Part shown: positions 1-64,000 of the stretch, one piece after another
Layout: each line of letters opens with the position of its first letter
Position numbering within the stretch: position 1 is the stretch's first letter
Virus record (IMG/VR): IMGVR_UViG_3300025316_000014
Coordinates: 1-64,000 of that record
Origin: a virus
Direction: 5' to 3' (one strand)
Length of the DNA: 64,000 nucleotides
Translations under genes and position numbers: made by a program
Notes under the pieces: generated by a model
Told to the model about the DNA's origin: nothing
What the model saw: the letters and a program-made list of their open reading frames with translations, nothing else
Database searches by the model: none

Positions 1-171
1 CTTGTTACTCTCGAAAATACTTTAGCTAATCACGAAGCAGCAGAAGTTATCCGTATAACTCACACCGCCGAACATTATCCTGGGCATTTACATAGTTATA
101 CTATCGAATTAACAGGCGAAGTTCTTGTTATCGACGATTTTGGTAGTGGTTCTGGAGTTGGAAATGGATAA
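1..171 (+). CDS. C-terminus of a gene entering from the left edge (unknown)
   Basis: The frame is open from base 1 to a TAA at 169-171 and encodes the last 56 residues of a protein that starts outside the window. The piece has several His residues and ends in a Gly/Ser-rich tail. No family is recognised. It lies just upstream of a tail-fibre-like operon, so a tail or fibre role is possible but only inferred from position. Confidence 0.55.
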   Translation, partial: LVTLENTLANHEAAEVIRITHTAEHYPGHLHSYTIELTGEVLVIDDFGSGSGVGNG

Positions 172-220
172 ATAATTAATCCTTTTTTCTAAACTATTTG
201 TAGTTTATATATAGCCTAAT

Positions 221-240
221 AATGGGTATATATATTTAAA
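221..240 (+). promoter_or_regulatory. GGG-TATATA promoter-like motif
   Basis: GGG at 224-226 is followed by TATATA at 227-232, matching the motif upstream of many units in this window. A short AT inverted repeat, AAACTA/TAGTTT at 191-206, lies just before it and may end the preceding transcript. It would serve the gene at 258 and the tail-fibre gene. Confidence 0.4.
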
Positions 241-257
241 GTTTAATGAGGAATAAA

Positions 258-458
258 ATGACTAGCAATTCAGACGTACAACAAGCTTTAACAAAAGCAT
301 TAATCCGTGTCCAAACTAAAACAGGAATTCAAACAATAGCATCATTCTCTTCACAAGGTATTAGAGCAGTATCTTCAGTCCTTGCTGGGGCAGAGGATGC
401 TACTGATGCTTTTATAGCAGACGTCACACCAGTGGATGACGGTTCGAGGTATGAATAA
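258..458 (+). CDS. Small protein of unknown function upstream of tail fibre
   Basis: This encodes 66 residues. The ATG at 258 is preferred over the in-frame ATG at 246 because GAGG at 248-251 sits 6 nt upstream as a ribosome site. The stop overlaps the next start as TAATG, so it is translationally coupled to the tail-fibre-like gene. The sequence has an amphipathic N-terminal half and an acidic C-terminal half. I recognise no domain. Its place suggests a small virion or fibre-assembly protein, by inference only. Confidence 0.6.
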   Translation: MTSNSDVQQALTKALIRVQTKTGIQTIASFSSQGIRAVSSVLAGAEDATDAFIADVTPVDDGSRYE

Positions 459-3400
459 TGGCTAAGAAAATGTGGTATGATGGATTAACTCAAATGAGTG
501 CCGGGGTCAGAGGTGGTTTTACTGCTATATTCAATGCAATTTTCCCGGGAGTGCAAGCAGAATTCGAGTTACGGCATTCTTTAGAAAGTGGTTTTTTTGA
601 ACCGATCGCAGTTGGCACTGGTCTTGGGTTGGCAATAACAAATAATGGGGAGTCTACTCCTACCGTTAATTTAACTTGGCCATTATCTAAAGGTGCTTTA
701 CTTAATGGAATACGTATTGGAACTCCAGCAAATTGGGTGTTCAACAGTAGTGTTGACACCGGCTTATATAATTTATATTTAGATAATGCTTGCACTTCTC
801 AAATTGTGCTCGCCTCAACTCCGAATAGTAATTATTTGTTAATTGCAACAGTATCTTGGAATTCATCCGCGTTAACTCTTTCCACTCTTACCCCAGTAGC
901 GTTAGCTGTAAACGGAGGGATGAGTATTATCGGAGTTAATTCCGAAGAAAGTTCTGGTAGTGTTACGCAAGTTAATGGAGAAGATCCTAATAATTTAGGG
1001 TATGTTACTGTAGACGTTTCTGTTATTCCTTATGCGAATGTGCCAACAGGATCAGGATGGACAGGAGGATTATCAGGAGCATTAACTGCTCTTAATTCCG
1101 CATTAAGTACTTTCTTTCCGAAAAATAATGTTGACGCGACTGTATCAAATGATACAACAATTACCAGTGCATTGGTGAGTGATTCCCATGTGCCAACTTT
1201 GTTAAATGTTTGGTATGCAATTCAAAATCAATTAAGCGGCATATCTTTCGCATGGAGTGCTATTTCTGATAAACCGAGTGCATTTACCCCTTCAAATCAT
1301 GCATCAACTCATGAACCTAACGGAGACGATCCTATTATCTCAAATGACTCTACATTAGGCGGATCTACTCCATCAGCAACAATCGCAGCTACTCAGTCGG
1401 CAATACAAGAATATGTTGCTGCGAATGCGGGGGATTCTGGGGATGTGCATTGGCAATTACTTGGAACATTTAATGGCGAGACTGGCAATATAACATTATT
1501 AGATTCATCCTCTGGTGGTACGATTATTGCTACACCATTAGTCGGAGATGTTTTCTATCGCTGTAATGCCGCTGGAACATACAATATTGGCGGATGGACG
1601 AATTGGAATGTACTTGATATTTGCGTATCAGTGCAATCCGGAGCTGGGTTTATTTGGACTCATTTACCTGGTGGAGCGATTCCAATTGTTTCGGACGATA
1701 CCGCTCTTGGAGGCAGTTCACCTTCAACATCGATAACCTCTTCACAGAACGCCGTGCAATCGTTTGTTGCTTCTGCTATTTCTGCTATTAACAAATTTCT
1801 TACTACTGATTTGCTTTCTACATCCTCTGCGAGTAATACCACTATCACAGGGAGTAGTACAGATTTGACTATTCCAAGTTCGTTAAATGTATGGTATCTT
1901 GCTACGAGTTTGATAAGCGCTATTGACAGATTTTTTACCTTATCCACCATCACCGCTTTAGGAGATTTAGTTTATGGTTCTGCGTCTGCAACAATAGCGA
2001 AATTATCCGGTAATACAACCACTACAAAAAAATTCTTACAACAAATAGGAGATGGCTCAGCATCTGCTGCTCCTGTTTGGGGGGTTCCTGATGTCGCGGA
2101 TATTGCTTGTGATTCACCACCTTCCGGATTTAATGGTATCACTACTTTAAATGGATTACTTTCTGCTTTTGCTGCTTTATTGGCATCATTCAACGGCGCC
2201 GGGCAACTGGTGCAACTCGACAGCAGTTCACCGACGCCGAAACTGCCGGTAGCGGATGGGTCGCAACTGGTAAACCTGCCGCTAGGTGTGCAATGGTACG
2301 ACAATGCCGGTGCGAGCAGCAGTTCCCCGGCGTGGAATGACGGCACATTTACCATCAAGCCGTCAATCGGGCGTATGCAATCCGTCTTCATTGATGGGCC
2401 GGGGCGCACATTCATCTGCGCCAATTTCACGCTGGGGGATCAGGTGACGTTGCGTATCATTGACGAATATTCCTATGCCGTCACCTTCCCCACACATGGG
2501 TATGCCGCGGGAAACTGGGACTGGGTGGGGGGCACGCCATTTGATATGACGACCGTTCCGTATGGCGGATGGGTAATGATGACCATCACGGCGGTGTTGT
2601 GTAACGATGGAACGAACATCAGTTATGTGGTGCAGTGCGACGAGCAACATTTGAATGTCCCAGTTATTGATGTAACATCTACAGACATTGCTATGAACGG
2701 GACGCAAGCGGCTGGGTCCACCGGGAAAGTCGCTGATGCCGGCCACGTCCATCCGACAGATACAAGTCGGGCAGAAGCAGCCAACTTCACCGCAGTGACT
2801 AATGATGCACAACTCAAACGCGCTGCAGGGGATTATTCCTCATTCACAGCAAAAGCCGCGCCCGTTGATGCTGATGTAGTATTGATTGAGGATAGCGCTG
2901 CAAGCGGGGCGAAGAAATCCACTACGCTCGGGGAGATCATTGCCCTAGTCCCAGGTGGGGTAACGTTGGACACGACGGCAGCGCATATTCAAATGGATGG
3001 TACACAAGCTGCCGGGTCTCAAGGGTTAGCAGCAGACTCTGGGCACGTCCATCCGACAGATACTAGTCGGGCTGCGACAACTGCATTACCACCGTATTTT
3101 ATTGTAGCTAATTTAGTAGATATGACTGTTGCTGGGATCTATTTTCTAACAGCGTTGAACAAATTCGTGTATTACTATAATCTAGGAGGGTCAAACGGTT
3201 ATTATTATATAACTGCACCGATTGATACCACAGCTACTGATATTCAAATGGATGGGACGCAAGCTGCGGGCAGCATAGGAAAAGTGGCAGACTCTGGACA
3301 TGTGCATCCGACAGACACAAGTCGGGCAGCGACAACTGATATTCCGGTTATCGACCAGACAGCCACTGATATTCAAATGGACGGGACGCAAGCTGCGGGC

Positions 3401-4030
3401 AGCATAGGAAAAGTCGCTGATGCTGGACATGTCCATCCTACGGATACGAGCCGCGCGGCAGCGGCAGATATCCCTACTACAATGGATGTGGACGCCATTA
3501 CCTATGATAATCCAGACCAGGGGTTTGAGCTTAAAGATTGTACAAGCCTTGGGGAGGCATTGACAACTATTATCGAACTGATTGATTATGACATAAATCA
3601 ATGCCAACCTATAATGGTAGAAGCAGTGCAGTTGACAGCCCCATCCCCATCAGACGGGTTGAAAGTGCTGATCAACGGAACAGCAGGGAGTGGATTTACC
3701 ACATCAAATTCTATCGCAACATATACTAATGGTATTGGCTGGGCGTATTCGCGGCCTAATGTGGGAGTCATTGCTTGCAATTTAACTGATGGTAAATGTT
3801 ATGTTTTCAATGGCTCAACGTGGCCACAGCTTGTATTACCGGGTACTGATGGCAAACTGCCAGCTATTGATGGTTCAAACTTAACAGGAATTACTCTAGC
3901 AAAGGTCGCAGCAGATTCAAGTATTACTCCCATAACTGATGGGACGTATACTGTAGGTATTGGCACATCACAGAATGGGACAATCACTGTGGCGGGTGGT
4001 ATTATTACTGCAGTTCAACAAGCATCATAA
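458..4030 (+). CDS. Tail fibre / receptor-binding-like protein with four GHVHPTDTSRA repeats
   Basis: The 1190-residue protein is rich in Ser, Thr, Gly and Asn with alternating hydrophobic residues, as in beta-structured phage fibres. Four near-identical repeats of about 37 residues start near residues 735, 837, 921 and 961. Each contains DGTQAAGS and ends in GHVHPTDTSRA, a motif typical of phage tail fibres. Short motifs of the kind LPVADGSQLVNLP and LPAIDGSNLTGI also occur in fibres of many phages. The DNA between about 2195 and 2660 is clearly richer in G+C than both flanks, which suggests a recombined block. The start overlaps the stop of the upstream gene. Fibre identity is inferred from repeats and composition; the receptor is unknown. 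Confidence 0.7.
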   Translation: MAKKMWYDGLTQMSAGVRGGFTAIFNAIFPGVQAEFELRHSLESGFFEPIAVGTGLGLAITNNGESTPTVNLTWPLSKGALLNGIRIGTPANWVFNSSVDTGLYNLYLDNACTSQIVLASTPNSNYLLIATVSWNSSALTLSTLTPVALAVNGGMSIIGVNSEESSGSVTQVNGEDPNNLGYVTVDVSVIPYANVPTGSGWTGGLSGALTALNSALSTFFPKNNVDATVSNDTTITSALVSDSHVPTLLNVWYAIQNQLSGISFAWSAISDKPSAFTPSNHASTHEPNGDDPIISNDSTLGGSTPSATIAATQSAIQEYVAANAGDSGDVHWQLLGTFNGETGNITLLDSSSGGTIIATPLVGDVFYRCNAAGTYNIGGWTNWNVLDICVSVQSGAGFIWTHLPGGAIPIVSDDTALGGSSPSTSITSSQNAVQSFVASAISAINKFLTTDLLSTSSASNTTITGSSTDLTIPSSLNVWYLATSLISAIDRFFTLSTITALGDLVYGSASATIAKLSGNTTTTKKFLQQIGDGSASAAPVWGVPDVADIACDSPPSGFNGITTLNGLLSAFAALLASFNGAGQLVQLDSSSPTPKLPVADGSQLVNLPLGVQWYDNAGASSSSPAWNDGTFTIKPSIGRMQSVFIDGPGRTFICANFTLGDQVTLRIIDEYSYAVTFPTHGYAAGNWDWVGGTPFDMTTVPYGGWVMMTITAVLCNDGTNISYVVQCDEQHLNVPVIDVTSTDIAMNGTQAAGSTGKVADAGHVHPTDTSRAEAANFTAVTNDAQLKRAAGDYSSFTAKAAPVDADVVLIEDSAASGAKKSTTLGEIIALVPGGVTLDTTAAHIQMDGTQAAGSQGLAADSGHVHPTDTSRAATTALPPYFIVANLVDMTVAGIYFLTALNKFVYYYNLGGSNGYYYITAPIDTTATDIQMDGTQAAGSIGKVADSGHVHPTDTSRAATTDIPVIDQTATDIQMDGTQAAGSIGKVADAGHVHPTDTSRAAAADIPTTMDVDAITYDNPDQGFELKDCTSLGEALTTIIELIDYDINQCQPIMVEAVQLTAPSPSDGLKVLINGTAGSGFTTSNSIATYTNGIGWAYSRPNVGVIACNLTDGKCYVFNGSTWPQLVLPGTDGKLPAIDGSNLTGITLAKVAADSSITPITDGTYTVGIGTSQNGTITVAGGIITAVQQAS

Positions 4031-4057
4031 TTTATTCGAAAGGATTCATATTCAATA

Positions 4058-4564
4058 ATGAGTATAACGGCTCCTAAAATCACAATGAAAAGAGCAACAC
4101 GGAAATATAAAAGAACGGTTGCTCATAATGATCAACTTATAGCCCATAATGATCAACTTATTTCTCATAATGATAAGCAAATTGCACAAGAAGAACGAGT
4201 AGACGCAAATGAATCAGCGAAATTAGGAGCTATTGGGATTGAGGGAGCGCTTGGGGTTATCGCTTATAGATTGAAAATAGGAGATGAACGTTTTGCTTTG
4301 ATGGAAAAAAAACTAACTGATTCAGCAAAAGATAATAATACAAAACTTTCAGAACTTGCCGTGCAATTAGGTAATATTACAACGAGAGTGGAGGATTTCA
4401 TTGCTGCCTGCGCAGTGTGCACAGCAAATATCAAAGTACTTTCTAATGAATCAGAGCAAAGAAAAGGCACAAAAAATTTAGGGAAAGTTATCTGGGCTAT
4501 AGGAGGGTCAGTAATAACCGCATGGGTATTGAAACTTATCGGAGTATTAAAGTTTAAATTTTAA
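4058..4564 (+). CDS. Coiled-coil protein with C-terminal membrane anchor
   Basis: The 168-residue protein starts with a basic region followed by a tandem heptad-like repeat, HNDQLIA, near residues 22-42. A long charged helical region follows, and a single hydrophobic segment lies near residues 145-163. This layout, coiled coil then one C-terminal membrane helix, resembles XhlA-type and other lysis-associated phage membrane proteins, but sequence evidence for that family is lacking. A CxxC (CAVC) lies near residue 110. A ribosome site AAAGGA precedes the ATG. It is the last rightward gene before the convergent leftward block. Confidence 0.6.
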   Translation: MSITAPKITMKRATRKYKRTVAHNDQLIAHNDQLISHNDKQIAQEERVDANESAKLGAIGIEGALGVIAYRLKIGDERFALMEKKLTDSAKDNNTKLSELAVQLGNITTRVEDFIAACAVCTANIKVLSNESEQRKGTKNLGKVIWAIGGSVITAWVLKLIGVLKFKF

Positions 4565-4571
4565 TTTAAAC
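4552..4571. terminator. AT-only hairpin at convergent gene ends
   Basis: GTTTAAAT at 4552-4559 and ATTTAAAC at 4564-4571 form a perfect 8-bp stem with a 4-nt loop. It spans the stop codons of both converging genes, so it could act weakly on both strands. The stem has few G-C pairs, so strength is doubtful. Confidence 0.35.
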
Positions 4572-4997
4572 AATTGATAATACATTATAGTCTTTGCGGT
4601 ATGACGACTTTTTTGCAATGCTAATCGCAGCCGGCCATCCTCGCCATATTTTATTCTCCTTATACAACATAAATTTATATTCTTCATCATGTCCGAATAT
4701 ATAAATTCTATGGGTAATTTCAGAATATACTGCAACAATAGACAACCCACCACAAATGCCATACGCCCTAATCCAATTTTGTTGGTGAGGCAAAAGGAGT
4801 TTCATCGCTCGCTCTCCGGTTAACGAAACTCCTTTTGAAACTTTTACCTCTATTGCGATCGCAATACCTCCCCACCCGATGCCGAATATATCAAATGGCT
4901 TTTTGCCAGTATTCTGTCCATCGGCAATACGGCAAAGCAAAATATTATCAGCTTTTGCTCCAGCAAGAATTCCAGGATATAAATCTCGTTCTGTCAT
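4566..4997 (-). CDS. RecU-like / PD-(D/E)XK Holliday junction resolvase-like nuclease
   Basis: The 143-residue protein has a nuclease-like core: Asp in KPFDIFG, then a strand ending in EVK, and then a HQ pair in LLLPHQQNW before a hydrophobic strand. D...ExK...HQ is the pattern of RecU and related PD-(D/E)XK resolvases. The start at 4997 is chosen because its ATG overlaps the upstream stop as ATGA with an AGAGG ribosome site; a second in-frame ATG exists at 5018. The likely role is resolving recombination or replication intermediates before packaging. It is the most distal gene of the leftward block. The family call is by motif only. Confidence 0.55.
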   Translation of the reverse strand: MTERDLYPGILAGAKADNILLCRIADGQNTGKKPFDIFGIGWGGIAIAIEVKVSKGVSLTGERAMKLLLPHQQNWIRAYGICGGLSIVAVYSEITHRIYIFGHDEEYKFMLYKENKIWRGWPAAISIAKKSSYRKDYNVLSIV

Positions 4998-5272
4998 ATC
5001 TTTAACGCCTCTCGACATCTTGCGATAATCCTATCATAAATAAGAATTGTTCGATCACCTTCTGGCATACTGTTATAATAAAGGAATTGCCGCAATATTG
5101 TTCCTGCTCTTATTATAATGGATATATAGTTAGGTTCTTTTAATTTTAATTCAAGTTCCAAACTATCCAACATCGCGGTTAATTCTGTGTTCTCTATTCG
5201 TCTTCGGGATTTTATGGTCGCCCAAAATTCTTCATAGTTGTCTTTATACTCGAATTCGTTATCGGTTGGCAT
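4994..5272 (-). CDS. Hypothetical helical protein
   Basis: The 92-residue protein is charged and probably mostly alpha-helical, with an acidic N-terminus and repeated Leu-Glu pairs. An AAAGGAG ribosome site precedes the ATG. The stop overlaps the next gene's start by ATGA. No family is recognised. Its tight coupling to the resolvase-like gene suggests co-expression. Confidence 0.6.
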   Translation of the reverse strand: MPTDNEFEYKDNYEEFWATIKSRRRIENTELTAMLDSLELELKLKEPNYISIIIRAGTILRQFLYYNSMPEGDRTILIYDRIIARCREALKI

Positions 5273-5281
5273 AATACTCCT

Positions 5282-5863
5282 TTAGTATTTTCGGACTTCC
5301 CAGAACACAGTGTTGAGTCTAAGAATACCGACAGGCACAGGATAACATGTGAATTCCACAATATGATCCGGCCAACGGAAGAATAATTGGCGAAGGTTAG
5401 CGAATGATGCACGGTCCATAGCATCCAATAATAATTGGCTTGCTTCATGGCGGTTTACGGTATACCCACCTTCAGCAAGAGCATGCTTCATTATTTTATT
5501 AACCGCAGATATGTATAATTCAATATCAACAGGAAAACGATATAATGGCCCAGTGAGCGTTATTTCACCTTGCACTAATCTGGAGACATTATTATCACAT
5601 GCCGAAGCAGTGATAAGATCAAAATTCGCTCCATGCCGTACCCATTCTGTGGCGAGTTTAATGATATCTTCCCGCCCAAAAGGTTCACAATAGTGCGGGA
5701 ATTTTGACCCTTCTCCTGGGATGCCGTTATACATCAGCCCTACTATATCATTTAACCCGCCGCTAATATATTCGGATAATGACCATGCTGGCCAACGGTT
5801 GCCAAATTCATTTGCATAATATAATTTACGCATTTGCGATTTGTTTTTGATATCATGGACCAT
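5282..5863 (-). CDS. Hypothetical protein
   Basis: The 193-residue protein has a very strong ribosome site (AGGAGGGGA) before ATG at 5863. It has several Trp and Tyr residues and no clear membrane segment or signal. No known motif is recognised. It lies between a dUTPase-like gene and two small genes in a compact leftward operon, which argues for a real gene with an early function of unknown type. Confidence 0.65.
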   Translation of the reverse strand: MVHDIKNKSQMRKLYYANEFGNRWPAWSLSEYISGGLNDIVGLMYNGIPGEGSKFPHYCEPFGREDIIKLATEWVRHGANFDLITASACDNNVSRLVQGEITLTGPLYRFPVDIELYISAVNKIMKHALAEGGYTVNRHEASQLLLDAMDRASFANLRQLFFRWPDHIVEFTCYPVPVGILRLNTVFWEVRKY

Positions 5864-5882
5864 GGATATTCTCCCCTCCTAC

Positions 5883-6263
5883 TCAATACTTGCCGGTATC
5901 CTGTCGCACATGATTTTCAGCGTGCTTTGCCATATAAGCCGTATAAAAATCATCGGCTGTCATGCCAAGATTTATTGCCTCTTCAACGATGAAGTGAATC
6001 AGGTCGACAACTTCAACTTTGATTTCGGCAATATGCCGCTCAGTTAAAAAATCTTGTGGTTCTATCTGTTTATTGCCTGATTTAACTGACCAGTGCTTCC
6101 ACGGTAGCCAGTCAAGCAATTCTGCGCCTTCCATGATAATCGCTTGGGCGGTTTGCTGCAAATGCTCAAGGCGTTTTTCTGGAGTATTATTGCCGATGCC
6201 GTCTTTGCGGTATCGATCAATAAGATTCTTTTGCATAATAAAAATTTGCTCAAGTTTATCCAT
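5883..6263 (-). CDS. Dimeric dUTPase-like (all-alpha NTP pyrophosphohydrolase)
   Basis: The 126-residue all-helical protein matches the dUTPase_2/MazG-like layout. It has an N-terminal IMQKNLIDRY helix, an ExxE-type segment (EGAELLDW) followed by WKHWS, then EVVDLIHF, which carries the second set of acidic metal ligands. Enzymes of this fold hydrolyse dUTP to dUMP and pyrophosphate, keeping uracil out of DNA and feeding dUMP to thymidylate synthase. Two ThyX genes in the same block fit this role. AAGGGG precedes the ATG. Substrate preference (dUTP versus other NTPs) cannot be read from sequence. Confidence 0.75.
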   Translation of the reverse strand: MDKLEQIFIMQKNLIDRYRKDGIGNNTPEKRLEHLQQTAQAIIMEGAELLDWLPWKHWSVKSGNKQIEPQDFLTERHIAEIKVEVVDLIHFIVEEAINLGMTADDFYTAYMAKHAENHVRQDTGKY

Positions 6264-6292
6264 AATTCCCCTTATAATATCGAAGATATTTT

Positions 6293-6358
6293 AAAATTAT
6301 AGGCGCACTACAGCCTTAGTTGCTTTAATACTGTAAGAGACCAATAACCTATAATTTT
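6293..6358. repeat. 11-bp inverted repeat upstream of the dUTPase gene
   Basis: AAAATTATAGG at 6293-6303 and CCTATAATTTT at 6348-6358 are perfect inverted copies 44 nt apart. The right arm belongs to a 17-bp string also present upstream of the amidoligase gene at 28050-28066. On the minus strand the left arm places TATAAT about 35 nt before the dUTPase start, so the arms may be promoter or operator sites. Confidence 0.4.
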
Positions 6359-6367
6359 AGAATTGGC

Positions 6368-6416
6368 ACGGAACAGAACCCTTTAATAATGTAAATACTT
6401 CAGGATTCTGTTCCGT
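6368..6416 (-). terminator. Hairpin downstream of DUF932-like gene
   Basis: ACGGAACAGAA at 6368-6378 pairs perfectly with TTCTGTTCCGT at 6406-6416 just after the stop of the leftward gene ending at 6439. There is no following T-run on the minus strand, so it may be an RNA-stabilising or processing hairpin rather than an intrinsic terminator. Confidence 0.4.
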
Positions 6417-6438
6417 ATTGGAGTCGACTTTACTGCAG

Positions 6439-7719
6439 TTAAACTTCGAGGATTGTCGCTCCAACTCGAGTTGCAATCGGGCGAGGCATGCGGGCATTAA
6501 CCATATCAAAACCTGCTGCCCATGCTCCTGCCGCCGCTTGAATTTCCCGACTATGATTGTCGCTGACAGTATCATCATGAGCTGCATAGCGGGTAATGGC
6601 ATTGAGTAAATGCCACTCGGTATTACCCGGCTCTTGCTCGAATGCCTCAAGAATCCGCGGGAAAGCACGGTCAGAAAGACGCATTGCTTTAGTCCGTTCA
6701 CGAAGCACAGTATGATAGTCTCCGTCGAAAGCAATCGCAGCCATTTGTCGGCTTTTGTCAACTATTGCTCCGAACTGGTTGAACACTTCTTCAGTAGCGA
6801 CATTCGTCCAGAGAAGTTGATGGTTGCGCCCAGTTGCTGTTCGCTGAGACCAGCCGAAAACATTTTGATTACTGACCATGCCATTCGTGCAAACAAGGCG
6901 TTCCACATATAACGCAATCTCAATATTGCGGCCAGGAGCAAATACCAGTGATGCGCCCATTTGCAGAATATCGCCGACAACAGGGGTAATCATTTGCTGA
7001 CGTTGCCCAGTCAGAACAATCCGCAATCCGTCATCATTGATCTGGAACTGTTTGATGGTCGGAGTATCATGCGTGGCGAAAACATTATAGAATGTCTGTG
7101 CCAAATCCGCATATGAAGTGATGTCCCGGGAACCATGAGTAAAGTGCTGAACATTTTGATCATCGATCACGAGGTTCAGAGGGATAGGGCGAGCAGTCTG
7201 AATACGTTCGTTAATCACTTCTGCTTGCAAACGAGGGGATAATTTCATGATAAAATCAGCTGGGAATACGCCAAGCCAGCCGAATTCGATAGCACTACGG
7301 CTTGTCAACCCACCGACAACACCATCTTCCGGAGTAGTCAGAACAAGACGATTGTCCTGATTTACGCCAGCCTCAATAGCGAGCAATGATGTATGAACAA
7401 CACGATGATTTGTCACATCACTCCATGGCATATTTGGCATAATATCGACGTTGATATCTTCCGAACCGCCAATAGTCGTCGGAGTGATAATTGCCGCATT
7501 TCTGCGAGCACGAGCACGAGGAGGAGTTGGGATTGCTTCACCTTCTACTGCCTGGAGTTCTTGCTCAGCGTCCTGCAGGTCGGCTAACCGATCTGCTTCG
7601 GAAAGCAATTCCATATCCGGTTCAACTTCTGGAGCAGTTTCCAATTCTGCTTCTACTTCCGCTCCTTGAGCGGTGGAAAGTGCATCCTCCACAGGGATGA
7701 TACGCTTACTTTTGGCCAT
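6439..7719 (-). CDS. DUF932 (phage/plasmid-like) protein
   Basis: The 426-residue protein carries hallmarks of the DUF932/TIGR03299 phage-plasmid family: RLVCTNGM near the middle and WHLLNAITRYA near the C-terminus. The N-terminal 80 residues are acidic and low-complexity, followed by a basic Arg-rich patch. The ATG at 7719 follows AAGGAG; an upstream in-frame ATG at 7764 lacks one. The family is common on phages and plasmids next to recombination or replication genes, but its function is not established. Its 5' leader contains a large stem-loop and a GGG-TACATA promoter-like motif. Confidence 0.75.
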   Translation of the reverse strand: MAKSKRIIPVEDALSTAQGAEVEAELETAPEVEPDMELLSEADRLADLQDAEQELQAVEGEAIPTPPRARARRNAAIITPTTIGGSEDINVDIMPNMPWSDVTNHRVVHTSLLAIEAGVNQDNRLVLTTPEDGVVGGLTSRSAIEFGWLGVFPADFIMKLSPRLQAEVINERIQTARPIPLNLVIDDQNVQHFTHGSRDITSYADLAQTFYNVFATHDTPTIKQFQINDDGLRIVLTGQRQQMITPVVGDILQMGASLVFAPGRNIEIALYVERLVCTNGMVSNQNVFGWSQRTATGRNHQLLWTNVATEEVFNQFGAIVDKSRQMAAIAFDGDYHTVLRERTKAMRLSDRAFPRILEAFEQEPGNTEWHLLNAITRYAAHDDTVSDNHSREIQAAAGAWAAGFDMVNARMPRPIATRVGATILEV

Positions 7720-7786
7720 GGTAGACTCCTTTTTGTTAGCTCCCCTTTTTATTATGTCACCCAATGGGCAGGGGGCATTGACCCTT

Positions 7787-7848
7787 TATAGTTGACTGCC
7801 GCCAAGTTACGGGACAGTGTGGCTCATGGCCACCAGCAGTCAACTATA
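7787..7848 (-). ncRNA. Structured 5' leader (13-bp outer stem with nested hairpin)
   Basis: TATAGTTGACTGC at 7787-7799 pairs perfectly with its inverted copy at 7836-7848. Inside lies a second 5-bp hairpin, GTGGC/GCCAC at 7819-7823 and 7829-7833. On the minus strand a promoter-like motif ends just before the outer stem, so a transcript would begin at the stem base. It matches no riboswitch consensus I know. Confidence 0.4.
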
Positions 7849-7861
7849 TATATATGTACCC
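7847..7861 (-). promoter_or_regulatory. GGG-TACATA promoter-like motif
   Basis: On the minus strand GGG (7861-7859) is followed by TACATA (7858-7853). It precedes the structured leader of the DUF932-like gene and fits the repeated GGG-hexamer motif of this phage. Confidence 0.4.
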
Positions 7862-7895
7862 AATTTCAGATAGACCCAAACACTTTCTGATATTT

Positions 7896-9059
7896 TTATT
7901 TTTTCTTTTTCCCTTTAATAGAACTAGTTTCTGAAGGGACTTTTACAATAGTATCCTTAATAAATTCCCTAAGTTCTGGAACCACGGCAAGCAATTTATC
8001 TATACCGCCAACTTTTACGGTAAAGAGATCACTTGACATATTCTGTAGTTTGTCCATAAGCTCCGGATCATATTCATCTGCAACAGTAGTTAATATTTGC
8101 CAAAATGGCCAAAATTCTACTTTACGAGTTAACCCAAATTCAAGAGTGAACACCTTATCGCCATGGGAATATTCCCCCTTATTGCTTGTGATTTTTTCTC
8201 GTACCTGCTCCTCAGTTTCATCAATTAATGCCGCGATAACCTTCGCCATTGCTTTTAATCTTTCCCAACGGTCGATAGGCTCTTCAGGCAATAATTTTGC
8301 AGCACTTGAAGCAGCGAATGTTGTAAAATGTTTCTCAAATTCACCGCACATTTCATGCCGTGGACATGAGGCACAATATTGATGAACAGTTTCTGGATAC
8401 CCACTATATGAGTCTCCTTGCAGACTGCTTAGTGCTTCCATTGCAGTAACTTGCTCCCACATGTTGCGTACTTCATTAGAAATCCCAATATCTTCAGAAG
8501 GTAGCGACTCCCATTCGACAAAATATCCGAGGTTAATGTAGCCAATCCGAGTAATAATCCGCTGGAAAGGATTGCCTATCATTTTCCGGACTGCAGCGGG
8601 GTATAGTCGTTGTTGTATTTTTTGTTGCCAATCTTCAGAAGATTCTGGCATACGGCTTGACTTGTGGTCAATGATTAGAATAGCATCATCTGCCGTGGTT
8701 GTATAGATATCGATATACCCTAAAATTGGAGGAGCAGCCCCCCCAGTAATATCTACATAAAATTTTAGTTCAGTTTGCATCGGACGGACCTTTAATTCAT
8801 TCAATAATTGTACATAATCAAGCAATTTTTGTCGCTCTTTTATAGGAATTAATTTGAATGTAGGATGAGAAAGCGGATCAGTTCCTTCTGTGATAAACCG
8901 CTCACAAACCTCATGGCAAACCGTGCCGATATCCGCATATAATTTTGGCGACGTATCAGGAATACCTTCCAGGTAATGTGCTGCCCAACCTCGTGGGCAT
9001 TTGTAAAATGATTCAATTGAGCTTGCACTCAAATGATCGATGTCGTTTAGTGTTTTCAC
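7896..9059 (-). CDS. RecB/Cas4-like PD-(D/E)XK exonuclease with Fe-S-type cysteines
   Basis: The 387-residue protein has the RecB-family nuclease pattern: His in GTVCHEVCERF (H49), Asp in GYIDIY (D117), IIDHKSS (D131, K133) and QRLY near residue 150. Four cysteines, C21 near the N-terminus and C229, C232 and C238 after the nuclease core, match the split 4Fe-4S site of AddB and Cas4 proteins. The likely role is 5'-3' or 3'-5' end processing for phage recombination. No CRISPR genes are nearby, so a Cas4 adaptation role is not suggested. The start at 9059 has a GAGGAT-type ribosome site. Confidence 0.75.
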   Translation of the reverse strand: MKTLNDIDHLSASSIESFYKCPRGWAAHYLEGIPDTSPKLYADIGTVCHEVCERFITEGTDPLSHPTFKLIPIKERQKLLDYVQLLNELKVRPMQTELKFYVDITGGAAPPILGYIDIYTTTADDAILIIDHKSSRMPESSEDWQQKIQQRLYPAAVRKMIGNPFQRIITRIGYINLGYFVEWESLPSEDIGISNEVRNMWEQVTAMEALSSLQGDSYSGYPETVHQYCASCPRHEMCGEFEKHFTTFAASSAAKLLPEEPIDRWERLKAMAKVIAALIDETEEQVREKITSNKGEYSHGDKVFTLEFGLTRKVEFWPFWQILTTVADEYDPELMDKLQNMSSDLFTVKVGGIDKLLAVVPELREFIKDTIVKVPSETSSIKGKKKK

Positions 9060-9060
9060 G

Positions 9061-9405
9061 TTAATATCCTCCTATTGAGTTATTCGCTTTAACGAATTCG
9101 TTAACTTCCTTTCGGAACCTATACCGCTCTTTATAACATTTCGCCAATCGTAGTACTGTCCTCGCTGTGATTGCAAAACTATTAAATAGACGAGCATGCT
9201 TATAAATTATTGACGGACCTGGTTTAGACAAGAGTCGCCACCCGTTGTTTGTCAACCACATATAATCCCCCGCATAATGACGTTTTTTTACACACCACTT
9301 ACCTTCCACGGTCTGTAAAAAAGTATAACGCCCTTTATATGGAAAGGTTAATATAATTTCTAAATCCACCCCTCCTGGAGGAATAGATATTCGTTGGCAG
9401 GTCAT
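9061..9405 (-). CDS. Hypothetical protein
   Basis: The 114-residue protein is basic and aromatic. The ATG at 9405 is preferred because AGGGAG lies upstream; an in-frame ATG at 9441 lies inside the ThyX gene. A Gly-Pro-rich strand region is followed by an Arg/Lys-rich helical C-terminus. No family is recognised. It sits between thyX and the RecB-like gene in one operon. Confidence 0.6.
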   Translation of the reverse strand: MTCQRISIPPGGVDLEIILTFPYKGRYTFLQTVEGKWCVKKRHYAGDYMWLTNNGWRLLSKPGPSIIYKHARLFNSFAITARTVLRLAKCYKERYRFRKEVNEFVKANNSIGGY

Positions 9406-9422
9406 TTTATTATTCTCCCTAA

Positions 9423-10142
9423 TCAATACTGGAGCGCACAAGGGTGCTTACATTCATTAAATTGGCAGGGTGGCCCCATAAGTTCCGCTACCATATTGGA
9501 AGCTAATGATGCTCCATCCCCGGATAGTTGATATTCAATAGCCTCAAACAAGCGACGAATTTCATCTTGAGCATGCCCGCACATTCGTTGCCGTGATATT
9601 AATATTAACTCACGCGCATTTACTGTCATGCAAATTTGTGTCTCACACGCATTCGGCAGCAAATAACGGGCATCCTCTCCAGCTTGCCGCTTGTTAGCTC
9701 CGCTATCCTGAAGCATCATACTTAGTCGTTTATACGCGTTTTGGATTATGCCGACTGTGTCGTTATATAAAAGACATGCCTCAGGATTTCCCTGAATTTG
9801 TTTTGGTATAATATAAGAGAACTCCCCTTCATCAACATACCTTTGGGACCGTTGAGCGTATGTTGCAAGTCGATGTCGAACAAGTTGATGTGAACACGCT
9901 CGGGAAATTCCGATAATTCCAATCTCAAATTGCAGTTTTTCGAGCATACTCCAATGTCCAGTGGAGATGATCTTCTCTTGCAAAAAGGCATACATTTCAT
10001 CTTCACTTTTATGCACAGAATCGTGTATAAGTGATTCAATTCCTCCCTTTGCATAACAGGTCCGAGCAGCAATATACATCGGCAATAATGTCGACGGATT
10101 ACTGATAATAGTGACTTTTAATTCAGCTATAGATTGATTCAT
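9423..10142 (-). CDS. thyX: Flavin-dependent thymidylate synthase ThyX (copy 1)
   Basis: The 239-residue protein contains the diagnostic RHRX7S motif at residues 89-99 (RHRLATYAQRS), with a following RY, and the downstream LLPNACETQICMTVN and AQDEIRRL segments. ThyX makes dTMP from dUMP using methylene-tetrahydrofolate, FAD and NADPH. The ATG at 10142 follows AAGGAG; the longer frame to 10196 lacks a better site. A second, clearly different ThyX is at 29708-30316. With the dUTPase this gives a phage thymidylate supply route. One copy could instead have a modified specificity, but nothing in the motif shows that. Confidence 0.9.
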   Translation of the reverse strand: MNQSIAELKVTIISNPSTLLPMYIAARTCYAKGGIESLIHDSVHKSEDEMYAFLQEKIISTGHWSMLEKLQFEIGIIGISRACSHQLVRHRLATYAQRSQRYVDEGEFSYIIPKQIQGNPEACLLYNDTVGIIQNAYKRLSMMLQDSGANKRQAGEDARYLLPNACETQICMTVNARELILISRQRMCGHAQDEIRRLFEAIEYQLSGDGASLASNMVAELMGPPCQFNECKHPCALQY

Positions 10143-10158
10143 CTCCCATTCTCCTTTT

Positions 10159-10632
10159 CTACTGGCGGTTGCGCCATGCGTCAACAAGTTGAGCAAATTT
10201 GATAGTCTCCGATTCTGTCAACTCCAGAATTTGAAAGTCTGCTACAAATTCCGCGACCTCTTTGGCGAGTTGTAGGCGCCGGTAGGTGGCAAGCGCATCG
10301 GAGACACATGACAACGCTATTATGCGGTTGAGTCCGGCCATAGGCTCAAATATCTCATTGTATGCCCTACTCTCAAAATCATAATTTGATGCCGCCTTTT
10401 CTAGGTCATCTACAATAGATGTCACATCGTCGCACACTTTTAGTTGCCACGCCTTGAGCGCCTCTACCTCTGCCCGCGCCGCGTCCCGTTCCGCCGCCAG
10501 CTCCCTAATTTTAGTTTGCAAATTTATGTCTTCTTTTCTCATATTTGCCACGCAATCATGGCATAAAGATGGAGTGCAATCACTCCATATATAATAAATA
10601 TAGTTGCATTGACACCGCTCGCATTTTAACAC
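10159..10632 (-). CDS. N-terminal zinc-ribbon plus coiled-coil protein
   Basis: The 157-residue protein begins with a CxxC...CxxC zinc-ribbon (CERC and CHDC) followed by a coiled coil rich in Ala, Glu and Arg, then a helical C-terminal half. A GTG start at 10632 is chosen because AAGGGGG lies 7 nt upstream and it falls 1 nt after the stop of the frameshifted zinc-ribbon gene before it. A GTG at 10662 is the longer alternative. The function is unknown; nucleic-acid or protein binding is plausible. Confidence 0.6.
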   Translation of the reverse strand: MLKCERCQCNYIYYIWSDCTPSLCHDCVANMRKEDINLQTKIRELAAERDAARAEVEALKAWQLKVCDDVTSIVDDLEKAASNYDFESRAYNEIFEPMAGLNRIIALSCVSDALATYRRLQLAKEVAEFVADFQILELTESETIKFAQLVDAWRNRQ

Positions 10633-10633
10633 G

Positions 10634-10749
10634 TTATTCCCCCTTCCCTTTAGCTTTCCCACAACTCATACAAAAAACATTTTTTTCTCAGTACTCCACC
10701 AATAATCATGCCACCCCAATTTGCAGAGTAGTTTGCTAATATTAAACAT
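10634..10749 (-). CDS. Small zinc-ribbon protein completed only by a -1 frameshift
   Basis: Frame 0 starts at ATG 10749, overlaps the upstream stop, and reads KLLCKLGWHDYWW before stopping after 27 residues at 10666. A one-base backward shift in the A7/T6 runs at about 10673-10687 continues as VFCMSCGKAKGKGE, restoring a CxxC pair and giving a 38-residue CxLGxH...CxxC protein like small phage zinc-ribbon proteins. The shifted frame ends one base before the next gene's GTG start. The interval of 116 nt fits exactly one re-read base. It could be programmed slippage, a decayed gene, or a homopolymer error in the assembly. Confidence 0.45.
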
Positions 10750-11098
10750 CGGCAGTTCCCTTCGTCTTCCTCCAAAATTCCCACCATTTTTTCGATCGTA
10801 AATTTGCAAGTTCTTGAACAATATTTTTATAAGTTTGAAAAAGACTTTCATATTTATGTTCAAGGTCAGCATATTTTGCATTATTATGCCAAAATTCTTT
10901 ATTATATTTTTTTATTGTTTCTTGATTTTGCTTATTTTCTATTGTCAACTTTGCTAAAGCATCTTTAGTTTTTTCTAATTCTGCTTCAGCAGGAGTATTT
11001 TGTATACCTTCAGCTATATCAAGTAATTCGAAAAACTCTTCACGAGTTACTTGGCCATACCCTAATTTGCGCAATTCATGAATACGTTTATTTTTCAT
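10742..11098 (-). CDS. Coiled-coil protein
   Basis: The 118-residue, Lys/Glu-rich protein has a predicted long coiled coil from about residue 38 to 100 and a Trp-rich C-terminus (KKWWEFWRK) that could touch a membrane surface. AGGGGAG precedes the ATG. It overlaps the neighbouring genes by a few bases. The function is not recognised. Confidence 0.6.
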   Translation of the reverse strand: MKNKRIHELRKLGYGQVTREEFFELLDIAEGIQNTPAEAELEKTKDALAKLTIENKQNQETIKKYNKEFWHNNAKYADLEHKYESLFQTYKNIVQELANLRSKKWWEFWRKTKGTADV

Positions 11099-11528
11099 TT
11101 CTCCCCTTTCTTATTATTGGCGGTGATAACAAAGTGCCAATTTTGTTATTAATATGCAACATTTCATCTAACCATTCTGGCAACTCTTCATTATGTGAAT
11201 CACACCATTGGCAGATAACATTTATTTGTGCTTGTGTCGCAATTTTATCTCCTTCCCACCATATTCCTTTCCCAGAACCGTATGCCCATGGTTCATCTCA
11301 TAATTTAATCCAACCAGCTTGCTCTAAATCAGTAATACCACGGCTACGTTCAAGAGTGATCTGTAGTCGAATATGTTCTTCACGAGAACAGCAGAATAAT
11401 TCCCCCTCCGGGGATAACCAGGCATACCTTACTAAGCTATTCTCGACTAGCACTGTAAATAATGGAACAATATCATTATCATCCCATTGTTCGCGTGCAA
11501 TGTTTACTAAACTGTATTGGCTGTTCAT
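11088..11528 (-). pseudogene. Gene interrupted by one in-frame TGA (readthrough or nonsense)
   Basis: The ATG at 11528 overlaps the polymerase stop as ATGA, and 76 residues follow to a TGA at 11298-11300. The same frame then stays open for 69 more codons to TAA at 11088 with protein-like sequence (GSGKGIWWEGDK, a CQWC pair, ELPEWLDEM) and has no good start codon of its own. The simplest reading is one 146-codon gene with a single in-frame TGA. TGA is a genuine stop elsewhere in this genome, so this is readthrough, a nonsense mutation or a sequencing error. No family is recognised. Confidence 0.5.
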
Positions 11529-14509
11529 CGTTTTAACACTTCTATCCCTCTGACAAATAAACAATCGCCTGTCCACCAGCCAGCAACAGCAACATAATCA
11601 CTGACTAAAATTTCTTTGAAAAATGGCAGTAAACGAGGAGCATCTTTCGCCGCAACTTTTGCCAAAATAACTCCTGTTTCGTCTTCGACAACAATATAGG
11701 CTCTGTCATTACTAACTTCTTTTACAGTAACATATCCTGCAATGCCGATATCATTTATTGGAGACCCGAACGGTAATTGTCCAGGTTGATATAATTGTTT
11801 AGCAATTCGTTTCTCTCTTTCCACCTCATCTGTATGAGGCACTGGTGCCCATGGAGCTAACCGTATAAGTTTTTGGATATTATACGGAGCATTACCTGTC
11901 GGTTTAGCAGCAGTTAATGCTTCTCTAGGAGCTTTTGGCATCGCGGCAAGCATTATTCCCCATGATGCGAATGGAGCAACAGTGGCCAACTTTTCAGCTG
12001 TTTTTTGCCCTATACCTTTAATCCCAGTATATCCTCCTACAAAGTATTTATCGGTAACTGCTCTGAAAGATGCTCCTGAATATTGTGGATTTAATATATC
12101 AATTTGCCCACCTAAACCCATGAATTCTCTAATCAACCGTTTTTGTGTCCATTCATTATCATCAAGAGCAAGATATGCTTCATAAAATTGTGCAGGAAAA
12201 TGCGCTTTAAGATAAAGCATCCAATATCCTATAAGAGCATATGTTGTGCCATGAGCTAGATTAAATAAGTACCCGCCGCATTCTTCTATTTGCTCCCACC
12301 ATGATGTTGCTTCGGCTGAAGAGAGATTATTCGCTATACAACCCGCTATGAATTTTTGCTCCCATTCCGAATTAAACCCGGATTTAACTTGTATCGCTTT
12401 ACGTAAAGCATGAACATCTTTCCATTCAAACCCTGCAACTTCACGAGCAAGCCTCATTACTTGCTCTTGATAAATAATAGCTCCATAAGTGCTTGAAACA
12501 ATCGTTTGACATTTAGGATCAATATGATTCAAGTATCTTTGGAAGGTTATATTATCCCGTTTATGTAAAGCGTATAAAGGTACAAGTTTTGCAGGTCCAG
12601 GACGGCATAAAGCTGATGCAGCAATTAAATCTTCAAATGTGTCTGCTCCAATTTCCCTTATAACCCGGGTTGCTGATGACCCATCAAGTTGGAAAATACC
12701 AGCAAGGCGTCCGTCCCTTGCTTCTTGCAAAGCGGCTTGATCATTCAACGGAATATGGTAAATCCAATTTACTTCTCCATTCCCAATATTTCGCAATGCT
12801 CTTCCAATAATGTCAAGTCCGTTGACCGATAAAACATCCATCTTAAGGAAACCTAAATCCGCCGCTCCTCGTTTATCAACTGCAGCAACAGGTTTACCAT
12901 CTTTGCTAATAACAACCCCAATCATATCTGCTAAATCCCGAGATGAAATAAGCAGACCAGCGGCATTTACAGAAGACTGCCGATATTGTCCGATAAGTTT
13001 TGGGAATATTGCAAGTTGTGGATATTTTGATATAATAGAAATAGCATCCGCATTTATCGTATCATCAAGCTGTTCTTCGCTATCATTATCGGCAGTAAGC
13101 GTATCGGATAATTTTGCGTATTCCGCTCGTGGAATATTCAAAACGAATGCTGTATCTTGCAATGCTTGACGAGCATGAAGCTGAGATAATGCCGTGATTT
13201 GAGAACATTTTGTTCTACCATATTTATTAAAAACATATTCTACAACAGAATCCCTCGCTCCGCGTTCAAAGTCCATATCCACATCAGGCGGGTCTACTCG
13301 GGTATCATCAAAAAATCTTTCAAATGATAAATTATGGGCAATTGGGTCAGTTTCACTTGCTCCTATTAGCCAGAGCAGCAAACAACCACCGGCAGATCCA
13401 CGGCAAGCTGCGACGGTATTCCGCTCTTTAGCATGCCGGACCATATCCTCTACGACGAGTAAATAATCAGCAAAACCGCGGCGGCAAATTACTTCCCATT
13501 CATACCACATTCGGTTAGCATACGCAGATTCTTTTCCGGGGAGTATCTGCCCAGCTATTTTACGGGTATCTATCCCTCGTTGCGCTAAATCAAGAAGATA
13601 CGCTCCTGAATCTGCAAAGTTCGCTGGAATTGTAGGGAAAGTGACAGGTTCGGCTTGCGGTATTATCACCCGACAAATTTCTCCAATAATATCCGTATTT
13701 ATAATAGCTTGCCTTAACCATTCGGGAGGAGTATTTATACAAACTGCTTGCGCTCGATCAAATAATTCCTCTGCCGAACAATAATATTGATAAGGAGGAA
13801 TATGTATTCCAATGTCAATATCGGTAATCTTTTTTCTCATTCCCGCACGTAACATAATTTGTTGTGCAGCATAATCTGTTGGGCGAGGGAAATGAGCATC
13901 AGCTGTTAGCACAAGAGGGAGTTGTAAATCGGCGGCAATCCGTGTTATAGCATCAGCTGTCAGGTGGCTTACATCATAATCAGGCTGAGGAACAAGTTCA
14001 ATAAATAATGCTTTAATATGTTTTGAAACATTATAAATAAAATCACATGTAGCATCGTACCCAGAAGATTGTAATAATCGAGTAGGATAGCCACTTGCGC
14101 ATCCAGTTAATACAATTAGCCCTTCTTGATTATTATATAAGGTTCGCCAATCAATTCTGGGCTTATAATACGCATTCTCCCAAGATAACCGACTTAATTT
14201 TAATAGGTTTACATACCCTATTGCATTTGCAGCAAGGACAGTCACATGAGGGAAAGCATTCACGCCAAGGGATGCCTGAAATCTTTCTCGTTTTGTTATA
14301 TCGTCTACAATATAAAATTCACATCCATAAATCGGCTTGATATTTCTTTTCTTTGCTGCCCGAGCAACTGGTACATGGCCGAATACATTGCCATGATCAG
14401 TTACTGCTATAGAAGATTGGCCTAATTCAACAATTCGGTCAATAATTTGATCAGCCGTGCCATACCCGTCAAGGAAAGATGTCGTTTGATGCCCGTGCAA
14501 ATGGATCAT
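11525..14509 (-). CDS. dnaE: Family C DNA polymerase III alpha subunit (DnaE-type) with PHP domain
   Basis: The 994-residue protein is shorter than bacterial DnaE (about 1160). The N-terminal PHP domain keeps likely metal ligands: HGH at residues 5-7, TDHGN near 37-41, CEFYI near 63, and TADAHF near 202-207, so it may have proofreading activity. The palm has CRGSAGG near 369-375, PDVDMDF with D411 and D413, and LKMDVLS with D558, matching the three catalytic aspartates of DnaE. A helix-hairpin-helix (GIKGIGQKTAEKL) lies near residues 829-841 and an OB-like C-terminus follows. It is expected to be the phage replicative polymerase, working with the primase-helicase upstream. An AAGG site precedes the ATG. 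Confidence 0.93.
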   Translation of the reverse strand: MIHLHGHQTTSFLDGYGTADQIIDRIVELGQSSIAVTDHGNVFGHVPVARAAKKRNIKPIYGCEFYIVDDITKRERFQASLGVNAFPHVTVLAANAIGYVNLLKLSRLSWENAYYKPRIDWRTLYNNQEGLIVLTGCASGYPTRLLQSSGYDATCDFIYNVSKHIKALFIELVPQPDYDVSHLTADAITRIAADLQLPLVLTADAHFPRPTDYAAQQIMLRAGMRKKITDIDIGIHIPPYQYYCSAEELFDRAQAVCINTPPEWLRQAIINTDIIGEICRVIIPQAEPVTFPTIPANFADSGAYLLDLAQRGIDTRKIAGQILPGKESAYANRMWYEWEVICRRGFADYLLVVEDMVRHAKERNTVAACRGSAGGCLLLWLIGASETDPIAHNLSFERFFDDTRVDPPDVDMDFERGARDSVVEYVFNKYGRTKCSQITALSQLHARQALQDTAFVLNIPRAEYAKLSDTLTADNDSEEQLDDTINADAISIISKYPQLAIFPKLIGQYRQSSVNAAGLLISSRDLADMIGVVISKDGKPVAAVDKRGAADLGFLKMDVLSVNGLDIIGRALRNIGNGEVNWIYHIPLNDQAALQEARDGRLAGIFQLDGSSATRVIREIGADTFEDLIAASALCRPGPAKLVPLYALHKRDNITFQRYLNHIDPKCQTIVSSTYGAIIYQEQVMRLAREVAGFEWKDVHALRKAIQVKSGFNSEWEQKFIAGCIANNLSSAEATSWWEQIEECGGYLFNLAHGTTYALIGYWMLYLKAHFPAQFYEAYLALDDNEWTQKRLIREFMGLGGQIDILNPQYSGASFRAVTDKYFVGGYTGIKGIGQKTAEKLATVAPFASWGIMLAAMPKAPREALTAAKPTGNAPYNIQKLIRLAPWAPVPHTDEVEREKRIAKQLYQPGQLPFGSPINDIGIAGYVTVKEVSNDRAYIVVEDETGVILAKVAAKDAPRLLPFFKEILVSDYVAVAGWWTGDCLFVRGIEVLKR

Positions 14510-14516
14510 AATTTAT

Positions 14517-14744
14517 TTACCTTCCGCAGATTTGAAAATCTGTTTGCCGTAAAAATCCTTGCTGCCAAAAAATTTTTTGACCACATCTCTTATACGGATT
14601 ATCTTCCAATGAACATTGCCGATAAGCCGCGAGTTGCCCAATGCGAAAAGCATTCACATATTTTTGAGGAACGTTATACGGGATAGGAGACAATAAATTC
14701 CGGAATTGATCTGTCATAAATTTCGCATCAATAACAACCGCCAT
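14517..14744 (-). CDS. Small protein with RMF/CrpP-like motif
   Basis: The 75-residue protein carries AFRIGQLAAY, then DNPY, then FWQQGF. This spacing (helix with Gly, an NPY, then W..GF) is the pattern of ribosome modulation factor and CrpP-fold proteins, which occur on phages and plasmids. RMF dimerises and silences ribosomes. Whether this one does is unknown. AAGAAGG precedes the ATG. It lies directly upstream of the polymerase gene. Confidence 0.5.
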   Translation of the reverse strand: MAVVIDAKFMTDQFRNLLSPIPYNVPQKYVNAFRIGQLAAYRQCSLEDNPYKRCGQKIFWQQGFLRQTDFQICGR

Positions 14745-14746
14745 AA

Positions 14747-15157
14747 TTACCTTCTTTTTCTTCCTGCTGGCCCACGATAATTCGCGAAAAAAGCCCGCAT
14801 TTCTGAAGCGTACGCTTCATCTTTTTTTAATTTTGAAGCAAGCCGTTGCCTCCATCCTGGACAATCGTCTGCAGGTTCGTCGGCAACATGGTGGTTAGCA
14901 ACGCCTAACTCAGCGTAGTTGCTACACATTCCGCTGATATGGCGTAACTTCATCACATAGGAATATACAAGGTGATTACAGGTACCACATGTTTTGATAA
15001 TAATTTTTGGTTCCCGGCATTTTCTACGACGGGGAACTTTTTCTTCATTATCACAACATTCAGCTGTTTTGAGAACTTTAGGAAGTTTAGGAACTTGTTC
15101 TACAAGTTCCCTTCTAACAAAAGCTCCGTTGACAAAAACCCATTTTCCAGTACTCAT
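14747..15157 (-). CDS. Cysteine-rich protein, probably leaderless mRNA
   Basis: The 136-residue basic protein has cysteines in CC, KCREP, TCGTCNH, GMCSNY and DDCPGW, suggesting metal binding in the centre, and an Arg/Lys-rich C-terminus. There is no ribosome site; instead GGGTATAAT ends exactly 6 nt before the ATG, so transcription should begin at or near the start codon. It is the first gene of the polymerase-RMF-like unit. The function is unknown; nucleic-acid binding is plausible. Confidence 0.6.
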   Translation of the reverse strand: MSTGKWVFVNGAFVRRELVEQVPKLPKVLKTAECCDNEEKVPRRRKCREPKIIIKTCGTCNHLVYSYVMKLRHISGMCSNYAELGVANHHVADEPADDCPGWRQRLASKLKKDEAYASEMRAFFANYRGPAGRKRR

Positions 15158-15190
15158 ATTGTTATTATACCCTAATTACATATAATTATA
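15158..15190 (-). promoter_or_regulatory. GGGTATAAT promoter with upstream TATAATTATA palindrome
   Basis: On the minus strand GGG (15172-15170) and TATAAT (15169-15164) are followed by 6 nt and the ATG at 15157. A palindromic TATAATTATA lies 8 bp upstream (15181-15190), matching the arrangement at 23605-23633, so a shared regulator is possible. Confidence 0.5.
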
Positions 15191-15217
15191 CGCAGTTTTG
15201 GCTAATTTAAGATTATT

Positions 15218-15409
15218 TCAAAGAATAGGAATTGAATCCGGGAATTCTTTCCCTAATGCTACTTGGCAATCATAGCATAACGGCGAGTATTTAGTACTCT
15301 GTTGAATATTAATATTGGAAACAAGTTTACCACAGCGCATACAGCTAACCTTGAAATAAGAAGACGGCTTTCTAGTTCTTTCAGCATCATAATTAAAGGC
15401 GGAGCACAT
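15218..15409 (-). CDS. Zinc-ribbon protein
   Basis: The 63-residue protein has two CxxC knuckles (CMRC and CYDC) about 22 residues apart, a typical small zinc ribbon. An AAAGGAG site precedes the ATG, which overlaps the end of the upstream metallopeptidase-like gene by 17 nt. Zinc ribbons of this size in phages often bind nucleic acid or host proteins. The specific role is unknown. Confidence 0.65.
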   Translation of the reverse strand: MCSAFNYDAERTRKPSSYFKVSCMRCGKLVSNINIQQSTKYSPLCYDCQVALGKEFPDSIPIL

Positions 15410-15887
15410 TATTCACTCCTTTCGTTTTCGTAGCACATCTTCCTTTTCTTGAAGATATGCTTGTCCAATCCAATAATGGCATTTGTGGAGCAATAAGGCG
15501 AGAAAAAGCATCAATAGCTAACTCGCGTTCGCGATGGTAATGTCCCCACCATGACTTCCAGAATGCTTGGCTAATAATATCTTCTTCTCGGAGTGCGTCT
15601 ACCACGCCTAATCGCGAAGCTTCTATTACATGGCACAATTCATGTACTACAATCTCTCGCAGATATGCCATATCTGTATCTGTAAAGAAATCATCGTAAA
15701 AATAGAGGGTAAAAAAGCGTTGTTGAAATGAGTACCGTACATAAGCTATACTCCCTGAATCCTTTGGCGGTCGTTTATGCGAGAGTATAAATCTCCACTG
15801 TGCGAGTCCCATACGGTCTGCAATCTCGCAGATATATTTATTCAAAATATCCCAACGAATATCTTCATCTTTTCGATTTATTTTCAT
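15393..15887 (-). CDS. HExxH metallopeptidase-like protein
   Basis: The 164-residue protein contains VVHELCHVIEA with the HExxH zinc motif at H82, E83 and H86, and a downstream acidic cluster (RERELAIDAFSRL, around E122) that could supply the third ligand. Size and motif resemble SprT-like or other small phage metallopeptidases. It overlaps the primase-helicase stop by one base and is in the same operon. The substrate is unknown; SprT-like enzymes cleave DNA-bound proteins, which would fit a replication operon, by inference. Confidence 0.65.
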   Translation of the reverse strand: MKINRKDEDIRWDILNKYICEIADRMGLAQWRFILSHKRPPKDSGSIAYVRYSFQQRFFTLYFYDDFFTDTDMAYLREIVVHELCHVIEASRLGVVDALREEDIISQAFWKSWWGHYHRERELAIDAFSRLIAPQMPLLDWTSISSRKGRCATKTKGVNNVLRL

Positions 15888-18778
15888 TATTCACTCCTTT
15901 CTGCGATATAATCTCGCAGATATTGTACGAAAGTCGCTGTCTTTTCATATCCCATTTTGCGACCACGTTCGGCAGGGCGAATACATCCAAGTCGTTGTAA
16001 TACTGCAATAGGATTAACTTGGGTAACTGCTAATGGCCCACCAGGTATAATCGCATTCAATACTGTTGGCATAATTACTTCTAATTTTGTCAATTCTTTT
16101 GCAATAAATAAAGCATCCTCTGCATTAAACTGGCGTAAGAATATAGACATATCCTGCGAAATAGCGTCGCTTGTATTATCTCGTACAGTGTCCGTATACT
16201 CGAGATAACCCATTGCAGAATGTTCATACCACATAGCAAACATTTGTTCTGCGGCAATAATATGTTCTGCTTTAACTATTACCGTATTGTTTTCCGCAGA
16301 ATATAATTGAACAGCAATACTAACTGCGACTCTTGCAATTCTTCGTATTTGATCAGCTGGTTCAACAATTGGAATTGTCGACGAATACTTGTCGCACATC
16401 CGCAAAGCAAGAGCACTTATTATTTCGTATGCTTGTGGGGTAAACATTACTGCTGGAGTGGAATGCGCCCAAGCAATAAGCCCTTGATGAGCAGCTTTGC
16501 TATACCGAGCTTTTTCTCCTTTATGGACTGATGTTAAATTATGAAGAGAAACGTCCTCTTGCCTTACAATCATACCAAAATCAAATCTAGCGATTTCTTC
16601 GGGTTGTGGTATAATATCCTGAATTAACTCTATACCGGAAAGAGACTGTTGAGAAACGAGGGAACCTTTACCAGGATTAGCCAACCAAATAGCTCGTACT
16701 CGTGCTCTAAATTCTGCTCCGACTATTTTTGATATTTTGACAATTCCCTCACTACGGGGTAATGCCATTGCCGCCATTAAATCACCGCCGCCTATCGATT
16801 TAAACTCGTCAAAACAAATTACTCCACCGTCATTATTAGGAAGTACTCCGGGTAAAGCATAAAATTTTCCTGAACTTGTTTTTTCTATGCCGCCTAATAC
16901 TCCTGCAATTGATTGCATTTTACAATCCACAAGTGCTCCAGAACCATATAATTCTGTTAAGCGAGTGAACGTCATAGTTTTGCCGCAACGAGTATCCCCG
17001 ATAACTATTGCTTCAAGCCAACCACGGGTTACTAATGCTTCTGCAAAATTGAATGAAAGAAGTGAATGCCATATAGTCCGATATGCCATATGCAAATCCC
17101 GCCGACCATAAATAAATGTTGTGCTATCCGCTAAATCATCCGCTACATCGCATAACTTTTCAAAAGCAGTTTGCCCAGAAGCAGGCTGGAATGTTTTCAA
17201 TTCATTAAGAAGTTCAGGAGTAGCTAATTCTGCGAAAGTTGCTCTATGTGCTCCATGATAACCATCAGCTAGAAAAACTCCAAGTTGCTCTTCAGGATGA
17301 GGGTAGACAGTACCATTTAATATATAATCTCTGCCTTCCTCTACTCTGTCCTCTCCTAGAATAAAATAAGCTTCTCTATAATTCTTTTCAGCTCCATCTT
17401 GTTGTTCGGATAACGGCTCTGAGATTAATATTGGCTCAACGTCAACAGATTGAATAGGCTCAATATTCACCATTTCGCATGCTGGAGAAATGCCTAATGA
17501 TTTTTTAATGAAGGATAATTGTTTTATTTCCGGGACTTCTATCATTCGGAATACATCAGAGGATGTTGGATCAATATTCAATACTGTCGATCCAGCTAGT
17601 GTTGTGACCATAGGGCATCTACGACAAGAAGTACTTCCGCTCCCCTGGCAAGTGACTCGCATTTCTATCGGTAATATATATCTTTTTACAGATCGAGCAG
17701 TTACTCTCGCCATGAATTGAATGCGGTTACCAGAATTTTCAGCGCATATTGCTGTCCTGAATGTCCGCTCCTCTGGTTCATTATTTATTGTAGGCACTGA
17801 TGGAGACGACGCATTGTCAATAAGGTAATGAATGGCAGTAATAACCTGAGTGGGGGACGAACCGGATACATATAAGAACCTTATATAATCGCTAATATCA
17901 GCATTATCTGGTCGCCCTTCCCATACTGGTAATTGTATTATATTTATTTGCGCGGCAATATTTGTAAGTTCAGAAACACATCTCGCAACCGCATCTTCTC
18001 CAGGTTTGTCAATGTCCATAAGAATAGAAATGTGCCGCCCTGCCGCCCAACGTAAATCTGGTACAGGGACATTCGCTCCAAGGGTTCCGCATACAGCAGC
18101 AAAACCATGCGACCGAAGGGAAACTACATCCGGTTCGCCTTCGCATAAAATAACTGGGTCTTCATTCCATGCCTCTTTTGGCCAAACAAAATTACCACCT
18201 TCTCCAGACACTCGCCAGATAAACTTGGGGGAAATGTTTGGACGGTACATTCTCGCATTAATAAGTGTACCACTTTGATCATAAATTGGGAAAATAATGC
18301 GGCCAGTTCCTTCATCAAAACCAATTTTTAATTGATACGCAACTTCAAATGACCATGGTTTAATACTTGAAATCCAATCACGAATATCTTGTCTATTTCG
18401 CAGTGTTAATCGACAGGCGTCAAGCCACTCAACTGAAATAGGTTTTGAAACATGAAATTCATGGCAAAGATCGCGTTCTGTTTTGCCATAATCTGGGATA
18501 GCTCTTCCTGCACTGTCGAATTCATCTGCTCGCATAATCGCCATAAATGCAATAAAATCGCCGCCTCTTTCACTATTAAAACATCGCCAGAGGCCACTTT
18601 GTACATTAACAGAAAAACTAGGATTGCTATCTGATATATCAGGGAATGGGGAGCATGCTCGACGTTCTCCTCTATTATTAGCTGCTCCGAGGTTAGGGAT
18701 ATATGCTTCGTATACCGTATCCCAACCGATGCGTTCTAATACTGCTTTTAATTCTGCTTTCAATGGGATAATCCTCAA
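15887..18778 (-). CDS. Primase (CHC2-like/Toprim) fused to MCM-like AAA+ helicase
   Basis: Residues 1-100 resemble the DnaG zinc domain (SPFPDISDSNPSF and GGDFIAFM), but only C42 and C66 of the usual four ligands remain. A Toprim domain follows (LCEGEPD near 211-217 and LMDIDKPGEDA with D255 and D257). After a segment with C377, C385, C388 and C434 comes an AAA+ module: Walker A GDTRCGKT at 594-601, Walker B ICFDEF near 654-659, sensor ANP at 700-702 and arginine finger ARFDF with R731. These motifs match MCM helicases rather than the RecA-type DnaB module usual in phages. It should prime and unwind DNA for the phage polymerase. The start is TTG at 18778; TTG at 18763 has a better GAGG site. 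Confidence 0.8.
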   Translation of the reverse strand: MRIIPLKAELKAVLERIGWDTVYEAYIPNLGAANNRGERRACSPFPDISDSNPSFSVNVQSGLWRCFNSERGGDFIAFMAIMRADEFDSAGRAIPDYGKTERDLCHEFHVSKPISVEWLDACRLTLRNRQDIRDWISSIKPWSFEVAYQLKIGFDEGTGRIIFPIYDQSGTLINARMYRPNISPKFIWRVSGEGGNFVWPKEAWNEDPVILCEGEPDVVSLRSHGFAAVCGTLGANVPVPDLRWAAGRHISILMDIDKPGEDAVARCVSELTNIAAQINIIQLPVWEGRPDNADISDYIRFLYVSGSSPTQVITAIHYLIDNASSPSVPTINNEPEERTFRTAICAENSGNRIQFMARVTARSVKRYILPIEMRVTCQGSGSTSCRRCPMVTTLAGSTVLNIDPTSSDVFRMIEVPEIKQLSFIKKSLGISPACEMVNIEPIQSVDVEPILISEPLSEQQDGAEKNYREAYFILGEDRVEEGRDYILNGTVYPHPEEQLGVFLADGYHGAHRATFAELATPELLNELKTFQPASGQTAFEKLCDVADDLADSTTFIYGRRDLHMAYRTIWHSLLSFNFAEALVTRGWLEAIVIGDTRCGKTMTFTRLTELYGSGALVDCKMQSIAGVLGGIEKTSSGKFYALPGVLPNNDGGVICFDEFKSIGGGDLMAAMALPRSEGIVKISKIVGAEFRARVRAIWLANPGKGSLVSQQSLSGIELIQDIIPQPEEIARFDFGMIVRQEDVSLHNLTSVHKGEKARYSKAAHQGLIAWAHSTPAVMFTPQAYEIISALALRMCDKYSSTIPIVEPADQIRRIARVAVSIAVQLYSAENNTVIVKAEHIIAAEQMFAMWYEHSAMGYLEYTDTVRDNTSDAISQDMSIFLRQFNAEDALFIAKELTKLEVIMPTVLNAIIPGGPLAVTQVNPIAVLQRLGCIRPAERGRKMGYEKTATFVQYLRDYIAERSE

Positions 18779-18801
18779 TTGAAGAAAGAGTTATCGAAGA
18801 G

Positions 18802-18840
18802 AAAAATACCCACCGGAATACTATCTGTAATTCCGGTGGG
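18802..18840 (-). terminator. Intrinsic terminator
   Basis: CCCACCGGAAT at 18809-18819 and ATTCCGGTGGG at 18830-18840 form a perfect 11-bp stem with a 10-nt loop. On the minus strand it is followed by TATTTTTCTC. It lies between the ssDNA-binding-like gene and the primase-helicase gene, so it would terminate or attenuate read-through into the latter. Confidence 0.8.
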
Positions 18841-18872
18841 CGATGACGGTATCGGTTAATTAAATATTGATA

Positions 18873-19727
18873 TTAACCGACAAGTTCTGGGCTATCCGTG
18901 CCGACGGAGTATGTACCATTCACTTTGTTGCGGATTTGTCCGCCATAATCGTCGTGTTTGATGCCGAATTTCACGATATTATCAACAAAATCCTGGCCAG
19001 CAGCATCGCCGATATATCGCGCTCCATCAGGGGATAGCAATTCAGTCGCTTCACACAATGACTTCCAACGCCATAATGCAGCATCTTTAAGGGAAATCGG
19101 GTCGTTGATAGTAACCCCCGCGAATTCCACCGGGAAAGTTGTTCGCATGGTAATAGTGACTAGACCGGTTTTGTCAGTTTTCGAACGGCCGATTGCGACT
19201 TTTGTGATAATCGCTTCATAAACAAGATTTTCCGGAAGCGGACGGAAGTTATTTGTTTCCACTCCCATCATGTTATATGACGCGAGGTCAACAGGGTCAG
19301 AATTGCCTCCAGCATCCGGTGGAGCAACTGCTCCAGCCGCAGCAAATTGGGCAGCGAGATTTGCAAGATCAGCGGCTGGTGGAGCATTTGTTGGCACATT
19401 TGCAAAAGGATCGATTACTCCAGCAGGCATAGCTGCGGGTACTGCAGCAGGTACACCCGGAACGAGTGGAATGCCTGGAGCGACAGGAATGCCTGGAGCA
19501 GGCGGCGGGGTTGGTGGAATGACAGGAGCAAGAGCGAGCATATATCCCTGCCCGATTAAGTCCGCGTCTTTCCACCCGGAAGCAATAAATTGATCATAAG
19601 TGATCGTTCCGGCTTTTTCAGTCATTACATGAATAGCCGGCAGTGCGTTTACTGCAGGAATTGAAGGGGTAACTGTCGGCGAAGCAACAGTCCCAGGGGT
19701 CGGTGTACCGGTGGCGCGTTTAGCCAT
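18873..19727 (-). CDS. DUF669-like probable ssDNA-binding protein with Pro/Ala-rich linker
   Basis: The 284-residue protein has an N-terminal segment YDQFIASGWKDADLIGQGYM like short motifs seen in phage replication proteins. A Pro/Ala/Gly-rich linker of about 80 residues follows. The C-terminal domain (residues about 160-284) has a beta-rich pattern, LVYEAIITKVAIG, later GQDFVDNIVKFGIKHDDYGG, resembling DUF669 and related ssDNA-binding proteins. It sits next to a RecA-type ATPase, as SSB-like partners of Sak4-type recombinases commonly do. A strong terminator follows, suggesting high expression. The assignment is by layout, so moderate. Confidence 0.55.
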   Translation of the reverse strand: MAKRATGTPTPGTVASPTVTPSIPAVNALPAIHVMTEKAGTITYDQFIASGWKDADLIGQGYMLALAPVIPPTPPPAPGIPVAPGIPLVPGVPAAVPAAMPAGVIDPFANVPTNAPPAADLANLAAQFAAAGAVAPPDAGGNSDPVDLASYNMMGVETNNFRPLPENLVYEAIITKVAIGRSKTDKTGLVTITMRTTFPVEFAGVTINDPISLKDAALWRWKSLCEATELLSPDGARYIGDAAGQDFVDNIVKFGIKHDDYGGQIRNKVNGTYSVGTDSPELVG

Positions 19728-19737
19728 AATATTCTCC

Positions 19738-20493
19738 TTATTTCGAATTACTGGCGCGTATTGCGCTCAGCATTTTCCCGATAAGATAGTCGATGTCTGG
19801 TGTCTCATATTCCGCAAGAACATTGAATCGATCTTTCGCATCGGAAAATTGATTGCGCTGAAATCTAATAAAGCGCACAACTTTTGTACTTATAACACTC
19901 GTTGCAGGATCTTTTACTTGTTGATCAATAATTCCATATTGCCCGAGTGCATCAAAGTGTTTAGCATATTGCGTTCCGTATTGCCCTTGAAAAGAAGGCA
20001 TATACATTAAACGATTTGTTGCCATATCAAGGTCTTTTACTTCATGAGCGAGGAATATTACATGCTTTTTCATTACTCTGAATAAGCGAGTAATATTCTC
20101 CATCATGAGTAAAATCTCCCCCCAACACTGTTGGTCAGGAGCGACCATTTTATGTGCTTTAGTAATCTCAGCAAGTAAAACTTTTTGTAATTCTGTCGCG
20201 GTATCTATTACAACAAGATCAAAACTACCTTGATGAGCATAAAGCCATTCCATGCCGCTCATAAAATCCACCTTACCACTATCGGGGCCAACTGGCCATA
20301 ATTTGATAAGTTGACGTTGAATTGTCGGCCATGTTTTAAGAGAAACTGCTCCAGAGTCAACATCAAAAATCACTGTCCGTAACCGTTGACTCCCACCAGC
20401 CAAAACAGTTTTACCTACTCCTGGTCCACCGTATATTAAAATATGGACGAATTCTTCTGTAGGAGTATCAAGACTAATTGGCTGTGTTATCAT
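19738..20493 (-). CDS. RecA-fold P-loop ATPase (Sak4/AAA_24-like)
   Basis: The 251-residue protein has Walker A GGPGVGKT at residues 22-29 and Walker B LVVIDT ending near residue 98, with a compact RecA-like core and no helicase motifs. Size and neighbours (SSB-like gene downstream, zinc-ribbon gene upstream) match phage Sak4-type single-strand annealing or strand-exchange ATPases. The ATG at 20493 overlaps the end of the upstream gene and has GAGG about 9 nt upstream; the longer frame to 20586 is within that gene. The likely role is recombination-coupled replication. Confidence 0.7.
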   Translation of the reverse strand: MITQPISLDTPTEEFVHILIYGGPGVGKTVLAGGSQRLRTVIFDVDSGAVSLKTWPTIQRQLIKLWPVGPDSGKVDFMSGMEWLYAHQGSFDLVVIDTATELQKVLLAEITKAHKMVAPDQQCWGEILLMMENITRLFRVMKKHVIFLAHEVKDLDMATNRLMYMPSFQGQYGTQYAKHFDALGQYGIIDQQVKDPATSVISTKVVRFIRFQRNQFSDAKDRFNVLAEYETPDIDYLIGKMLSAIRASNSK

Positions 20494-20854
20494 TAGGAGT
20501 AACCTCAATTGGATTAAAAAAATCTTCAACAAAATCGAATACTGCATCAATATCAATAGCGATAAATGTCTGCCCATTGCCAACATTTGTCATTAAAAAC
20601 CCATTGCTAACCCGGCTTATTTTTATTGTTTGGGCATTCCGACGGAGTTGCAATTCCGACTGTCGGCGGCGATCATTTGGAGTAGAAGTTCTGCAGACAT
20701 GGCATTGGTTAAATGCTTCCCCGAATGTACCATAAACAGCATGACAATCTTGGCATTCTTTGAGGATAACATTACAATTAGAACATCGAGGTTGGGGTAA
20801 AATAGTAGAAAATTCAACAGATTTCCCACATATTGGGCAATCAACAGTGCGCAT
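20474..20854 (-). CDS. Double zinc-ribbon protein
   Basis: The 126-residue protein has four CxxC knuckles in its first 55 residues (CPIC, CSNC, CQDC, CHVC), forming two zinc ribbons, followed by a basic stretch and an acidic C-terminal domain. AAGGAGAG precedes the ATG. A GGG-TATATA promoter-like motif lies about 50 nt upstream. It is co-transcribed with the Sak4-like ATPase. The function is unknown; a nucleic-acid-binding accessory role is plausible. Confidence 0.65.
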   Translation of the reverse strand: MRTVDCPICGKSVEFSTILPQPRCSNCNVILKECQDCHAVYGTFGEAFNQCHVCRTSTPNDRRRQSELQLRRNAQTIKISRVSNGFLMTNVGNGQTFIAIDIDAVFDFVEDFFNPIEVTPNDNTAN

Positions 20855-20896
20855 AATAGCGACTCTCCTTCTTGGCTAGACTCTGCGTCTTAGCAT

Positions 20897-20911
20897 AAAT
20901 TATATATACCC
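20897..20911 (-). promoter_or_regulatory. GGG-TATATA promoter-like motif
   Basis: On the minus strand GGG (20911-20909) is followed by TATATA (20908-20903). It fits the motif found at other unit starts and would drive the zinc-ribbon, ATPase and ssDNA-binding-like genes. Confidence 0.45.
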
Positions 20912-20945
20912 TGGGCGAACACCTTATAAACCTTTTAAAGAATAT

Positions 20946-22652
20946 TTAGTTTGAATTCGGACTATTATTTCCTTTTCGCTTTACAGTGCCTGGGGATAGA
21001 CGAATAGCTAAGTCTCGTTTGTTATCGGTAGCTTGTAATACTGGTTCATCAATTGTATTTTCGCAAACTAAGTCAATATATTGTACTGGACCTATTCTTC
21101 CCATCCTATGGGAGCGATCCTCGGATTGCGACCGTTCAAGATATGACCACGAGTGGCTATAATAAATATTCCAGTCGCAAGCCTGTAAATTATGCCCGCA
21201 AGCAAGTTTCTTGATTTGAGCAACAATAACTTGTACACCATTTTCATCTCTGGAATTGAAAGATAATTTTATATTATCAAGGTCGCTATTAGAAGTATTT
21301 CCAGTTGCTATAACAACTTTTTCTGCTCTAAGAATTGCAGATAATTCTCGTTGTAATCTTATTATTTCGGCGGTAAATTTACACCAGATAATACAACGGA
21401 TATTCGGATATTCTAATAATCTATCCGCAGCGAAATGTTTTAGCCAATCAATTTTATACGACGGCAATTCTTCCAGACGAGTATCCTCTTCAGGGTCGTC
21501 GCTGACAATTGGTTTATGCCCGCCGACTATTTGTTGTAACCGCAACATTGTCACGCGTTCCCCTGATAAAGATAATAAAGAACCTAATGCTAAATCACCA
21601 TCAACTGCCACACGATCATATAGCTCTCTTACAGAGCGGGGTAGAACGAACTTTACTCTAACAGAAGGAACTTTCTCAGGTAAATCAAGGCATGATGTTT
21701 TTGTAGCCCGGAACCATAATGGCTCAATAATTGACATAAGCATCGGGACATTTTTTGCGCCAATAATTTTCATCATTTGTGTTGGCCCGTCTATTCCACG
21801 ACGATAAATTGTTCCTATTTCGCCGAATGCTTCAAGAAAATCATGCGCACTTCCAAGCCGCAAAGTAGGATCGATAAGAGTTAATTGCGAATACAAATCT
21901 CCAACATGATTGCCAATTGCAGTACCGGTTAATGCTAACCGAAATGATGCTTGGCGGGCGATGGGGAGTATAGCTTTATACGCTAATGTTTGCGGATCTT
22001 TTAATCGCCAACTTTCATCCAAAATAAGCATATTCGGATGAAAGTCGAATAACTCTAATTTTAATTTATTCGCCATTTCATAATTGATAATAACAATTGT
22101 GGGTGTGAATCCATGTTCAGTTGTCATTAATAAATCACGCCGTTCGGCTGATGATCCAGTGCCGATATCTATTATATTAACGTTCATATTGATACGTTCA
22201 GCTTCAGCAATCCATTCTCCGACAAGGGACTTGGGGCAAGCAATTAGTGTTCGGAATGCTCCTACTGCTTTAATTGTGGCTAATGCTGCCCTGGTTTTCC
22301 CAGTGCCCTGCTCAGAACCATTAAAAAACCCGCTGCGGGAGGACCCAATAGCAATAGACTGAAGTTGATGCCGAGCGAATTGATCGGGGTCAAGATGTGC
22401 GTTTGATAGAATAGTTTTAATAGTCTCAATAATAGTATTCGGAATATCCATTATTTGACTTCTTGCAATATTATAATCTTCTGATGTTGCGGTAATTACA
22501 GAAACTGCTTCGGCGCACATAAAATTCAAACGAGTTGCCGGCAATGCGACAGTCTCACTATTAAATACATGTGCTCCACTTCGGGATAAATCCGCGACTT
22601 CGTTAATACGACCATACGCGTAAATCCAACCGTCTTTGAATCCAAGTTTCAT
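20946..22652 (-). CDS. SNF2-type superfamily 2 helicase/ATPase
   Basis: The 568-residue protein has motif I EQGTGKT (near residues 114-120), motif Ia LIACPKSLVGEW, DEAD-type box LILDESW (D212, E213), motif III LTGTA (near 241-245) and motif VI QSEDRSHRMGR near residue 510. This order is that of SNF2-like helicases found in many phages. Such proteins are implicated in replication restart, recombination or countering bound proteins. The start overlaps the upstream DHH gene stop by ATGA. The specific role here is unknown. Confidence 0.85.
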   Translation of the reverse strand: MKLGFKDGWIYAYGRINEVADLSRSGAHVFNSETVALPATRLNFMCAEAVSVITATSEDYNIARSQIMDIPNTIIETIKTILSNAHLDPDQFARHQLQSIAIGSSRSGFFNGSEQGTGKTRAALATIKAVGAFRTLIACPKSLVGEWIAEAERINMNVNIIDIGTGSSAERRDLLMTTEHGFTPTIVIINYEMANKLKLELFDFHPNMLILDESWRLKDPQTLAYKAILPIARQASFRLALTGTAIGNHVGDLYSQLTLIDPTLRLGSAHDFLEAFGEIGTIYRRGIDGPTQMMKIIGAKNVPMLMSIIEPLWFRATKTSCLDLPEKVPSVRVKFVLPRSVRELYDRVAVDGDLALGSLLSLSGERVTMLRLQQIVGGHKPIVSDDPEEDTRLEELPSYKIDWLKHFAADRLLEYPNIRCIIWCKFTAEIIRLQRELSAILRAEKVVIATGNTSNSDLDNIKLSFNSRDENGVQVIVAQIKKLACGHNLQACDWNIYYSHSWSYLERSQSEDRSHRMGRIGPVQYIDLVCENTIDEPVLQATDNKRDLAIRLSPGTVKRKGNNSPNSN

Positions 22653-23317
22653 ATAATCACGTCCTCCATAAATGGAAGATATGCGGTAAGAAAGTTTTTA
22701 GGATCATAAGAAAGTTCTGCCCCGGTATCGACAATGTTTTGATATACCTCTAATGCGATAGGCGGGATAGTAAGACAATCCGCCCAGAATTCTGCTTGGG
22801 GGGGGGTATCATATTCTTTTATTATTGAACATAACAAATTTGTCAAATTTCCATATCGTTTTATTTTATTATTGTTATCCTCAATAATTAATAATATTGC
22901 TGGTATAGGATTAACAGCTAAACTTATTACTTTATGGGGAATACCTTCTCCGCCATTTGTTTGCCAGCATAAGTATTTATATGTTGCAACACAACTTGAA
23001 GCGCCTTCTGCTCGCCACCCAGCGATAGAGAATGGGAATACATTATCGGTTGCTCGTGTTTTGTGGTAATCAATCCAAGTAATATTGGAAGTGATGTCAT
23101 GCAAATGTAGTATATCACCAGATGTTATTGGATAATTAATAATGTATACTTGTTCGTCTAAAGCAATCTGTTCAAATGGCAATCGGTCGCAAGCATAAAT
23201 AGGGTGAAATGGTTTTCCGATCCGGCGATATTCTGCTTCATTGTCAATCTTCGCCCATTGATATACGACAAATGCAGAAGCTTTGCCGTCAAGATCATCA
23301 CAATAAAAACACTTCAT
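22649..23317 (-). CDS. DHH-family phosphoesterase-like protein
   Basis: The 222-residue protein begins MKCFYCDDLDGKASAFV, the metal-binding D-x-D-G segment of DHH phosphoesterases. It continues with YIINYPI and WIDYHKT in the place of the DHH motif, where the usual Asp-His-His appears as Asp-Tyr-His. Relatives in this superfamily degrade oligonucleotides or cyclic dinucleotides. A NrnA-like or anti-signalling role is possible but not shown. AAGG precedes the ATG. Confidence 0.6.
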   Translation of the reverse strand: MKCFYCDDLDGKASAFVVYQWAKIDNEAEYRRIGKPFHPIYACDRLPFEQIALDEQVYIINYPITSGDILHLHDITSNITWIDYHKTRATDNVFPFSIAGWRAEGASSCVATYKYLCWQTNGGEGIPHKVISLAVNPIPAILLIIEDNNNKIKRYGNLTNLLCSIIKEYDTPPQAEFWADCLTIPPIALEVYQNIVDTGAELSYDPKNFLTAYLPFMEDVII

Positions 23318-23320
23318 ACC

Positions 23321-23578
23321 TTATCCTTTTTTCTTGCGGTTTGTATAATCCCGTGTTTTAAACACAAGTCTTCCAGATTCAATCCAGGCTCGGAAAGTCG
23401 GCCCAGTAACAAGATACACTGTTCCGATTTTACGCCCGCCGAATTCTCCCCGACGGATAGCTGCAATAAAATTCCGTACTGGTACTTTTAATGCAAATGC
23501 AAGATCGTCAATCGTATAATAATCGACACCTTCAATAATAAGTACGGGTGTAACTGTAGATAAAAGTTGCTCTTCCAT
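23321..23578 (-). CDS. Excisionase/MerR-type helix-turn-helix protein
   Basis: The 85-residue protein contains YTIDDLAFALKVPVRNF, a helix-turn-helix, then GRKIGTVYLV and FRAWIESG, the winged-helix layout of excisionase-like proteins. It likely binds DNA as a regulator. AAGGAG precedes the ATG, and upstream lie the GGGTATAAT motif and a perfect 12-bp palindrome that could be its own operator. It heads the unit containing the DHH and SNF2 genes. No integrase is seen in the window, so a regulatory role is more likely than excision. Confidence 0.7.
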   Translation of the reverse strand: MEEQLLSTVTPVLIIEGVDYYTIDDLAFALKVPVRNFIAAIRRGEFGGRKIGTVYLVTGPTFRAWIESGRLVFKTRDYTNRKKKG

Positions 23579-23604
23579 ATCTTCTCCTTATAATATATAA
23601 TGTT

Positions 23605-23633
23605 ATTATACCCGTATATTTGTATAATTATAC
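23605..23633 (-). promoter_or_regulatory. GGGTATAAT promoter with perfect GTATAATTATAC palindrome
   Basis: On the minus strand GGG (23613-23611) and TATAAT (23610-23605) precede the helix-turn-helix gene. The perfect 12-bp palindrome GTATAATTATAC (23622-23633) lies 8 bp upstream. A similar palindrome-promoter pair is at 15158-15190. Confidence 0.55.
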
Positions 23634-23864
23634 GTTATTTTGCACATTTTTTTTACTTTTTCTTCCGGCTATTTTAGCAGTCGTCAGTGCTTCTTTAGTC
23701 GGCATCGGAACGCCGGAATATGGAGACAAATCTTCTACTTTTTTACGAGGTAATTCAGGAGTATGATTACCACCGATAGGCGGAAGATTTACCCCTAATA
23801 CTTCAGCAATTGCAGCGAGTTGTAAAAAATGACTTTGGCGGCCAATAGTTCCAATTTTTTTCAT
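23628..23864 (-). CDS. Hypothetical basic protein
   Basis: The 78-residue protein has a basic C-terminus (GRKSKKNVQ) and a central Pro-rich region. A strong AAGGAG site lies 7 nt before the ATG. Its last bases overlap the palindrome upstream of the next gene. No family is recognised. Confidence 0.55.
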   Translation of the reverse strand: MKKIGTIGRQSHFLQLAAIAEVLGVNLPPIGGNHTPELPRKKVEDLSPYSGVPMPTKEALTTAKIAGRKSKKNVQNNV

Positions 23865-24133
23865 GATGATCTCCTTGTTGTTCGTTATAGGGTTGCTCCA
23901 TAGCGTAGTCGTATTGACGGATCACTATGGAGTAATGCCTGATTTATTAAAGGGCAGACAACGAATATATTACTTCATATTTCTACCTCCTTCTTGCTTT
24001 TCAAATTAGCATATTTGAAAAGGATCGCAATAATCAATTTTATGATATTACCAGTTTATTATACGGCACACTAAATAAAGCAGCATAGCATATAATATAA
24101 TGACAGTAATATCACGATAAGGATTTGGAGTCA
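23865..24133. other. Intergenic region with inverted repeat and a two-codon ORF
   Basis: No gene of normal size is visible. CTCCATAG at 23896-23903 and CTATGGAG at 23925-23932 are inverted. On the minus strand a very strong AAGGAGG site (23992-23986) is followed 7 nt later by ATG AAG TAA (23978-23970), a two-codon ORF. Confidence 0.4.
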
Positions 24134-24382
24134 TTAAGACGTCCCTTTCACAAGGCGCCCTTTAGCGTCACGAATAGTGCCGCCGCGCATAATTTGTAAT
24201 GTCTTCGCCACGACAATATCTGTAAACGGGGGAGTTTTCTTTTTTTCTCCGGTTATTTCATCAAGATAGTGAACAATATATGTTTTCACCTCTTTAATAA
24301 CCGGCGGAATAATTTCCGCTTGCGGAACAATTGGAGTGTTCACCCATGCGGAAATAGGTTGATGTTTTTTCTGTTTAGCCAT
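24134..24382 (-). CDS. Hypothetical small protein
   Basis: The 82-residue protein is Lys/Pro/Ile-rich with a short beta-like C-terminal half. The ATG at 24382 is preferred to 24388 because of its 7-nt spacing from AAGGAG. It overlaps the stop of the upstream gene. The function is unknown. Confidence 0.55.
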   Translation of the reverse strand: MAKQKKHQPISAWVNTPIVPQAEIIPPVIKEVKTYIVHYLDEITGEKKKTPPFTDIVVAKTLQIMRGGTIRDAKGRLVKGTS

Positions 24383-24710
24383 GACCATTCTCCTTCTCTT
24401 TTTGCCAAGGGCCGAAATGCCCTGGTTGTGTCATATTTTCAATAGCTTCGCTATTTAAATAAACTGTCCTATGTGTGACTTTGAAAAGATTATAGTAACC
24501 CTGTTGCGGGAGAGTTATGTCCATAACCGGATCAAAGACTAACATACCTATACCATCTTTGCTCTCAAATTCTACCCAAGCATGAGCTAGTTGTTGTTCA
24601 GTCAACGGGCTTGTCAAAATTCCATGAACAAGGGTATATTTCTGGTCATTTAAGGCAAGTCGTCCGGATAGTTCATAACAATGCTCAATGCGTTCTTTTA
24701 ATGCAGTCAT
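24375..24710 (-). CDS. Small Cys-His-Asp protein, transglutaminase-like layout
   Basis: The 111-residue protein has a Cys in HCYELSGRLAL near residue 11, then VHG, then AHAWVE near residue 45, then VFDPV near residue 60. The order Cys, HAWVE, (F)DPV is the catalytic-triad layout of transglutaminase-like cysteine protease folds such as lasso-peptide B2 proteases. It is much smaller than most of those enzymes, so it may be a minimal relative or a coincidence. The ATG at 24710 follows AAGGAAG. The function is unknown. Confidence 0.5.
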   Translation of the reverse strand: MTALKERIEHCYELSGRLALNDQKYTLVHGILTSPLTEQQLAHAWVEFESKDGIGMLVFDPVMDITLPQQGYYNLFKVTHRTVYLNSEAIENMTQPGHFGPWQKEKENGHG

Positions 24711-24714
24711 TATG

Positions 24715-25455
24715 TTATCTTCCTTTAACATGTAAATCATCAGCTCGATGGCTTTTTAAAGCTATTGGTAAAATAGTTTTTTGTATTAATGCCCATTCTG
24801 GATCATCACACTGTAATGTACTAATATGTGCAAGCAATTGTGCTATTAATTTCATATCTACAGTACAGTTTGATCCTCCACACCATAATGGCCAGCAAGA
24901 ATAATCAAGATCCGCTCCACAAAGATCCGCTCCACAAAGATTTGCTCTACAAAGATCCGCTTCACGAAGATCCGCTCTACAAAGATTTGCTCCACAAAGA
25001 TTTGCTCTACGAAGATCCGCTTCACGAAGATCCGCTCTACGAAGATCTGCTCCACGAAGATCCGCTTCACGAAGATCCGCTCTACAAAGATTTGCTCTAC
25101 AAAGATTTGCTTCACAAAGATCCGCTTCACGAAGATCCGCTTCACAAAGATTTGCTTCACAAAGATTTGCTTCACGAAGATCCGCTCCACGAAGATCCGC
25201 TCCACGAAGATCCGCTTCACGAAGATCCGCTCTACAAAGATTTGCTCCACAAAGATTTGCTCTACGAAGATCCGCTTCACGAAGATCCGCTTCACGAAGA
25301 TCCGCTCTACAAAGATTTGCTCCACAAAGATTTGCTCTACGAAGATCCGCTTCACGAAGATCCGCTTCACGAAGATCCGCTCTACGACCTCCTTCTATAT
25401 TGATTAACCATTTTGCATGCAGGTCAAGTATTTGGCATATTTCAATAGTATTCAT
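24715..25455 (-). CDS. Pentapeptide-repeat protein
   Basis: The 246-residue protein has an N-terminal helix of about 25 residues, then about 32 consecutive pentapeptides of the A(D/N)Lxx type from about residue 26 to 187. These form a right-handed square beta-helix. A C-terminal domain follows with WPLWCG and a helical segment, as in other phage pentapeptide proteins. Some family members (Qnr, MfpA) mimic DNA and bind gyrase. Here the surface residues are unusually rich in Arg and Cys alongside Glu, so DNA mimicry is uncertain. The start has a weak AGGA site. Confidence 0.85.
   Translation of the reverse strand: MNTIEICQILDLHAKWLINIEGGRRADLREADLREADLRRANLCGANLCRADLREADLREADLRRANLCGANLCRADLREADLRGADLRGADLREANLCEANLCEADLREADLCEANLCRANLCRADLREADLRGADLRRADLREADLRRANLCGANLCRADLREADLCRANLCGADLCGADLDYSCWPLWCGGSNCTVDMKLIAQLLAHISTLQCDDPEWALIQKTILPIALKSHRADDLHVKGR
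24907..25386. repeat. 15-bp tandem repeat array within the pentapeptide gene
   Basis: The coding DNA of the pentapeptide domain consists of about 32 near-identical 15-bp units (forms of GAAGATCCGCTTCAC and CAAAGATTTGCTCTA). Larger blocks of several units recur, pointing to expansion by unequal recombination or slippage. The repeats keep all three frames open on both strands, creating long spurious reading frames. Confidence 0.85.
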
Positions 25456-25464
25456 TATATTATC

Positions 25465-25665
25465 CTACCTTTTCATTTTATTCGGTGGCATAGCACTCGG
25501 GCGGACGAAAATAGCCTGGTATACAGAACATCCATCTTTTGAATCAAAAGAGCAGTTTACGGACATTAATATATACTCAAGATTAATTAATTCAGCACAC
25601 TGTTCTTCAAAACGAGGAATGGAATTAATCTCACAGATTGCAACAACCGGCTTAATTAAACTCAT
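25465..25665 (-). CDS. Hypothetical small protein
   Basis: The 66-residue protein has beta-like segments and three cysteines. Its ATG overlaps the upstream stop as ATGA and has GCGAGG as a ribosome site. The pattern VVAICEI...YQAIFVRP suggests a small alpha/beta domain. No family is recognised. Confidence 0.55.
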   Translation of the reverse strand: MSLIKPVVAICEINSIPRFEEQCAELINLEYILMSVNCSFDSKDGCSVYQAIFVRPSAMPPNKMKR

Positions 25666-25955
25666 TTAATCCTCGCTTCCACTTCCCGGCATTCTGCACA
25701 AAAGCATCCTTCGGATGCGGCCGTTCTCTTCCACGATGTCATGACTATAGAACTTCCTACTTCATAAAACTCTTTACCACACAATGTTTTTTTCGATTCT
25801 GCGAAAGCACGTAAGTGAAGTATTCGAGATGCTTCTTTCGCTTTGATAGTTGCTAACTTCTCACAATATACTTGGAGTAATTCGGGGAGTTCATCATAAG
25901 TAATACTTAATGCTCCCCAGTCCTCTATTTGTTGAATACGTTCAGACGTAAGCAT
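25662..25955 (-). CDS. Hypothetical protein with CFCAEC cluster
   Basis: The 97-residue helical protein has three cysteines in CFCAEC and another in TLCGKE, a possible zinc site near the C-terminus. The ATG at 25955 follows AAGAGGG; a longer frame to 26018 overlaps the membrane protein gene. The function is unknown. Confidence 0.55.
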   Translation of the reverse strand: MLTSERIQQIEDWGALSITYDELPELLQVYCEKLATIKAKEASRILHLRAFAESKKTLCGKEFYEVGSSIVMTSWKRTAASEGCFCAECREVEARIK

Positions 25956-25959
25956 GATA

Positions 25960-26118
25960 TTATAACCCTCTTGCACATAGGCAAACAACAACGCATATCG
26001 CATACAAGAAGACAACAATAATGAACATTCGGATAATCATTGTGCCCCAGTTCTGCTGAAAATGTTGAAGAATTATTGGGTCCCAATCTCCCCACAAATA
26101 TTGCATAATTTTTTTCAT
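25960..26118 (-). CDS. Small single-pass membrane protein
   Basis: The 52-residue protein has one strongly hydrophobic segment at residues 28-48 (MIIRMFIIVVFLYAICVVV) and an aromatic N-terminal part. A near-perfect AGGAGGGG site precedes the ATG. Small early phage membrane proteins often act in exclusion or host takeover, but there is no direct evidence here. Confidence 0.6.
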   Translation of the reverse strand: MKKIMQYLWGDWDPIILQHFQQNWGTMIIRMFIIVVFLYAICVVVCLCARGL

Positions 26119-26119
26119 T

Positions 26120-26743
26120 TTAATCCCCTCCTGTTTGTGAGGGTCCTCTGAGCAACCAGAGTAATGGAGCAGCTTCCATAATACTGTCATACATTGCTTC
26201 CGGATGGAACTGCACGCCAGCAGTTAGCTCATCATTTGATACAATCGCTTCAATGGTTCCATCGAGGGCCTTCGCCATAACACGAAACCCGGATGGGCAA
26301 ACAGCCGCCGCTTGATGATGCAAACTATTCACAAGCGGGGGAATAGTGAAAATATTCCTTTTAGCAATATATCCAAGTTGATGATAGCATGGGATAATCG
26401 GATGCTCATGAGCAGCACGATTAATATTCTGGATTAATTGTGCTCCATTCATCGCAGCGATTAATTGATGCCCACGGCAAATCCCAAGCGTCGGAATATT
26501 CCCTTCTTGAGCACGAACGAGCAAGCGACTTTCAATACAATCTCGCAAGGAAGGAGCTATTTTTTTCTCATTCGGAGTATAAAACCCCTGCCAGATGTCC
26601 GCTCCACCTAATAACAATAAGCGATCAAACTTACAAATTCGAGCATCTTTTTCGGTTAAAATCCAAGTGATATTGACGTTCACTTCAGCCAACATATTTT
26701 TTATGCTTTTGGAAAAGCTTCCGGGATATGCAACAAGTTTCAT
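26120..26743 (-). CDS. Class I glutamine amidotransferase-like / gamma-glutamyl hydrolase (peptidase C26-like)
   Basis: The 207-residue protein has the nucleophile elbow LGICRGHQL with C89, and the His-Glu pair in VQFHPEAM with H180 and E182, completing the triad. NSLHHQAA in between is typical of PuuD-type gamma-glutamyl-GABA hydrolases. No synthetase domain is attached. It ends a tight three-gene unit with an amidoligase. In amidoligase gene neighbourhoods such hydrolases are thought to cleave or edit gamma-glutamyl amide conjugates. The substrate is unknown here. The start overlaps the upstream stop as ATGA. Confidence 0.75.
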   Translation of the reverse strand: MKLVAYPGSFSKSIKNMLAEVNVNITWILTEKDARICKFDRLLLLGGADIWQGFYTPNEKKIAPSLRDCIESRLLVRAQEGNIPTLGICRGHQLIAAMNGAQLIQNINRAAHEHPIIPCYHQLGYIAKRNIFTIPPLVNSLHHQAAAVCPSGFRVMAKALDGTIEAIVSNDELTAGVQFHPEAMYDSIMEAAPLLWLLRGPSQTGGD

Positions 26744-26979
26744 AATTCTTCACCATTTCCTTCATCAATTTTTACAAGACCGATTAAAGCCATTCCGCGG
26801 ATAAGTTGCTCAGCGTCTTCGTGCTTGAGTTTATGACCACTATATAACTTTACTCTTCTTGCGATCTCGTCAACATAAGCATCGAGATTAATGGATCCTA
26901 ATCTATCCGCTTTTGCAAGGGCTACACTAATGGTAGCCCCTTTCGTTTGCTTACCATCCGGCCAAGTGATTGTTACCAT
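26740..26979 (-). CDS. Small protein between amidoligase and hydrolase
   Basis: The 79-residue protein begins VTITWPDGKQTKG, a beta-like start, then a helical remainder with a hydrophobic patch. Its ATG overlaps the amidoligase stop (TAATG) and its stop overlaps the hydrolase start (ATGA), so all three genes are translationally coupled. It could be a carrier, substrate or accessory protein of the amidoligase pathway. No conserved modification site is recognised. Confidence 0.6.
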   Translation of the reverse strand: MVTITWPDGKQTKGATISVALAKADRLGSINLDAYVDEIARRVKLYSGHKLKHEDAEQLIRGMALIGLVKIDEGNGEEL

Positions 26980-27971
26980 TATGCAGCACTCCTTAATGAA
27001 GCAACTCTCTTCATCCAGAATGCGAGGTGCTTGGCAGTGCAGTGCAGGTCATTCCACATTGAACTTGAAGAGACGGTTTGAGTATTCGCTGCGAAGCGCA
27101 TCATCGACTGTCCGAACCCTAACCATTCAACGATTTTATCGAAGTTCACAGTACCTTGATGCTGACGGAATTCGATAGTACCATGGCGGAGGAATGCACT
27201 GAAATTTACTGACGCATAACGGGTTCCGGTTATTTGACAGAATTCATGAATGGTTTGAGCATTCTGAAGACGAGAAGCAGTTAACATCCACTTAATTCCG
27301 CCGCAGTATTGGGGGTTGCGAGTTGAGCGACGGGACGGGGCGAGCATCATGTCAATTTCTTCTTGATGACTTGCATAGTATTTTGCAAGCTTCTTGAAAG
27401 AATCGATCGTGAAGTCTGTTGTCCCGTGGTGAATATGCAGACCGCAAGTTGTGTTCACTTTCGCTTTAACAACAACAAGGGCTTCACATGCTCTGCGGAG
27501 TTGGCTACGACCGTCTTCTCCTTGAAGGATGGGGCTCACAACTTCGCAACCATAATAAAGAGCAGTTGAACCACTTCCTCGAACGGAAGAATCACTGACC
27601 AGCTTCCAAGTGGTTGTGGAGTCGTTGTGGTTGTAGCCGTTGTCTTCCACATGCAAACCACGAATTCTCATTTCGTTCATGAGAATTTGGCGGGAGTTTT
27701 GGAGCGGAAGTAAGCATTCAATTTCAATTCCGAAGGTTCGGTTGTCAAACCACTCAGCGGCATTTGTTCCGAGTGTGGTTGTCAATTCAGACGTCGGAAC
27801 GCTATGGTTGAAGATGGAGCGACGGGTTGCTCTGTTTGAAGTGGAGGGGATTGCAATCCCGGCTTCGCGGGCGGCCCTTCGTGCTCTGCACTCGCGAGAC
27901 TGTTGTGCTCTGCGGGCTCTGGCTGCGATTTCGCTCTGACTTAATCCGAAGGTCTCAGCTGTTCGTGGCAT
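26979..27971 (-). CDS. Amidoligase (glutamine-synthetase-fold, PF12224-like)
   Basis: The 330-residue protein has a basic N-terminal extension rich in Arg, then the amidoligase signature: FGIEIE at residues 80-85, a WKLVSDSSV segment near 122-130, GCEVVSPIL near 141-149, TCGLHIHHG near 175-183, and a C-terminal TIEFRQHQGT. These correspond to acidic and His metal/ATP ligands of the COOH-NH2 ligase family, which forms amide or peptide bonds using ATP. The ATG at 27971 follows AAAGGGG, and a GGGTATAAT motif lies about 50 nt upstream. With the coupled hydrolase it predicts a gamma-glutamyl-type conjugation pathway, product unknown. Confidence 0.8.
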   Translation of the reverse strand: MPRTAETFGLSQSEIAARARRAQQSRECRARRAAREAGIAIPSTSNRATRRSIFNHSVPTSELTTTLGTNAAEWFDNRTFGIEIECLLPLQNSRQILMNEMRIRGLHVEDNGYNHNDSTTTWKLVSDSSVRGSGSTALYYGCEVVSPILQGEDGRSQLRRACEALVVVKAKVNTTCGLHIHHGTTDFTIDSFKKLAKYYASHQEEIDMMLAPSRRSTRNPQYCGGIKWMLTASRLQNAQTIHEFCQITGTRYASVNFSAFLRHGTIEFRQHQGTVNFDKIVEWLGFGQSMMRFAANTQTVSSSSMWNDLHCTAKHLAFWMKRVASLRSAA

Positions 27972-28014
27972 TTTAATTACCCCTTTCTGAGTCGGGGCTC
28001 TTGGCTCCCGCTCT

Positions 28015-28066
28015 ATATATATTATACCCACCGACCGACGATCTAAACACAATAACCTATAATTTT
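28015..28066 (-). promoter_or_regulatory. GGGTATAAT promoter and shared 17-bp upstream element
   Basis: On the minus strand GGG (28029-28027) and TATAAT (28026-28021) precede the amidoligase unit. A 17-bp string, CAATAACCTATAATTTT, at 28050-28066 also occurs exactly at 6342-6358 near the dUTPase gene, so it may be a common regulator site. Confidence 0.5.
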
Positions 28067-28139
28067 GAATAATTTTGAAAAATATTTTCTTGAGAGTGGA
28101 CCTTCCCCTCACTTACTGCTAGACGACTGGGCGTAAAGA

Positions 28140-28194
28140 AAAGCTAGTTAACAATATTATGTGTTCATATATAAAGCTAGTTAACAATATTATG
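28140..28194. repeat. Two 22-bp direct repeats (33-bp period)
   Basis: The 22-bp unit starting AAAGCTAGTTAACAATAT occurs identically at 28140-28161 and 28173-28194. The spacing is about three helical turns, as expected for operator or iteron pairs. The second copy overlaps the end of the membrane-protein gene. Confidence 0.55.
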
Positions 28195-28348
28195 GGTTTT
28201 TCCAATGACGGATAACACCAGCCACAATCACACTATTTGTTATTAAATAAGTTAACAGAATCAAAGTCCGAATAATCGCAACAATATCCGACTCGCGATT
28301 ACTTTCGCTTATTTTAGGGCCTAATGCTTTACACCACAACCGCCACAT
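28190..28348 (-). CDS. Small single-pass membrane protein
   Basis: The 52-residue protein starts MWRLWCKALG and has one membrane segment (IIRTLILLTYLITNSVIVAG). AGGAGAT precedes the ATG at 28348. Similar in size to the membrane protein at 25960, but not clearly related. The role is unknown. Confidence 0.55.
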   Translation of the reverse strand: MWRLWCKALGPKISESNRESDIVAIIRTLILLTYLITNSVIVAGVIRHWKNP

Positions 28349-28365
28349 AATTATCTCCTGTTTCG

Positions 28366-28656
28366 TTAAATTTTCTTCTTGCCATTTGCAACAATTTGCG
28401 AAATTCGTTGGCATGATATTCCATAATATCGTGCAAGACTTGTTTGCGAAAGTGTTTTAGCGTCTACACAAATATTTTTATCACGGGCGAGATTTATTAT
28501 TGGCCGGTAGTGTTTCAAATGTGGAGTTGTTAATGCTTCTTCAAATGTCCACCCGTGAGACAACCGCAATCCTAAATTTGCATAATTTGTTCGACAACAT
28601 TCTTCTCGCGCCCAGTCGCATAAACGCTGAGTTTTCCCGTTAAAAGTATATAACAT
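28366..28656 (-). CDS. Probable DNA-binding protein with two helix-turn-helix-like parts
   Basis: The 96-residue protein starts YTFNGKTQRLCDWAREE and continues LGLRLSHGWTFEEALTTP, a motif common in phage DNA-binding proteins and some homing-endonuclease tails. The C-terminal SLARYYGISCQRISQIV is a clear helix-turn-helix. The ATG at 28656 overlaps the stop of the preceding gene (TAATG). A regulator or DNA-targeting protein is likely; no nuclease motif is seen. Confidence 0.6.
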   Translation of the reverse strand: MLYTFNGKTQRLCDWAREECCRTNYANLGLRLSHGWTFEEALTTPHLKHYRPIINLARDKNICVDAKTLSQTSLARYYGISCQRISQIVANGKKKI

Positions 28657-28832
28657 TATTCGTCTTCTTTCTGTACTGGATACCTTCCAATACAATATAC
28701 AGCAAGCCCACCTAACATCCAACCAGCCGTGGCAGTCACTGCTGGGATGTTGTCCTGCAGACCAGCATATAAAAAAGCTCCAAGAGCGATTAAGAAAACA
28801 ATTTTGCCTATTATGCGTATAATATGTCGCAT
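28656..28832 (-). CDS. Two-pass small membrane protein
   Basis: The 58-residue protein has hydrophobic segments at about residues 8-24 (GKIVFLIALGAFLYAG) and 32-48 (TATAGWMLGGLAVYCI), with a charged tail ending KEDE. AGGAAGG precedes the ATG. The layout is that of a small holin-like or inner-membrane protein, but its early-block location argues against a lysis role. Coupled by TAATG to the next gene. Confidence 0.55.
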   Translation of the reverse strand: MRHIIRIIGKIVFLIALGAFLYAGLQDNIPAVTATAGWMLGGLAVYCIGRYPVQKEDE

Positions 28833-28834
28833 TA

Positions 28835-29026
28835 TTATATTCCTTCCTCAGTTAACAAAATAGCGATTACTAGGTTAATGTTTTTATAAATATAATCATC
28901 TGGAATAGCTGGAGACGCCCCACACATTTCTTCATTCTCCCGTTGTTGCATAATTGCAGTATGCCCTTTTTCAAGTTCAATTTGTATTGCGCGGAGGAAG
29001 TCTTTTCTGATAAGCACTTGTTCCAT
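28835..29026 (-). CDS. Hypothetical small helical protein
   Basis: The 63-residue protein has AAGGGGAC before the ATG and is predicted largely helical, with an acidic C-terminus. It overlaps the readthrough region of the interrupted 3D-domain gene. No family is recognised. Confidence 0.5.
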   Translation of the reverse strand: MEQVLIRKDFLRAIQIELEKGHTAIMQQRENEEMCGASPAIPDDYIYKNINLVIAILLTEEGI

Positions 29027-29369
29027 TATGTCCCCTTACTTTATATACTTCGATTTGCCTTCTCCCGAATTTTCGGCATGCGCTTCGGGAGGACATAAAG
29101 ATGTCAATTCATCTCCCCTTGATTCTTCGCCCAGTATCTGCCGCATAACATCGGCCGATGCCAGAGATATAAACAAAACTTTTCAGCGGGATAACTTTCG
29201 GATCCACAGCAATCATTCCCTTTTTTGTTTGTCGTCCACATTTTGTTTTACCATGAATACAATACGCTGTCGCAATATATACTGTGCCTTGCCCCAAGGA
29301 TGTGAATAGCAACAGACATATTAAAATGTAGAAGCGACTTGATAAATATATTGTATAGTCTCTTGACAA
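28977..29369 (-). pseudogene. 3D-domain protein interrupted by an in-frame TGA
   Basis: From a TTG at 29369 (GGGGAG 8 nt upstream) the frame has a signal-peptide-like hydrophobic stretch (YILICLLLFTSLGQG), then the 3D domain: TAYCIHGKTKCG, MIAVDPKVIPL, CYAADTGRRIKG. A TGA at 29109-29111 falls where the domain normally has Arg in IKGxRIDI, and the same frame continues with IDIFMSSRSACRKFGRRQIEVY, the expected domain end. A CGA-to-TGA change would explain it. 3D domains occur in secreted cell-wall hydrolases such as lytic transglycosylase-related proteins. It is either decayed or uses readthrough. Confidence 0.6.
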
Positions 29370-29695
29370 TCGTTATCTCCCCAATATAATAAGACAACTT
29401 TTTCTCCCATGAAATAATACTGAGCAACTTCATCAATATCCCGATATTGAGGCGGGTGGGCTGAAAGCCCTGGACGGTATAAATATGTAAAGTTATTCTT
29501 ATATAAGAAACTACCTAACTTATTAGTGGCCAATCCCCAATGCTCATTTGTGTTAGCTGTTTGCAGGCGCATGTCAAAGACAACGCTATCTTGAGATAAC
29601 CTCTTCACAATATTTATTGCTGTTAGCCCTATTATATTTAAGACTTGTATGGACCCAGGTGGACCGTCTACCCCAGCTTTTAGATAGTTACGCAT
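29321..29695 (-). CDS. DUF488-like protein
   Basis: The 124-residue protein starts with a beta strand and helix (NIIGLTAINIVKRL), then VVFDMRLQ, NKLGSFLYKNNFTYLYRPGL and VVLLYWGDND. This resembles the DUF488 layout of a DVR-type strand, a leucine-rich helix and a later cysteine or acidic strand, though the usual LCxE is YWGD here. DUF488 proteins have no settled function. The match is modest. Confidence 0.45.
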   Translation of the reverse strand: MRNYLKAGVDGPPGSIQVLNIIGLTAINIVKRLSQDSVVFDMRLQTANTNEHWGLATNKLGSFLYKNNFTYLYRPGLSAHPPQYRDIDEVAQYYFMGEKVVLLYWGDNDCQETIQYIYQVASTF

Positions 29696-29707
29696 AACTT
29701 ATTCTCT

Positions 29708-30316
29708 TCAGCTGTTTGAAAGATCGTCGAAAATAATAGGAATACATTGCTGCAAATCTAATAGCAATGGCGTGATCAGCTCTAACATTTGATAATGATT
29801 ATCAGGCGTTGTTCTGATTGCTAAAAAATGCCGCCATTCTCTATAATTCGCTGTCATAATTAATTCTGTTTTTGTGCATAAAGGGAGAACTGCTCGTGCA
29901 TTTTGCCTGGATTCCCCAAGTTCAATCATCTCCATATATGCTGACTCTGCTGCGAGGGTACTTGCTTCCCATATCTTTTCGGCATTAAGAGATAACCGTA
30001 ATGGTTTAATTACCTCAATATTGCCCGCGTTATGGTAGTTGCAGAAATACGAACTTTCTTGTGCAAAAGAACAATTCCGATGCCGAGTAATTGCATTTGC
30101 CGTTGCGCGGTCGGTAATGAACCTGACAGATAATATACTATGTTCAATCATCGCATGATGACCACTACGGATTAATTTTTTCACGAAAGCTTGTGCAGAA
30201 TCCGAAGTGATTTTTGCTTCCGATTTATAACACGTTCGCCCAGCCATTTCGATATCATACAGCTCATCCCCCCGGATGGGAGTAAGTATATCATACCGCG
30301 GTAATACTATTAACAT
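29708..30316 (-). CDS. thyX: Flavin-dependent thymidylate synthase ThyX (copy 2)
   Basis: The 202-residue protein carries the RHRX7S motif at residues 78-88 (RHRNCSFAQES), followed by YFCNY, and the conserved SRQNARAVLPLCTKTELIMTAN region and REWRHFLAIR. It looks closer to mainstream bacterial ThyX than the copy at 9423, from which it differs almost throughout. Both keep the signature, so both may be active. Retaining two is odd: they may serve different stages, or one may make a modified deoxyuridylate. A clear start with AAGGAG lies before ATG 30316. Confidence 0.9.
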   Translation of the reverse strand: MLIVLPRYDILTPIRGDELYDIEMAGRTCYKSEAKITSDSAQAFVKKLIRSGHHAMIEHSILSVRFITDRATANAITRHRNCSFAQESSYFCNYHNAGNIEVIKPLRLSLNAEKIWEASTLAAESAYMEMIELGESRQNARAVLPLCTKTELIMTANYREWRHFLAIRTTPDNHYQMLELITPLLLDLQQCIPIIFDDLSNS

Positions 30317-30331
30317 GCTATTCTCCTTCCT

Positions 30332-30616
30332 TCACACAGAAACAATGGTGCCATTTTTGAGGTTAATTTTGTCGTTTTCGTGATCGATTCTTTCGATCTG
30401 GTTCCAGGGCATAATCGGCATTTTGTGCCAATCTGTTTCATGAGCATAGCGGTCACAAAGGGTCAGCCCTTTATCTTCGAGAATAAACCGCTTATGTAAA
30501 ATAATATTATTCGTTTTGAACACGCGGTTTGTGTCAAAAACTCGGGGGTTGTCGCCGGGACTATGATACTTGTTATCCTCTAACAAATATATAATCGCAA
30601 GTTCTAATCGTGTCAT
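30332..30616 (-). CDS. Hypothetical protein
   Basis: The 94-residue protein has an N-terminal helix (LELAIIYLLEDN) and then beta-like segments with several His residues. GAGGGAG precedes the ATG. No family is recognised. It lies just upstream of thyX copy 2 in the same leftward operon. Confidence 0.55.
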   Translation of the reverse strand: MTRLELAIIYLLEDNKYHSPGDNPRVFDTNRVFKTNNIILHKRFILEDKGLTLCDRYAHETDWHKMPIMPWNQIERIDHENDKINLKNGTIVSV

Positions 30617-30620
30617 GGTA

Positions 30621-30850
30621 TTACTCCCTCATCTCTGCATTCGCTATCCGATATGCTGCATATAATAACCATTGTGGGTCGCTGTCAATTCCAATATATT
30701 CTCGTCCACATTGTGCGCATGCTACACCGACGGACGCAATTCCGCCGGATCATAATACATCCGCTGTGCCCCCTGAGTAATATGGATAATCTTTCCTGCG
30801 GAGAATACTGCAATATCTTCATGCCCTCCCAGTGGGCGAATGTGCACAAT
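30621..30850 (-). pseudogene. Possible remnant of a DNA methyltransferase in two frames
   Basis: One minus frame reads GGHEDIAVFSAGKI near 30800-30830, like the HEDILVF region of phage DNA methylases. Another, ending at TAA 30621, reads VACAQCGREYIGIDSDP and YAAYRIANAE, like the C-terminal GR.yIGID segment of N4/N6 methyltransferases. In between there is a TGA at 30750-30752 and a frame change, and about 100 residues of a normal enzyme are missing. A zinc-ribbon coincidence (CAQC) is the alternative. Confidence is low. Confidence 0.35.
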
Positions 30851-31005
30851 GTGCAAGTATGTAATTGTTCATTATTAATAATAACATAGGTAACAATAAC
30901 TCGGGTATTCCCTTGTAAGCGGAAATGGTGTTCGATATCAACAACTTGCCGTGTTGAGATATGGTTAGTATAAATACCGCCTATTTTAATTTCAGACTGT
31001 AACAT
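30685..31005 (-). CDS. Hypothetical protein, paralogue of the 31222 gene
   Basis: The 106-residue frame begins MLQSEIKIGGIYTNHIS, and its first 60 residues match the spacing of the gene at 31222-31548 (SEIK.G.IY, then V..YI, then FA.W). The last 45 residues are Arg/Cys-rich and run out of frame over the methyltransferase-like remnant, so the true C-terminus is uncertain. It overlaps the preceding gene. The function is unknown. Confidence 0.45.
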   Translation of the reverse strand: MLQSEIKIGGIYTNHISTRQVVDIEHHFRLQGNTRVIVTYVIINNEQLHTCTLCTFAHWEGMKILQYSPQERLSILLRGHSGCIMIRRNCVRRCSMRTMWTRIYWN

Positions 31006-31225
31006 AATCCGCGACTACCTCCTGTGGTACCTGTTTTCCAGTATTCATGGCTCTTCGTACTTCGTCCTCATGATACATTTTGAATTCAATATAGGGAGCA
31101 TTTGGATTATCCCCAATTTCTGGCTGTTTCAATCGTCGGCGTTCTTCTATTTGTATTCGTATCCATTCAGCCTGGGTCACCTGCCACGGTTCTTTGCCCG
31201 CTGTTTCAAATTCGGTTAGTGTCAT
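30992..31225 (-). CDS. Hypothetical small protein
   Basis: The 77-residue charged protein has CAGGAGGAAT as ribosome site, and its ATG overlaps the upstream stop as ATGA. The sequence has an Arg/Glu-rich helix (WIRIQIEERRRLK). No family is recognised. Confidence 0.55.
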   Translation of the reverse strand: MTLTEFETAGKEPWQVTQAEWIRIQIEERRRLKQPEIGDNPNAPYIEFKMYHEDEVRRAMNTGKQVPQEVVADYVTV

Positions 31226-31548
31226 GATATATTCCTCCTGGACATTTGTGCAAGTACGACTAATGGGTTCGCATCAATAATTGCCTGCCGTTGTTGCTCT
31301 TGAAGATATTTTTTGATTTGAATCGCTGGAATTTTTTTCATCGGCAATGTTTGCTCTGGATCAACGTGAATCGCCCATGCGGCAAATACAGAAAGTAGGC
31401 AAATATATTTTCTTGGGGAATACCGCATATATGAAACAATATATTCAACGACGATTTTCCCGTGCCCATTTTTATGAATATTCATAACTTTTCGTTTTTG
31501 ATCAATGCCTTGATATATTATTCCGAGTTTAATTTCAGACAGCAACAT
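31222..31548 (-). CDS. Hypothetical protein with SEIKxGxIY start
   Basis: The 108-residue protein has a beta-rich N-terminal half (KLGIIYQ, KIVVEYIVSY) and a helical C-terminal half. A shorter paralogue is at 30685-31005. It lies one base after the stop of the first leftward gene. The function is unknown. Confidence 0.55.
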   Translation of the reverse strand: MLLSEIKLGIIYQGIDQKRKVMNIHKNGHGKIVVEYIVSYMRYSPRKYICLLSVFAAWAIHVDPEQTLPMKKIPAIQIKKYLQEQQRQAIIDANPLVVLAQMSRRNIS

Positions 31549-31549
31549 T

Positions 31550-32125
31550 TTATGTTGTCCTTGCTAAATCATCGCATGGCTGATTGAAAGGAGCGTCAGC
31601 AGAGGCATGGGACCGGAACCGCAGCGCTTGCAAATATTCATTTATTTCCGGCGTATATAAATGAAGGTTCATATTCGCTCGTATACATAAATTCCCACCC
31701 ATCGGTTCAAGTTGTTCGGCAAGACGACGACCGAATTGTGATCCGCCAATAATTCGATCCATTGGGCGGAGAGCATCAAATGCCGCATATTGTTCAGGAG
31801 TATAACATTTTGGATAGTAGCCTTCTGGAATTTCTACGACCACGGCATCGAACGCATAATATTCATGTTCAACTTCTTTCCGTGTTACCCATAATAATGG
31901 GTTCTTCGCTAAGTATTGAATTTCTTCAAAAATAGCCAGTGGGCGTTGTGGCGTTTTCCCGGGAAATCGTTTGAAAATTTGGCCAGCATAGGTAATATAA
32001 ATGTCGCCAATCTTCGTCCACCGTAGCCGCAGCCCGTCCTCGCATGAGTCAATTCTTGAACATTTTCCTTTGAAATCACGACGGATCGCTGCCATGAATA
32101 ACTCATTATCCTGAATTGCTTTCAT
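31550..32125 (-). CDS. Hypothetical protein, first gene of the leftward block
   Basis: The 191-residue protein has mixed alpha/beta character with many aromatic residues and no recognised motif. It follows a GGGTATAAT motif and an AAGGAAAT ribosome site. As the first gene after the non-coding switch region it is probably expressed earliest, and so a candidate host-takeover or regulatory protein, by position only. Confidence 0.6.
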   Translation of the reverse strand: MKAIQDNELFMAAIRRDFKGKCSRIDSCEDGLRLRWTKIGDIYITYAGQIFKRFPGKTPQRPLAIFEEIQYLAKNPLLWVTRKEVEHEYYAFDAVVVEIPEGYYPKCYTPEQYAAFDALRPMDRIIGGSQFGRRLAEQLEPMGGNLCIRANMNLHLYTPEINEYLQALRFRSHASADAPFNQPCDDLARTT

Positions 32126-32154
32126 AATATTTCCTTTGTGTATGTGTGCAGTGT

Positions 32155-32169
32155 ATAGGTATTATACCC
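32155..32169 (-). promoter_or_regulatory. GGGTATAAT promoter-like motif of the leftward block
   Basis: On the minus strand GGG (32169-32167) and TATAAT (32166-32161) lie about 35 nt upstream of the first leftward gene's start. It is the most upstream candidate promoter of the early block. Confidence 0.5.
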
Positions 32170-32898
32170 TGTTGGGAGGCGGATAAACCTCTTTCTTTGT
32201 TTATTCATGTATTTATTGCACGGGCATATATGCGCGCGAGAGAGTCTTTTTGTTTTGAATCCAGAGGATATTTATTTTAATTGCTATTACTATACACACA
32301 CATATGCTCTTGATTTCAAAAAGGAGGTTTTGGTTTCAAAAAGGGAATTTTGGTTTCAAAATGAGAGTTTTAGTTTCAAAAAAGGAGGTGATAATTTTGT
32401 ATAATTTTGTTGTGGTGTAGGGGGTGTTACGCGGACGAAGTTTTGGAAAAGTGACTTTTGCTATTTGTGATATTTTGTACTAATATCTTTTTCGCATGTT
32501 TTATTTTAGTAATAGTGAAGGAAATCGAGTAAGGATTACAGGCATAATGGATAGATTTGTTGTCATGTGTTTGTATGGATGCACATACCGTTGAACAACT
32601 GAACATCTTGTGTATGTATGTGAAAATATTTGTGAGGAATTCTTATTTTTCTTCACTTACATACTATATATATAGATTATCCTGGGCGTGCATGCACTAG
32701 ATGTTTAATTGTTGAGTGGTGTGTGTGACTATATACATATACTTATACATATTTATATATATATATTTGAGTTCAAAAAGGGGGTATTTGTATTAAAAAC
32801 GTATGTGCGTTGAGTGCGGATCTTATTTGGAGAATGCCGTTTGGAGGAAGGGGAAAGAGGGGAGAATGTATTGATGAGACGATGAAAGGTGGAATAGC
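32170..32898. other. Non-coding switch region between early and late blocks
   Basis: About 730 bp of strongly AT-rich DNA has no convincing gene on either strand. It contains the four iterons listed separately, a fifth degenerate TTCAAAAAGG copy near 32772, stretches of alternating TATATA near 32675-32695 and 32735-32770, and purine-rich DNA near 32830-32885. A strong GGGGAG site is followed by a two-codon ATG TAT TGA near 32867. It could hold an origin and divergent promoters. Confidence 0.5.
32312..32391. repeat. Four iterons of exactly 20-bp period
   Basis: TTTCAAAA occurs at 32314, 32334, 32354 and 32374, each within a 20-bp unit of the form TTTCAAAAAGGGAATTTTGG. The constant period of about two helical turns and the AT-rich setting between divergent blocks resemble replication-initiator or regulator binding arrays. 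Confidence 0.7.
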
Positions 32899-33027
32899 AT
32901 GGTTATCTTTATTGCGATGGTCTTTATTCTTATGACGCTGCCCTACTCAGCCAAACCACTTTGGCAAATTGTGAACGGAATTGTACGGAGTAGCGTTTGG
33001 ATAGCATCCCGTTGGGGTAAACTATAA
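32899..33027 (+). CDS. Small hydrophobic peptide
   Basis: The 42-residue peptide begins with a hydrophobic segment (MVIFIAMVFILMTLPY) and ends with a basic, aromatic part. AAAGGTGG lies 6 nt before the ATG. It is the first rightward gene and sits upstream of the endolysin, so a lysis-related membrane peptide is possible. Short length limits confidence. Confidence 0.45.
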   Translation: MVIFIAMVFILMTLPYSAKPLWQIVNGIVRSSVWIASRWGKL

Positions 33028-33051
33028 TATTCATCTGGGTGGAGGATGGTC

Positions 33052-33330
33052 ATGGCAATGGTAGCTGAGTTAACAAAATATACAGAGGCTAAGAAAGTGT
33101 ATGCAGAAGTTGTTCAAGAGATTGAAAAACTTGATGCAGAAATTCTTCACTCACGGCAAGCAGATGTTAACGTGTCTTCTTCTCCAGTTGACCAGTCAAA
33201 ACCAGGTTACCTTTACCGTGCAAAATCCTCAACGAAAACTGAGGCACTTGAAAAGAAAAAAGAGCAACTTATTCGGGACCGTCAGTCCGCTTGGGATACG
33301 ATGATTGCTGCGAAAAAACTTCTCGGATAA
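33052..33330 (+). CDS. Helical-hairpin family protein (member 1)
   Basis: The 92-residue protein has an N-terminal helix (YTEAKKVYAEVVQEIEKL), a variable loop, then a second helix ending WDTMIAAKKLLG. This is the two-helix layout of a family with 13 loci in the late block. GGAGG precedes the ATG at 33052. The function is unknown. Confidence 0.6.
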   Translation: MAMVAELTKYTEAKKVYAEVVQEIEKLDAEILHSRQADVNVSSSPVDQSKPGYLYRAKSSTKTEALEKKKEQLIRDRQSAWDTMIAAKKLLG

Positions 33331-33343
33331 AGGACGAACTATT

Positions 33344-33421
33344 ATGACCATTGAACAATTCAAATCCGCATATGAACAAGCAAAAAAAGAGTGGAAAGCC
33401 GCGAAAGCTATGGTGAAATAA
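33344..33421 (+). CDS. Helical-hairpin family protein (member 2, minimal 25 residues)
   Basis: The 25-residue peptide reads EQFKSAYEQAKKEW and ends AAKAMVK, combining the first helix motif and the AAK end with no loop. AGGACG lies upstream. Its stop lies directly before the endolysin start. It is either a minimal member or a deletion product. Confidence 0.45.
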   Translation: MTIEQFKSAYEQAKKEWKAAKAMVK

Positions 33422-33422
33422 T

Positions 33423-33974
33423 ATGGCAGGCTATTCAGCACTTGTTCCACTTCCAGATAAGGGCGATATTAACTCGGGAGTCAGTCCGATGTCTGCTGCA
33501 TTTCTCATGCAGACATTCGGCAGTCCGGGAGCAAATCCTTCGGATAATTGCGCGCCTGTCACAAATCCAGTAATGAAGCAGAGAATTGTTACTGTTTCTG
33601 TTGGACCGTTTCGGGTAACAGGTGATCGGTTAGCGGTTGCCGATCTCAGAACGATCTTTGCAGATGTCGCGGCGAAGGACGCTAAATTGTATGCTTCTTT
33701 AGGATCGGCGGGCATGTTATGCTTCAGGCATACCCGTGGGTCGACAACAGAATTATCAAATCATTCATGGGGCGATGCGGTTGATTTAACCATCAATGGC
33801 ATTCTCACCCAACGGGGAGCAACACAAATTACCTCGGGTCTCCTTGCTTTGTATCCATATTTCCATGCGGTCGGCTGGTATTGGGGTGCAGGATTTTCAA
33901 CGCCGGATGCCATGCACTTTGAAATGGGTTTGGATCGATTAAAATCTCTATATCAACTTGAGTTGAACGGGTGA
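33423..33974 (+). CDS. Endolysin, M15-type peptidoglycan peptidase
   Basis: The 183-residue protein has the M15 zinc motif SNHSWGDAVD (H114, D121) and DAMHFEM (H165), with HTRGS upstream. This family cleaves peptide bonds in peptidoglycan; phage members such as the T5 endolysin are L-alanyl-D-glutamate peptidases. The first 50 residues may be a small cell-wall-binding region rather than a signal peptide, so release would need a holin. It is followed by a two-pass membrane protein, a likely lysis partner. Confidence 0.85.
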   Translation: MAGYSALVPLPDKGDINSGVSPMSAAFLMQTFGSPGANPSDNCAPVTNPVMKQRIVTVSVGPFRVTGDRLAVADLRTIFADVAAKDAKLYASLGSAGMLCFRHTRGSTTELSNHSWGDAVDLTINGILTQRGATQITSGLLALYPYFHAVGWYWGAGFSTPDAMHFEMGLDRLKSLYQLELNG

Positions 33975-34393
33975 TGGATATGACGCCCTTTTATAATATT
34001 TTCCATCGGAATGTGAATGAAGAACATGCGGCAAATCTTGCTGGTAAAGGGTGGAATGATAAAATTATTTTTGTCTTGGCTGGAGCGTCAGCTAGTGGAG
34101 TGATGTTCTGGTTTTGTGTTTTGTTGTCAGCAATTCCTTTCGGAATGCCAAAATGGATGGCAGTTATCCTCTTCATCTCAAATACTCTTCAACTCTGTTA
34201 TCTCCCTGTTATTCAAATTACTCAAAAGAATAATGGCGAGCATTCTGAACTTCGGGCAGCGGCAGATCATTTGAAACTTCTTGCTTTATCGGAAAATCAA
34301 AATGAAATAAAAACGGCGCTAACTTCTATTAATGATAAGCTCACTGTATTAAATGATGACCTCATTTTGTTCAATGACAGGCAAAAAAAATGA
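33974..34393 (+). CDS. Two-pass membrane protein with C-terminal coiled coil
   Basis: The 139-residue protein has membrane segments near residues 29-53 and 57-80, and then a helical charged tail (HSELRAAADHLKLLALSENQNEI). The layout resembles DUF1003-type proteins and some holins. The start overlaps the endolysin stop. Its place after the endolysin suggests a lysis function, possibly holin, but sequence alone does not prove it. Confidence 0.6.
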   Translation: MDMTPFYNIFHRNVNEEHAANLAGKGWNDKIIFVLAGASASGVMFWFCVLLSAIPFGMPKWMAVILFISNTLQLCYLPVIQITQKNNGEHSELRAAADHLKLLALSENQNEIKTALTSINDKLTVLNDDLILFNDRQKK

Positions 34394-34620
34394 CAGAATT
34401 TTTGCGATTGAAAGCGATATATGAACATGCTGTGGCGGAAGAGAAGAGAGTTCGAGAGGAAATTATTTTCAATAACAGGGCGATAGCCCATGCAACAACA
34501 GCAGCGGAATTAGCCCAAGCTCGGGGGAACAAGATGCGAGCGGAGTTACTTCGTCCTATTGCAGAAGGTAGAACAATGACGGCATGGGAAAACATGCGAA
34601 AAGCTCATCGGGAGCTTTAA
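34390..34620 (+). CDS. Helical protein, distant member of the helical-hairpin family (member 3)
   Basis: The 76-residue protein has an N-terminal helix (LKAIYEHAVAEEKRVREEI), a loop with an Ala-rich helix, and an end AWENMRKAHREL that parallels the family C-terminal helix. It overlaps the preceding stop by ATGA. Membership is weaker than for the others. Confidence 0.5.
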   Translation: MTEFLRLKAIYEHAVAEEKRVREEIIFNNRAIAHATTAAELAQARGNKMRAELLRPIAEGRTMTAWENMRKAHREL

Positions 34621-34643
34621 CAGCAAAAAGGAGCATATAAATT

Positions 34644-35081
34644 ATGTCACAGAACATTATTGTCGTTGATCCGACGACAGGCCACGTCGACCCGCATAGT
34701 ATTGCTTGGCAGCATGAGGAAAATATTCTCGGATTATTTCATCCGATTATCACAATTGAAGATAAAGATATTGTCGCGGTTGAAGAGCGGGTTGATGCTT
34801 CTCCGTCAATTCATCCCATTGAATTGTTCGTTGGCGATGTGGCGGTTTTTGCTCATTATAAACAATGGGAAGATGTTGCAAAAGCTTCTGGGCAGATTAT
34901 TATCGAAGGCGCGAAACTCGAAATTCCTGAAGTAGCGGCGGCAATCATTGAAGCGGTTGCCCTTATTGAGGTGATTAAGACGAAAAACATTCCGGCGATT
35001 GAAACCGCGGTGGTGTCTCTTAGTGGGGAACTTTTCAAGCTTATCCCGGAGTTCGCTCTTATTATCACTAAAAAAGTTTAA
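34644..35081 (+). CDS. Hypothetical protein
   Basis: The 145-residue protein starts with a beta-like region rich in Asp and His and ends with hydrophobic helices (VAAAIIEAVALIEVIKT and LFKLIPEFALII). AAAGGAG precedes the ATG. The C-terminal half is very hydrophobic but carries charges, so it may be membrane-associated. No family is recognised. A promoter-like inverted repeat follows. Confidence 0.55.
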   Translation: MSQNIIVVDPTTGHVDPHSIAWQHEENILGLFHPIITIEDKDIVAVEERVDASPSIHPIELFVGDVAVFAHYKQWEDVAKASGQIIIEGAKLEIPEVAAAIIEAVALIEVIKTKNIPAIETAVVSLSGELFKLIPEFALIITKKV

Positions 35082-35099
35082 TAAGGAGCGTTTACTCTT

Positions 35100-35140
35100 C
35101 CTATGATTGGGTATAAGTAATATATATACCCAATCATAGG
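35100..35140. promoter_or_regulatory. Perfect 16-bp inverted repeat carrying GGGTATA on both strands
   Basis: The arm CCTATGATTGGGTATA (35100-35115) and its exact inverse (35125-35140) flank a 9-nt spacer. Each strand shows GGG followed by a TATAAT-like hexamer, so it could be a symmetric promoter, an operator, or a strong hairpin between two late genes. Confidence 0.55.
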
Positions 35141-35150
35141 GAGCAACTTT

Positions 35151-35357
35151 ATGAACGATGCGATTAAAGGTTTTTTCAAAGGCGGGGAAGTGGTACTACT
35201 CTTCGCCGGCTTTTTATGTAAAGGATTAGCCTTTAATCCACCATTGCCATTTGCCTGGGGAGTTGCTGCAAAAGCCGCCGGGAGTATTTTATGGGTTGCT
35301 TTTGATGGGACGTTCGCTTATTTAATGGTCCCTCTTAATAAAACTATCAAAGAGTAA
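35151..35357 (+). CDS. Small hydrophobic membrane protein
   Basis: The 68-residue protein has a hydrophobic segment (GGEVVLLFAGFLCKGLAF) and a second (AAKAAGSILWVAFDGTFAYLMV), with short charged ends. GGGAGC precedes the ATG. Size and two-helix layout fit a holin or inner-membrane accessory, located between late genes after the symmetric promoter-like repeat. Confidence 0.55.
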   Translation: MNDAIKGFFKGGEVVLLFAGFLCKGLAFNPPLPFAWGVAAKAAGSILWVAFDGTFAYLMVPLNKTIKE

Positions 35358-35360
35358 ATC

Positions 35361-35573
35361 ATGACTTATCAGGAAGCAAAAGATAAATATGATTATGCAA
35401 AAGACGAGTATGCACGAGCAGTAGAAAATCTACAAAAAGTGCAACGTCTTTCTATACATACTGGTAAGACTGGGGAACTCGCAAGACTCCAAGGAATGGT
35501 GGCGGATTTACTTAAGAAAGCGACTGCCGCACGGCGTCAAATGGACGACCTGAGAATGACTGAAAACCTGTGA
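35361..35573 (+). CDS. Helical-hairpin family protein (member 4)
   Basis: The 70-residue protein reads MTYQEAKDKYDYAKDEYARA in helix one and ends KKATAARRQMDDLRM. Its upstream GAGTAAATCATGAC matches the leader of members at 37498 and 39115, so the leader and gene appear to have been copied together. Confidence 0.65.
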   Translation: MTYQEAKDKYDYAKDEYARAVENLQKVQRLSIHTGKTGELARLQGMVADLLKKATAARRQMDDLRMTENL

Positions 35574-35580
35574 GGGTATT

Positions 35581-35796
35581 ATGACAGAATTTGAAGCTCG
35601 CAAAGCTTATATGACAGCAAAACATGAATATGATATTGCTCGAGCTGAATGGGTTCGTGCATCAAACGCTGGAATGAAATGGGGTGCAAAATCTATTGAC
35701 GCATATAAAGCGGATATGGACAGCAAATTGAAAGTTGCTGTTGCCGCGAAAAAGGTTTTGGATAGCGTTGCTGAACCATATATTGAAAAAGATTGA
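35581..35796 (+). CDS. Helical-hairpin family protein (member 5)
   Basis: The 71-residue protein begins MTEFEARKAYMTAKHEYDIA and ends VAAKKVLDSVAEPYIEKD, a clear match at both family helices. It lies directly after member 4, a tandem pair with low identity, suggesting old duplication. Confidence 0.7.
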   Translation: MTEFEARKAYMTAKHEYDIARAEWVRASNAGMKWGAKSIDAYKADMDSKLKVAVAAKKVLDSVAEPYIEKD

Positions 35797-36007
35797 ATTT
35801 CCAACTATGCCTTTACTAGCCGGCTAAGGCCAAAGTGCGCATAACATCAAGTCTCCTATTGCCTAATTTTGTTCTCGTAACAGGACAAAGACAATGCCTG
35901 GAGCGCAACAGAGGAAACCTGATAGATAACCTGAAGTGACACCTACGTAGATAAAGAAGTGGTGCGGCAATCTAGAGAGACGGATAATACATTTTAGGAG
36001 CGACAAA
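35797..36007 (+). other. Gap with possible structured RNA near packaging genes
   Basis: No ORF is supported in these 211 bases. The composition differs from neighbours, and short pairings are possible: TTTGTTCT with AGGACAAA (one G-U) around 35864-35887, GCC/GGC near 35820, and CACC/GGTG near 35941-35965. It could be a structured RNA, a decayed gene or a recognition site for packaging. The evidence is weak. Confidence 0.25.
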
Positions 36008-36253
36008 ATGCCACATGGATATACTGGAGCACAGCTTACCAGAGCGATGGGGATTACTGGCACACCGAAACAATTTGCTCGTGATGCTTATAAAAAAGCT
36101 AAAGACGATTATGAAAATTTATTTCATTCTACCATGGCATCCACAATCGGGTTATCAACATCCGATTGTAAAAATTTACCGAATATAAAAACTGCCTGGC
36201 AGAAAGTCGTTGACGCAAAGAAAGTTCTTGACGCTATCAAGGAGCAACCATGA
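36008..36253 (+). CDS. Helical-hairpin family protein (member 6)
   Basis: The 81-residue protein has an extra N-terminal piece (MPHGYTGAQLTRAMG), then FARDAYKKAKDDYENL, and ends VVDAKKVLDAIKEQP. TAGGAGC precedes the ATG. Its stop overlaps member 7's start by ATGA. Confidence 0.65.
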   Translation: MPHGYTGAQLTRAMGITGTPKQFARDAYKKAKDDYENLFHSTMASTIGLSTSDCKNLPNIKTAWQKVVDAKKVLDAIKEQP

Positions 36254-36423
36254 CAAAATCTGAAGCTGAGGTTGCATATAAAAAAGCAGTGCAAGATTGG
36301 AAAAATGCGAAGCTTGAAGTTGAGACAAGCGAAGGGGCAGACGTTCAGCAAACTGCGGCTATTAATAAAGCTTGGCAGAAAGTTCTTGATGCTAAGAAAG
36401 TTTTGAATGCTATGAAGGAGTAG
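36250..36423 (+). CDS. Helical-hairpin family protein (member 7)
   Basis: The 57-residue protein begins MTKSEAEVAYKKAVQDWKNA and ends WQKVLDAKKVLNAMKE. It shares the AWQKV.DAKKVL.A end with member 6 directly upstream. The start lies in the stop of member 6. Confidence 0.7.
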   Translation: MTKSEAEVAYKKAVQDWKNAKLEVETSEGADVQQTAAINKAWQKVLDAKKVLNAMKE

Positions 36424-36426
36424 GCG

Positions 36427-36693
36427 ATGACGAAATCTGAAGCAAAAAGTATATATGACAATTTGAATAAACAGTGGTCCGATTATGAGTCATATGTCCA
36501 AGCAAAAAAAGATGTCGATTTTAATACAAAGCAAGTTGCGTTAGCTCGTCAGAGTGATCCAAATAAAGTAGCATATTGGCAATCAGAACTGGCTGCGGCG
36601 ACAGCAAAACTTCAGTCTAAAGGCACGCCGAAAAAAGTTACCTATGAGCAGGTTGTCGCGGCACGAAGAATCTTCCAAGGGATGCAAGAATAA
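36427..36693 (+). CDS. Helical-hairpin family protein (member 8)
   Basis: The 88-residue protein begins MTKSEAKSIYDNLNKQWSDY and ends VVAARRIFQGMQE, with a longer Lys/Gln-rich loop in between. It starts three bases after member 7. Members 6-8 form a tandem triplet just upstream of the small terminase-like gene. Confidence 0.65.
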   Translation: MTKSEAKSIYDNLNKQWSDYESYVQAKKDVDFNTKQVALARQSDPNKVAYWQSELAAATAKLQSKGTPKKVTYEQVVAARRIFQGMQE

Positions 36694-36695
36694 TT

Positions 36696-37256
36696 ATGAC
36701 TGACGAAATCCCACAAGGAGAAGAACAAGAAATTGACCCTGAAGCGCCGTATGGCCGCAACAGAAATGGAACACCTTTACTCCGCCCTCCAGTGGATCGT
36801 TCTATTCAAAGAGAGCGCCGTGGATATGTCGCGGAGTATTGTCGTAGAGGAATTTATAATACTGCTGAACTGGACCGGTTATTAGATACTGAACATGATA
36901 TCAGAGTACCGGCGCTAACAATCCAAAAGGATGTTAATTTATATCTTCGGCGAGTGATAGAGGAACAGAATATCGGCCGTGCAGCATGGCAAGCCAGGTT
37001 GATTGATCGATTAGTCGCTGGACAGCAAGCTATTTTCGCTCGGATTCAAAGGGGGGATGATCGGGCAATTCATTCTGAAATTGCAATTCAACGGCGCATT
37101 TCTGAAATGCTTGGACTTGATGCAACACCTAATGACCGGACAGAAGATTTTGGCGCACAATTGAATGAATTAATCAATGCTCAAGATATCGCGATGGGCA
37201 AAGTTCCTTCTCCTCCCTCTGGAGTGAATACGTCCTCAGAGGTCACTGAAATATAA
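36696..37256 (+). CDS. Small terminase subunit-like protein
   Basis: The 186-residue protein has an acidic N-terminus, then a basic helix-turn-helix-like region (RRGYVAEYCRRGIYNTAELDRLL... VPALTIQKDV), a helical oligomerisation-type centre (RLIDRLVAGQQAIFARI), and an acidic tail. Layout, size and position upstream of the large terminase fit a small terminase that recognises phage DNA. No strong family motif is seen, so the call rests on context. Confidence 0.6.
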   Translation: MTDEIPQGEEQEIDPEAPYGRNRNGTPLLRPPVDRSIQRERRGYVAEYCRRGIYNTAELDRLLDTEHDIRVPALTIQKDVNLYLRRVIEEQNIGRAAWQARLIDRLVAGQQAIFARIQRGDDRAIHSEIAIQRRISEMLGLDATPNDRTEDFGAQLNELINAQDIAMGKVPSPPSGVNTSSEVTEI

Positions 37257-37267
37257 AGGAATAAATC

Positions 37268-37456
37268 ATGACGGAAGCTGAAGCGAGAAAGGTATGGACT
37301 GATGCGAAGTCGGCATACCAGATGGCAGTATCCACACATAGTGATGGGAAAGTTATTTCAAAAGCATGGAATGACATTATAGCAGCAAAGCGTGCCCTTG
37401 ACGCGATTATCTCAAAAGCTACAACTAACCGCTTCCCCGGAGTGTTTGGGCAATAA
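37268..37456 (+). CDS. Helical-hairpin family protein (member 9)
   Basis: The 62-residue protein begins MTEAEARKVWTDAKSAYQMA and has IIAAKRALDAI near the end, followed by a non-family tail ending FPGVFGQ. AAAGGAATAAATC precedes the ATG. It lies between small and large terminase genes. Confidence 0.7.
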   Translation: MTEAEARKVWTDAKSAYQMAVSTHSDGKVISKAWNDIIAAKRALDAIISKATTNRFPGVFGQ

Positions 37457-37497
37457 CTACAACTAACTGCTTAAGAAAACTGTTAAGGAGTAAATCA

Positions 37498-37705
37498 TGA
37501 CGAAAGCAGAAGTACAAAAAGTATATGATGCTGCGAAAGCGGAGTATTTAACTACAGGCAAAGCATAAACTGATATTGATGAAACCGTCCGCAAAGCACT
37601 TGATGCAGAAACAACTGCTGGCCGTCCTAGAATTTGTCCACCTAATTTAGCACAGAAAGCGGAGCGGTGATGATGAAACCGTCCGCGAAGCACTGGGATG
37701 CAAAA
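37498..37705 (+). pseudogene. Decayed helical-hairpin family locus (member 10)
   Basis: An intact start MTKAEVQKVYDAAKAEY stops after 23 residues at TAA 37567. The same frame then continues TDIDETVRKALDAE, a recognisable second helix, and stops at 37669. A 33-bp imperfect direct repeat (GATGAAACCGTCCGC...) occurs at 37578-37610 and 37672-37705. The region looks like overlapping partial copies of the family gene before the large terminase. Confidence 0.6.
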
Positions 37706-37713
37706 GGTTAACC

Positions 37714-39024
37714 ATGGCGATTATCCTTTCGGATAAACAAAAAGAGGCAATGACAAATGCGGATCAACGATGGAATTTGTTTATTGGAGCGACTCGTTCC
37801 GGTAAATCGTATGTTCAGCAAATGCTTATTCCTCGTCGCGTGAAAGAAAACATTCCGGGTTTATATATTCTTATGGCGAAGACTCAAAGCAATGTTGAGT
37901 CAAATATTTTATCGCCAATGAGAGATATATTAGGCCCGGAATTTATTTCACGTATCCGCAATATTAATGGTGTGACAGTAGCGAAGATATTCGGAAAATC
38001 CTTTAGTATATTAGGCGGGGATAATATTCGGGCAGTCGATAAAATTCGAGGCAAGACGATCGGTTATGCAGCCGTTGACGAAGGGCCGACGCTTCCTCAT
38101 CCTCTTATTCAACTTCTTAAGACCCGGTTCACTGACCCTAGAGCAAAAGCTGATATTACAGGAAATCCTGAAGGACCACGGCATACATTCAAACTTGATC
38201 TTATCGATCGCGGCACATTGCCGCCTGGACATAAGGATTACCTTCGGGGAGTATATCATTTATCCTTTGGCTTGCTTGACAATCCTTCATTAACTGATGA
38301 TATTCGGGAACAGTTATGTTCAGAACTTCGTGGGGTTTGGTATAAGCGATTAATTTTGGGGTTGTGGGCGGCGGCTGAAGACGCAATTTATGATATGTTT
38401 GATCCCGATAAACATATTACCGAAATTGATCCACAAGAAAATCAAGTCTATCGTCGATATGTCGGTCTTGACTATGGAACAGGGGCGCCTTCCGCTTTCA
38501 TAAAGTTAGCATTATTGCATACAGGGCAATGGATTGTGACACATGAATATTACTGGGATAGCCAAAAAGAAATGGCAGAAAAAACGGATGCGCAATATGT
38601 CGCGGATCTTCATCGGTTTGTTGCAAATCCATTATCACCGTCTGTTATTGATCCAACGATTGCAAGTATTTATGCAGACCCATCAGCAAAATCATTTATT
38701 CTTGCTGCGAAACGGGAACGCCTTCCTATAACGCTTGCAAACAATTCTGTTGTCGATGGTATTCGTCATGTCGCATCATTATTCGGCGCCGATAAATTAC
38801 TTATTCATAAGCGATGTGAACAACTTTTGAATGAACTACCCGGATATACTTGGGATGCGAAAGTGGCGGAACGAGGAGAAGACGCTCCGGTGAAAAAGGA
38901 CGACCATGCGTGTGATGCTATGCGGTATGGAATTTGGTCTACCATTGCGATATCAAAATCATCTTCTCGTGGTGTCATTCCTCAAACAGCGCAAAGTCAA
39001 TTTGCTCGCCTTCGTGGAATGTAA
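37714..39024 (+). CDS. terL: Large terminase subunit
   Basis: The 436-residue protein has Walker A GATRSGKS (residues 25-32), Walker B YAAVDEG (D122, E123), and an RNase H-like nuclease with GLDYGTG (D253) and a late DDHACDAMRYG that holds a catalytic Asp. This is the Terminase_3/PBSX-like architecture: an ATPase that drives DNA into the capsid and a nuclease that cuts concatemers. It is followed by a promoter-like motif and the portal gene. Confidence 0.92.
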   Translation: MAIILSDKQKEAMTNADQRWNLFIGATRSGKSYVQQMLIPRRVKENIPGLYILMAKTQSNVESNILSPMRDILGPEFISRIRNINGVTVAKIFGKSFSILGGDNIRAVDKIRGKTIGYAAVDEGPTLPHPLIQLLKTRFTDPRAKADITGNPEGPRHTFKLDLIDRGTLPPGHKDYLRGVYHLSFGLLDNPSLTDDIREQLCSELRGVWYKRLILGLWAAAEDAIYDMFDPDKHITEIDPQENQVYRRYVGLDYGTGAPSAFIKLALLHTGQWIVTHEYYWDSQKEMAEKTDAQYVADLHRFVANPLSPSVIDPTIASIYADPSAKSFILAAKRERLPITLANNSVVDGIRHVASLFGADKLLIHKRCEQLLNELPGYTWDAKVAERGEDAPVKKDDHACDAMRYGIWSTIAISKSSSRGVIPQTAQSQFARLRGM

Positions 39025-39068
39025 TTGTCTATATTAACGGTGATAATATAGGTTTGTATTTTATCAGG

Positions 39069-39086
39069 ATATGGTATAATATACAG
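39069..39086 (+). promoter_or_regulatory. GGTATAAT promoter-like motif
   Basis: TGGTATAAT (GG at 39073-39074, TATAAT at 39075-39080) is an extended -10-like site, preceded by an AT hairpin CTATATTA/TAATATAG at 39029-39051 that could end the terminase transcript. It would drive member 11 and the portal gene. Confidence 0.45.
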
Positions 39087-39114
39087 AAGTCCCTGAAATA
39101 TAAAGGAGTAAATC

Positions 39115-39402
39115 ATGACGAAAGCAGAAGCTCAGAAAGCTTATGATGAAGCGAAAGCGGAACTTATTAGTGCGGAAAAAGGCTATGCAGAATTGCAAAA
39201 AGAATTACAGGCAGAGGTTGACGACTGGACAACTGAACTTCAAAATCTGAAGGGTTCTGGATCTGCCGGCAAAATTGCTCATGCTAAGGATAAAATCCGT
39301 GAAGCGAAATCTGGGATGGGGCGATCCCATGATTTAGGTCTCACCATGGCACTGGGCAAAGCCACTGCAGCCAAGAAAGTACTTGATTCTATTAAAAGGT
39401 AA
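39115..39402 (+). CDS. Helical-hairpin family protein (member 11)
   Basis: The 95-residue protein begins MTKAEAQKAYDEAKAEL and ends ATAAKKVLDSIKR. Its first 60 bases including the GGAGTAAATC leader closely match the decayed locus at 37498, and its protein closely matches the twin copies at 54789 and 55495. It lies between terminase and portal units. Confidence 0.7.
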   Translation: MTKAEAQKAYDEAKAELISAEKGYAELQKELQAEVDDWTTELQNLKGSGSAGKIAHAKDKIREAKSGMGRSHDLGLTMALGKATAAKKVLDSIKR

Positions 39403-39405
39403 CAA

Positions 39406-39846
39406 ATGGAAGCTCCATCATTAACTGATTCAATGACTCCATCAGAACAAACAAAATTTGCCGCATATTGCCAGGCGAATAATGGACTTGTTTCTGCTTC
39501 TTTTGACGCGGAAGTAAGCATTAAACAATTGACGAAAGATTTCAATTTGCTCAGTCTAAAATGGACTGCGATCGCGGCACTTTTTCAAGGAGTTGTCTGC
39601 GATATTCCTGAAACCGACCCACGGTGGAGTATTGAATATGTAAAAGTGCTTCGGTTATTAGCGAATGATCGTACTCGGAATTTATCTCTTGAACAGCTCG
39701 ACGCTATTGACTCCATGTGCTATCATTGCAATAATCATAGACCAGGAGAATTTTTTGATTGTATGATTACAGAAGGCGAACGAACAACCGGTCGTTCGGC
39801 AGCAACATCAGTATTAGAATGCGAGAAGTTGGTGTGGAGGGAATAA
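39406..39846 (+). CDS. Hypothetical protein with Cys/His cluster
   Basis: The 146-residue protein has CYHCNNHRPGEFFDC near residues 105-119, a possible zinc site, and a helical N-terminal region. AAGG lies upstream. It sits directly before the portal gene and could be a packaging or portal-assembly accessory, by position only. Confidence 0.55.
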   Translation: MEAPSLTDSMTPSEQTKFAAYCQANNGLVSASFDAEVSIKQLTKDFNLLSLKWTAIAALFQGVVCDIPETDPRWSIEYVKVLRLLANDRTRNLSLEQLDAIDSMCYHCNNHRPGEFFDCMITEGERTTGRSAATSVLECEKLVWRE

Positions 39847-39847
39847 G

Positions 39848-41428
39848 TTGGCAATTCCTACTGAAGATGAGAAAAAGAAATTCTGGACGCAGAAGCATTC
39901 TGATGAATACCGCAGAATCATACAAATGAGGACATTGTATGAAGGTAAGCATTGTATCGTCTTATATGACCGCGAAGGTGGATGGAAACTTCCAATTTAT
40001 GTTACACACAACTGGCTGGGCGATCGCTTAACAAATACATTAACTTCTATGTGCTGGCGGCAATTCCCTTATATTAAAGCTGAAGAAAAAAATCGCCAAG
40101 ATGATGTACAATCAATATTGAAAGATGCGGCTATTCGTACTCTCACAGCAAATACACAAAACGCCGTAAGTTATGCTGGTTATGCTTCTTTATATCTCAC
40201 TTGGTCCCAACGATTAGGTATGCCTATTCTTCGTCGTTGGGGGGAGAATATCGGTGAATTTGCCTGGTGGGAATTAGAAGGACACACTCCGTGGGCCGTG
40301 ACTTTTTATAAAGAAGAAATGCTGGCTAAATATAAAGGGCGGGAAAATGTTCGCGTAAAAGTCGGTGAACGATTTGAATTAGATCCGCAAAAGAAACAAG
40401 TTATGGTGACGAATTCAGCATATCTTGTTTCGTCTACAATGGGAAGTGTTGGCAGCTTTACTGACCCTTGGAACCTCGCCGCGGAAAAAGATCCTTCAAG
40501 CCAGTTAGGCGGAGTGAATTTAGACGAAAATATACCGCTTAATATTATCTACCCTAACAATACTCCAAAAGATAAAGCCGTGATGAACATGGATTGTTTA
40601 CCTGGATGTCCTGTTGAAAATACCGGCGAAGGGTTAGGGACAACTGATTATACAGAATCGCTCATCAGCCTACAAAAAAGTATGGCACGGTTAGCAACAC
40701 AACGGGATATTGCTATTGTGATTAATGAAATGCCTGCTTTAAATGTACCTGCTCATTGTTTGAATCCGGATGGGACTTTAGACTTGGGCAAAATCTGGGT
40801 GACAATGAGCGACCCTGGAGAAGACCCTAAAAATACTATTCCTATTAATTTTAATAACTGGACTGGTAATTTAAACGAGTCGGCAAAACAGTGGGAATTG
40901 AATGACGCAGCATTTTATGCCTTAAGCGGGTTATCGCCAGCAATTGATGGGAAAGCAGTTGGCGGCGGTGGTGAATCCGGATATGCTCGCATGCTAGGAT
41001 TAATTAAGCCAACTTCTGCAATTGAAATGCGTCGTTTACATTGGGACCCAGTATTCGAGTGGATGATGCGAGCTGTCCCACAAATTGACCAGTCTTTAGG
41101 AAAAGGTAAATATGGCGATTCTATTAATGATATTGCCATTATGTGGCCAACGGTCATTCCCGAAGATCCTGATACCCTGACTACCCGCATCGGTCAAGGG
41201 TTCCAAAAATGGGTAAGCCGTAAAACTGCGGTAACAATATCAAACCCGACCTGGTCCCCAGATCAAGTTGACTCGGAATTGAAGCAATTAAACGATGAAC
41301 TTGATGAAGCTTCCGCAATTGCAACTGCAGGAGTAGAAAAACCGGATTTAGGGAATTTGCCGTCAAAGATTAAGCCTGAAGTTGTTCCTGAAGTTATCCC
41401 TGAAATTAAATTAGAAAAAGGGGGATAA
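39848..41428 (+). CDS. Portal protein
   Basis: The 526-residue protein, downstream of the large terminase, has the mixed alpha/beta and long-helix pattern of portals: an N-terminal region beginning TEDEKKKFW, a central segment with SLISLQKSMARLATQRDI, and a clip-like part with AIDGKAVGGGGESGYARML followed by long helices. The acidic C-terminal tail is Pro/Glu-rich. The start is TTG at 39848 with GGAGGG upstream. Portals form the 12-subunit ring through which DNA passes. The family is inferred from size, position and general pattern. Confidence 0.75.
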   Translation: MAIPTEDEKKKFWTQKHSDEYRRIIQMRTLYEGKHCIVLYDREGGWKLPIYVTHNWLGDRLTNTLTSMCWRQFPYIKAEEKNRQDDVQSILKDAAIRTLTANTQNAVSYAGYASLYLTWSQRLGMPILRRWGENIGEFAWWELEGHTPWAVTFYKEEMLAKYKGRENVRVKVGERFELDPQKKQVMVTNSAYLVSSTMGSVGSFTDPWNLAAEKDPSSQLGGVNLDENIPLNIIYPNNTPKDKAVMNMDCLPGCPVENTGEGLGTTDYTESLISLQKSMARLATQRDIAIVINEMPALNVPAHCLNPDGTLDLGKIWVTMSDPGEDPKNTIPINFNNWTGNLNESAKQWELNDAAFYALSGLSPAIDGKAVGGGGESGYARMLGLIKPTSAIEMRRLHWDPVFEWMMRAVPQIDQSLGKGKYGDSINDIAIMWPTVIPEDPDTLTTRIGQGFQKWVSRKTAVTISNPTWSPDQVDSELKQLNDELDEASAIATAGVEKPDLGNLPSKIKPEVVPEVIPEIKLEKGG

Positions 41429-41487
41429 TTGCAATAATTGAAAGTGGTCGATAATAACAAACTGTCTAATCTAATAAGGAGTATGTT

Positions 41488-41658
41488 ATGAGTAAGAAGG
41501 ATGTCTTCGGCACACCGAAGGGCCGTGAAATTCCGGCATACGCTAATGACCCGATGAAGGTGCCGCATGCTGGGAATGGTGGAGTGAGAGTGGTAGGCGG
41601 TCCCGAATTAGCAATGAGTCGGGAAGAGCAAAATAATCGGAAGACTGAAACGGAATAA
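41488..41658 (+). CDS. Small hypothetical protein after portal
   Basis: The 56-residue protein is charged and Gly/Pro-rich (KVPHAGNGGVRVVGGPEL), probably disordered. AAGGAG precedes the ATG. A clear terminator follows. A small virion or assembly peptide is possible. Confidence 0.5.
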   Translation: MSKKDVFGTPKGREIPAYANDPMKVPHAGNGGVRVVGGPELAMSREEQNNRKTETE

Positions 41659-41675
41659 ACTCTTGGAATAATTTA

Positions 41676-41737
41676 GACTGCCAAAGGAATTGGCGGTGAC
41701 TGGCGGCGTGCCTTCTCCGCTGCCAGTCTTTTTTATT
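41676..41737 (+). terminator. Intrinsic terminator after portal unit
   Basis: GACTGGCGGC (41698-41707) pairs with GCTGCCAGTC (41719-41728) with one mismatch and is followed by TTTTTTATT. A second small hairpin, ACTGCCAA with TTGGCGGT, lies just before it. Confidence 0.75.
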
Positions 41738-41766
41738 ATAACTTTCCTTTATCATAAGGTAAATTA

Positions 41767-44700
41767 ATGTCAATACATTTTGAAAATCAACTTCAGGCGA
41801 TTAAGTACTGCGAAGGGAAATATCCTACAGTGCATTTTGACTTTGGCGGAATGTCGCTTGAAGTACTCGATCAATTAATCCCACAAATCAATAAGTTAGC
41901 TATTGAATATCCTGGAGTTATGAATCAAATGAAATTGATCGGCCGTGGGTTGCATGGTGAATGTGAAGGGGGTTATGCTTCAATAAATGATGCCGGGAAT
42001 GCTATTCATTTGAATGAAAAATACTTTTCAAATGCGGAGTTATTTAAGCAATGCTTGCAAGAAGATGCTGCGGAGGATTTTCACCCAGAAGGGTGTAATA
42101 CATTTGCAAGCGTATTTTCTCATGAATTCGGCCATGCGGTTGAAACTTATATGCGGACTCCGGATGCAAATCTTGGAGAAGGATCTGCTTTAGCAGGAGC
42201 ATTCGCTGATAAAATGTATGGCTCATCGTCATTGTCTCATTATTCTCAAACAAACCCTAATGAAGCATTCGCTGAAGGTTTCGCTGCAATACACCATGCG
42301 CCTCCAGGGGCTGGTTGTCTAAAGACACGATATATTGAACAGCAACAGACACTCTTGAATGTTGTCAAAAAACGTGACCCATTATCTGGAGCTGAAACAG
42401 AAAAGCTCGCAAATGAAATGGGACTACCTAACCTCTACAATAAGCCAGTTCAAGTTGACCAGCTTAACGTGGTAAAGAATGTGGAGGGAACAGAGGAAGG
42501 CCTACAACCTGGAAAGTTCGCAACAATCAAAGAAGCGCAAGCCTGGATGAAGCAACATTATCCAAAGATTATTTGTACTGGTTTCTCGGAAGCGCATGTT
42601 GATTGTTTAAATCCTACGATTGAACAATTCCATATTCTTGCTCAAAAGTATCCAAAAGTCGCTAAGTCATTACAACGGATTAGTGTAGAGAAAATGCCGG
42701 CGGATATTTATGCGCAAGCTTCTGGCGAGTCAGCCTTACTCTTGAACCCTAAATATTATGGTAACCCTAAATTATTTAATAAGGTACTTACTGAAGACTC
42801 GAATATAGGATTTGGGCCGAAGGGATGTGGAACAATTGCCGCGATATTAACCCATGAATTTGGGCATAGTGTTCAAGAAGCATATAATCTTATCCCTCCG
42901 GAGTCAGGAAACAAAGAGAAGTTTTTCGCAAACCATCCGGATATTTCAAGAATTTCGCAATATGCTATGACAAATTATCGTGAAGCGTTCGCTGAATCTT
43001 TTGTCGTTTTAAATACTCCAACTGCCTCTGACGTTGCACGTTATACTCCGTATGTTACAGACTTGGCACGGTGGTCAGAAAACTTGCAGAAAAAGAATGC
43101 AGAAAAAGCCGCAAAAGCTGCACAAAAAGCTGTTCTGCCGGAGAAAGAAAAAAGGGCATCCGAACCTTCTACGAATACGGAAAATATTCTTCCAAAGCCG
43201 AAACCTGAGGTTATTAAGCCAGCATCCCCTCCTCCTGTTGACCCAGAAACACAACAACTTTTGGATTGGTATCAACGCATCGAGGCGCAATTAACTGAAC
43301 AACTGACCGCGTCATTATTGGCAACTTCTCCTCATGAATATGCGCTTGCTCAGGATAGACTGCGGCAAGTGGAAAATGAGATTGGCAGACTGCGGGGAGC
43401 GGCTGATACTTGGGATGAGCATGTTATTCGAGCAAGTTTTCATCAAGGTCAGCAATATGCCGCTGATGAATTATTAGCGACGGGCATTTCATCGTTTGAA
43501 CAACAATCTTTTAATACTATTCCTACAGAATTATTAAAATTATTAGCATCAGAAGTTGCTGGTAAACGTGATGGAATGATATCGAATATCCTGCGGCAAC
43601 AACATGATTATCTTCGGACGCTTGCTTCTGGGGAATTAGCCGAAGGATTTGGTCTTGGCAAGTCTGCATACGCAATTGGATCAGCTATCCGAAATGGAAC
43701 GATCAATCAAATCAGAAATGGCAGAGCTATTCAAGATCTTGCGGACGGAATTGTACAAACAACTGGCGTGCGCTATTCGGATGGATCTATCCATAGTTTA
43801 CAGGCTTATGGGCAGATGGCCGCTCGTACAGGAACAATGGCAGCATACGCCGTTGGAGCTCAGCAAAATTTTATTGATATGGGTGTTCATGTTGCCTCAG
43901 TGAGTAAACAAGGTTCTTTGTGCTATATTTGCCGACCGCTTGAAGGAAAATGTTTTGCTTTAGACGAAGAAGGGGAGAAACAAGGATATCCGCCATTAGG
44001 GAAATATCGTTTCCCGTTACACCCTAATTGTTTACACTCTTTAGTACCGGAAATGTTTCCTGATAAAAAAGAAGATTTGTTACCACCGAAAGCATTCCTG
44101 CAAGGAGATAAGCGGGAGATGCTCCGTCAATTCAAAGAATCTAATAACTCCGATTATAAAATGTCGCGAAGAGGATTTACCAGTCGGGATCAAGTGAGAA
44201 CTTGGCGGAATGCTAATCCTGATGTTGCATCAGAAGATCTTCGTGGGCCAAGGTATCGATATGCTGGAATTGAAAAGCGACGAAATCATGCAGTAGAAGC
44301 AATGCTTCAAGACCCCAAACTTACGTATGCCGCAGCGATGTCTCGTCAAACTGCTCAATTTATGAAATCAAGCGAATATATTCGGCTTGTTCCACCGGTG
44401 ACGCCAACAGAACAAAAAAGGCGGGTACGGTTTGGAGCAATGTCGCTTCCGGATATGCCTGCAATGCAGAATAAATATGTTCAGGAAATGAAAAAGCAAT
44501 TAGGTTCTGTTGACTATATTGACTATAGCGGTAATGAACCGACAAGCCATTTTATGTATCCAGACGGGACAGTGACAAAACCTCTTCAAGATGGACATTG
44601 GGATATTGCATCGGACATATCAGATAATATTAATGAATCTATTGGAATAAATCTTGACGGATTTTTGCATAAGTCTGGCACAATCCGGATTGCTACAACT

Positions 44701-47409
44701 GTGAAGAACAGTCAACCTGATTATACAGCTGTTCAAATTTCTGGTCCGATTACTCATGCACAATTAGATGCCTTAGTTAATATATCTAAGGAAAGTGAAT
44801 TTACTCTTGTTGAATATTATGAAACACCAGGAGCAAAAGTACAGGAATTTAATACAAAAACAATTGGTCGAATTCCTATTATCACGGCGACGACCCCAGC
44901 AGAGACTGCCGCTTTTACTCCTGCTGGAGTATACCCGAAGTATGAAGGGAAATTCAAATCTCTTGCTGATGCTCAACAATACTGCCAGAAAAAATGGCCA
45001 GACAAAACTTTTGATTTTGGCAAGGGCCGATGGGAAATGCACATTGATACTGTTGGGCCGACTGTCGAAAGAATGGAGGAAATGTTCAAACAGTACCCTG
45101 CGGCAGAACAGGAATTTTCTGGGATCATGCCGGATATAGACCCCTATGCGTTTGCTTCAGCGATAACGCAACCCGGTAAAGGGACGTTGCTGCGATTGTC
45201 CTCGGAATGGTATAAAGACCCACAAAAATTCCATGAAGAATTGGCCAGGTCTGTTGCTGTAGGTTTTCACCCGGAAGGGTGTGATACTTTTACAAGTATT
45301 TTTGACCATGAATTTGGCCATGTTATTGCGAAAGCGTATAACGATATTCCTATCCCTGGAGGAATTAAGCCATATGATCAACCGTTATTCGGTAATGAGG
45401 ATGTTCAGGATATTAAGACTCTTTCAGAATATGCCGCATCAAATGCTGATGAAGCGTTTGCCGAAGCATTCTGCGCATTGAAAAATTCTCCTAAAGGTGT
45501 CGCATGTTTGACAGCGCATTATACTGAAAAGGTAAAAAAATGGTTAGCAGAACCATTACAACGACGAAAGAAAGTAGAAAGAACGGTAGATATTGTATTG
45601 CCAGATGAAGTAATGCAAAAATCGATGCCTGCTCCTAAAGGTGTTACTCCGCTTATTCCAGGATCAATAACTAAAAAAGAAGCGGAAAAGCAAGATAAAA
45701 AGTTATACGAATTATTGCGGGCAGGGCCGGGTGGTGCAAATGATAAAGAGTGCAAAGCACACATTATGCGAACCCTTTCGCAAAAACTTATTAAAAATTC
45801 TGCATGGCGGGAGTATGCCGGAATTGACGCAGAGAGTGAAGCTATAGAAATTCAATATAGGGAAGCAAAAAAGATTGCGGATATATCCCCCGTTGATTAC
45901 CCTGAAGTTATCCAGGCGAGAGAGATAAAAAGAAAAGCTATATCAGAATTTGAATCTGCTCAAAAAGTGGCAGCTAAATTTAAGGAAAAATTTGAATGGA
46001 TGCGATCAGCAATGTATAAAGCAAAAACTGATGGAGCTCCTGAGTATGCCCAATTAGTTGAGGATACATTGGCAGCTAAAAAAGGGTGGGATGAAGCAAT
46101 CGCTTATGAAGAAGAAGAAGGGTATAGATTGCGGACTGCTATTTCAGAAGCACAAAAAGCAGATGTAGACGCATATGAAGACGCAAGAACTGCTCAATAT
46201 GAGGCTAAAGAAAAAGCAGAAAAACTTCTTGCTAAAACCGCGACGGCTAAATCTGAAAAGGCTGTCTCAGATGGGGTGAAACAATGGGCAATAACAAGCG
46301 GCAAAGCTCCGCTGTCTATTGCGATTCAGCTTGCTACTCATGATGAATTCAATCTTGCTTCTTCGGCAGCATTCCCTGGTGACTTTCGGCCAGCAACTAT
46401 TGTTACTGCAAAAGCTGAAGTAGAAAGAACTGATAAAGCCAGAAATGATGCTGTAACTGCTCCTTCTATGGGAGAAGAGGAATGGCAACAAATTGATAGG
46501 AATGCAGGATTAGCTAAGCGCCATTTAGCTCAGTTAGAAATGTTAGCCGCTTCCGGGTATAAAGAAGCATTCATTGCTCATTCTAAAATAAAAGCAAGGA
46601 TTACGACTCTTGAAACAATGTTATTAGAACAGAGAATAACATCATCAACCCAAATTGAAGAATTAAATGATTTGCGGGATCAAGCACAAGAACTTGCTCA
46701 ACGGGAAGTACAAACTTTTCATGCGATAAAAAATAATTTATCTCAGGATGATGTTACTAATGCGGTAAGTTTTATACAAGCTGAGGCTATTTATAAAGAG
46801 AACGGGGAAACACTAAAAGCATTCGTTCGTGCTCAATATGACGAGACTCAGGCATGGTTTAAAGAGCATAAAATTAAGGAAGTTATTTTATATCGCGGGA
46901 TGGGGTTAGAAGGTAGTAGAGAAAAAAATGTTCCGCAGCAAGAAGATGTCCTCTTAAGACCATTGTCTTCATTCGCTCATAGTCTTAAGGTTGCAACAGA
47001 TTTTCATGGCGATCAAGGGCAGGATATTGTTCTTGGCGTGCATGCCCCGGTTAGCCAAATTTTATCGAATACAAATACTGGTGCCGGGTGTCTAAATGAG
47101 GATGAAATGGTTGTACTTGGCGGGCATATTGCCGCCACAGTGGTTGCTCCTGGTTTAGTGACTTATAATACGATAGAAAACCTTGAAGAAGCATTTTATG
47201 GTAAAGACTTATTATCACTGGAAGGCTTAAGAAAAGACGCTAAACAGAAAAAAGAAATGCTTGCAGATCATGAATCTAAAATGACAGAGGATTCTACTAT
47301 TAAAAGTGCCAATATTTTAACAACATTAAAGAAAATATACAGAGGTGCTCTTGAAAAATATATTAAGGCTGGAGGAGATGAACGAGATTTATATGACGAA
47401 AGTGACTGA
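41767..47409 (+). CDS. Giant MuF-type capsid effector: three HEFGH domains, minor-capsid domain, ADP-ribosyltransferase
   Basis: The 1880-residue protein has three related metallopeptidase-like domains with HEFGH at H119, H363 and H1181, each preceded by a similar 60-residue lead-in and followed by an EAFAE(G/S)F segment that could give the third ligand. Between the second and third lies a phage minor-capsid/MuF domain (about 500-800) with CYIC at 719-722 and HPNC at 752-755. After a long coiled coil (about 1350-1620) the C-terminus has LYRGMG (R1710), LSSFAHS (S1734) and NEDE (E1778, E1780), the R-S-ExE pattern of ADP-ribosyltransferases. MuF proteins are packaged in capsids, so this may be an effector injected with DNA. 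The targets are unknown. Confidence 0.85.
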   Translation: MSIHFENQLQAIKYCEGKYPTVHFDFGGMSLEVLDQLIPQINKLAIEYPGVMNQMKLIGRGLHGECEGGYASINDAGNAIHLNEKYFSNAELFKQCLQEDAAEDFHPEGCNTFASVFSHEFGHAVETYMRTPDANLGEGSALAGAFADKMYGSSSLSHYSQTNPNEAFAEGFAAIHHAPPGAGCLKTRYIEQQQTLLNVVKKRDPLSGAETEKLANEMGLPNLYNKPVQVDQLNVVKNVEGTEEGLQPGKFATIKEAQAWMKQHYPKIICTGFSEAHVDCLNPTIEQFHILAQKYPKVAKSLQRISVEKMPADIYAQASGESALLLNPKYYGNPKLFNKVLTEDSNIGFGPKGCGTIAAILTHEFGHSVQEAYNLIPPESGNKEKFFANHPDISRISQYAMTNYREAFAESFVVLNTPTASDVARYTPYVTDLARWSENLQKKNAEKAAKAAQKAVLPEKEKRASEPSTNTENILPKPKPEVIKPASPPPVDPETQQLLDWYQRIEAQLTEQLTASLLATSPHEYALAQDRLRQVENEIGRLRGAADTWDEHVIRASFHQGQQYAADELLATGISSFEQQSFNTIPTELLKLLASEVAGKRDGMISNILRQQHDYLRTLASGELAEGFGLGKSAYAIGSAIRNGTINQIRNGRAIQDLADGIVQTTGVRYSDGSIHSLQAYGQMAARTGTMAAYAVGAQQNFIDMGVHVASVSKQGSLCYICRPLEGKCFALDEEGEKQGYPPLGKYRFPLHPNCLHSLVPEMFPDKKEDLLPPKAFLQGDKREMLRQFKESNNSDYKMSRRGFTSRDQVRTWRNANPDVASEDLRGPRYRYAGIEKRRNHAVEAMLQDPKLTYAAAMSRQTAQFMKSSEYIRLVPPVTPTEQKRRVRFGAMSLPDMPAMQNKYVQEMKKQLGSVDYIDYSGNEPTSHFMYPDGTVTKPLQDGHWDIASDISDNINESIGINLDGFLHKSGTIRIATTVKNSQPDYTAVQISGPITHAQLDALVNISKESEFTLVEYYETPGAKVQEFNTKTIGRIPIITATTPAETAAFTPAGVYPKYEGKFKSLADAQQYCQKKWPDKTFDFGKGRWEMHIDTVGPTVERMEEMFKQYPAAEQEFSGIMPDIDPYAFASAITQPGKGTLLRLSSEWYKDPQKFHEELARSVAVGFHPEGCDTFTSIFDHEFGHVIAKAYNDIPIPGGIKPYDQPLFGNEDVQDIKTLSEYAASNADEAFAEAFCALKNSPKGVACLTAHYTEKVKKWLAEPLQRRKKVERTVDIVLPDEVMQKSMPAPKGVTPLIPGSITKKEAEKQDKKLYELLRAGPGGANDKECKAHIMRTLSQKLIKNSAWREYAGIDAESEAIEIQYREAKKIADISPVDYPEVIQAREIKRKAISEFESAQKVAAKFKEKFEWMRSAMYKAKTDGAPEYAQLVEDTLAAKKGWDEAIAYEEEEGYRLRTAISEAQKADVDAYEDARTAQYEAKEKAEKLLAKTATAKSEKAVSDGVKQWAITSGKAPLSIAIQLATHDEFNLASSAAFPGDFRPATIVTAKAEVERTDKARNDAVTAPSMGEEEWQQIDRNAGLAKRHLAQLEMLAASGYKEAFIAHSKIKARITTLETMLLEQRITSSTQIEELNDLRDQAQELAQREVQTFHAIKNNLSQDDVTNAVSFIQAEAIYKENGETLKAFVRAQYDETQAWFKEHKIKEVILYRGMGLEGSREKNVPQQEDVLLRPLSSFAHSLKVATDFHGDQGQDIVLGVHAPVSQILSNTNTGAGCLNEDEMVVLGGHIAATVVAPGLVTYNTIENLEEAFYGKDLLSLEGLRKDAKQKKEMLADHESKMTEDSTIKSANILTTLKKIYRGALEKYIKAGGDERDLYDESD

Positions 47410-47420
47410 AACAGCATAAA

Positions 47421-47441
47421 GATGGGTATAATAAATATATG
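47421..47441 (+). promoter_or_regulatory. GGGTATAAT promoter of a leaderless gene
   Basis: GGG (47424-47426) and TATAAT (47427-47432) are followed by exactly 6 nt and the ATG at 47439. No ribosome site is present. Confidence 0.55.
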
Positions 47442-47651
47442 TTATATCCTGATAATAATCCAAATAATGCTGATTGGACAAAACAACAATGGAACCTTCC
47501 TCCCTATAAATCTCCGGAATTCAATTCCGGACTTGTAGCAAGCGGGTTAACATTAGATCAATTCAAAAAATTACCAGTTTACTTATCGGCAGTCAAGCGT
47601 GGGCTTATTGTGGACGATGAGTGGAAAGGAAAAGCTGATGGCTATGAATAA
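47439..47651 (+). CDS. Hypothetical protein, leaderless
   Basis: The 70-residue protein starts MLYPDNNPNNADW, acidic and Asn-rich, followed by a helical part (LTLDQFKKLPVYLSAVKRGL). It lacks a ribosome site; the start is set by the promoter motif 6 nt upstream. It lies after the giant MuF protein, so an anti-toxin or immunity role can be imagined but is not supported by sequence. Confidence 0.5.
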   Translation: MLYPDNNPNNADWTKQQWNLPPYKSPEFNSGLVASGLTLDQFKKLPVYLSAVKRGLIVDDEWKGKADGYE

Positions 47652-47886
47652 TCCTGTGCTTTCAGATACGATGTCCGCTAAAGGAGGTTGTGGATGTTTA
47701 TTTATTATACTCCTTTTTGTAATCTTTTGTGTCTGGTGGATGAATACTTTCGGCGAGGCAGGATACCAGCAGGAAGTACAATATTATCGAAACAATATGA
47801 CACAACAGGATAAAATTAACGTGGTTAATGATTATCAGAAGGAACAACGACAAAAAGCAGAAGACCGAAAATATGGAGGAGAATGA
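47638..47886 (+). CDS. Small membrane protein with CxC
   Basis: The 82-residue protein has GGCGCLFIILLFVIFCVWW as a membrane segment near residues 15-35 and then a charged helical tail. AAAGGAAAA lies before ATG 47638, which overlaps the preceding gene. A virion or host-membrane role is possible. Confidence 0.5.
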   Translation: MAMNNPVLSDTMSAKGGCGCLFIILLFVIFCVWWMNTFGEAGYQQEVQYYRNNMTQQDKINVVNDYQKEQRQKAEDRKYGGE

Positions 47887-47887
47887 T

Positions 47888-48196
47888 ATGATTGGGCCAG
47901 CGCCTATTTGTATGAATTGTGCGTTATTTTCTCGGAATAAAAACGCGGCTCCACTATCATGCAAAGCATTCCCTGATGGAATTTCTGACGCCATTATTAT
48001 GGGGAAGGTTGTTCATGACCATTTAGTGGCAGGGGATAATGGGTTTACATTTACTCCTAACACCGGACAGATATTCCTTATTTTTCGTCATGGACAATCA
48101 CTTCCATGTGGAGCTGGGAATACAAAAGCTGAAGCAGAAATTACTGCTGAAAGATTATCTTTTATTTTTGATGAAAAATGTATCATAAAGCCATAA
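47888..48196 (+). CDS. Conserved small Cys-rich protein (CxxC...CKAFPDGI type)
   Basis: The 102-residue protein has CMNC near residue 8, then SCKAFPDGISDAI, then DNGFTFTP. This matches a widespread small phage and bacterial protein with CxxC and CKAFP motifs, probably zinc-binding, of unknown function. GGAGGAGAAT precedes the ATG. Confidence 0.6.
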   Translation: MIGPAPICMNCALFSRNKNAAPLSCKAFPDGISDAIIMGKVVHDHLVAGDNGFTFTPNTGQIFLIFRHGQSLPCGAGNTKAEAEITAERLSFIFDEKCIIKP

Positions 48197-48219
48197 ATTA
48201 TATGTTTGCTTCTGTAAAG

Positions 48220-48240
48220 GAACGTGGTATAATATACTTA
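48220..48240 (+). promoter_or_regulatory. GGTATAAT promoter-like motif
   Basis: GG (48226-48227) and TATAAT (48228-48233) lie between short inverted GGAAC/GTTCC pentamers and precede the gene at 48268. Confidence 0.45.
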
Positions 48241-48267
48241 ATAAGTTCCTGGAAGGAAATATAAACC

Positions 48268-48537
48268 ATGCGTATGAATAACAACGAGTCAAAAACTTCA
48301 ATTACAACACCACGGGGGAATACCGCTTTTTTGGATATCGTAACAGACAACGATGGGACTCACGTGGAGGTTAGTAGCGGAGGAATTTCTGTGGAAAATC
48401 GTTCTAGCCTTCCTTCTGATGTAAGCTTGGTTGATAAAACAGTTGTTGAATATGATGATCTTCGGACGAATATCAACCACCTTAATCCAATAGATATTAC
48501 AGAAGAGGATGACGACGACAAAGAGGACGACGGCTAA
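48268..48537 (+). CDS. Hypothetical protein with acidic tail
   Basis: The 89-residue protein has a Ser/Thr-rich beta-like body and a very acidic C-terminus (EEDDDDKEDD). GGAAGGAAATA precedes the ATG. Acidic tails occur in capsid-assembly and head-decoration proteins, and it lies just upstream of scaffold and coat genes, but no family is recognised. Confidence 0.5.
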   Translation: MRMNNNESKTSITTPRGNTAFLDIVTDNDGTHVEVSSGGISVENRSSLPSDVSLVDKTVVEYDDLRTNINHLNPIDITEEDDDDKEDDG

Positions 48538-48572
48538 ACAAGTACAGCAATGACTGTATCCAGCGTAAAATT

Positions 48573-48667
48573 CACCTGACTCGCTGGCAGGTGTCCGACG
48601 AATTATAACGGACTGATAGCTTGGATAATTAATTATTCAAGCCTGGAGTGAATGAACCTGACTCCAG
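48573..48667 (+). other. Three hairpins in the leader of the scaffold-like gene
   Basis: CACCTG/CAGGTG (48573-48593), GCTTGGATAATT with its near-perfect inverse (48619-48642) and CTGGAGT/ACTCCAG (48643-48667) follow each other in the 149-nt leader of the gene at 48687. They may adjust RNA stability or translation of the head genes. Confidence 0.4.
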
Positions 48668-48686
48668 CAGGTGAGGAGAAAGCATA

Positions 48687-49370
48687 ATGCCAACTACAGT
48701 TGAAATCGATGGAAAACAAGTAACTCTTTTTACGAATGAGGAGTTAAGTGCACAAACAGCCGCCGCCCGAACAGCAGCCATTGCAGAACTCGATATTAAT
48801 GCCAAAACGGCAGCCGCCCGTCGGGATGCAGAAGCAAAGTTAACAGCCTCTCAACGAGAAGCGGCTGCGAGGATTGCTGGCACTGAACAAGCCGCCGAAG
48901 CGAAAATGGCTGAACTGCAAGCCCAACTTGATGCCGCTCTGCAGGATAGGACGACTACAGTTGCTGAACTTGAAGCATTAAGATCTGACCTTGAAGGAGC
49001 ACGAACAGGACAAGATCTTGCGTTCGATCGGGCAGTCGATATGCAAATTGAAAGCGAACGCCGTATGTCAATGATTGAAAGTGGTGTTCGCCCGGCAAAA
49101 ACAGCAGAAGTCGAGGCGTTGTTACGTGCAAAAGGAACAGATTTTAGCGATGATATTGATGTCTTAGTTGATATCGAATTGTTAAAAGAAGACGCTCCTG
49201 GTTTGTTCACAAAAGCCGTATCAAATAGTGACAGTTATATTCCATCGGGGACAGCTCATAATTCCCCACGAAGTGTGGGGTTACAATCCGTGCAAGATAT
49301 TGAAGCTTTATCGCCACGAGAATACGCGAAATGGCATGAAGAAACGTACGGTAAAGGCAGAAATCGCTAA
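48687..49370 (+). CDS. Scaffold-like coiled-coil protein
   Basis: The 227-residue protein starts PTTVEIDGKQVTLFT and then has a long Ala/Glu/Gln-rich coiled coil (about residues 20-125), as in phage scaffolding proteins. The C-terminal region (DIEALSPREYAKWHEETYGKG) is a common tail in scaffold or head-assembly proteins of phages. It lies directly before the major coat gene. The role of shaping the procapsid is inferred from layout and position. Confidence 0.7.
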   Translation: MPTTVEIDGKQVTLFTNEELSAQTAAARTAAIAELDINAKTAAARRDAEAKLTASQREAAARIAGTEQAAEAKMAELQAQLDAALQDRTTTVAELEALRSDLEGARTGQDLAFDRAVDMQIESERRMSMIESGVRPAKTAEVEALLRAKGTDFSDDIDVLVDIELLKEDAPGLFTKAVSNSDSYIPSGTAHNSPRSVGLQSVQDIEALSPREYAKWHEETYGKGRNR

Positions 49371-49438
49371 TTAAATCTGACGTGCCATAGTGTGGTCGTC
49401 AGCCAATAAGAAAATAAATCGAAGGGGGAAGCCAAACT

Positions 49439-50623
49439 ATGGCACAAAATCAATTTCTTACTCCTAAAATCGTAGGGTTGGAAGCTCTGCGAATTTTACG
49501 CCCAGCTCTTGCTATGCTGTTGAATGTTAACGTTGATTATTCTGCGGAATTTGTTAACGTTGGTGATACTATCAGTGTACGCCGCCCGACTGACTTTTCT
49601 GTAAACGATATGCTTGCCACCGATGGTACGTATAACGCAACAGTTGTACAAGCCGTCAAAGAAGGCTCTGTGCCGGTGAAGATCAACAAGTGGAAGGATG
49701 TTTCCTTCGCATTGAATGCCAAGGATAAAACTTTGGTTTTGCCGATTTTTTCCGACCGCGTATTGGCTCCTGCAGTAACGAAGTTAGTGACTGCAGTCGA
49801 AACTGATTTGCTTGGACTTTTCAAAGACATTCCGACATATTATGGTACGCCGGGAACTACTCCGGCTACTTTGCCGGATTATGCAGGGATTAAGAACACT
49901 TTGTTCCAGCAAAAAGTGCCGTTTATCGACAAGAAGATCTCCCTGTTTCTTGATGGTGTTGCGACGATGAATCTTCAGCCATTGCTCACTGTTTTATCTG
50001 GTGGTTCTGGTGGGAGCAATGCGAACCTGGAAGGTAATCAACTTGCAGTTGACATTTACGGCATGAAGCCGTTCAGTTCGCAAATTATCGTCCCCTTTAC
50101 TCCTGGAACGATCGCAAATGGAGCAAGTCCGGTTGCTACTGGAACAGCGCTTGCTGATTTAGCATCTGGCACTCAATATATCAACATTGCCTCTGGATTG
50201 GCCACTGGCACGTTGAAACATGGCGATATTTTGACATTCGCTGGGTGCACTGGCACATATGTTGTCCTCGGACCGAATGCTGGTGGGGCAGGAGCAGAAG
50301 TTTATACTGCTTCCGGTGGCGTTCTTTCCGCCGTTCCTATTTACCCCAATTTGGCCAGTAATATCGCTGGGGCGGCTGTCACTTTGCTCGCAGCTCATAC
50401 TCCGAATTTAGCCTTCCATCGTGATGCGTTTACGCTCGCCATTCGTAACCTTGCTCAGCCCGAAAGCATCAAATCCGAAATTATCACGGATGAAGAGACC
50501 GGATTATCGCTGCGCGTTTCCTTTGGATGGGATGTGAATTACCAGCAAGATGTTTGCAATATCGGCATCCTTTATGGAGCGGCTACCCTGGATCAACGTT
50601 TGGCCGCGCGTTTCTTGGGTTAA
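49439..50623 (+). CDS. Major capsid protein (P22 coat-like)
   Basis: The 394-residue protein starts AQNQFLTPKIVGLEALRIL and has VNVGDTISVRRP near residue 36 and a C-terminal LAFHRDAFTLAIRNL and GILYGAATLDQRLAARFL, features of the P22-type coat family (HK97 fold with an inserted domain). It builds the icosahedral shell. GAAGGGGGAAG precedes the ATG. Confidence 0.8.
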   Translation: MAQNQFLTPKIVGLEALRILRPALAMLLNVNVDYSAEFVNVGDTISVRRPTDFSVNDMLATDGTYNATVVQAVKEGSVPVKINKWKDVSFALNAKDKTLVLPIFSDRVLAPAVTKLVTAVETDLLGLFKDIPTYYGTPGTTPATLPDYAGIKNTLFQQKVPFIDKKISLFLDGVATMNLQPLLTVLSGGSGGSNANLEGNQLAVDIYGMKPFSSQIIVPFTPGTIANGASPVATGTALADLASGTQYINIASGLATGTLKHGDILTFAGCTGTYVVLGPNAGGAGAEVYTASGGVLSAVPIYPNLASNIAGAAVTLLAAHTPNLAFHRDAFTLAIRNLAQPESIKSEIITDEETGLSLRVSFGWDVNYQQDVCNIGILYGAATLDQRLAARFLG

Positions 50624-50662
50624 TCTTCCAAGGTAACGAATTCCATTTGTAAGATTTATTGT

Positions 50663-50692
50663 CCTCCTGGGTTATTTATTTAATTCAGGAGG
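50663..50692 (+). terminator. Hairpin after the coat gene
   Basis: CCTCCTG (50663-50669) pairs with CAGGAGG (50686-50692) 40 nt after the coat stop. No T-run follows, so it is a weak terminator or an RNA-stabilising hairpin that also contains a ribosome-site-like sequence. Confidence 0.35.
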
Positions 50693-50725
50693 GCAGATAA
50701 TTGAAATTAAATAAAGGAGTCTATT

Positions 50726-51256
50726 ATGACACTTGCCAATATTAAAGAAACAATTGCCCGTGTGTTTTCTGTCCCGCCGGGTGGGTTTATTATCGCAGAG
50801 GCGTTGACCACTTTGTTCGCCACGGTTGGTGGACATGATCATGATGGTATCAATTCGGCACTCGTTCCTGGTAGTGTACGAACTGCGATTTTGAATTTGA
50901 CTGAAGCGAATATAAACGCTGGTGGAATTGCGATTGCTACTCCCCCTGGTTTGCAGTTGACAGTCGTAGGATTTAAAGCTTATCCGGTCGGCATTTTTGC
51001 AACAGGAGCAGGTATTGTTCTTGCCGATACTGAAGCTACCCCGGTCCCTGTAGGGACAATTCTCACTGCGGCGTTGAATGATGGAGCAGCAACTCCAGTT
51101 GCGAAGAATGCTTCTGACACGAGCGCAAACGTGAATATTGGGGTTGGTTTCGGCATTGAATTACCGGTAGGCGTTAGCTTGACATATGGAGTGTCTGGCT
51201 CGCCATTCACCAGTGGAACTTCTTGCCGGGTTGTTGTGTTCTACACATTGCAATAA
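50726..51256 (+). CDS. Probable capsid decoration or head protein
   Basis: The 176-residue protein has a short helical start, GGHDHDGINSAL near residue 35, then a beta-rich Ala/Gly/Val/Thr region like head fibre or decoration proteins. AAAGGAG precedes the ATG. Its place after the coat gene fits. No family is firmly recognised. Confidence 0.5.
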   Translation: MTLANIKETIARVFSVPPGGFIIAEALTTLFATVGGHDHDGINSALVPGSVRTAILNLTEANINAGGIAIATPPGLQLTVVGFKAYPVGIFATGAGIVLADTEATPVPVGTILTAALNDGAATPVAKNASDTSANVNIGVGFGIELPVGVSLTYGVSGSPFTSGTSCRVVVFYTLQ

Positions 51257-51266
51257 GAGGTTCTTG

Positions 51267-53123
51267 ATGGTTGTTGCTATTCTGATACCGGTTAAAGCAT
51301 TCGCCGAACGGGCAGAAGCATTTTTTAATGCGCTCATTCGTTTAGAATATCCAAAAGAAAGTTTGCATATTATTTTCCTTGATGATTTTGCTGATACAGC
51401 AAGCAAGCGTGCTCTTGAATATTTTCAAACAGATGAGCGCATTAAAACATATGCTTCAATAGAAGTGATACCTGGAATTGATTTTTGGGGAGATAATACC
51501 ACTTCCAGAGACGCAGCTTTATTCGGGGATAAAATAGCTTTTTATGGACATTTATCCCGTATCCGTCAACGATTGCTTGATAGAGCGAGAGAACTAAAAG
51601 TTGACGCCGCATTATGTATTGATAGTGATGTATTGATTGCTCCGCAATTATTGAATCATCTTATCGCCCAGCAAAAAGATATCGTCGGCAGCATTATTCC
51701 TGTTACTGAATCAAACGATAATGGTATACAAGAATTTATTTATAGTCGTCCTATTAATGCAATGAATCTTAATAATAATAGTGATAACGACTACCACCAT
51801 TGGACGCATTATTCTCCTAACTGTTGCACTCTTGTACATATGACAGGCGCAGTTTATTTGTTATCTAAACAAATATTAAATTCTAGTGTCTCATATCCAG
51901 AACTAGCTCATTATCAAGGAGAAGATTTAGGTTTTTGCGCCGCATTGCGAAAAGCAGGATTTACAATATGGCTTGATTCAACTCCTCTTTGTATTCACAT
52001 TATGAGTCTTTCTCGGCTGCCTAAAGCAATAGCCGATTATCAAATGGCGTGGAGCAAAGAATCTATTAATGAATTTACTGAAAAAATATCTACTTCAGTA
52101 TTCGTATCTAATAAATCTATTCCTGCAACGTTTGTCTATCCTCCTACTATCCCATGGGGAACAATGTTCCAACGGCCGCAACAAATAATGAAAGCTTTAG
52201 CTAAGCAAGGAGCAAGGTCAATATTTGTTGACACATCTCATAATGTTCATTCACCATTCGAAGAAGTTGAGGATAATCTTTTTGTTATTAATGATATTAG
52301 CCAAGCCACACAATTAATCTCCCGACCATTAATAGGGTGGGTTAGTTATCCTCCAACATATTCCTCTTTTACTGTTTTATCACCGGATACAATGATTTTT
52401 GATGCGCTTGATATGCCTGAAGGAGAATTCGCTGGGTGGAAGCATGGATATGCTGCCGCACAGAATAACGCGAGCATAATTTTTTGTTCATCACAGGCTC
52501 TTTATGATTATAATAAAGCAACTCATAATAATAAATGTGTATTATTATTAAACGGGGCTGATTATAAGCATTTCTCAACTCGAACTACGCTTGCTAATGA
52601 CATGCCGAAAACAGGACGTAAAGTTTTAGGTTTTGTTGGAGCGCTTGCTTCTTGGCTTGATTGGGCATTACTTGAAGAATTGCCTAGTTTACTTCCTGAA
52701 TACGAGATTGTTTATGTCGGTTCATGGTTTGGAAGCATTCATGGAACAAATAATCCGCAAGTGCATTTCCTTGGCCATCGTCCATATTCTGATTTGCCTA
52801 AATATATATCTGGGTTTGATGTTTCAATGGTGCCATTTAAAATAACCTCTATGACAAATGGTGTTAATCCAATTAAACTTTGGGAGTATTTAGCGGTAGG
52901 CGTCCCTGTTGTTAGCACTCCTCTTCCTGAGGCTATCGCATTGAATAAAGTTGTTAGTATTGCATCATCCCCTCAAGAATTTGCAGATGCTATTCGCTCT
53001 TCTTCTTCACATTGCACTCCTGGGCAACGCCGACGAGTTGCTAAAAATAATAGTTGGGACACCCGTGCTATAACTGTTTTTGACACTTTATATAATTCTG
53101 GTATTATTAAAAAGAGTACATAA
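51267..53123 (+). CDS. Two-domain glycosyltransferase (GT-A plus GT-B)
   Basis: The 618-residue protein begins as a GT2-like GT-A domain (VVAILIPVKAF, IIFLDDF, CIDSDVLIAP and EDLGFCAALRKAGF), then a GT-B domain (FQRPQQIMKALAKQG, VLGFVGALASWLDW, VHFLGHRPYSDLPKY, NPIKLWEYLAVGVPVV). Both transfer sugars from activated donors. The ATG at 51267 follows AAGAGG; the longer frame to 51186 lies inside the preceding gene. Together with the methyltransferase it forms a cassette inside the head module, perhaps for virion or host-surface glycan modification. Confidence 0.85.
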   Translation: MVVAILIPVKAFAERAEAFFNALIRLEYPKESLHIIFLDDFADTASKRALEYFQTDERIKTYASIEVIPGIDFWGDNTTSRDAALFGDKIAFYGHLSRIRQRLLDRARELKVDAALCIDSDVLIAPQLLNHLIAQQKDIVGSIIPVTESNDNGIQEFIYSRPINAMNLNNNSDNDYHHWTHYSPNCCTLVHMTGAVYLLSKQILNSSVSYPELAHYQGEDLGFCAALRKAGFTIWLDSTPLCIHIMSLSRLPKAIADYQMAWSKESINEFTEKISTSVFVSNKSIPATFVYPPTIPWGTMFQRPQQIMKALAKQGARSIFVDTSHNVHSPFEEVEDNLFVINDISQATQLISRPLIGWVSYPPTYSSFTVLSPDTMIFDALDMPEGEFAGWKHGYAAAQNNASIIFCSSQALYDYNKATHNNKCVLLLNGADYKHFSTRTTLANDMPKTGRKVLGFVGALASWLDWALLEELPSLLPEYEIVYVGSWFGSIHGTNNPQVHFLGHRPYSDLPKYISGFDVSMVPFKITSMTNGVNPIKLWEYLAVGVPVVSTPLPEAIALNKVVSIASSPQEFADAIRSSSSHCTPGQRRRVAKNNSWDTRAITVFDTLYNSGIIKKST

Positions 53124-53791
53124 TGATATCAATAAATAAAGTACAGGGATTATTAAAATCAATAAGTAATAACGCATACTATAATGATGTATATAGTTTA
53201 TGTGAGATATCGTATTGGGAGCATATTTATCAGTGGATGGCCGCGGATAATTATATAACCCCAGTTGAACAATGCCTTGATATCGGATGTGGCTATGGTA
53301 CACTAGCTCTTTACGCCCATCTTTTATGGGGGGTGCATGTTTGTTGTACAGATTTTGTTGATTATTATTTTCAAAAAAGTTTACTTGATTTATATAATAT
53401 TGAATATGCTACTACGAATATTGAATTTGAAGTACCGCCATGGGAATATATATATGATGTTATTATTTTTACGGAAGTTCTTGAGCATCTGAATTTTAAT
53501 CCGGTTTATACATTTAATCATATATGCAAAGTATTAAAACCGGGCGGATATTTATATTTAAGTACTCCGGATATTCAGTCGTGGAGAATATGCAATAAAT
53601 ATATATCATATCATAAAATGTTAAAGCCGTCTAATGATATTGTTTTACAGGATACTCATATGTATATTTATAGTGAAGCAGAAGTACGAGAGTTAGCTCA
53701 CTTTATGAATTTGCGAGTTATTCATTTTGATCGTTCTTCTGGTATGAATGGGGCGCAACATTTGAATTTTGCCATGCAATACATGCCATAA
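53123..53791 (+). CDS. Class I SAM-dependent methyltransferase
   Basis: The 222-residue protein has motif I CLDIGCGYGT (residues 51-60), the acidic end of strand 2 (CTDFVDYYF), and a motif for strand 4-5 (IIFTEVLEHLNF, LKPGGYLYLSTPD). It belongs to the Methyltransf_11-like group that modifies small molecules or sugars. It overlaps the glycosyltransferase stop by one base and is visibly richer in A+T than its neighbours, suggesting transfer. It may methylate the sugar added by the preceding enzyme. Confidence 0.85.
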   Translation: MISINKVQGLLKSISNNAYYNDVYSLCEISYWEHIYQWMAADNYITPVEQCLDIGCGYGTLALYAHLLWGVHVCCTDFVDYYFQKSLLDLYNIEYATTNIEFEVPPWEYIYDVIIFTEVLEHLNFNPVYTFNHICKVLKPGGYLYLSTPDIQSWRICNKYISYHKMLKPSNDIVLQDTHMYIYSEAEVRELAHFMNLRVIHFDRSSGMNGAQHLNFAMQYMP

Positions 53792-53817
53792 ACTAATAAA
53801 TAAGGGAGGGTGCTATA

Positions 53818-54402
53818 ATGAGTGGAACACAAATTGCTGATTATACAATAACCCCAACAGTCGGGGTTAACACATATGTTGACCCTGGACAAGCATTAGC
53901 TTTTGCTAAAATGATATACCCTCAAATTCCAACGATCAATGCTTTATCAATAACATCCCCTGACGCAGCATGGAACGGAGCAGTTATTCGAGCGTGTATG
54001 AAAATCGAGGCACTTGACCCCAGGATGTGGCTTGGTTGGAAAACAAATATTAATTCGGAATTGCAATGGCCACGAATTGCAGTACCGGATTTACGGATAA
54101 ACGCATGGGGGTATAGTCCAGTTTATGGTTTTGGTTTCTTTTATGACGCTAGTTTAATGCCACAAACATTGCAACTTGCACAAACTCATGAAGCAATATA
54201 TTTGTATTTACTTGATAGCGATGCTGGATATATTACTACTGTAATGATGTCATTAAAGGGAATAACTGATATTAGCTTGCAAAAAAGTTCCATTAAAACT
54301 GCTCCAGTAGAATTATTCGGTGGATTATTCTGTAATCCATTCGCATGGACTTTACTTAAATATTTACGTCGTGTCGGGCCATCTTCAGTTAAGATGTGCT
54401 AA
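53818..54402 (+). CDS. Head-tail connector (adaptor-like)
   Basis: The 194-residue protein begins with a beta-like start, then YVDPGQALAFAKMIYP, an Ala-rich helix (AAWNGAVIRACMKIEALD), and NSELQWPRI. This is the pattern of head-completion/DnaT-like adaptor proteins that bind the portal. AGGGAGGGTG precedes the ATG. The call is supported by its place before the stopper-like gene. Confidence 0.65.
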   Translation: MSGTQIADYTITPTVGVNTYVDPGQALAFAKMIYPQIPTINALSITSPDAAWNGAVIRACMKIEALDPRMWLGWKTNINSELQWPRIAVPDLRINAWGYSPVYGFGFFYDASLMPQTLQLAQTHEAIYLYLLDSDAGYITTVMMSLKGITDISLQKSSIKTAPVELFGGLFCNPFAWTLLKYLRRVGPSSVKMC

Positions 54403-54440
54403 TATATAGACGAATTTAGAGTTTAACTCAAGCTATATAT

Positions 54441-54458
54441 GGGCATAAATATAATATG
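54441..54458 (+). promoter_or_regulatory. GGG-CATAAA promoter of a leaderless gene
   Basis: GGG (54441-54443) and CATAAA (54444-54449) are followed by 6 nt and the ATG at 54456. No ribosome site is present. It is the third case of this exact spacing. Confidence 0.5.
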
Positions 54459-54785
54459 TTAGGCAGTCCATTCGATAGTTTTATGCCACATACTTGTACG
54501 ATTGTAACTTTAGGTGATCCAAATCCTGGTAATGACGGAGAGACACGGATCAATCAAGTGACAACAACAAGTTCATGTCATTTTACTGCCGAAAATAAAT
54601 TACAATTATTGAAGGATGGTACTTGGGCACAGCTACAAGGAACAATGCTTTTACCAGTGAATGTTCCAATACCAGACCCGACAAGTTTTGTGATAATTAA
54701 TGGGATTAAATATCGACCTAAATTAGTTAGCCAGACAACCTTCCCGTGGGGAGGGATTGCTGAGCAAGTAATAGGTTTGGAGTAA
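54456..54785 (+). CDS. Head closure / stopper-like protein, leaderless
   Basis: The 109-residue beta-rich protein (MPHTCTIVTLGDP, CHFTAENKLQL, IPDPTSFVIINGIKYRP) matches in size and pattern the small head-closure (stopper) proteins of siphoviruses. Its start depends on the promoter motif 6 nt upstream. It lies between the adaptor and the tail-completion genes. Confidence 0.6.
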   Translation: MLGSPFDSFMPHTCTIVTLGDPNPGNDGETRINQVTTTSSCHFTAENKLQLLKDGTWAQLQGTMLLPVNVPIPDPTSFVIINGIKYRPKLVSQTTFPWGGIAEQVIGLE

Positions 54786-54788
54786 CTC

Positions 54789-55085
54789 ATGACGAAACAA
54801 GAAGCGCAGAAAGCCTACGGCGAAGCGAAGGCCAAATTACAAGCAGTCGTTATTGCTATTAGTGATCAGCAAAATAAGCTTATTACATTGCAGTTTAGTG
54901 AGGTTAGTGCTAGTGGAACAGGCGATCATGGAGGCGGACGAGCATTTACTTCTAAAGCTGAGAGTGAAAGAAAGCAAAATATTTCAAAAGTGCAAAACGA
55001 ACTTAAGTCGCTTGACGCTGCGAAAGAAAAGGCACTGAATGCTGCCGCGGCAGCCAAGAAAGTTCTAGATTCAATTAAAGGGTAA
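54789..55085 (+). CDS. Helical-hairpin family protein (member 12, twin copy A)
   Basis: The 98-residue protein begins MTKQEAQKAYGEAKAKL and ends AAAAKKVLDSIKG. DNA 54789-55075 is identical to 55495-55781, so the two are recent copies. The gene is inserted between the stopper-like and tail-completion genes, with only a few bases on either side. Confidence 0.75.
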   Translation: MTKQEAQKAYGEAKAKLQAVVIAISDQQNKLITLQFSEVSASGTGDHGGGRAFTSKAESERKQNISKVQNELKSLDAAKEKALNAAAAAKKVLDSIKG

Positions 55086-55088
55086 CAA

Positions 55089-55493
55089 ATGGTTCAGCAT
55101 AGTGTTATACCTCCGAATATGGGTGAAATTCGAGCGCAATTAAATGCGGCTTTTGCAGCTGTCCCTGTTGAAGGTAAAAAAGCGATGGGAGCAATTCTTT
55201 CACCTGCAATTAAATGGACAACAGAACGCACACCTTTTGGCGATACTGGTAATCTAAAATCAAGTATTACTGAAGCGTCGAAGGTGCATCCCGATGGGTT
55301 AGGTTTTACACTTCGGACAAGCGGAATTGAATATGCAGCAGCGCAAGAATCTAATCTTGATTATCAACATATTAATCAAGAACCTAGTGGTGAACGTGGT
55401 CCACTTTATATTTATCGCGGTATTAGGTGGGCAGCAGCGCACGCCTACGAGCACCTTGCTGCGATGCACAGACGAGTTTGGGGAGGACATTAA
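55089..55493 (+). CDS. Tail-completion / minor head-tail joining protein
   Basis: The 134-residue protein has TERTPFGDTGNLKSSIT, then YAAAQESNLDYQH and GPLYIYRGI near the end, the pattern of HK97 gp10-like head-tail joining proteins. It lies between twin copies of the helical-hairpin family. It should link the stopper to the tail. Confidence 0.7.
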   Translation: MVQHSVIPPNMGEIRAQLNAAFAAVPVEGKKAMGAILSPAIKWTTERTPFGDTGNLKSSITEASKVHPDGLGFTLRTSGIEYAAAQESNLDYQHINQEPSGERGPLYIYRGIRWAAAHAYEHLAAMHRRVWGGH

Positions 55494-55494
55494 C

Positions 55495-55791
55495 ATGACG
55501 AAACAAGAAGCGCAGAAAGCCTACGGCGAAGCGAAGGCCAAATTACAAGCAGTCGTTATTGCTATTAGTGATCAGCAAAATAAGCTTATTACATTGCAGT
55601 TTAGTGAGGTTAGTGCTAGTGGAACAGGCGATCATGGAGGCGGACGAGCATTTACTTCTAAAGCTGAGAGTGAAAGAAAGCAAAATATTTCAAAAGTGCA
55701 AAACGAACTTAAGTCGCTTGACGCTGCGAAAGAAAAGGCACTGAATGCTGCCGCGGCAGCCAAGAAAGTTCTAGATTCAATCAAGGATTAG
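55495..55791 (+). CDS. Helical-hairpin family protein (member 13, twin copy B)
   Basis: This 98-residue copy differs from copy A only at the last two residues and stop (DSIKD versus DSIKG). Its ATG at 55495 follows the end of the tail-completion gene by one base. The exact identity shows duplication or gene conversion. Confidence 0.75.
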   Translation: MTKQEAQKAYGEAKAKLQAVVIAISDQQNKLITLQFSEVSASGTGDHGGGRAFTSKAESERKQNISKVQNELKSLDAAKEKALNAAAAAKKVLDSIKD

Positions 55792-55794
55792 CAT

Positions 55795-56724
55795 ATGACA
55801 GTGCCTGCAATTAGTTCAATATCTCCAACATACGGTGACCTATCTAGTACTATTATAGTAATTGGTACTGGTTTTAAGAATGCGACCACGGCTACTGTTG
55901 GAAGTATTGAAGCTGATTTTACGGTAATTAGTGATACATTATGCCATGTTCAAGCTCCATCGAATGCTTATGGTTTTGTAACGATTACTAATCCAGATGG
56001 AACAGCAACAAGCGCTCTTTCTTTTATGACAATTCAGCCTCCAGTGGTTACTTCATTTTCGCCGGAAACTGGGCAAGCAGGCGTTACTGGTGTTCAAGTA
56101 TTAGGCATAGGCATGGCATCATGTTTAGCAGATTTTCCGGGATCAGGAGTAACAGTAAATGGTACGCCATTGGACAGCGGATATGCAACTGGTGAATTTG
56201 GAATATCGTTTAGAATACCTAAATCCGCGACAACAGGTATGATTGTTATAACAAATCCTGCTGGTTCAACATTTTGCGGACCATTAATTATACCATATAA
56301 TTATGCAACACAAGCTTTTGCAAGAGCATTTAATGATGCGGGATTAGGAGCAGGGGATGATGTGTGGACGATGGAACGGCAGTCTGGAGCGAAACCCCAA
56401 ACCGTTCTGCAAGAATTTGAAGTAGTTGATGACGACGAAGCTCCACATTTTAATCTTTACCCAATACAAATTGCAATCTACCATCCGAATAGGCATGAAA
56501 CTTGGCGAAGATGCCATGAAGCATATACTTATTATCGACAATTTCGCGGTAAAAGCTCTATCAATCCTGGATACACGTTTTATAATTGGCATTCGGAACA
56601 AGTCCGTTGTCAATTTTCTGGGGTAGTTGATTCTATCGAAATAACAGGAGCATTACTTTTTAAAGCAATGCTCAATATTACTTTAGTGACGCTGTATAGG
56701 ACCGACAGCGAATTATTAGTATAG
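55795..56724 (+). CDS. Two IPT/TIG Ig-like domains fused to a tail-terminator-like domain
   Basis: Residues 1-80 and about 83-170 are IPT/TIG beta-sandwich repeats (ISPTYGDLSSTIIVIGTGF and VVTSFSPETGQAGVTGV, each with a VTITNPDG or IVITNPAG end). Residues about 180-309 form a mixed domain with DDVWTMERQSG and TFYNWHSEQVRCQFSG that fits a tail terminator by position before the tube gene. Ig-like domains on phages often bind carbohydrate or decorate virions. Their fusion at the N-terminus of a neck protein is uncommon. Confidence 0.6.
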   Translation: MTVPAISSISPTYGDLSSTIIVIGTGFKNATTATVGSIEADFTVISDTLCHVQAPSNAYGFVTITNPDGTATSALSFMTIQPPVVTSFSPETGQAGVTGVQVLGIGMASCLADFPGSGVTVNGTPLDSGYATGEFGISFRIPKSATTGMIVITNPAGSTFCGPLIIPYNYATQAFARAFNDAGLGAGDDVWTMERQSGAKPQTVLQEFEVVDDDEAPHFNLYPIQIAIYHPNRHETWRRCHEAYTYYRQFRGKSSINPGYTFYNWHSEQVRCQFSGVVDSIEITGALLFKAMLNITLVTLYRTDSELLV

Positions 56725-56742
56725 GTCCAAAAGGAGAATATC

Positions 56743-57252
56743 ATGTCAAATACTACACAGGATACCTTCCACAATTCGTCGCGAGTTTTGGCCTATATGT
56801 CGAACGATGCAACTCCAGTTGCAGTAATGATCCCGACGCTTACTTTCGATGAAACTCCGGTGGAAAAAGAGGAAACTTGGTTTTCCTCAGGAGACGTCCC
56901 AAGTACTGGCGATCATGCTGGTACAGCATTTGAAAGTGGAACAGTTAACGGTCTTGGCAAGGCGTATAAAGTCGAGACGAAAATGTTCAAAACTACGGAT
57001 GCAACTCCTGCACTCAATAGTGCTCTAGCTGCTCTTCGGGCGACTAAGAATAAAATTGGCCTTAACCGTCGGTTAACATTTGTTATTGTCGATCCCGATG
57101 GAATGACAGAACAATGTGTTTGCGATGTGATGGAAATTGTCTCGATTAAAGGGCCAACAGAAAATAGTGCCGCATTTAGCTTTAGTTTACACCGCCGTGG
57201 CGCTCCGAGTACTTTTGCTGGTTCTATTACCGGGCAACCGCCAGTCGTATAA
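56743..57252 (+). CDS. Major tail tube protein
   Basis: The 169-residue beta-rich protein (RVLAYMSNDATPVAVMIP, GKAYKVETKMF, MEIVSIKGPTENSAAFSFSL) has the size and place of a siphovirus tube protein, just before the tail chaperone and tape measure. AAAGGAG precedes the ATG. A double hairpin follows its stop, consistent with high expression. Confidence 0.75.
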   Translation: MSNTTQDTFHNSSRVLAYMSNDATPVAVMIPTLTFDETPVEKEETWFSSGDVPSTGDHAGTAFESGTVNGLGKAYKVETKMFKTTDATPALNSALAALRATKNKIGLNRRLTFVIVDPDGMTEQCVCDVMEIVSIKGPTENSAAFSFSLHRRGAPSTFAGSITGQPPVV

Positions 57253-57335
57253 TTGTGGTAGGAAGATTAACCACAATTGATTAAATATTAATGCCCTGAT
57301 TTAAGAAATATTGGCTTAGATTAGGGCATTAATAT
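57251..57335 (+). terminator. Double hairpin after the tail tube gene
   Basis: AATTGTGGT/ACCACAATT (57251-57259, 57270-57278) is followed by a 13-bp perfect stem ATATTAATGCCCT with its inverse (57285-57297, 57323-57335). No long T-run follows, so partial termination or RNA stabilisation is likely. Confidence 0.5.
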
Positions 57336-57358
57336 AATTCAAATAGAGGAGAATAACC

Positions 57359-57984
57359 ATGCCTAATATGGTAGATATCGATGCAGCATATGGCAGCATT
57401 GGGAACCGTCGTAGTATCAAATTATTTGGAGAAGAGCATTCTGATATTAAGGAAGTGCCTTATCAACTTGGTTTAGCATTAAATGATGTTCAATCTCTTC
57501 CTCCTGCAGAACAGGACGCCTTGGTTTTACAGGCGTTGCAGCATGTATTCGGCGCGGAACGGTTTTCTCAGTGGGAAAACAATCCGGAATGGACACAAAG
57601 CCATCTACAATTATTGATTGCATATATACTATCCGGATTCAAAACTATTGGGGTAGAAGCAGCTGCGGATAGGATTGTAGAAGGAAAAAACTTACCGGCG
57701 GAGGGGACAGTGGAGACTCCTCCTTTGACCTCTTCGGAAACTTTGCCCTTGTTTACGCCGACTTCCGAAGAGAATACCGGATTGACCTTGACGACCCCGG
57801 AAAACTTACCTGGAGACAATTCCTTGACCTCATCGGAGGGTTAAGTAGTGACAGTCGACTTGCTAATTTAAAATATGAATTATCAAGAAAAGAGACCCCG
57901 GCAAATCTTGGGCGACCTATGACTGACCACGAATTGGATGAATGGATGATCGCCATGAATACCGCAGCAAAAGAAAAGGAATAA
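57359..57984 (+). CDS. Tail assembly chaperone with -1 programmed frameshift
   Basis: Frame 0 gives a 161-residue protein ending at 57844. At 57685-57691 the slippery A AAA AAC occurs in the zero frame (GGA AAA AAC). A -1 shift there continues through DLFGNFALVYADFRREYRIDL, DPGKLTWRQFLDLI and LSSDSRLANL to TAA 57984. This C-terminal part resembles the Gp15/GT-type chaperone extension. The longer product is expected to coat the tape measure and recruit tube subunits, as in the lambda G/GT pair. The arrangement just before the tape measure supports it. Confidence 0.85.
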
Positions 57985-57990
57985 ATATAT

Positions 57991-60900
57991 ATGTCCGGCG
58001 AATCTATTAACTATGGAGATGTGGTTGCCCAATATCGTCTTGAAACTGGACAATTTGGGGAGTCCGTATCGCGTATTGTAGAAGGATACGGCGAAGTTGC
58101 CGGATCTTTAATAGGTCTCGTCGGACATTTACGTATTGTCGATCTTGGCTTTGCCGGATTAGCTACTGCAGCTATTAAATCATATAGTTCTACCTATGAT
58201 GTTGTTCGTCAATTTACTCGTGAAACAAATCTTGCCGCCTCTGCAACACAAACTTTTAAAGATCAACTTGATGAGCTTTCTTCTACTACTCCTGATGAAT
58301 TAAATGTTATCGGGAATGTTATGGCCAAAATTGAAGCTAGAACTGGACTAGCCGGCCAAGCAGCGACAAGAGTAGCCGATTCATACCTCGCTGTTTCTCG
58401 TATTTTTGGAACTGGTGCTGGACAACTTGCTGATATTGGGACGAATATTTCTCAATTATTCGGCATTTCTGGACCAGAAGCTATGGATAAATTTGCTATA
58501 GCAACTAAAATGTCCGGAGCAAGTATTAATGATTTGATGTCAACAATGCAGCAGTCCGGAGCTGTTTTCAAAGATTTGGGATATTCATTTGACCAGACCC
58601 TTGCCTTAATGGCAAATTTTGAAAAACTTGGCGTAGGTTCAAAAGCTATTATGGGTATTAGGTCAGCGATGATGACTGAAGGAGTCTCTGGTCCACAAAT
58701 AGCCTCGATTATTAGTGAAATTAGCAGACTGCAAAAGACTGGGCAAACGCAAGATGCGTTTGCAATGACAGAAAGGTTTTTTAAACGAGGAGCTCCTGAG
58801 TTAGTCCCGGCAATAGCACGAGGAGCATTTGATACTGGCCCTATGCTTGACGCAGTTAGCAAGAGTGCAGGTATAGTTGACACAATGAAAAAAGATCTTA
58901 ATATTGGAGAGATCTTTACTATTGAATTACATAAAGCAGAAATTGCTATCCGTCCAATAGGCGAATTATTCACTAATATGGCAAAACAAATTGCTCCGAT
59001 AACCGGAGTTATTTGGAATATTGTCGGAGCATTTACCGGTCTTTTAAAAACTCCTGTTGGTAAATGGGCAGCAGAAATTCTTATAGGGTTGACAGCAATA
59101 CGAGTGGCATTCCTTCCACTGATTGGTTTAATTTCTGTAGTAAAAGTTGGTATGGCAGGGGCATGGGCAGCGGGTATTGGAGGAGTTGGTAAAAATCTTG
59201 CATCGCCTTTTGTAGAAGGAACTCGTATTATACAAGGTGGTCCTCAAGCAGTATTAACAGCTCAAACTTCTGTGAAAAACGCCGCGGCCATGACATTAGA
59301 AGCGGAAGCAGCAACTGCAAAAGCTGCTGCCCTTACCCTAGACGCGGAAACAGCTACAGCTTCTGCTTTAGCTTCTACTGGTAATTCGGCAGCAGCAACC
59401 ACTGACGCAACAGCTATGACAGCTGAAGCAGAAACTGCTACAGCTGATGCCTTAGCTTTAACAAATAAAGCAGCAGCCGCCCGTGCATCAGCAGCGGCTG
59501 ATTTATTAGCCGCTGAAGGGGCGGCAACTGCCGCGGTAAGTTTTGGAGCAGTTGCTTTAGCTCTTGGCCCTATTATTCTTGCGATAGTAGCTATCGGAGT
59601 AGCATTCGCAGGTATTAGCGCTTTAATTGATGAAGCCGCTGGTAAATATACTCGATTTGTTGAAAAGTCTCATAAAGGCAATCAATGGCAACAATTTGGG
59701 GATTTCTTCAAATGGATTGCTGGTCAAGCTCCAAAAGATGAATCATTTCATGATTATTATGTTCATCCTAAAGTGGATATGAATGATCAGAAAGCAGTTG
59801 CTGCCGCTCTTGAAAAAACTAAAGCGGATGTTATTCAATTCCAAAAAGATGTTGATAACATTCCTGAGGATGATAAAACTCCAGATGCAGAGCATAAACG
59901 ATATCAACTTCGTGATGCTCAGGATTTCCAAGCGAAATTACAACGTAACACTCCTGCGGAACAGCCTATTATTCCTCCACCTTGGATTGAAGATTTTTAT
60001 GGTAAGGGTTCTTTGTTTTGGCAAAAAGTACAACAAGGAACTATTGAAGCATCTAATAACGCAAAAGAATACGGGCGGGTTATACAGCAAATCGCTGGAG
60101 ACCCAACTTTAACCGAAGCGAATAAGTATGGGTTGCAAGCTCAGGCAAAATTAGCTCAACAAAAAGTTGCGGATGCGTTAGAATTAGGGCAGTATAAAGC
60201 AGACCAGGAAGACGCCGCTGATAAACAAGAACGGGAGCATGCAGGTCATATTGATGCCCGTATGATTGCGATAATAAAACGAACCGCTGAAGTAAATATC
60301 GCAAAAAAGCAAGCGGATCAACAACAACATCAAGCTGATATGCAGAATGACGCTCAAATTAAGCAAGCACAAATAGAACGAGCTGCGGCATACCGTCAAG
60401 CAATGCGTCAAGTAATGGTTGACTCAGTAACATTCAGTGCGGCACAAATAAGCGCAGAATCAAGCATTCGGCATGAACAAATGAAACTTATTGATACTGC
60501 AGATAACGTCGAAAAAGTGCGCATTGCTGGAGCAACTCATATTTTTGAGGTCGAGAAAAAGAATGCTATTGAACTTTCTGCTAAGCAAATAGATATCGAA
60601 AAACAAATGGCTCTGGCTCATAAAACAATGAGTGCGGAAGAAGTTGCTGATTTACAAAAAGCAAATGATATTGTTCTTGCTCATATGAAAAACCGGCACT
60701 CAATTGAGCAAACGGATGCTGAAGCAGCAGCATTACATAATGAGCGGGTAGCTCAGCATCAAGAAGATGTTTATAAAGGTTCTTTGTCTCTTCGGACAAT
60801 AGCTTTACAGTTTACTATCGACACCGGATTACTATCCCAGCATACCGAAACAATTAAACATCGATATGCTGAAGCATTTTCTATTAATGACCGATCAGCA

Positions 60901-61857
60901 ATTATCAATGCTACTCACGCTTTGGAAGTTCAAAAAATACAAACTCGAGCAATGATAGAAAAACAAGCGATTATTGATCACGGAAATGCTCGAGTAAAAA
61001 AACAAATTGATATCGACAATATGCTTGAAGGTCAAGCAAAAGAAATGCAACATCAATTACAAGCTGAGGAATTTGCTCGTATTGAAGGTGTAGCTGCGAA
61101 GCAAAAAGAGGCAGACGCCGATAAGCTTTCTGCTGATTTACATCAACTCGCTATAGAAGATCGTAGGCGGGATGCTAACGCCGCAACAATTCATGCGAAT
61201 ATCGAGGCCCAATATGTAGCGCAAGAACTTGGCGAAAAACGACGAGCAGGGTATGCAGAAATGTATGCTGACATTATTGGAGGAATATATTCAGCACAAG
61301 TGCACGCCCAAAGTGAATTAAATCAAGCTGATATTGATTTTTACAAGACAAAAGCTAATGCTGAAGCAACGTTTAACGCTGAGAAAATTAAATCCGGTGC
61401 GAATATCGATGTATTGCAACAACAACTTAATGAAGCAATGACGAATGCTTGGAATACGCTGCAAGGAAAGAAAATATCCGTTGAACTTACACTAGAAAAA
61501 TCAAAATTAGAACAATTCAAAGAGACTGTAATGTGGGGGGTAAAACATAGTGTTGAGGATGATCCTCGCTTCCAAGCTGGTGTAGAAAAAGGAATGCGTG
61601 GAATGTTTGCCTATGCCGCAATGAGAGGGTTAAACGGTCTGGCGCCGGCTACTGCAAGTATGGCAGGCTTTCAAGGATTAAATATACCGAGCATCCCTAT
61701 TTCAAATTTGCCTTCGGTTGTTCCTCCTGCTCCTGTTGCTCCTATCACTTTACGAATAGCATTAGATAAGGAAAATCTTAAGGTATTCGTTGACTCAGAA
61801 GTTAACAAACAAGTTAACGTTGTCATGGTTCCGGTATTAAACCGTCTGGGGCGTTGA
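57991..61857 (+). CDS. Tail tape measure protein
   Basis: The 1288-residue protein has a TP901-type core near residues 60-300 (SAIMG, MQQSGAVFKDLGYSFDQTL and similar), a hydrophobic stretch near 510-545 (LGPIILAIVAIGVAFAGI), long coiled-coil regions and an Ala-rich part. It sets tail length; at about 0.15 nm per residue this would be roughly 190 nm, an inference from other phages. Its stop overlaps the next start region. Confidence 0.9.
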   Translation: MSGESINYGDVVAQYRLETGQFGESVSRIVEGYGEVAGSLIGLVGHLRIVDLGFAGLATAAIKSYSSTYDVVRQFTRETNLAASATQTFKDQLDELSSTTPDELNVIGNVMAKIEARTGLAGQAATRVADSYLAVSRIFGTGAGQLADIGTNISQLFGISGPEAMDKFAIATKMSGASINDLMSTMQQSGAVFKDLGYSFDQTLALMANFEKLGVGSKAIMGIRSAMMTEGVSGPQIASIISEISRLQKTGQTQDAFAMTERFFKRGAPELVPAIARGAFDTGPMLDAVSKSAGIVDTMKKDLNIGEIFTIELHKAEIAIRPIGELFTNMAKQIAPITGVIWNIVGAFTGLLKTPVGKWAAEILIGLTAIRVAFLPLIGLISVVKVGMAGAWAAGIGGVGKNLASPFVEGTRIIQGGPQAVLTAQTSVKNAAAMTLEAEAATAKAAALTLDAETATASALASTGNSAAATTDATAMTAEAETATADALALTNKAAAARASAAADLLAAEGAATAAVSFGAVALALGPIILAIVAIGVAFAGISALIDEAAGKYTRFVEKSHKGNQWQQFGDFFKWIAGQAPKDESFHDYYVHPKVDMNDQKAVAAALEKTKADVIQFQKDVDNIPEDDKTPDAEHKRYQLRDAQDFQAKLQRNTPAEQPIIPPPWIEDFYGKGSLFWQKVQQGTIEASNNAKEYGRVIQQIAGDPTLTEANKYGLQAQAKLAQQKVADALELGQYKADQEDAADKQEREHAGHIDARMIAIIKRTAEVNIAKKQADQQQHQADMQNDAQIKQAQIERAAAYRQAMRQVMVDSVTFSAAQISAESSIRHEQMKLIDTADNVEKVRIAGATHIFEVEKKNAIELSAKQIDIEKQMALAHKTMSAEEVADLQKANDIVLAHMKNRHSIEQTDAEAAALHNERVAQHQEDVYKGSLSLRTIALQFTIDTGLLSQHTETIKHRYAEAFSINDRSAIINATHALEVQKIQTRAMIEKQAIIDHGNARVKKQIDIDNMLEGQAKEMQHQLQAEEFARIEGVAAKQKEADADKLSADLHQLAIEDRRRDANAATIHANIEAQYVAQELGEKRRAGYAEMYADIIGGIYSAQVHAQSELNQADIDFYKTKANAEATFNAEKIKSGANIDVLQQQLNEAMTNAWNTLQGKKISVELTLEKSKLEQFKETVMWGVKHSVEDDPRFQAGVEKGMRGMFAYAAMRGLNGLAPATASMAGFQGLNIPSIPISNLPSVVPPAPVAPITLRIALDKENLKVFVDSEVNKQVNVVMVPVLNRLGR

Positions 61858-61858
61858 A

Positions 61859-64000
61859 ATGATTACAACGCGAAATGAGCTTGCAACTTGGATATCCGGA
61901 GCACAAAGTTCACCTAATTCTGTTAATTCTGGTAATTTTATTATGGGCAGGATGAATTGCACATTGCATTTTTACCCTGCTTATAATAAATCACTTCCTA
62001 CTGGCCAACCATTCACAGGATATTCTTTACCGCTTTCCCCTTCACAATGTTTAGCAATGGCGGTTAATATTTTTGATACATTAGTATCCTATGTTAATAT
62101 AATGCACGAATTTATTGGGTTACCTGGTAGTTATTTTTGGCCGATATCCAATACAATAGTTTTTGAGTTAGTAGTTACCTATCCTTATGGGTTGCACACA
62201 AATACTGAAGTCGTGAACGATATATACCGCGGGGACTCCAACCTCTTGCCGTTTAATCCGCTTTCACCAGCAGACCAGACAAAACAATATTGTAAATACG
62301 GGTATCCGAATAGTATTACTGGAGTAACTACAGAAAATCCTCCAACGAACACCATTGTCCTTCCATATTCTACAGGTATTGCTATATTAACACTTCATGC
62401 AGGTGGGCATAATTATACCATTGGCGACATAATTACTGTGGATACTGGATCAACATTAGCCACTTGTGTTGTGAATTCTGTTTCTAGCGGGGGAGTCATT
62501 ACTGCGTTAAGTTTAACGACTCCCGGACTAGGGTATTCACGCGGAATAGAAATAGCTACTACTTCATATGGCGGTATATTAAATATATCAGTTAATAATA
62601 ATGGTTCTGGATATATTACTAACGATACCTTTACTATTAACGGTCCAGAGACATTAGCTACTGGGCATATTTCTGGGTTTAATGATGTTTATGCTTGCCA
62701 TATTTTACCGCCGGTCGGTTGTGGAACTGGGTATAAAGTTGGGGATACATTTTCTGCGAACGACGGAAGTGGCCAAGTTAACGGAATTATTACAGCCGTT
62801 CGAGATATAAATATTGGGGATCAAATTATATCTGGAGTAGTATGGAATTTTGATTTAACAAATAAACCACCTCATGGTTATTATGTTGAACTAGGAGCAA
62901 ATATTCCGACTACAACTAATGGTAATGGGACCGGTCTTTTGCTCACTGGGTCCCCTGGAGAATTTTGGGGTGGTAGTCAATATTATACCGTGCTTAATAC
63001 TTTACAATATTATGCTTATCCATGGAGTGGAAATTCACTTAATGGCATTGAAGCCTTGGGACATGGCTATGCGGTAGCAGACACCTTCACTACAGTTAAT
63101 GGAGCAACTGGAACAGTACTCGAGACAAATAATTTATGGTTTCCTGCACGACTTGAAGGTGGAATATGGATCGCAGCAGGATGGGTTAATGGAGTAGTTT
63201 TAAGTATTGACCCTCAACATGGAATGTCTGCTTCTGGGAAATTCGTTACAACAACTAGCGGAAGTGGTCAAGGATTGTATATTAGTTCAGGTAGTCGGTT
63301 ATCGCATACCCCTATCTTAGTATTAGATACTCCTGGAACAGATTATAATATAGAAAATGGAGTAGAAACTGTAGCGACTTCTGGGGGAATAATAACAACA
63401 ATTTCAATTGCGGATGCTGGTACGGGGTTTAATGGTGACAGTTTTACAATCAGTGGCGGTAATGGACTTGCAACTGGGCGCGTTATAAATAGTAGAACTG
63501 TCACGCTAGATATTCCATATACTGGATTAATAATTACTATAGGACAAGGAAGATATGGCCATGGATATAATATAGGCGACACATTCACAACATCAGTAGG
63601 GTTGACTGGTACAGTAACTGCTGTTACTTCTGGAATTTTCCCTGATGCGATGGGTAATTATAGATCATATACTGGTGTTCCAATTGCGATAAGTTTACAA
63701 AATTTAGGGACAAGTATTCTAAATACAGAATATCTTACAACTGCGGTTACGGGAAGTGGAGTAAACTTACGGGTTCACACTATTTCAGTTACTACTGCAT
63801 CGATCCCGACTGCGATAGCAATAACTAATGGGGGGAAATTATATAATACTATAACCGGAGTAACAGTTTACGCCGTAGGAGTAGGGAATTATTGGGAACC
63901 GGTAACAGCAGGCGGATTAACAATAGATATTACAGGAACAACTGGCATGGGATCTGGGTTGACAGTCAACATCCTTTCGGTGCAGGCTGGATATGGATGT
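61859..64000 (+). CDS. Large tail protein with repeated beta modules, continuing past the right edge
   Basis: From ATG 61859 the frame is open for 714 codons to the window end. An N-terminal domain of about 150 residues is followed by repeated Gly/Thr-rich beta modules of the form GYxxGDTFT with ATG or GTV and a VITALSLTTPG-like strand. Such modules occur in long tail or distal-tail proteins. The position after the tape measure suggests a distal-tail or tail-tip role. The product is incomplete here. Confidence 0.65.
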   Translation, partial: MITTRNELATWISGAQSSPNSVNSGNFIMGRMNCTLHFYPAYNKSLPTGQPFTGYSLPLSPSQCLAMAVNIFDTLVSYVNIMHEFIGLPGSYFWPISNTIVFELVVTYPYGLHTNTEVVNDIYRGDSNLLPFNPLSPADQTKQYCKYGYPNSITGVTTENPPTNTIVLPYSTGIAILTLHAGGHNYTIGDIITVDTGSTLATCVVNSVSSGGVITALSLTTPGLGYSRGIEIATTSYGGILNISVNNNGSGYITNDTFTINGPETLATGHISGFNDVYACHILPPVGCGTGYKVGDTFSANDGSGQVNGIITAVRDINIGDQIISGVVWNFDLTNKPPHGYYVELGANIPTTTNGNGTGLLLTGSPGEFWGGSQYYTVLNTLQYYAYPWSGNSLNGIEALGHGYAVADTFTTVNGATGTVLETNNLWFPARLEGGIWIAAGWVNGVVLSIDPQHGMSASGKFVTTTSGSGQGLYISSGSRLSHTPILVLDTPGTDYNIENGVETVATSGGIITTISIADAGTGFNGDSFTISGGNGLATGRVINSRTVTLDIPYTGLIITIGQGRYGHGYNIGDTFTTSVGLTGTVTAVTSGIFPDAMGNYRSYTGVPIAISLQNLGTSILNTEYLTTAVTGSGVNLRVHTISVTTASIPTAIAITNGGKLYNTITGVTVYAVGVGNYWEPVTAGGLTIDITGTTGMGSGLTVNILSVQAGYGC

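Follow-up and report, generated by a model that had tools for sequence, protein, structure and literature searches.

The gene at 15887-18778 on the minus strand of the window, the whole 64,000-nucleotide stretch of DNA analyzed here, very probably encodes a replicative helicase-primase in which a DnaG-type Toprim primase is joined to the N-tier of an MCM-type AAA+ helicase, presumably a hexamer. It is a single unbroken open reading frame (ORF) of 963 codons. Translation likely begins five codons further in, at a second TTG (18763), judging by the Shine-Dalgarno-like GAGGA that precedes it. Genes for terminase, major head, and tape-measure proteins are present in the 66,089-base IMG/VR virus record from which the window came.

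15887..18778, minus strand: Toprim primase-MCM-type helicase fusion gene (ORF, translation, full-length conservation in relatives)

Distribution of the fusion

The fusion is confirmed as real: full-length conservation in tens of independent contigs means that it is neither a chance product nor an assembly error. By tblastn, 47 phage records had at least 80% coverage of the fusion, with Microbacterium, Arthrobacter, Bacillus, Weizmannia, and Paenibacillus as hosts, plus one metagenomic siphovirus. Scanning viral and genome contigs with a single sequence gave no matches; the relatives were found by alignment-based scans, which confirmed 171 of them among viral contigs. The fusion was conserved in 80 fetched viral loci, where complete ORFs were nearly all about 920 to 1,010 amino acids long, with one of 1,143. 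The original prediction had regarded such a fusion as unusual among phages, a view contradicted by 47 full-length phage records and some 170 viral contigs.

In public records the family is annotated as "DNA primase," "DNA primase/helicase," "DNA primase small subunit," or "DNA directed DNA polymerase." The last two names, given as "DNA primase small subunit" (BSTP5, Youna2) and "DNA directed DNA polymerase" (ctIqW946) to the Toprim-type fusions of loci L004, L007, and L002, appear to be wrong. One contig (L100, 2435-4354) encodes the helicase half alone, adjoining Sak4-like and SSB-like ORFs; no primase lies in the same ORF, and none was recognized by eye elsewhere in this 9.9-kb contig.

Primase half

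The N-terminal half of the protein has two domains:

18509..18673, minus strand: degenerate CHC2 zinc-ribbon domain, residues 36-90 (Pfam and ligand comparison, 84 sequences)
17816..18331, minus strand: RNA-polymerase basin and Toprim fold, residues 150-321, with R176, K185, E215, D255, and D257 (Toprim_2, dnaG)

Both were matched by Pfam models above their curated cut-offs, CHC2 (Zn_ribbon_DnaG) at residues 40-90 with 28.3 bits (cut-off, 24.9) and Toprim_2 at residues 210-295 with 23.3 bits (cut-off, 22.1), and the NCBIfam dnaG model matched the window protein with an E value of 1e-16. Within the CHC2 finger, S43 replaces Cys, P46 replaces His, and the second CxxC is absent, which bears out the Toprim primase with a degenerate CHC2 domain that had been proposed from the sequence. 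The first CHC2 ligand pair survives in 76/84 aligned sequences, and combined ligand loss is common only to the window protein and its nearest relatives, L011 and L012. With these ligands gone, proteins of the window's clade may recognize the template differently.

The catalytic residues of this half are strongly conserved. E215, D255, and D257 of the Toprim fold are kept in 84/84 sequences, the basic RNA-polymerase residues R176 and K185 in at least 95%, and no relative in the 84-sequence alignment was seen to have lost the Toprim catalytic core. This pattern argues against a Toprim half without primase activity, as in animal Twinkle, which would make the protein a helicase or DNA-remodeling factor only. 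We consider such a loss of function unlikely, even with the absence of CHC2 ligands in the window clade and a finger that is degenerate in the bacterial contigs L098, L101, and L103 too, both of which would fit it. A DnaG-type primase is thus our preferred reading of the N-terminal half.

Helicase half: sequence evidence

The remainder of the protein is, by sequence comparison, a remote member of the MCM fold family and no canonical archaeal MCM. Its features are as follows:

17249..17737, minus strand: MCM-like N-tier with OB fold, residues 348-510 (AlphaFold strands, Foldseek to MCM)
17477..17650, minus strand: four-cysteine (zinc) module in the OB fold, C377, C385, C388, and C434 (83/84 sequences)
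16289..17161, minus strand: MCM-type AAA+ module, residues 540-830 (Pfam MCM, PDB profile search, structure, conservation)
16976..16999, minus strand: Walker A, GDTRCGKT, residues 594-601 (G594 and K600 invariant)
16805..16822, minus strand: Walker B, VICFDE, residues 653-658 (E658 invariant)
16586..16588, minus strand: arginine-finger-like R731 of ARFDF (invariant, 84 sequences)
15890..16207, minus strand: likely C-terminal winged-helix-like domain, residues 858-963 (model, lower confidence; MCM analogy)

All of the AAA+ motifs first noticed in the sequence (Walker A, ICFDEF, ANP sensor, and ARFDF) were located, with G594-K600-T601 in Walker A, CFDE658 in Walker B, N701 in the ANP sensor 1, and R731 in ARFDF. 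Across the 84-sequence alignment G594, K600, E658, N701, R731, D733, and F734 are invariant; position 684 is K or R in 70/84, and the presensor-1 K684 aligns with the archaeal MCM Lys.

Searches with these sequences led to MCM. Against PDB sequences the single window protein had SsoMCM as its top match (E = 1.8e-7), with mostly MCM below, and a helicase-half profile of 58 sequences run against all PDB sequences returned MCM only among the 60 matches listed (best E = 1.6e-12). This profile scored archaeal MCMs at 50, 43, 32, and 15 bits and E. coli ComM at 6 bits; the MoxR-type RavA was absent from the matches listed by the same profile that ranks archaeal MCMs.

Other comparisons were less specific. 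The Pfam MCM model (PF00493) matched residues 556-740 with 27.9 bits (curated cut-off, 23.3), which is weak evidence when taken alone because this model was above cut-off in 14/14 control genomes, E. coli included; we dropped the match as proof of MCM for that reason. The NCBI MCM model NF040949 gave the window protein 19.3 bits (cut-off, 940). Run in the opposite direction, an archaeal MCM profile scored ComM at 48 bits and the window protein at 45 bits, and in an AAA+ tree ComM, whose branch was very long, sided with MCM. The control-genome result, this profile, and the position of ComM in the tree would each fit a ComM, MoxR, or magnesium-chelatase-type ATPase as the AAA+ half, a member of the same helix-2-insert clade with a role in branch migration or remodeling and not as the fork helicase.

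Helicase half: predicted structure

An AlphaFold model of residues 338-963, built with 58 sequences, had a pLDDT of 91 and a pTM of 0.84. In a fold search with this model, all of the 50 PDB matches listed were MCM chains. The best listed was yeast Mcm5 (E = 4e-25 over 548 columns), SsoMCM matched with a TM score of 0.66 by target length, and identity to true MCM over the fold match was about 16%. The fold search with a full-length model also gave MCM only among the first 50 matches listed.

The Pfam MCM OB-domain had no match in the window protein by sequence profile. In the model, OB strands lie at residues 352-362, 367-377, 437-453, 468-473, 483-493, and 500-509, with a cysteine module (377-434) inserted after the second of them; the zinc module of MCM has the same insertion point in its OB fold. 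C377, C385, and C388 are kept in 83/84 sequences, and each of these 83 has its fourth Cys within 428-440. The set that the original prediction saw between the two halves and tentatively took for the MCM zinc region is thus real, conserved, and located inside the OB fold. Two model hairpins (629-643 and 679-691) correspond to the helix-2 insert and presensor-1 hairpins. At the C terminus, residues 858-963 form helices and two short strands (a beta-wing) with a pLDDT of about 60 to 90, and by analogy with MCM this part of the model is likely a winged helix. Between the primase end (~321) and the OB start (352) there is a 4-residue helix only; with almost nothing in this interval, the protein lacks MCM subdomain A, whose position the primase occupies.

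The result that had been named beforehand as contrary to an MCM assignment, a MoxR-like ATPase with no OB domain, was not what we found: the OB fold is present, and RavA is absent from the profile matches listed. An OB fold with a four-Cys insert and a presensor-1 Lys, together with MCM as the only kind of match among the 60 profile and 50 fold matches listed and a reciprocal profile that separates MCM (50 bits) from ComM (6 bits), makes a non-MCM AAA+ ATPase very improbable. The choice of MCM rather than DnaB is likewise supported, as both profile and fold lead to MCM and the record has no PF03796 match. We therefore keep to an MCM-type helicase.

Replication neighborhood

The fusion gene lies among other genes with predicted replication functions:

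11525..14509, minus strand: PolIII-alpha (DnaE-type) polymerase with PHP domain (Pfam DNA_pol3_alpha, E = 2e-53; PHROG 405)
18873..19727, minus strand: putative ssDNA-binding protein, upstream of the fusion (weak Gp2.5-like match to PHROG 7011, E = 0.02; synteny)
19738..20586, minus strand: Sak4-like RecA-type ssDNA-annealing ATPase (PHROG 124, E = 1e-35; Pfam AAA_24)
20946..22652, minus strand: SNF2-type SF2 helicase (Pfam SNF2-rel_dom, PHROG 62)

The replication block runs in the order SNF2 helicase, Sak4-like ATPase, SSB-like protein, fusion, and PolIII-alpha. A similar gene order was observed in Hiddenleaf, Wollypog, BSTP5, and Youna2, with PolA in BSTP5 and Youna2; Youna2 also encodes a DUF669 protein at a place similar to that of the putative SSB gene.

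With one Pfam model for DnaB_C (PF03796), we found no match in any of 30 viral records with the fusion, the window record included and several of them possibly incomplete, nor in any of 8 phage or plasmid records. PolIII-alpha was encoded in 20 of these 30 viral records and PolA in 10. Because no DnaB-type helicase was found and all 30 have a PolIII-alpha or PolA of their own, the fusion most likely serves, on the evidence of gene content, as the replicative helicase-primase of the phage. The fusion could instead act in restart or in recombination-dependent replication, leaving replication of the phage genome to host DnaB, as its location next to the Sak4 and SNF2 helicase genes might suggest, but a polymerase in 30/30 records points to a self-contained replisome, and we hold this role to be distinctly unlikely. 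The replicative assignment is retained below.

An 11-base inverted repeat without mismatches (CCCACCGGAAT/ATTCCGGTGGG) lies at 18809-18840, between the SSB-like and primase-helicase genes, and leads into a run of T on the minus strand. It is a possible terminator, although unflagged by a consensus scan; around the fusion gene, that terminator and promoter scan did no better than on shuffles. In the Microbacterium/Arthrobacter homologues of L003 (~490 bases upstream), L005, and L006, a stretch of 430 to 500 bases without annotated genes lies directly before the fusion gene.

Elsewhere in the window, about 920 bases without a plausible gene lie between divergent gene blocks (32100-33050). This region has four 20-base direct repeats (TTGGTTTCAAAAAGGAGGTT) at 32310-32389 and another copy at 32767, as well as AT-rich sequence containing TATATA and a steep local rise in GC skew, and it is a candidate origin or control region on these sequence features. 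We also observed two ThyX-type thymidylate synthase genes in this one phage (9423-10196 and 29708-30316), a glutamine amidotransferase-like gene beside an amidoligase-like gene (26120-28112), and a 1,880-residue protein with zinc-finger-protease and minor-head matches (41767-47409).

Primase exchange on a shared helicase

A homologous helicase half was also found behind a PriS-like archaeo-eukaryotic (AEP) primase, in Bacillus phage vB_BboS-125 and B. velezensis plasmid p3. The window helicase half is 26% identical to that of p3 over 502 residues (E = 5e-46). These AEP-MCM proteins matched DNA_primase_S (E ~4e-10) and MCM (E ~3e-13). The DNA_primase_S match was confined to P0009 and P0010, and the window protein has Toprim at its N terminus instead of AEP. 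Proteins of the AEP-MCM type are also encoded by bacterial contigs L092-L095, and L096 encodes the helicase part of such a protein; identity to the p3 helicase is 67 to 73%.

In both rooted trees the AEP-fused sequences formed one clade (100/99) within the Toprim-fused ones. Branching at the root differed between these trees, and an AU test left the alternative standing (P = 0.107), so that one exchange of non-homologous primases (Toprim and AEP) on one helicase is well supported by the sequences, with either direction possible. Bacterial contigs L098, L101, and L103 belong to the Toprim-MCM group, have a separately degenerate CHC2 finger, and were positioned near the AEP-fused clade. In the AAA+ tree, archaeal MCMs made up one group (100/93) and the Toprim/AEP-MCM family another (95/87); the ComM and RavA outgroups had extreme branches (5.2 and 7.2), which make the root unreliable and their placement not readable.

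Relation to known systems

Like SsoMCM and MCM2-7, the window protein has an OB N-tier with a cysteine module, a helix-2 insert, a presensor-1 hairpin, an RFD arginine finger, and a probable winged helix; it differs from them in its ~16% identity and in the absence of subdomain A, where the primase is found. In T7 gp4/Twinkle and the phage Toprim-DnaB primase-helicases, CHC2 and Toprim domains are N-terminal to a ring helicase. The helicase of T7 gp4/Twinkle is of the RecA-type SF4 (5'-3'), whereas that of the window is an AAA+ MCM, expected to be 3'-5', without DnaB_C. The "DNA primase/helicase" genes of Microbacterium Krampusvirus, Bacillus BSTP, and Arthrobacter Wollypog share the window architecture from end to end at ~24 to 28% identity. 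Their annotation does not name MCM, and most keep the CHC2 ligands that the window protein does not.

AEP primases joined to MCM are already known from bacterial phages and plasmids (PMC5862659, PMC4538821). BcMCM, an AEP-MCM fusion from a Bacillus cereus prophage, has 3'-5' helicase and primase activities (PMC4538821, PMC5862659) and is, like the window protein, a bacterial phage protein with a primase N-terminal to its MCM-type helicase. The BcMCM primase is archaeo-eukaryotic, whereas that of the window is the non-homologous Toprim (DnaG) type. Our comparison drew on its AEP-MCM relatives from vB_BboS-125 and B. velezensis p3, whose helicase half is homologous to that of the window. Another MCM-like helicase, Cch, is encoded by the bacterial mobile element SCCmec together with a small ssDNA-binding protein (PMC7581432); it resembles the window protein in being MCM-like and is set apart, by its published description, in having no Toprim primase. 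Primase-MCM fusions with AEP are therefore known; of a Toprim-MCM fusion we found no description in the literature covered, which did not extend to the main survey (Kazlauskas 2016), and within that coverage it is apparently undescribed.

Proposed mechanism and implications

In the mechanism that we propose, the MCM-type half, made up of an OB fold and its zinc module, an AAA+ ring, and a likely C-terminal winged helix, would assemble as a hexamer around DNA and unwind the fork. The Toprim primase, held at the N-tier where MCM has subdomain A, would make primers on the excluded strand emerging at the fork; the PolIII-alpha encoded nearby would extend the primers, and the SSB-like protein would coat the single strand. 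We infer the hexamer, its 3'-5' polarity, N-tier-first translocation, and the coupling of priming to unwinding. In the eukaryotic CMG the N-tier faces the fork, and by the same geometry a primase at the N-tier could meet the excluded lagging strand. On balance we lean toward a widespread class of phage replisome that combines a DnaG-type primase with a 3'-5' MCM ring tracking along the leading strand, in which the primase replaces subdomain A on the tier facing the fork and Toprim and AEP, two unrelated primase folds, have been exchanged on the helicase chassis.

Known bacterial-type primases act with ring helicases that move 5'-3' along the lagging strand, and archaeo-eukaryotic ones with MCM, which moves 3'-5' along the leading strand. 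If Toprim-MCM shares the 3'-5' polarity of MCM and BcMCM, it would place a lagging-strand-type primase on a leading-strand helicase, unlike T7 gp4. With its sister AEP-MCM on one and the same helicase, it would offer a way to learn if helicase polarity is tied to the fold of the primase and by what route one primase gives way to a non-homologous one. The Toprim-MCM family is common in phages and includes phages of the laboratory hosts B. subtilis and Microbacterium foliorum, which makes such tests practical.
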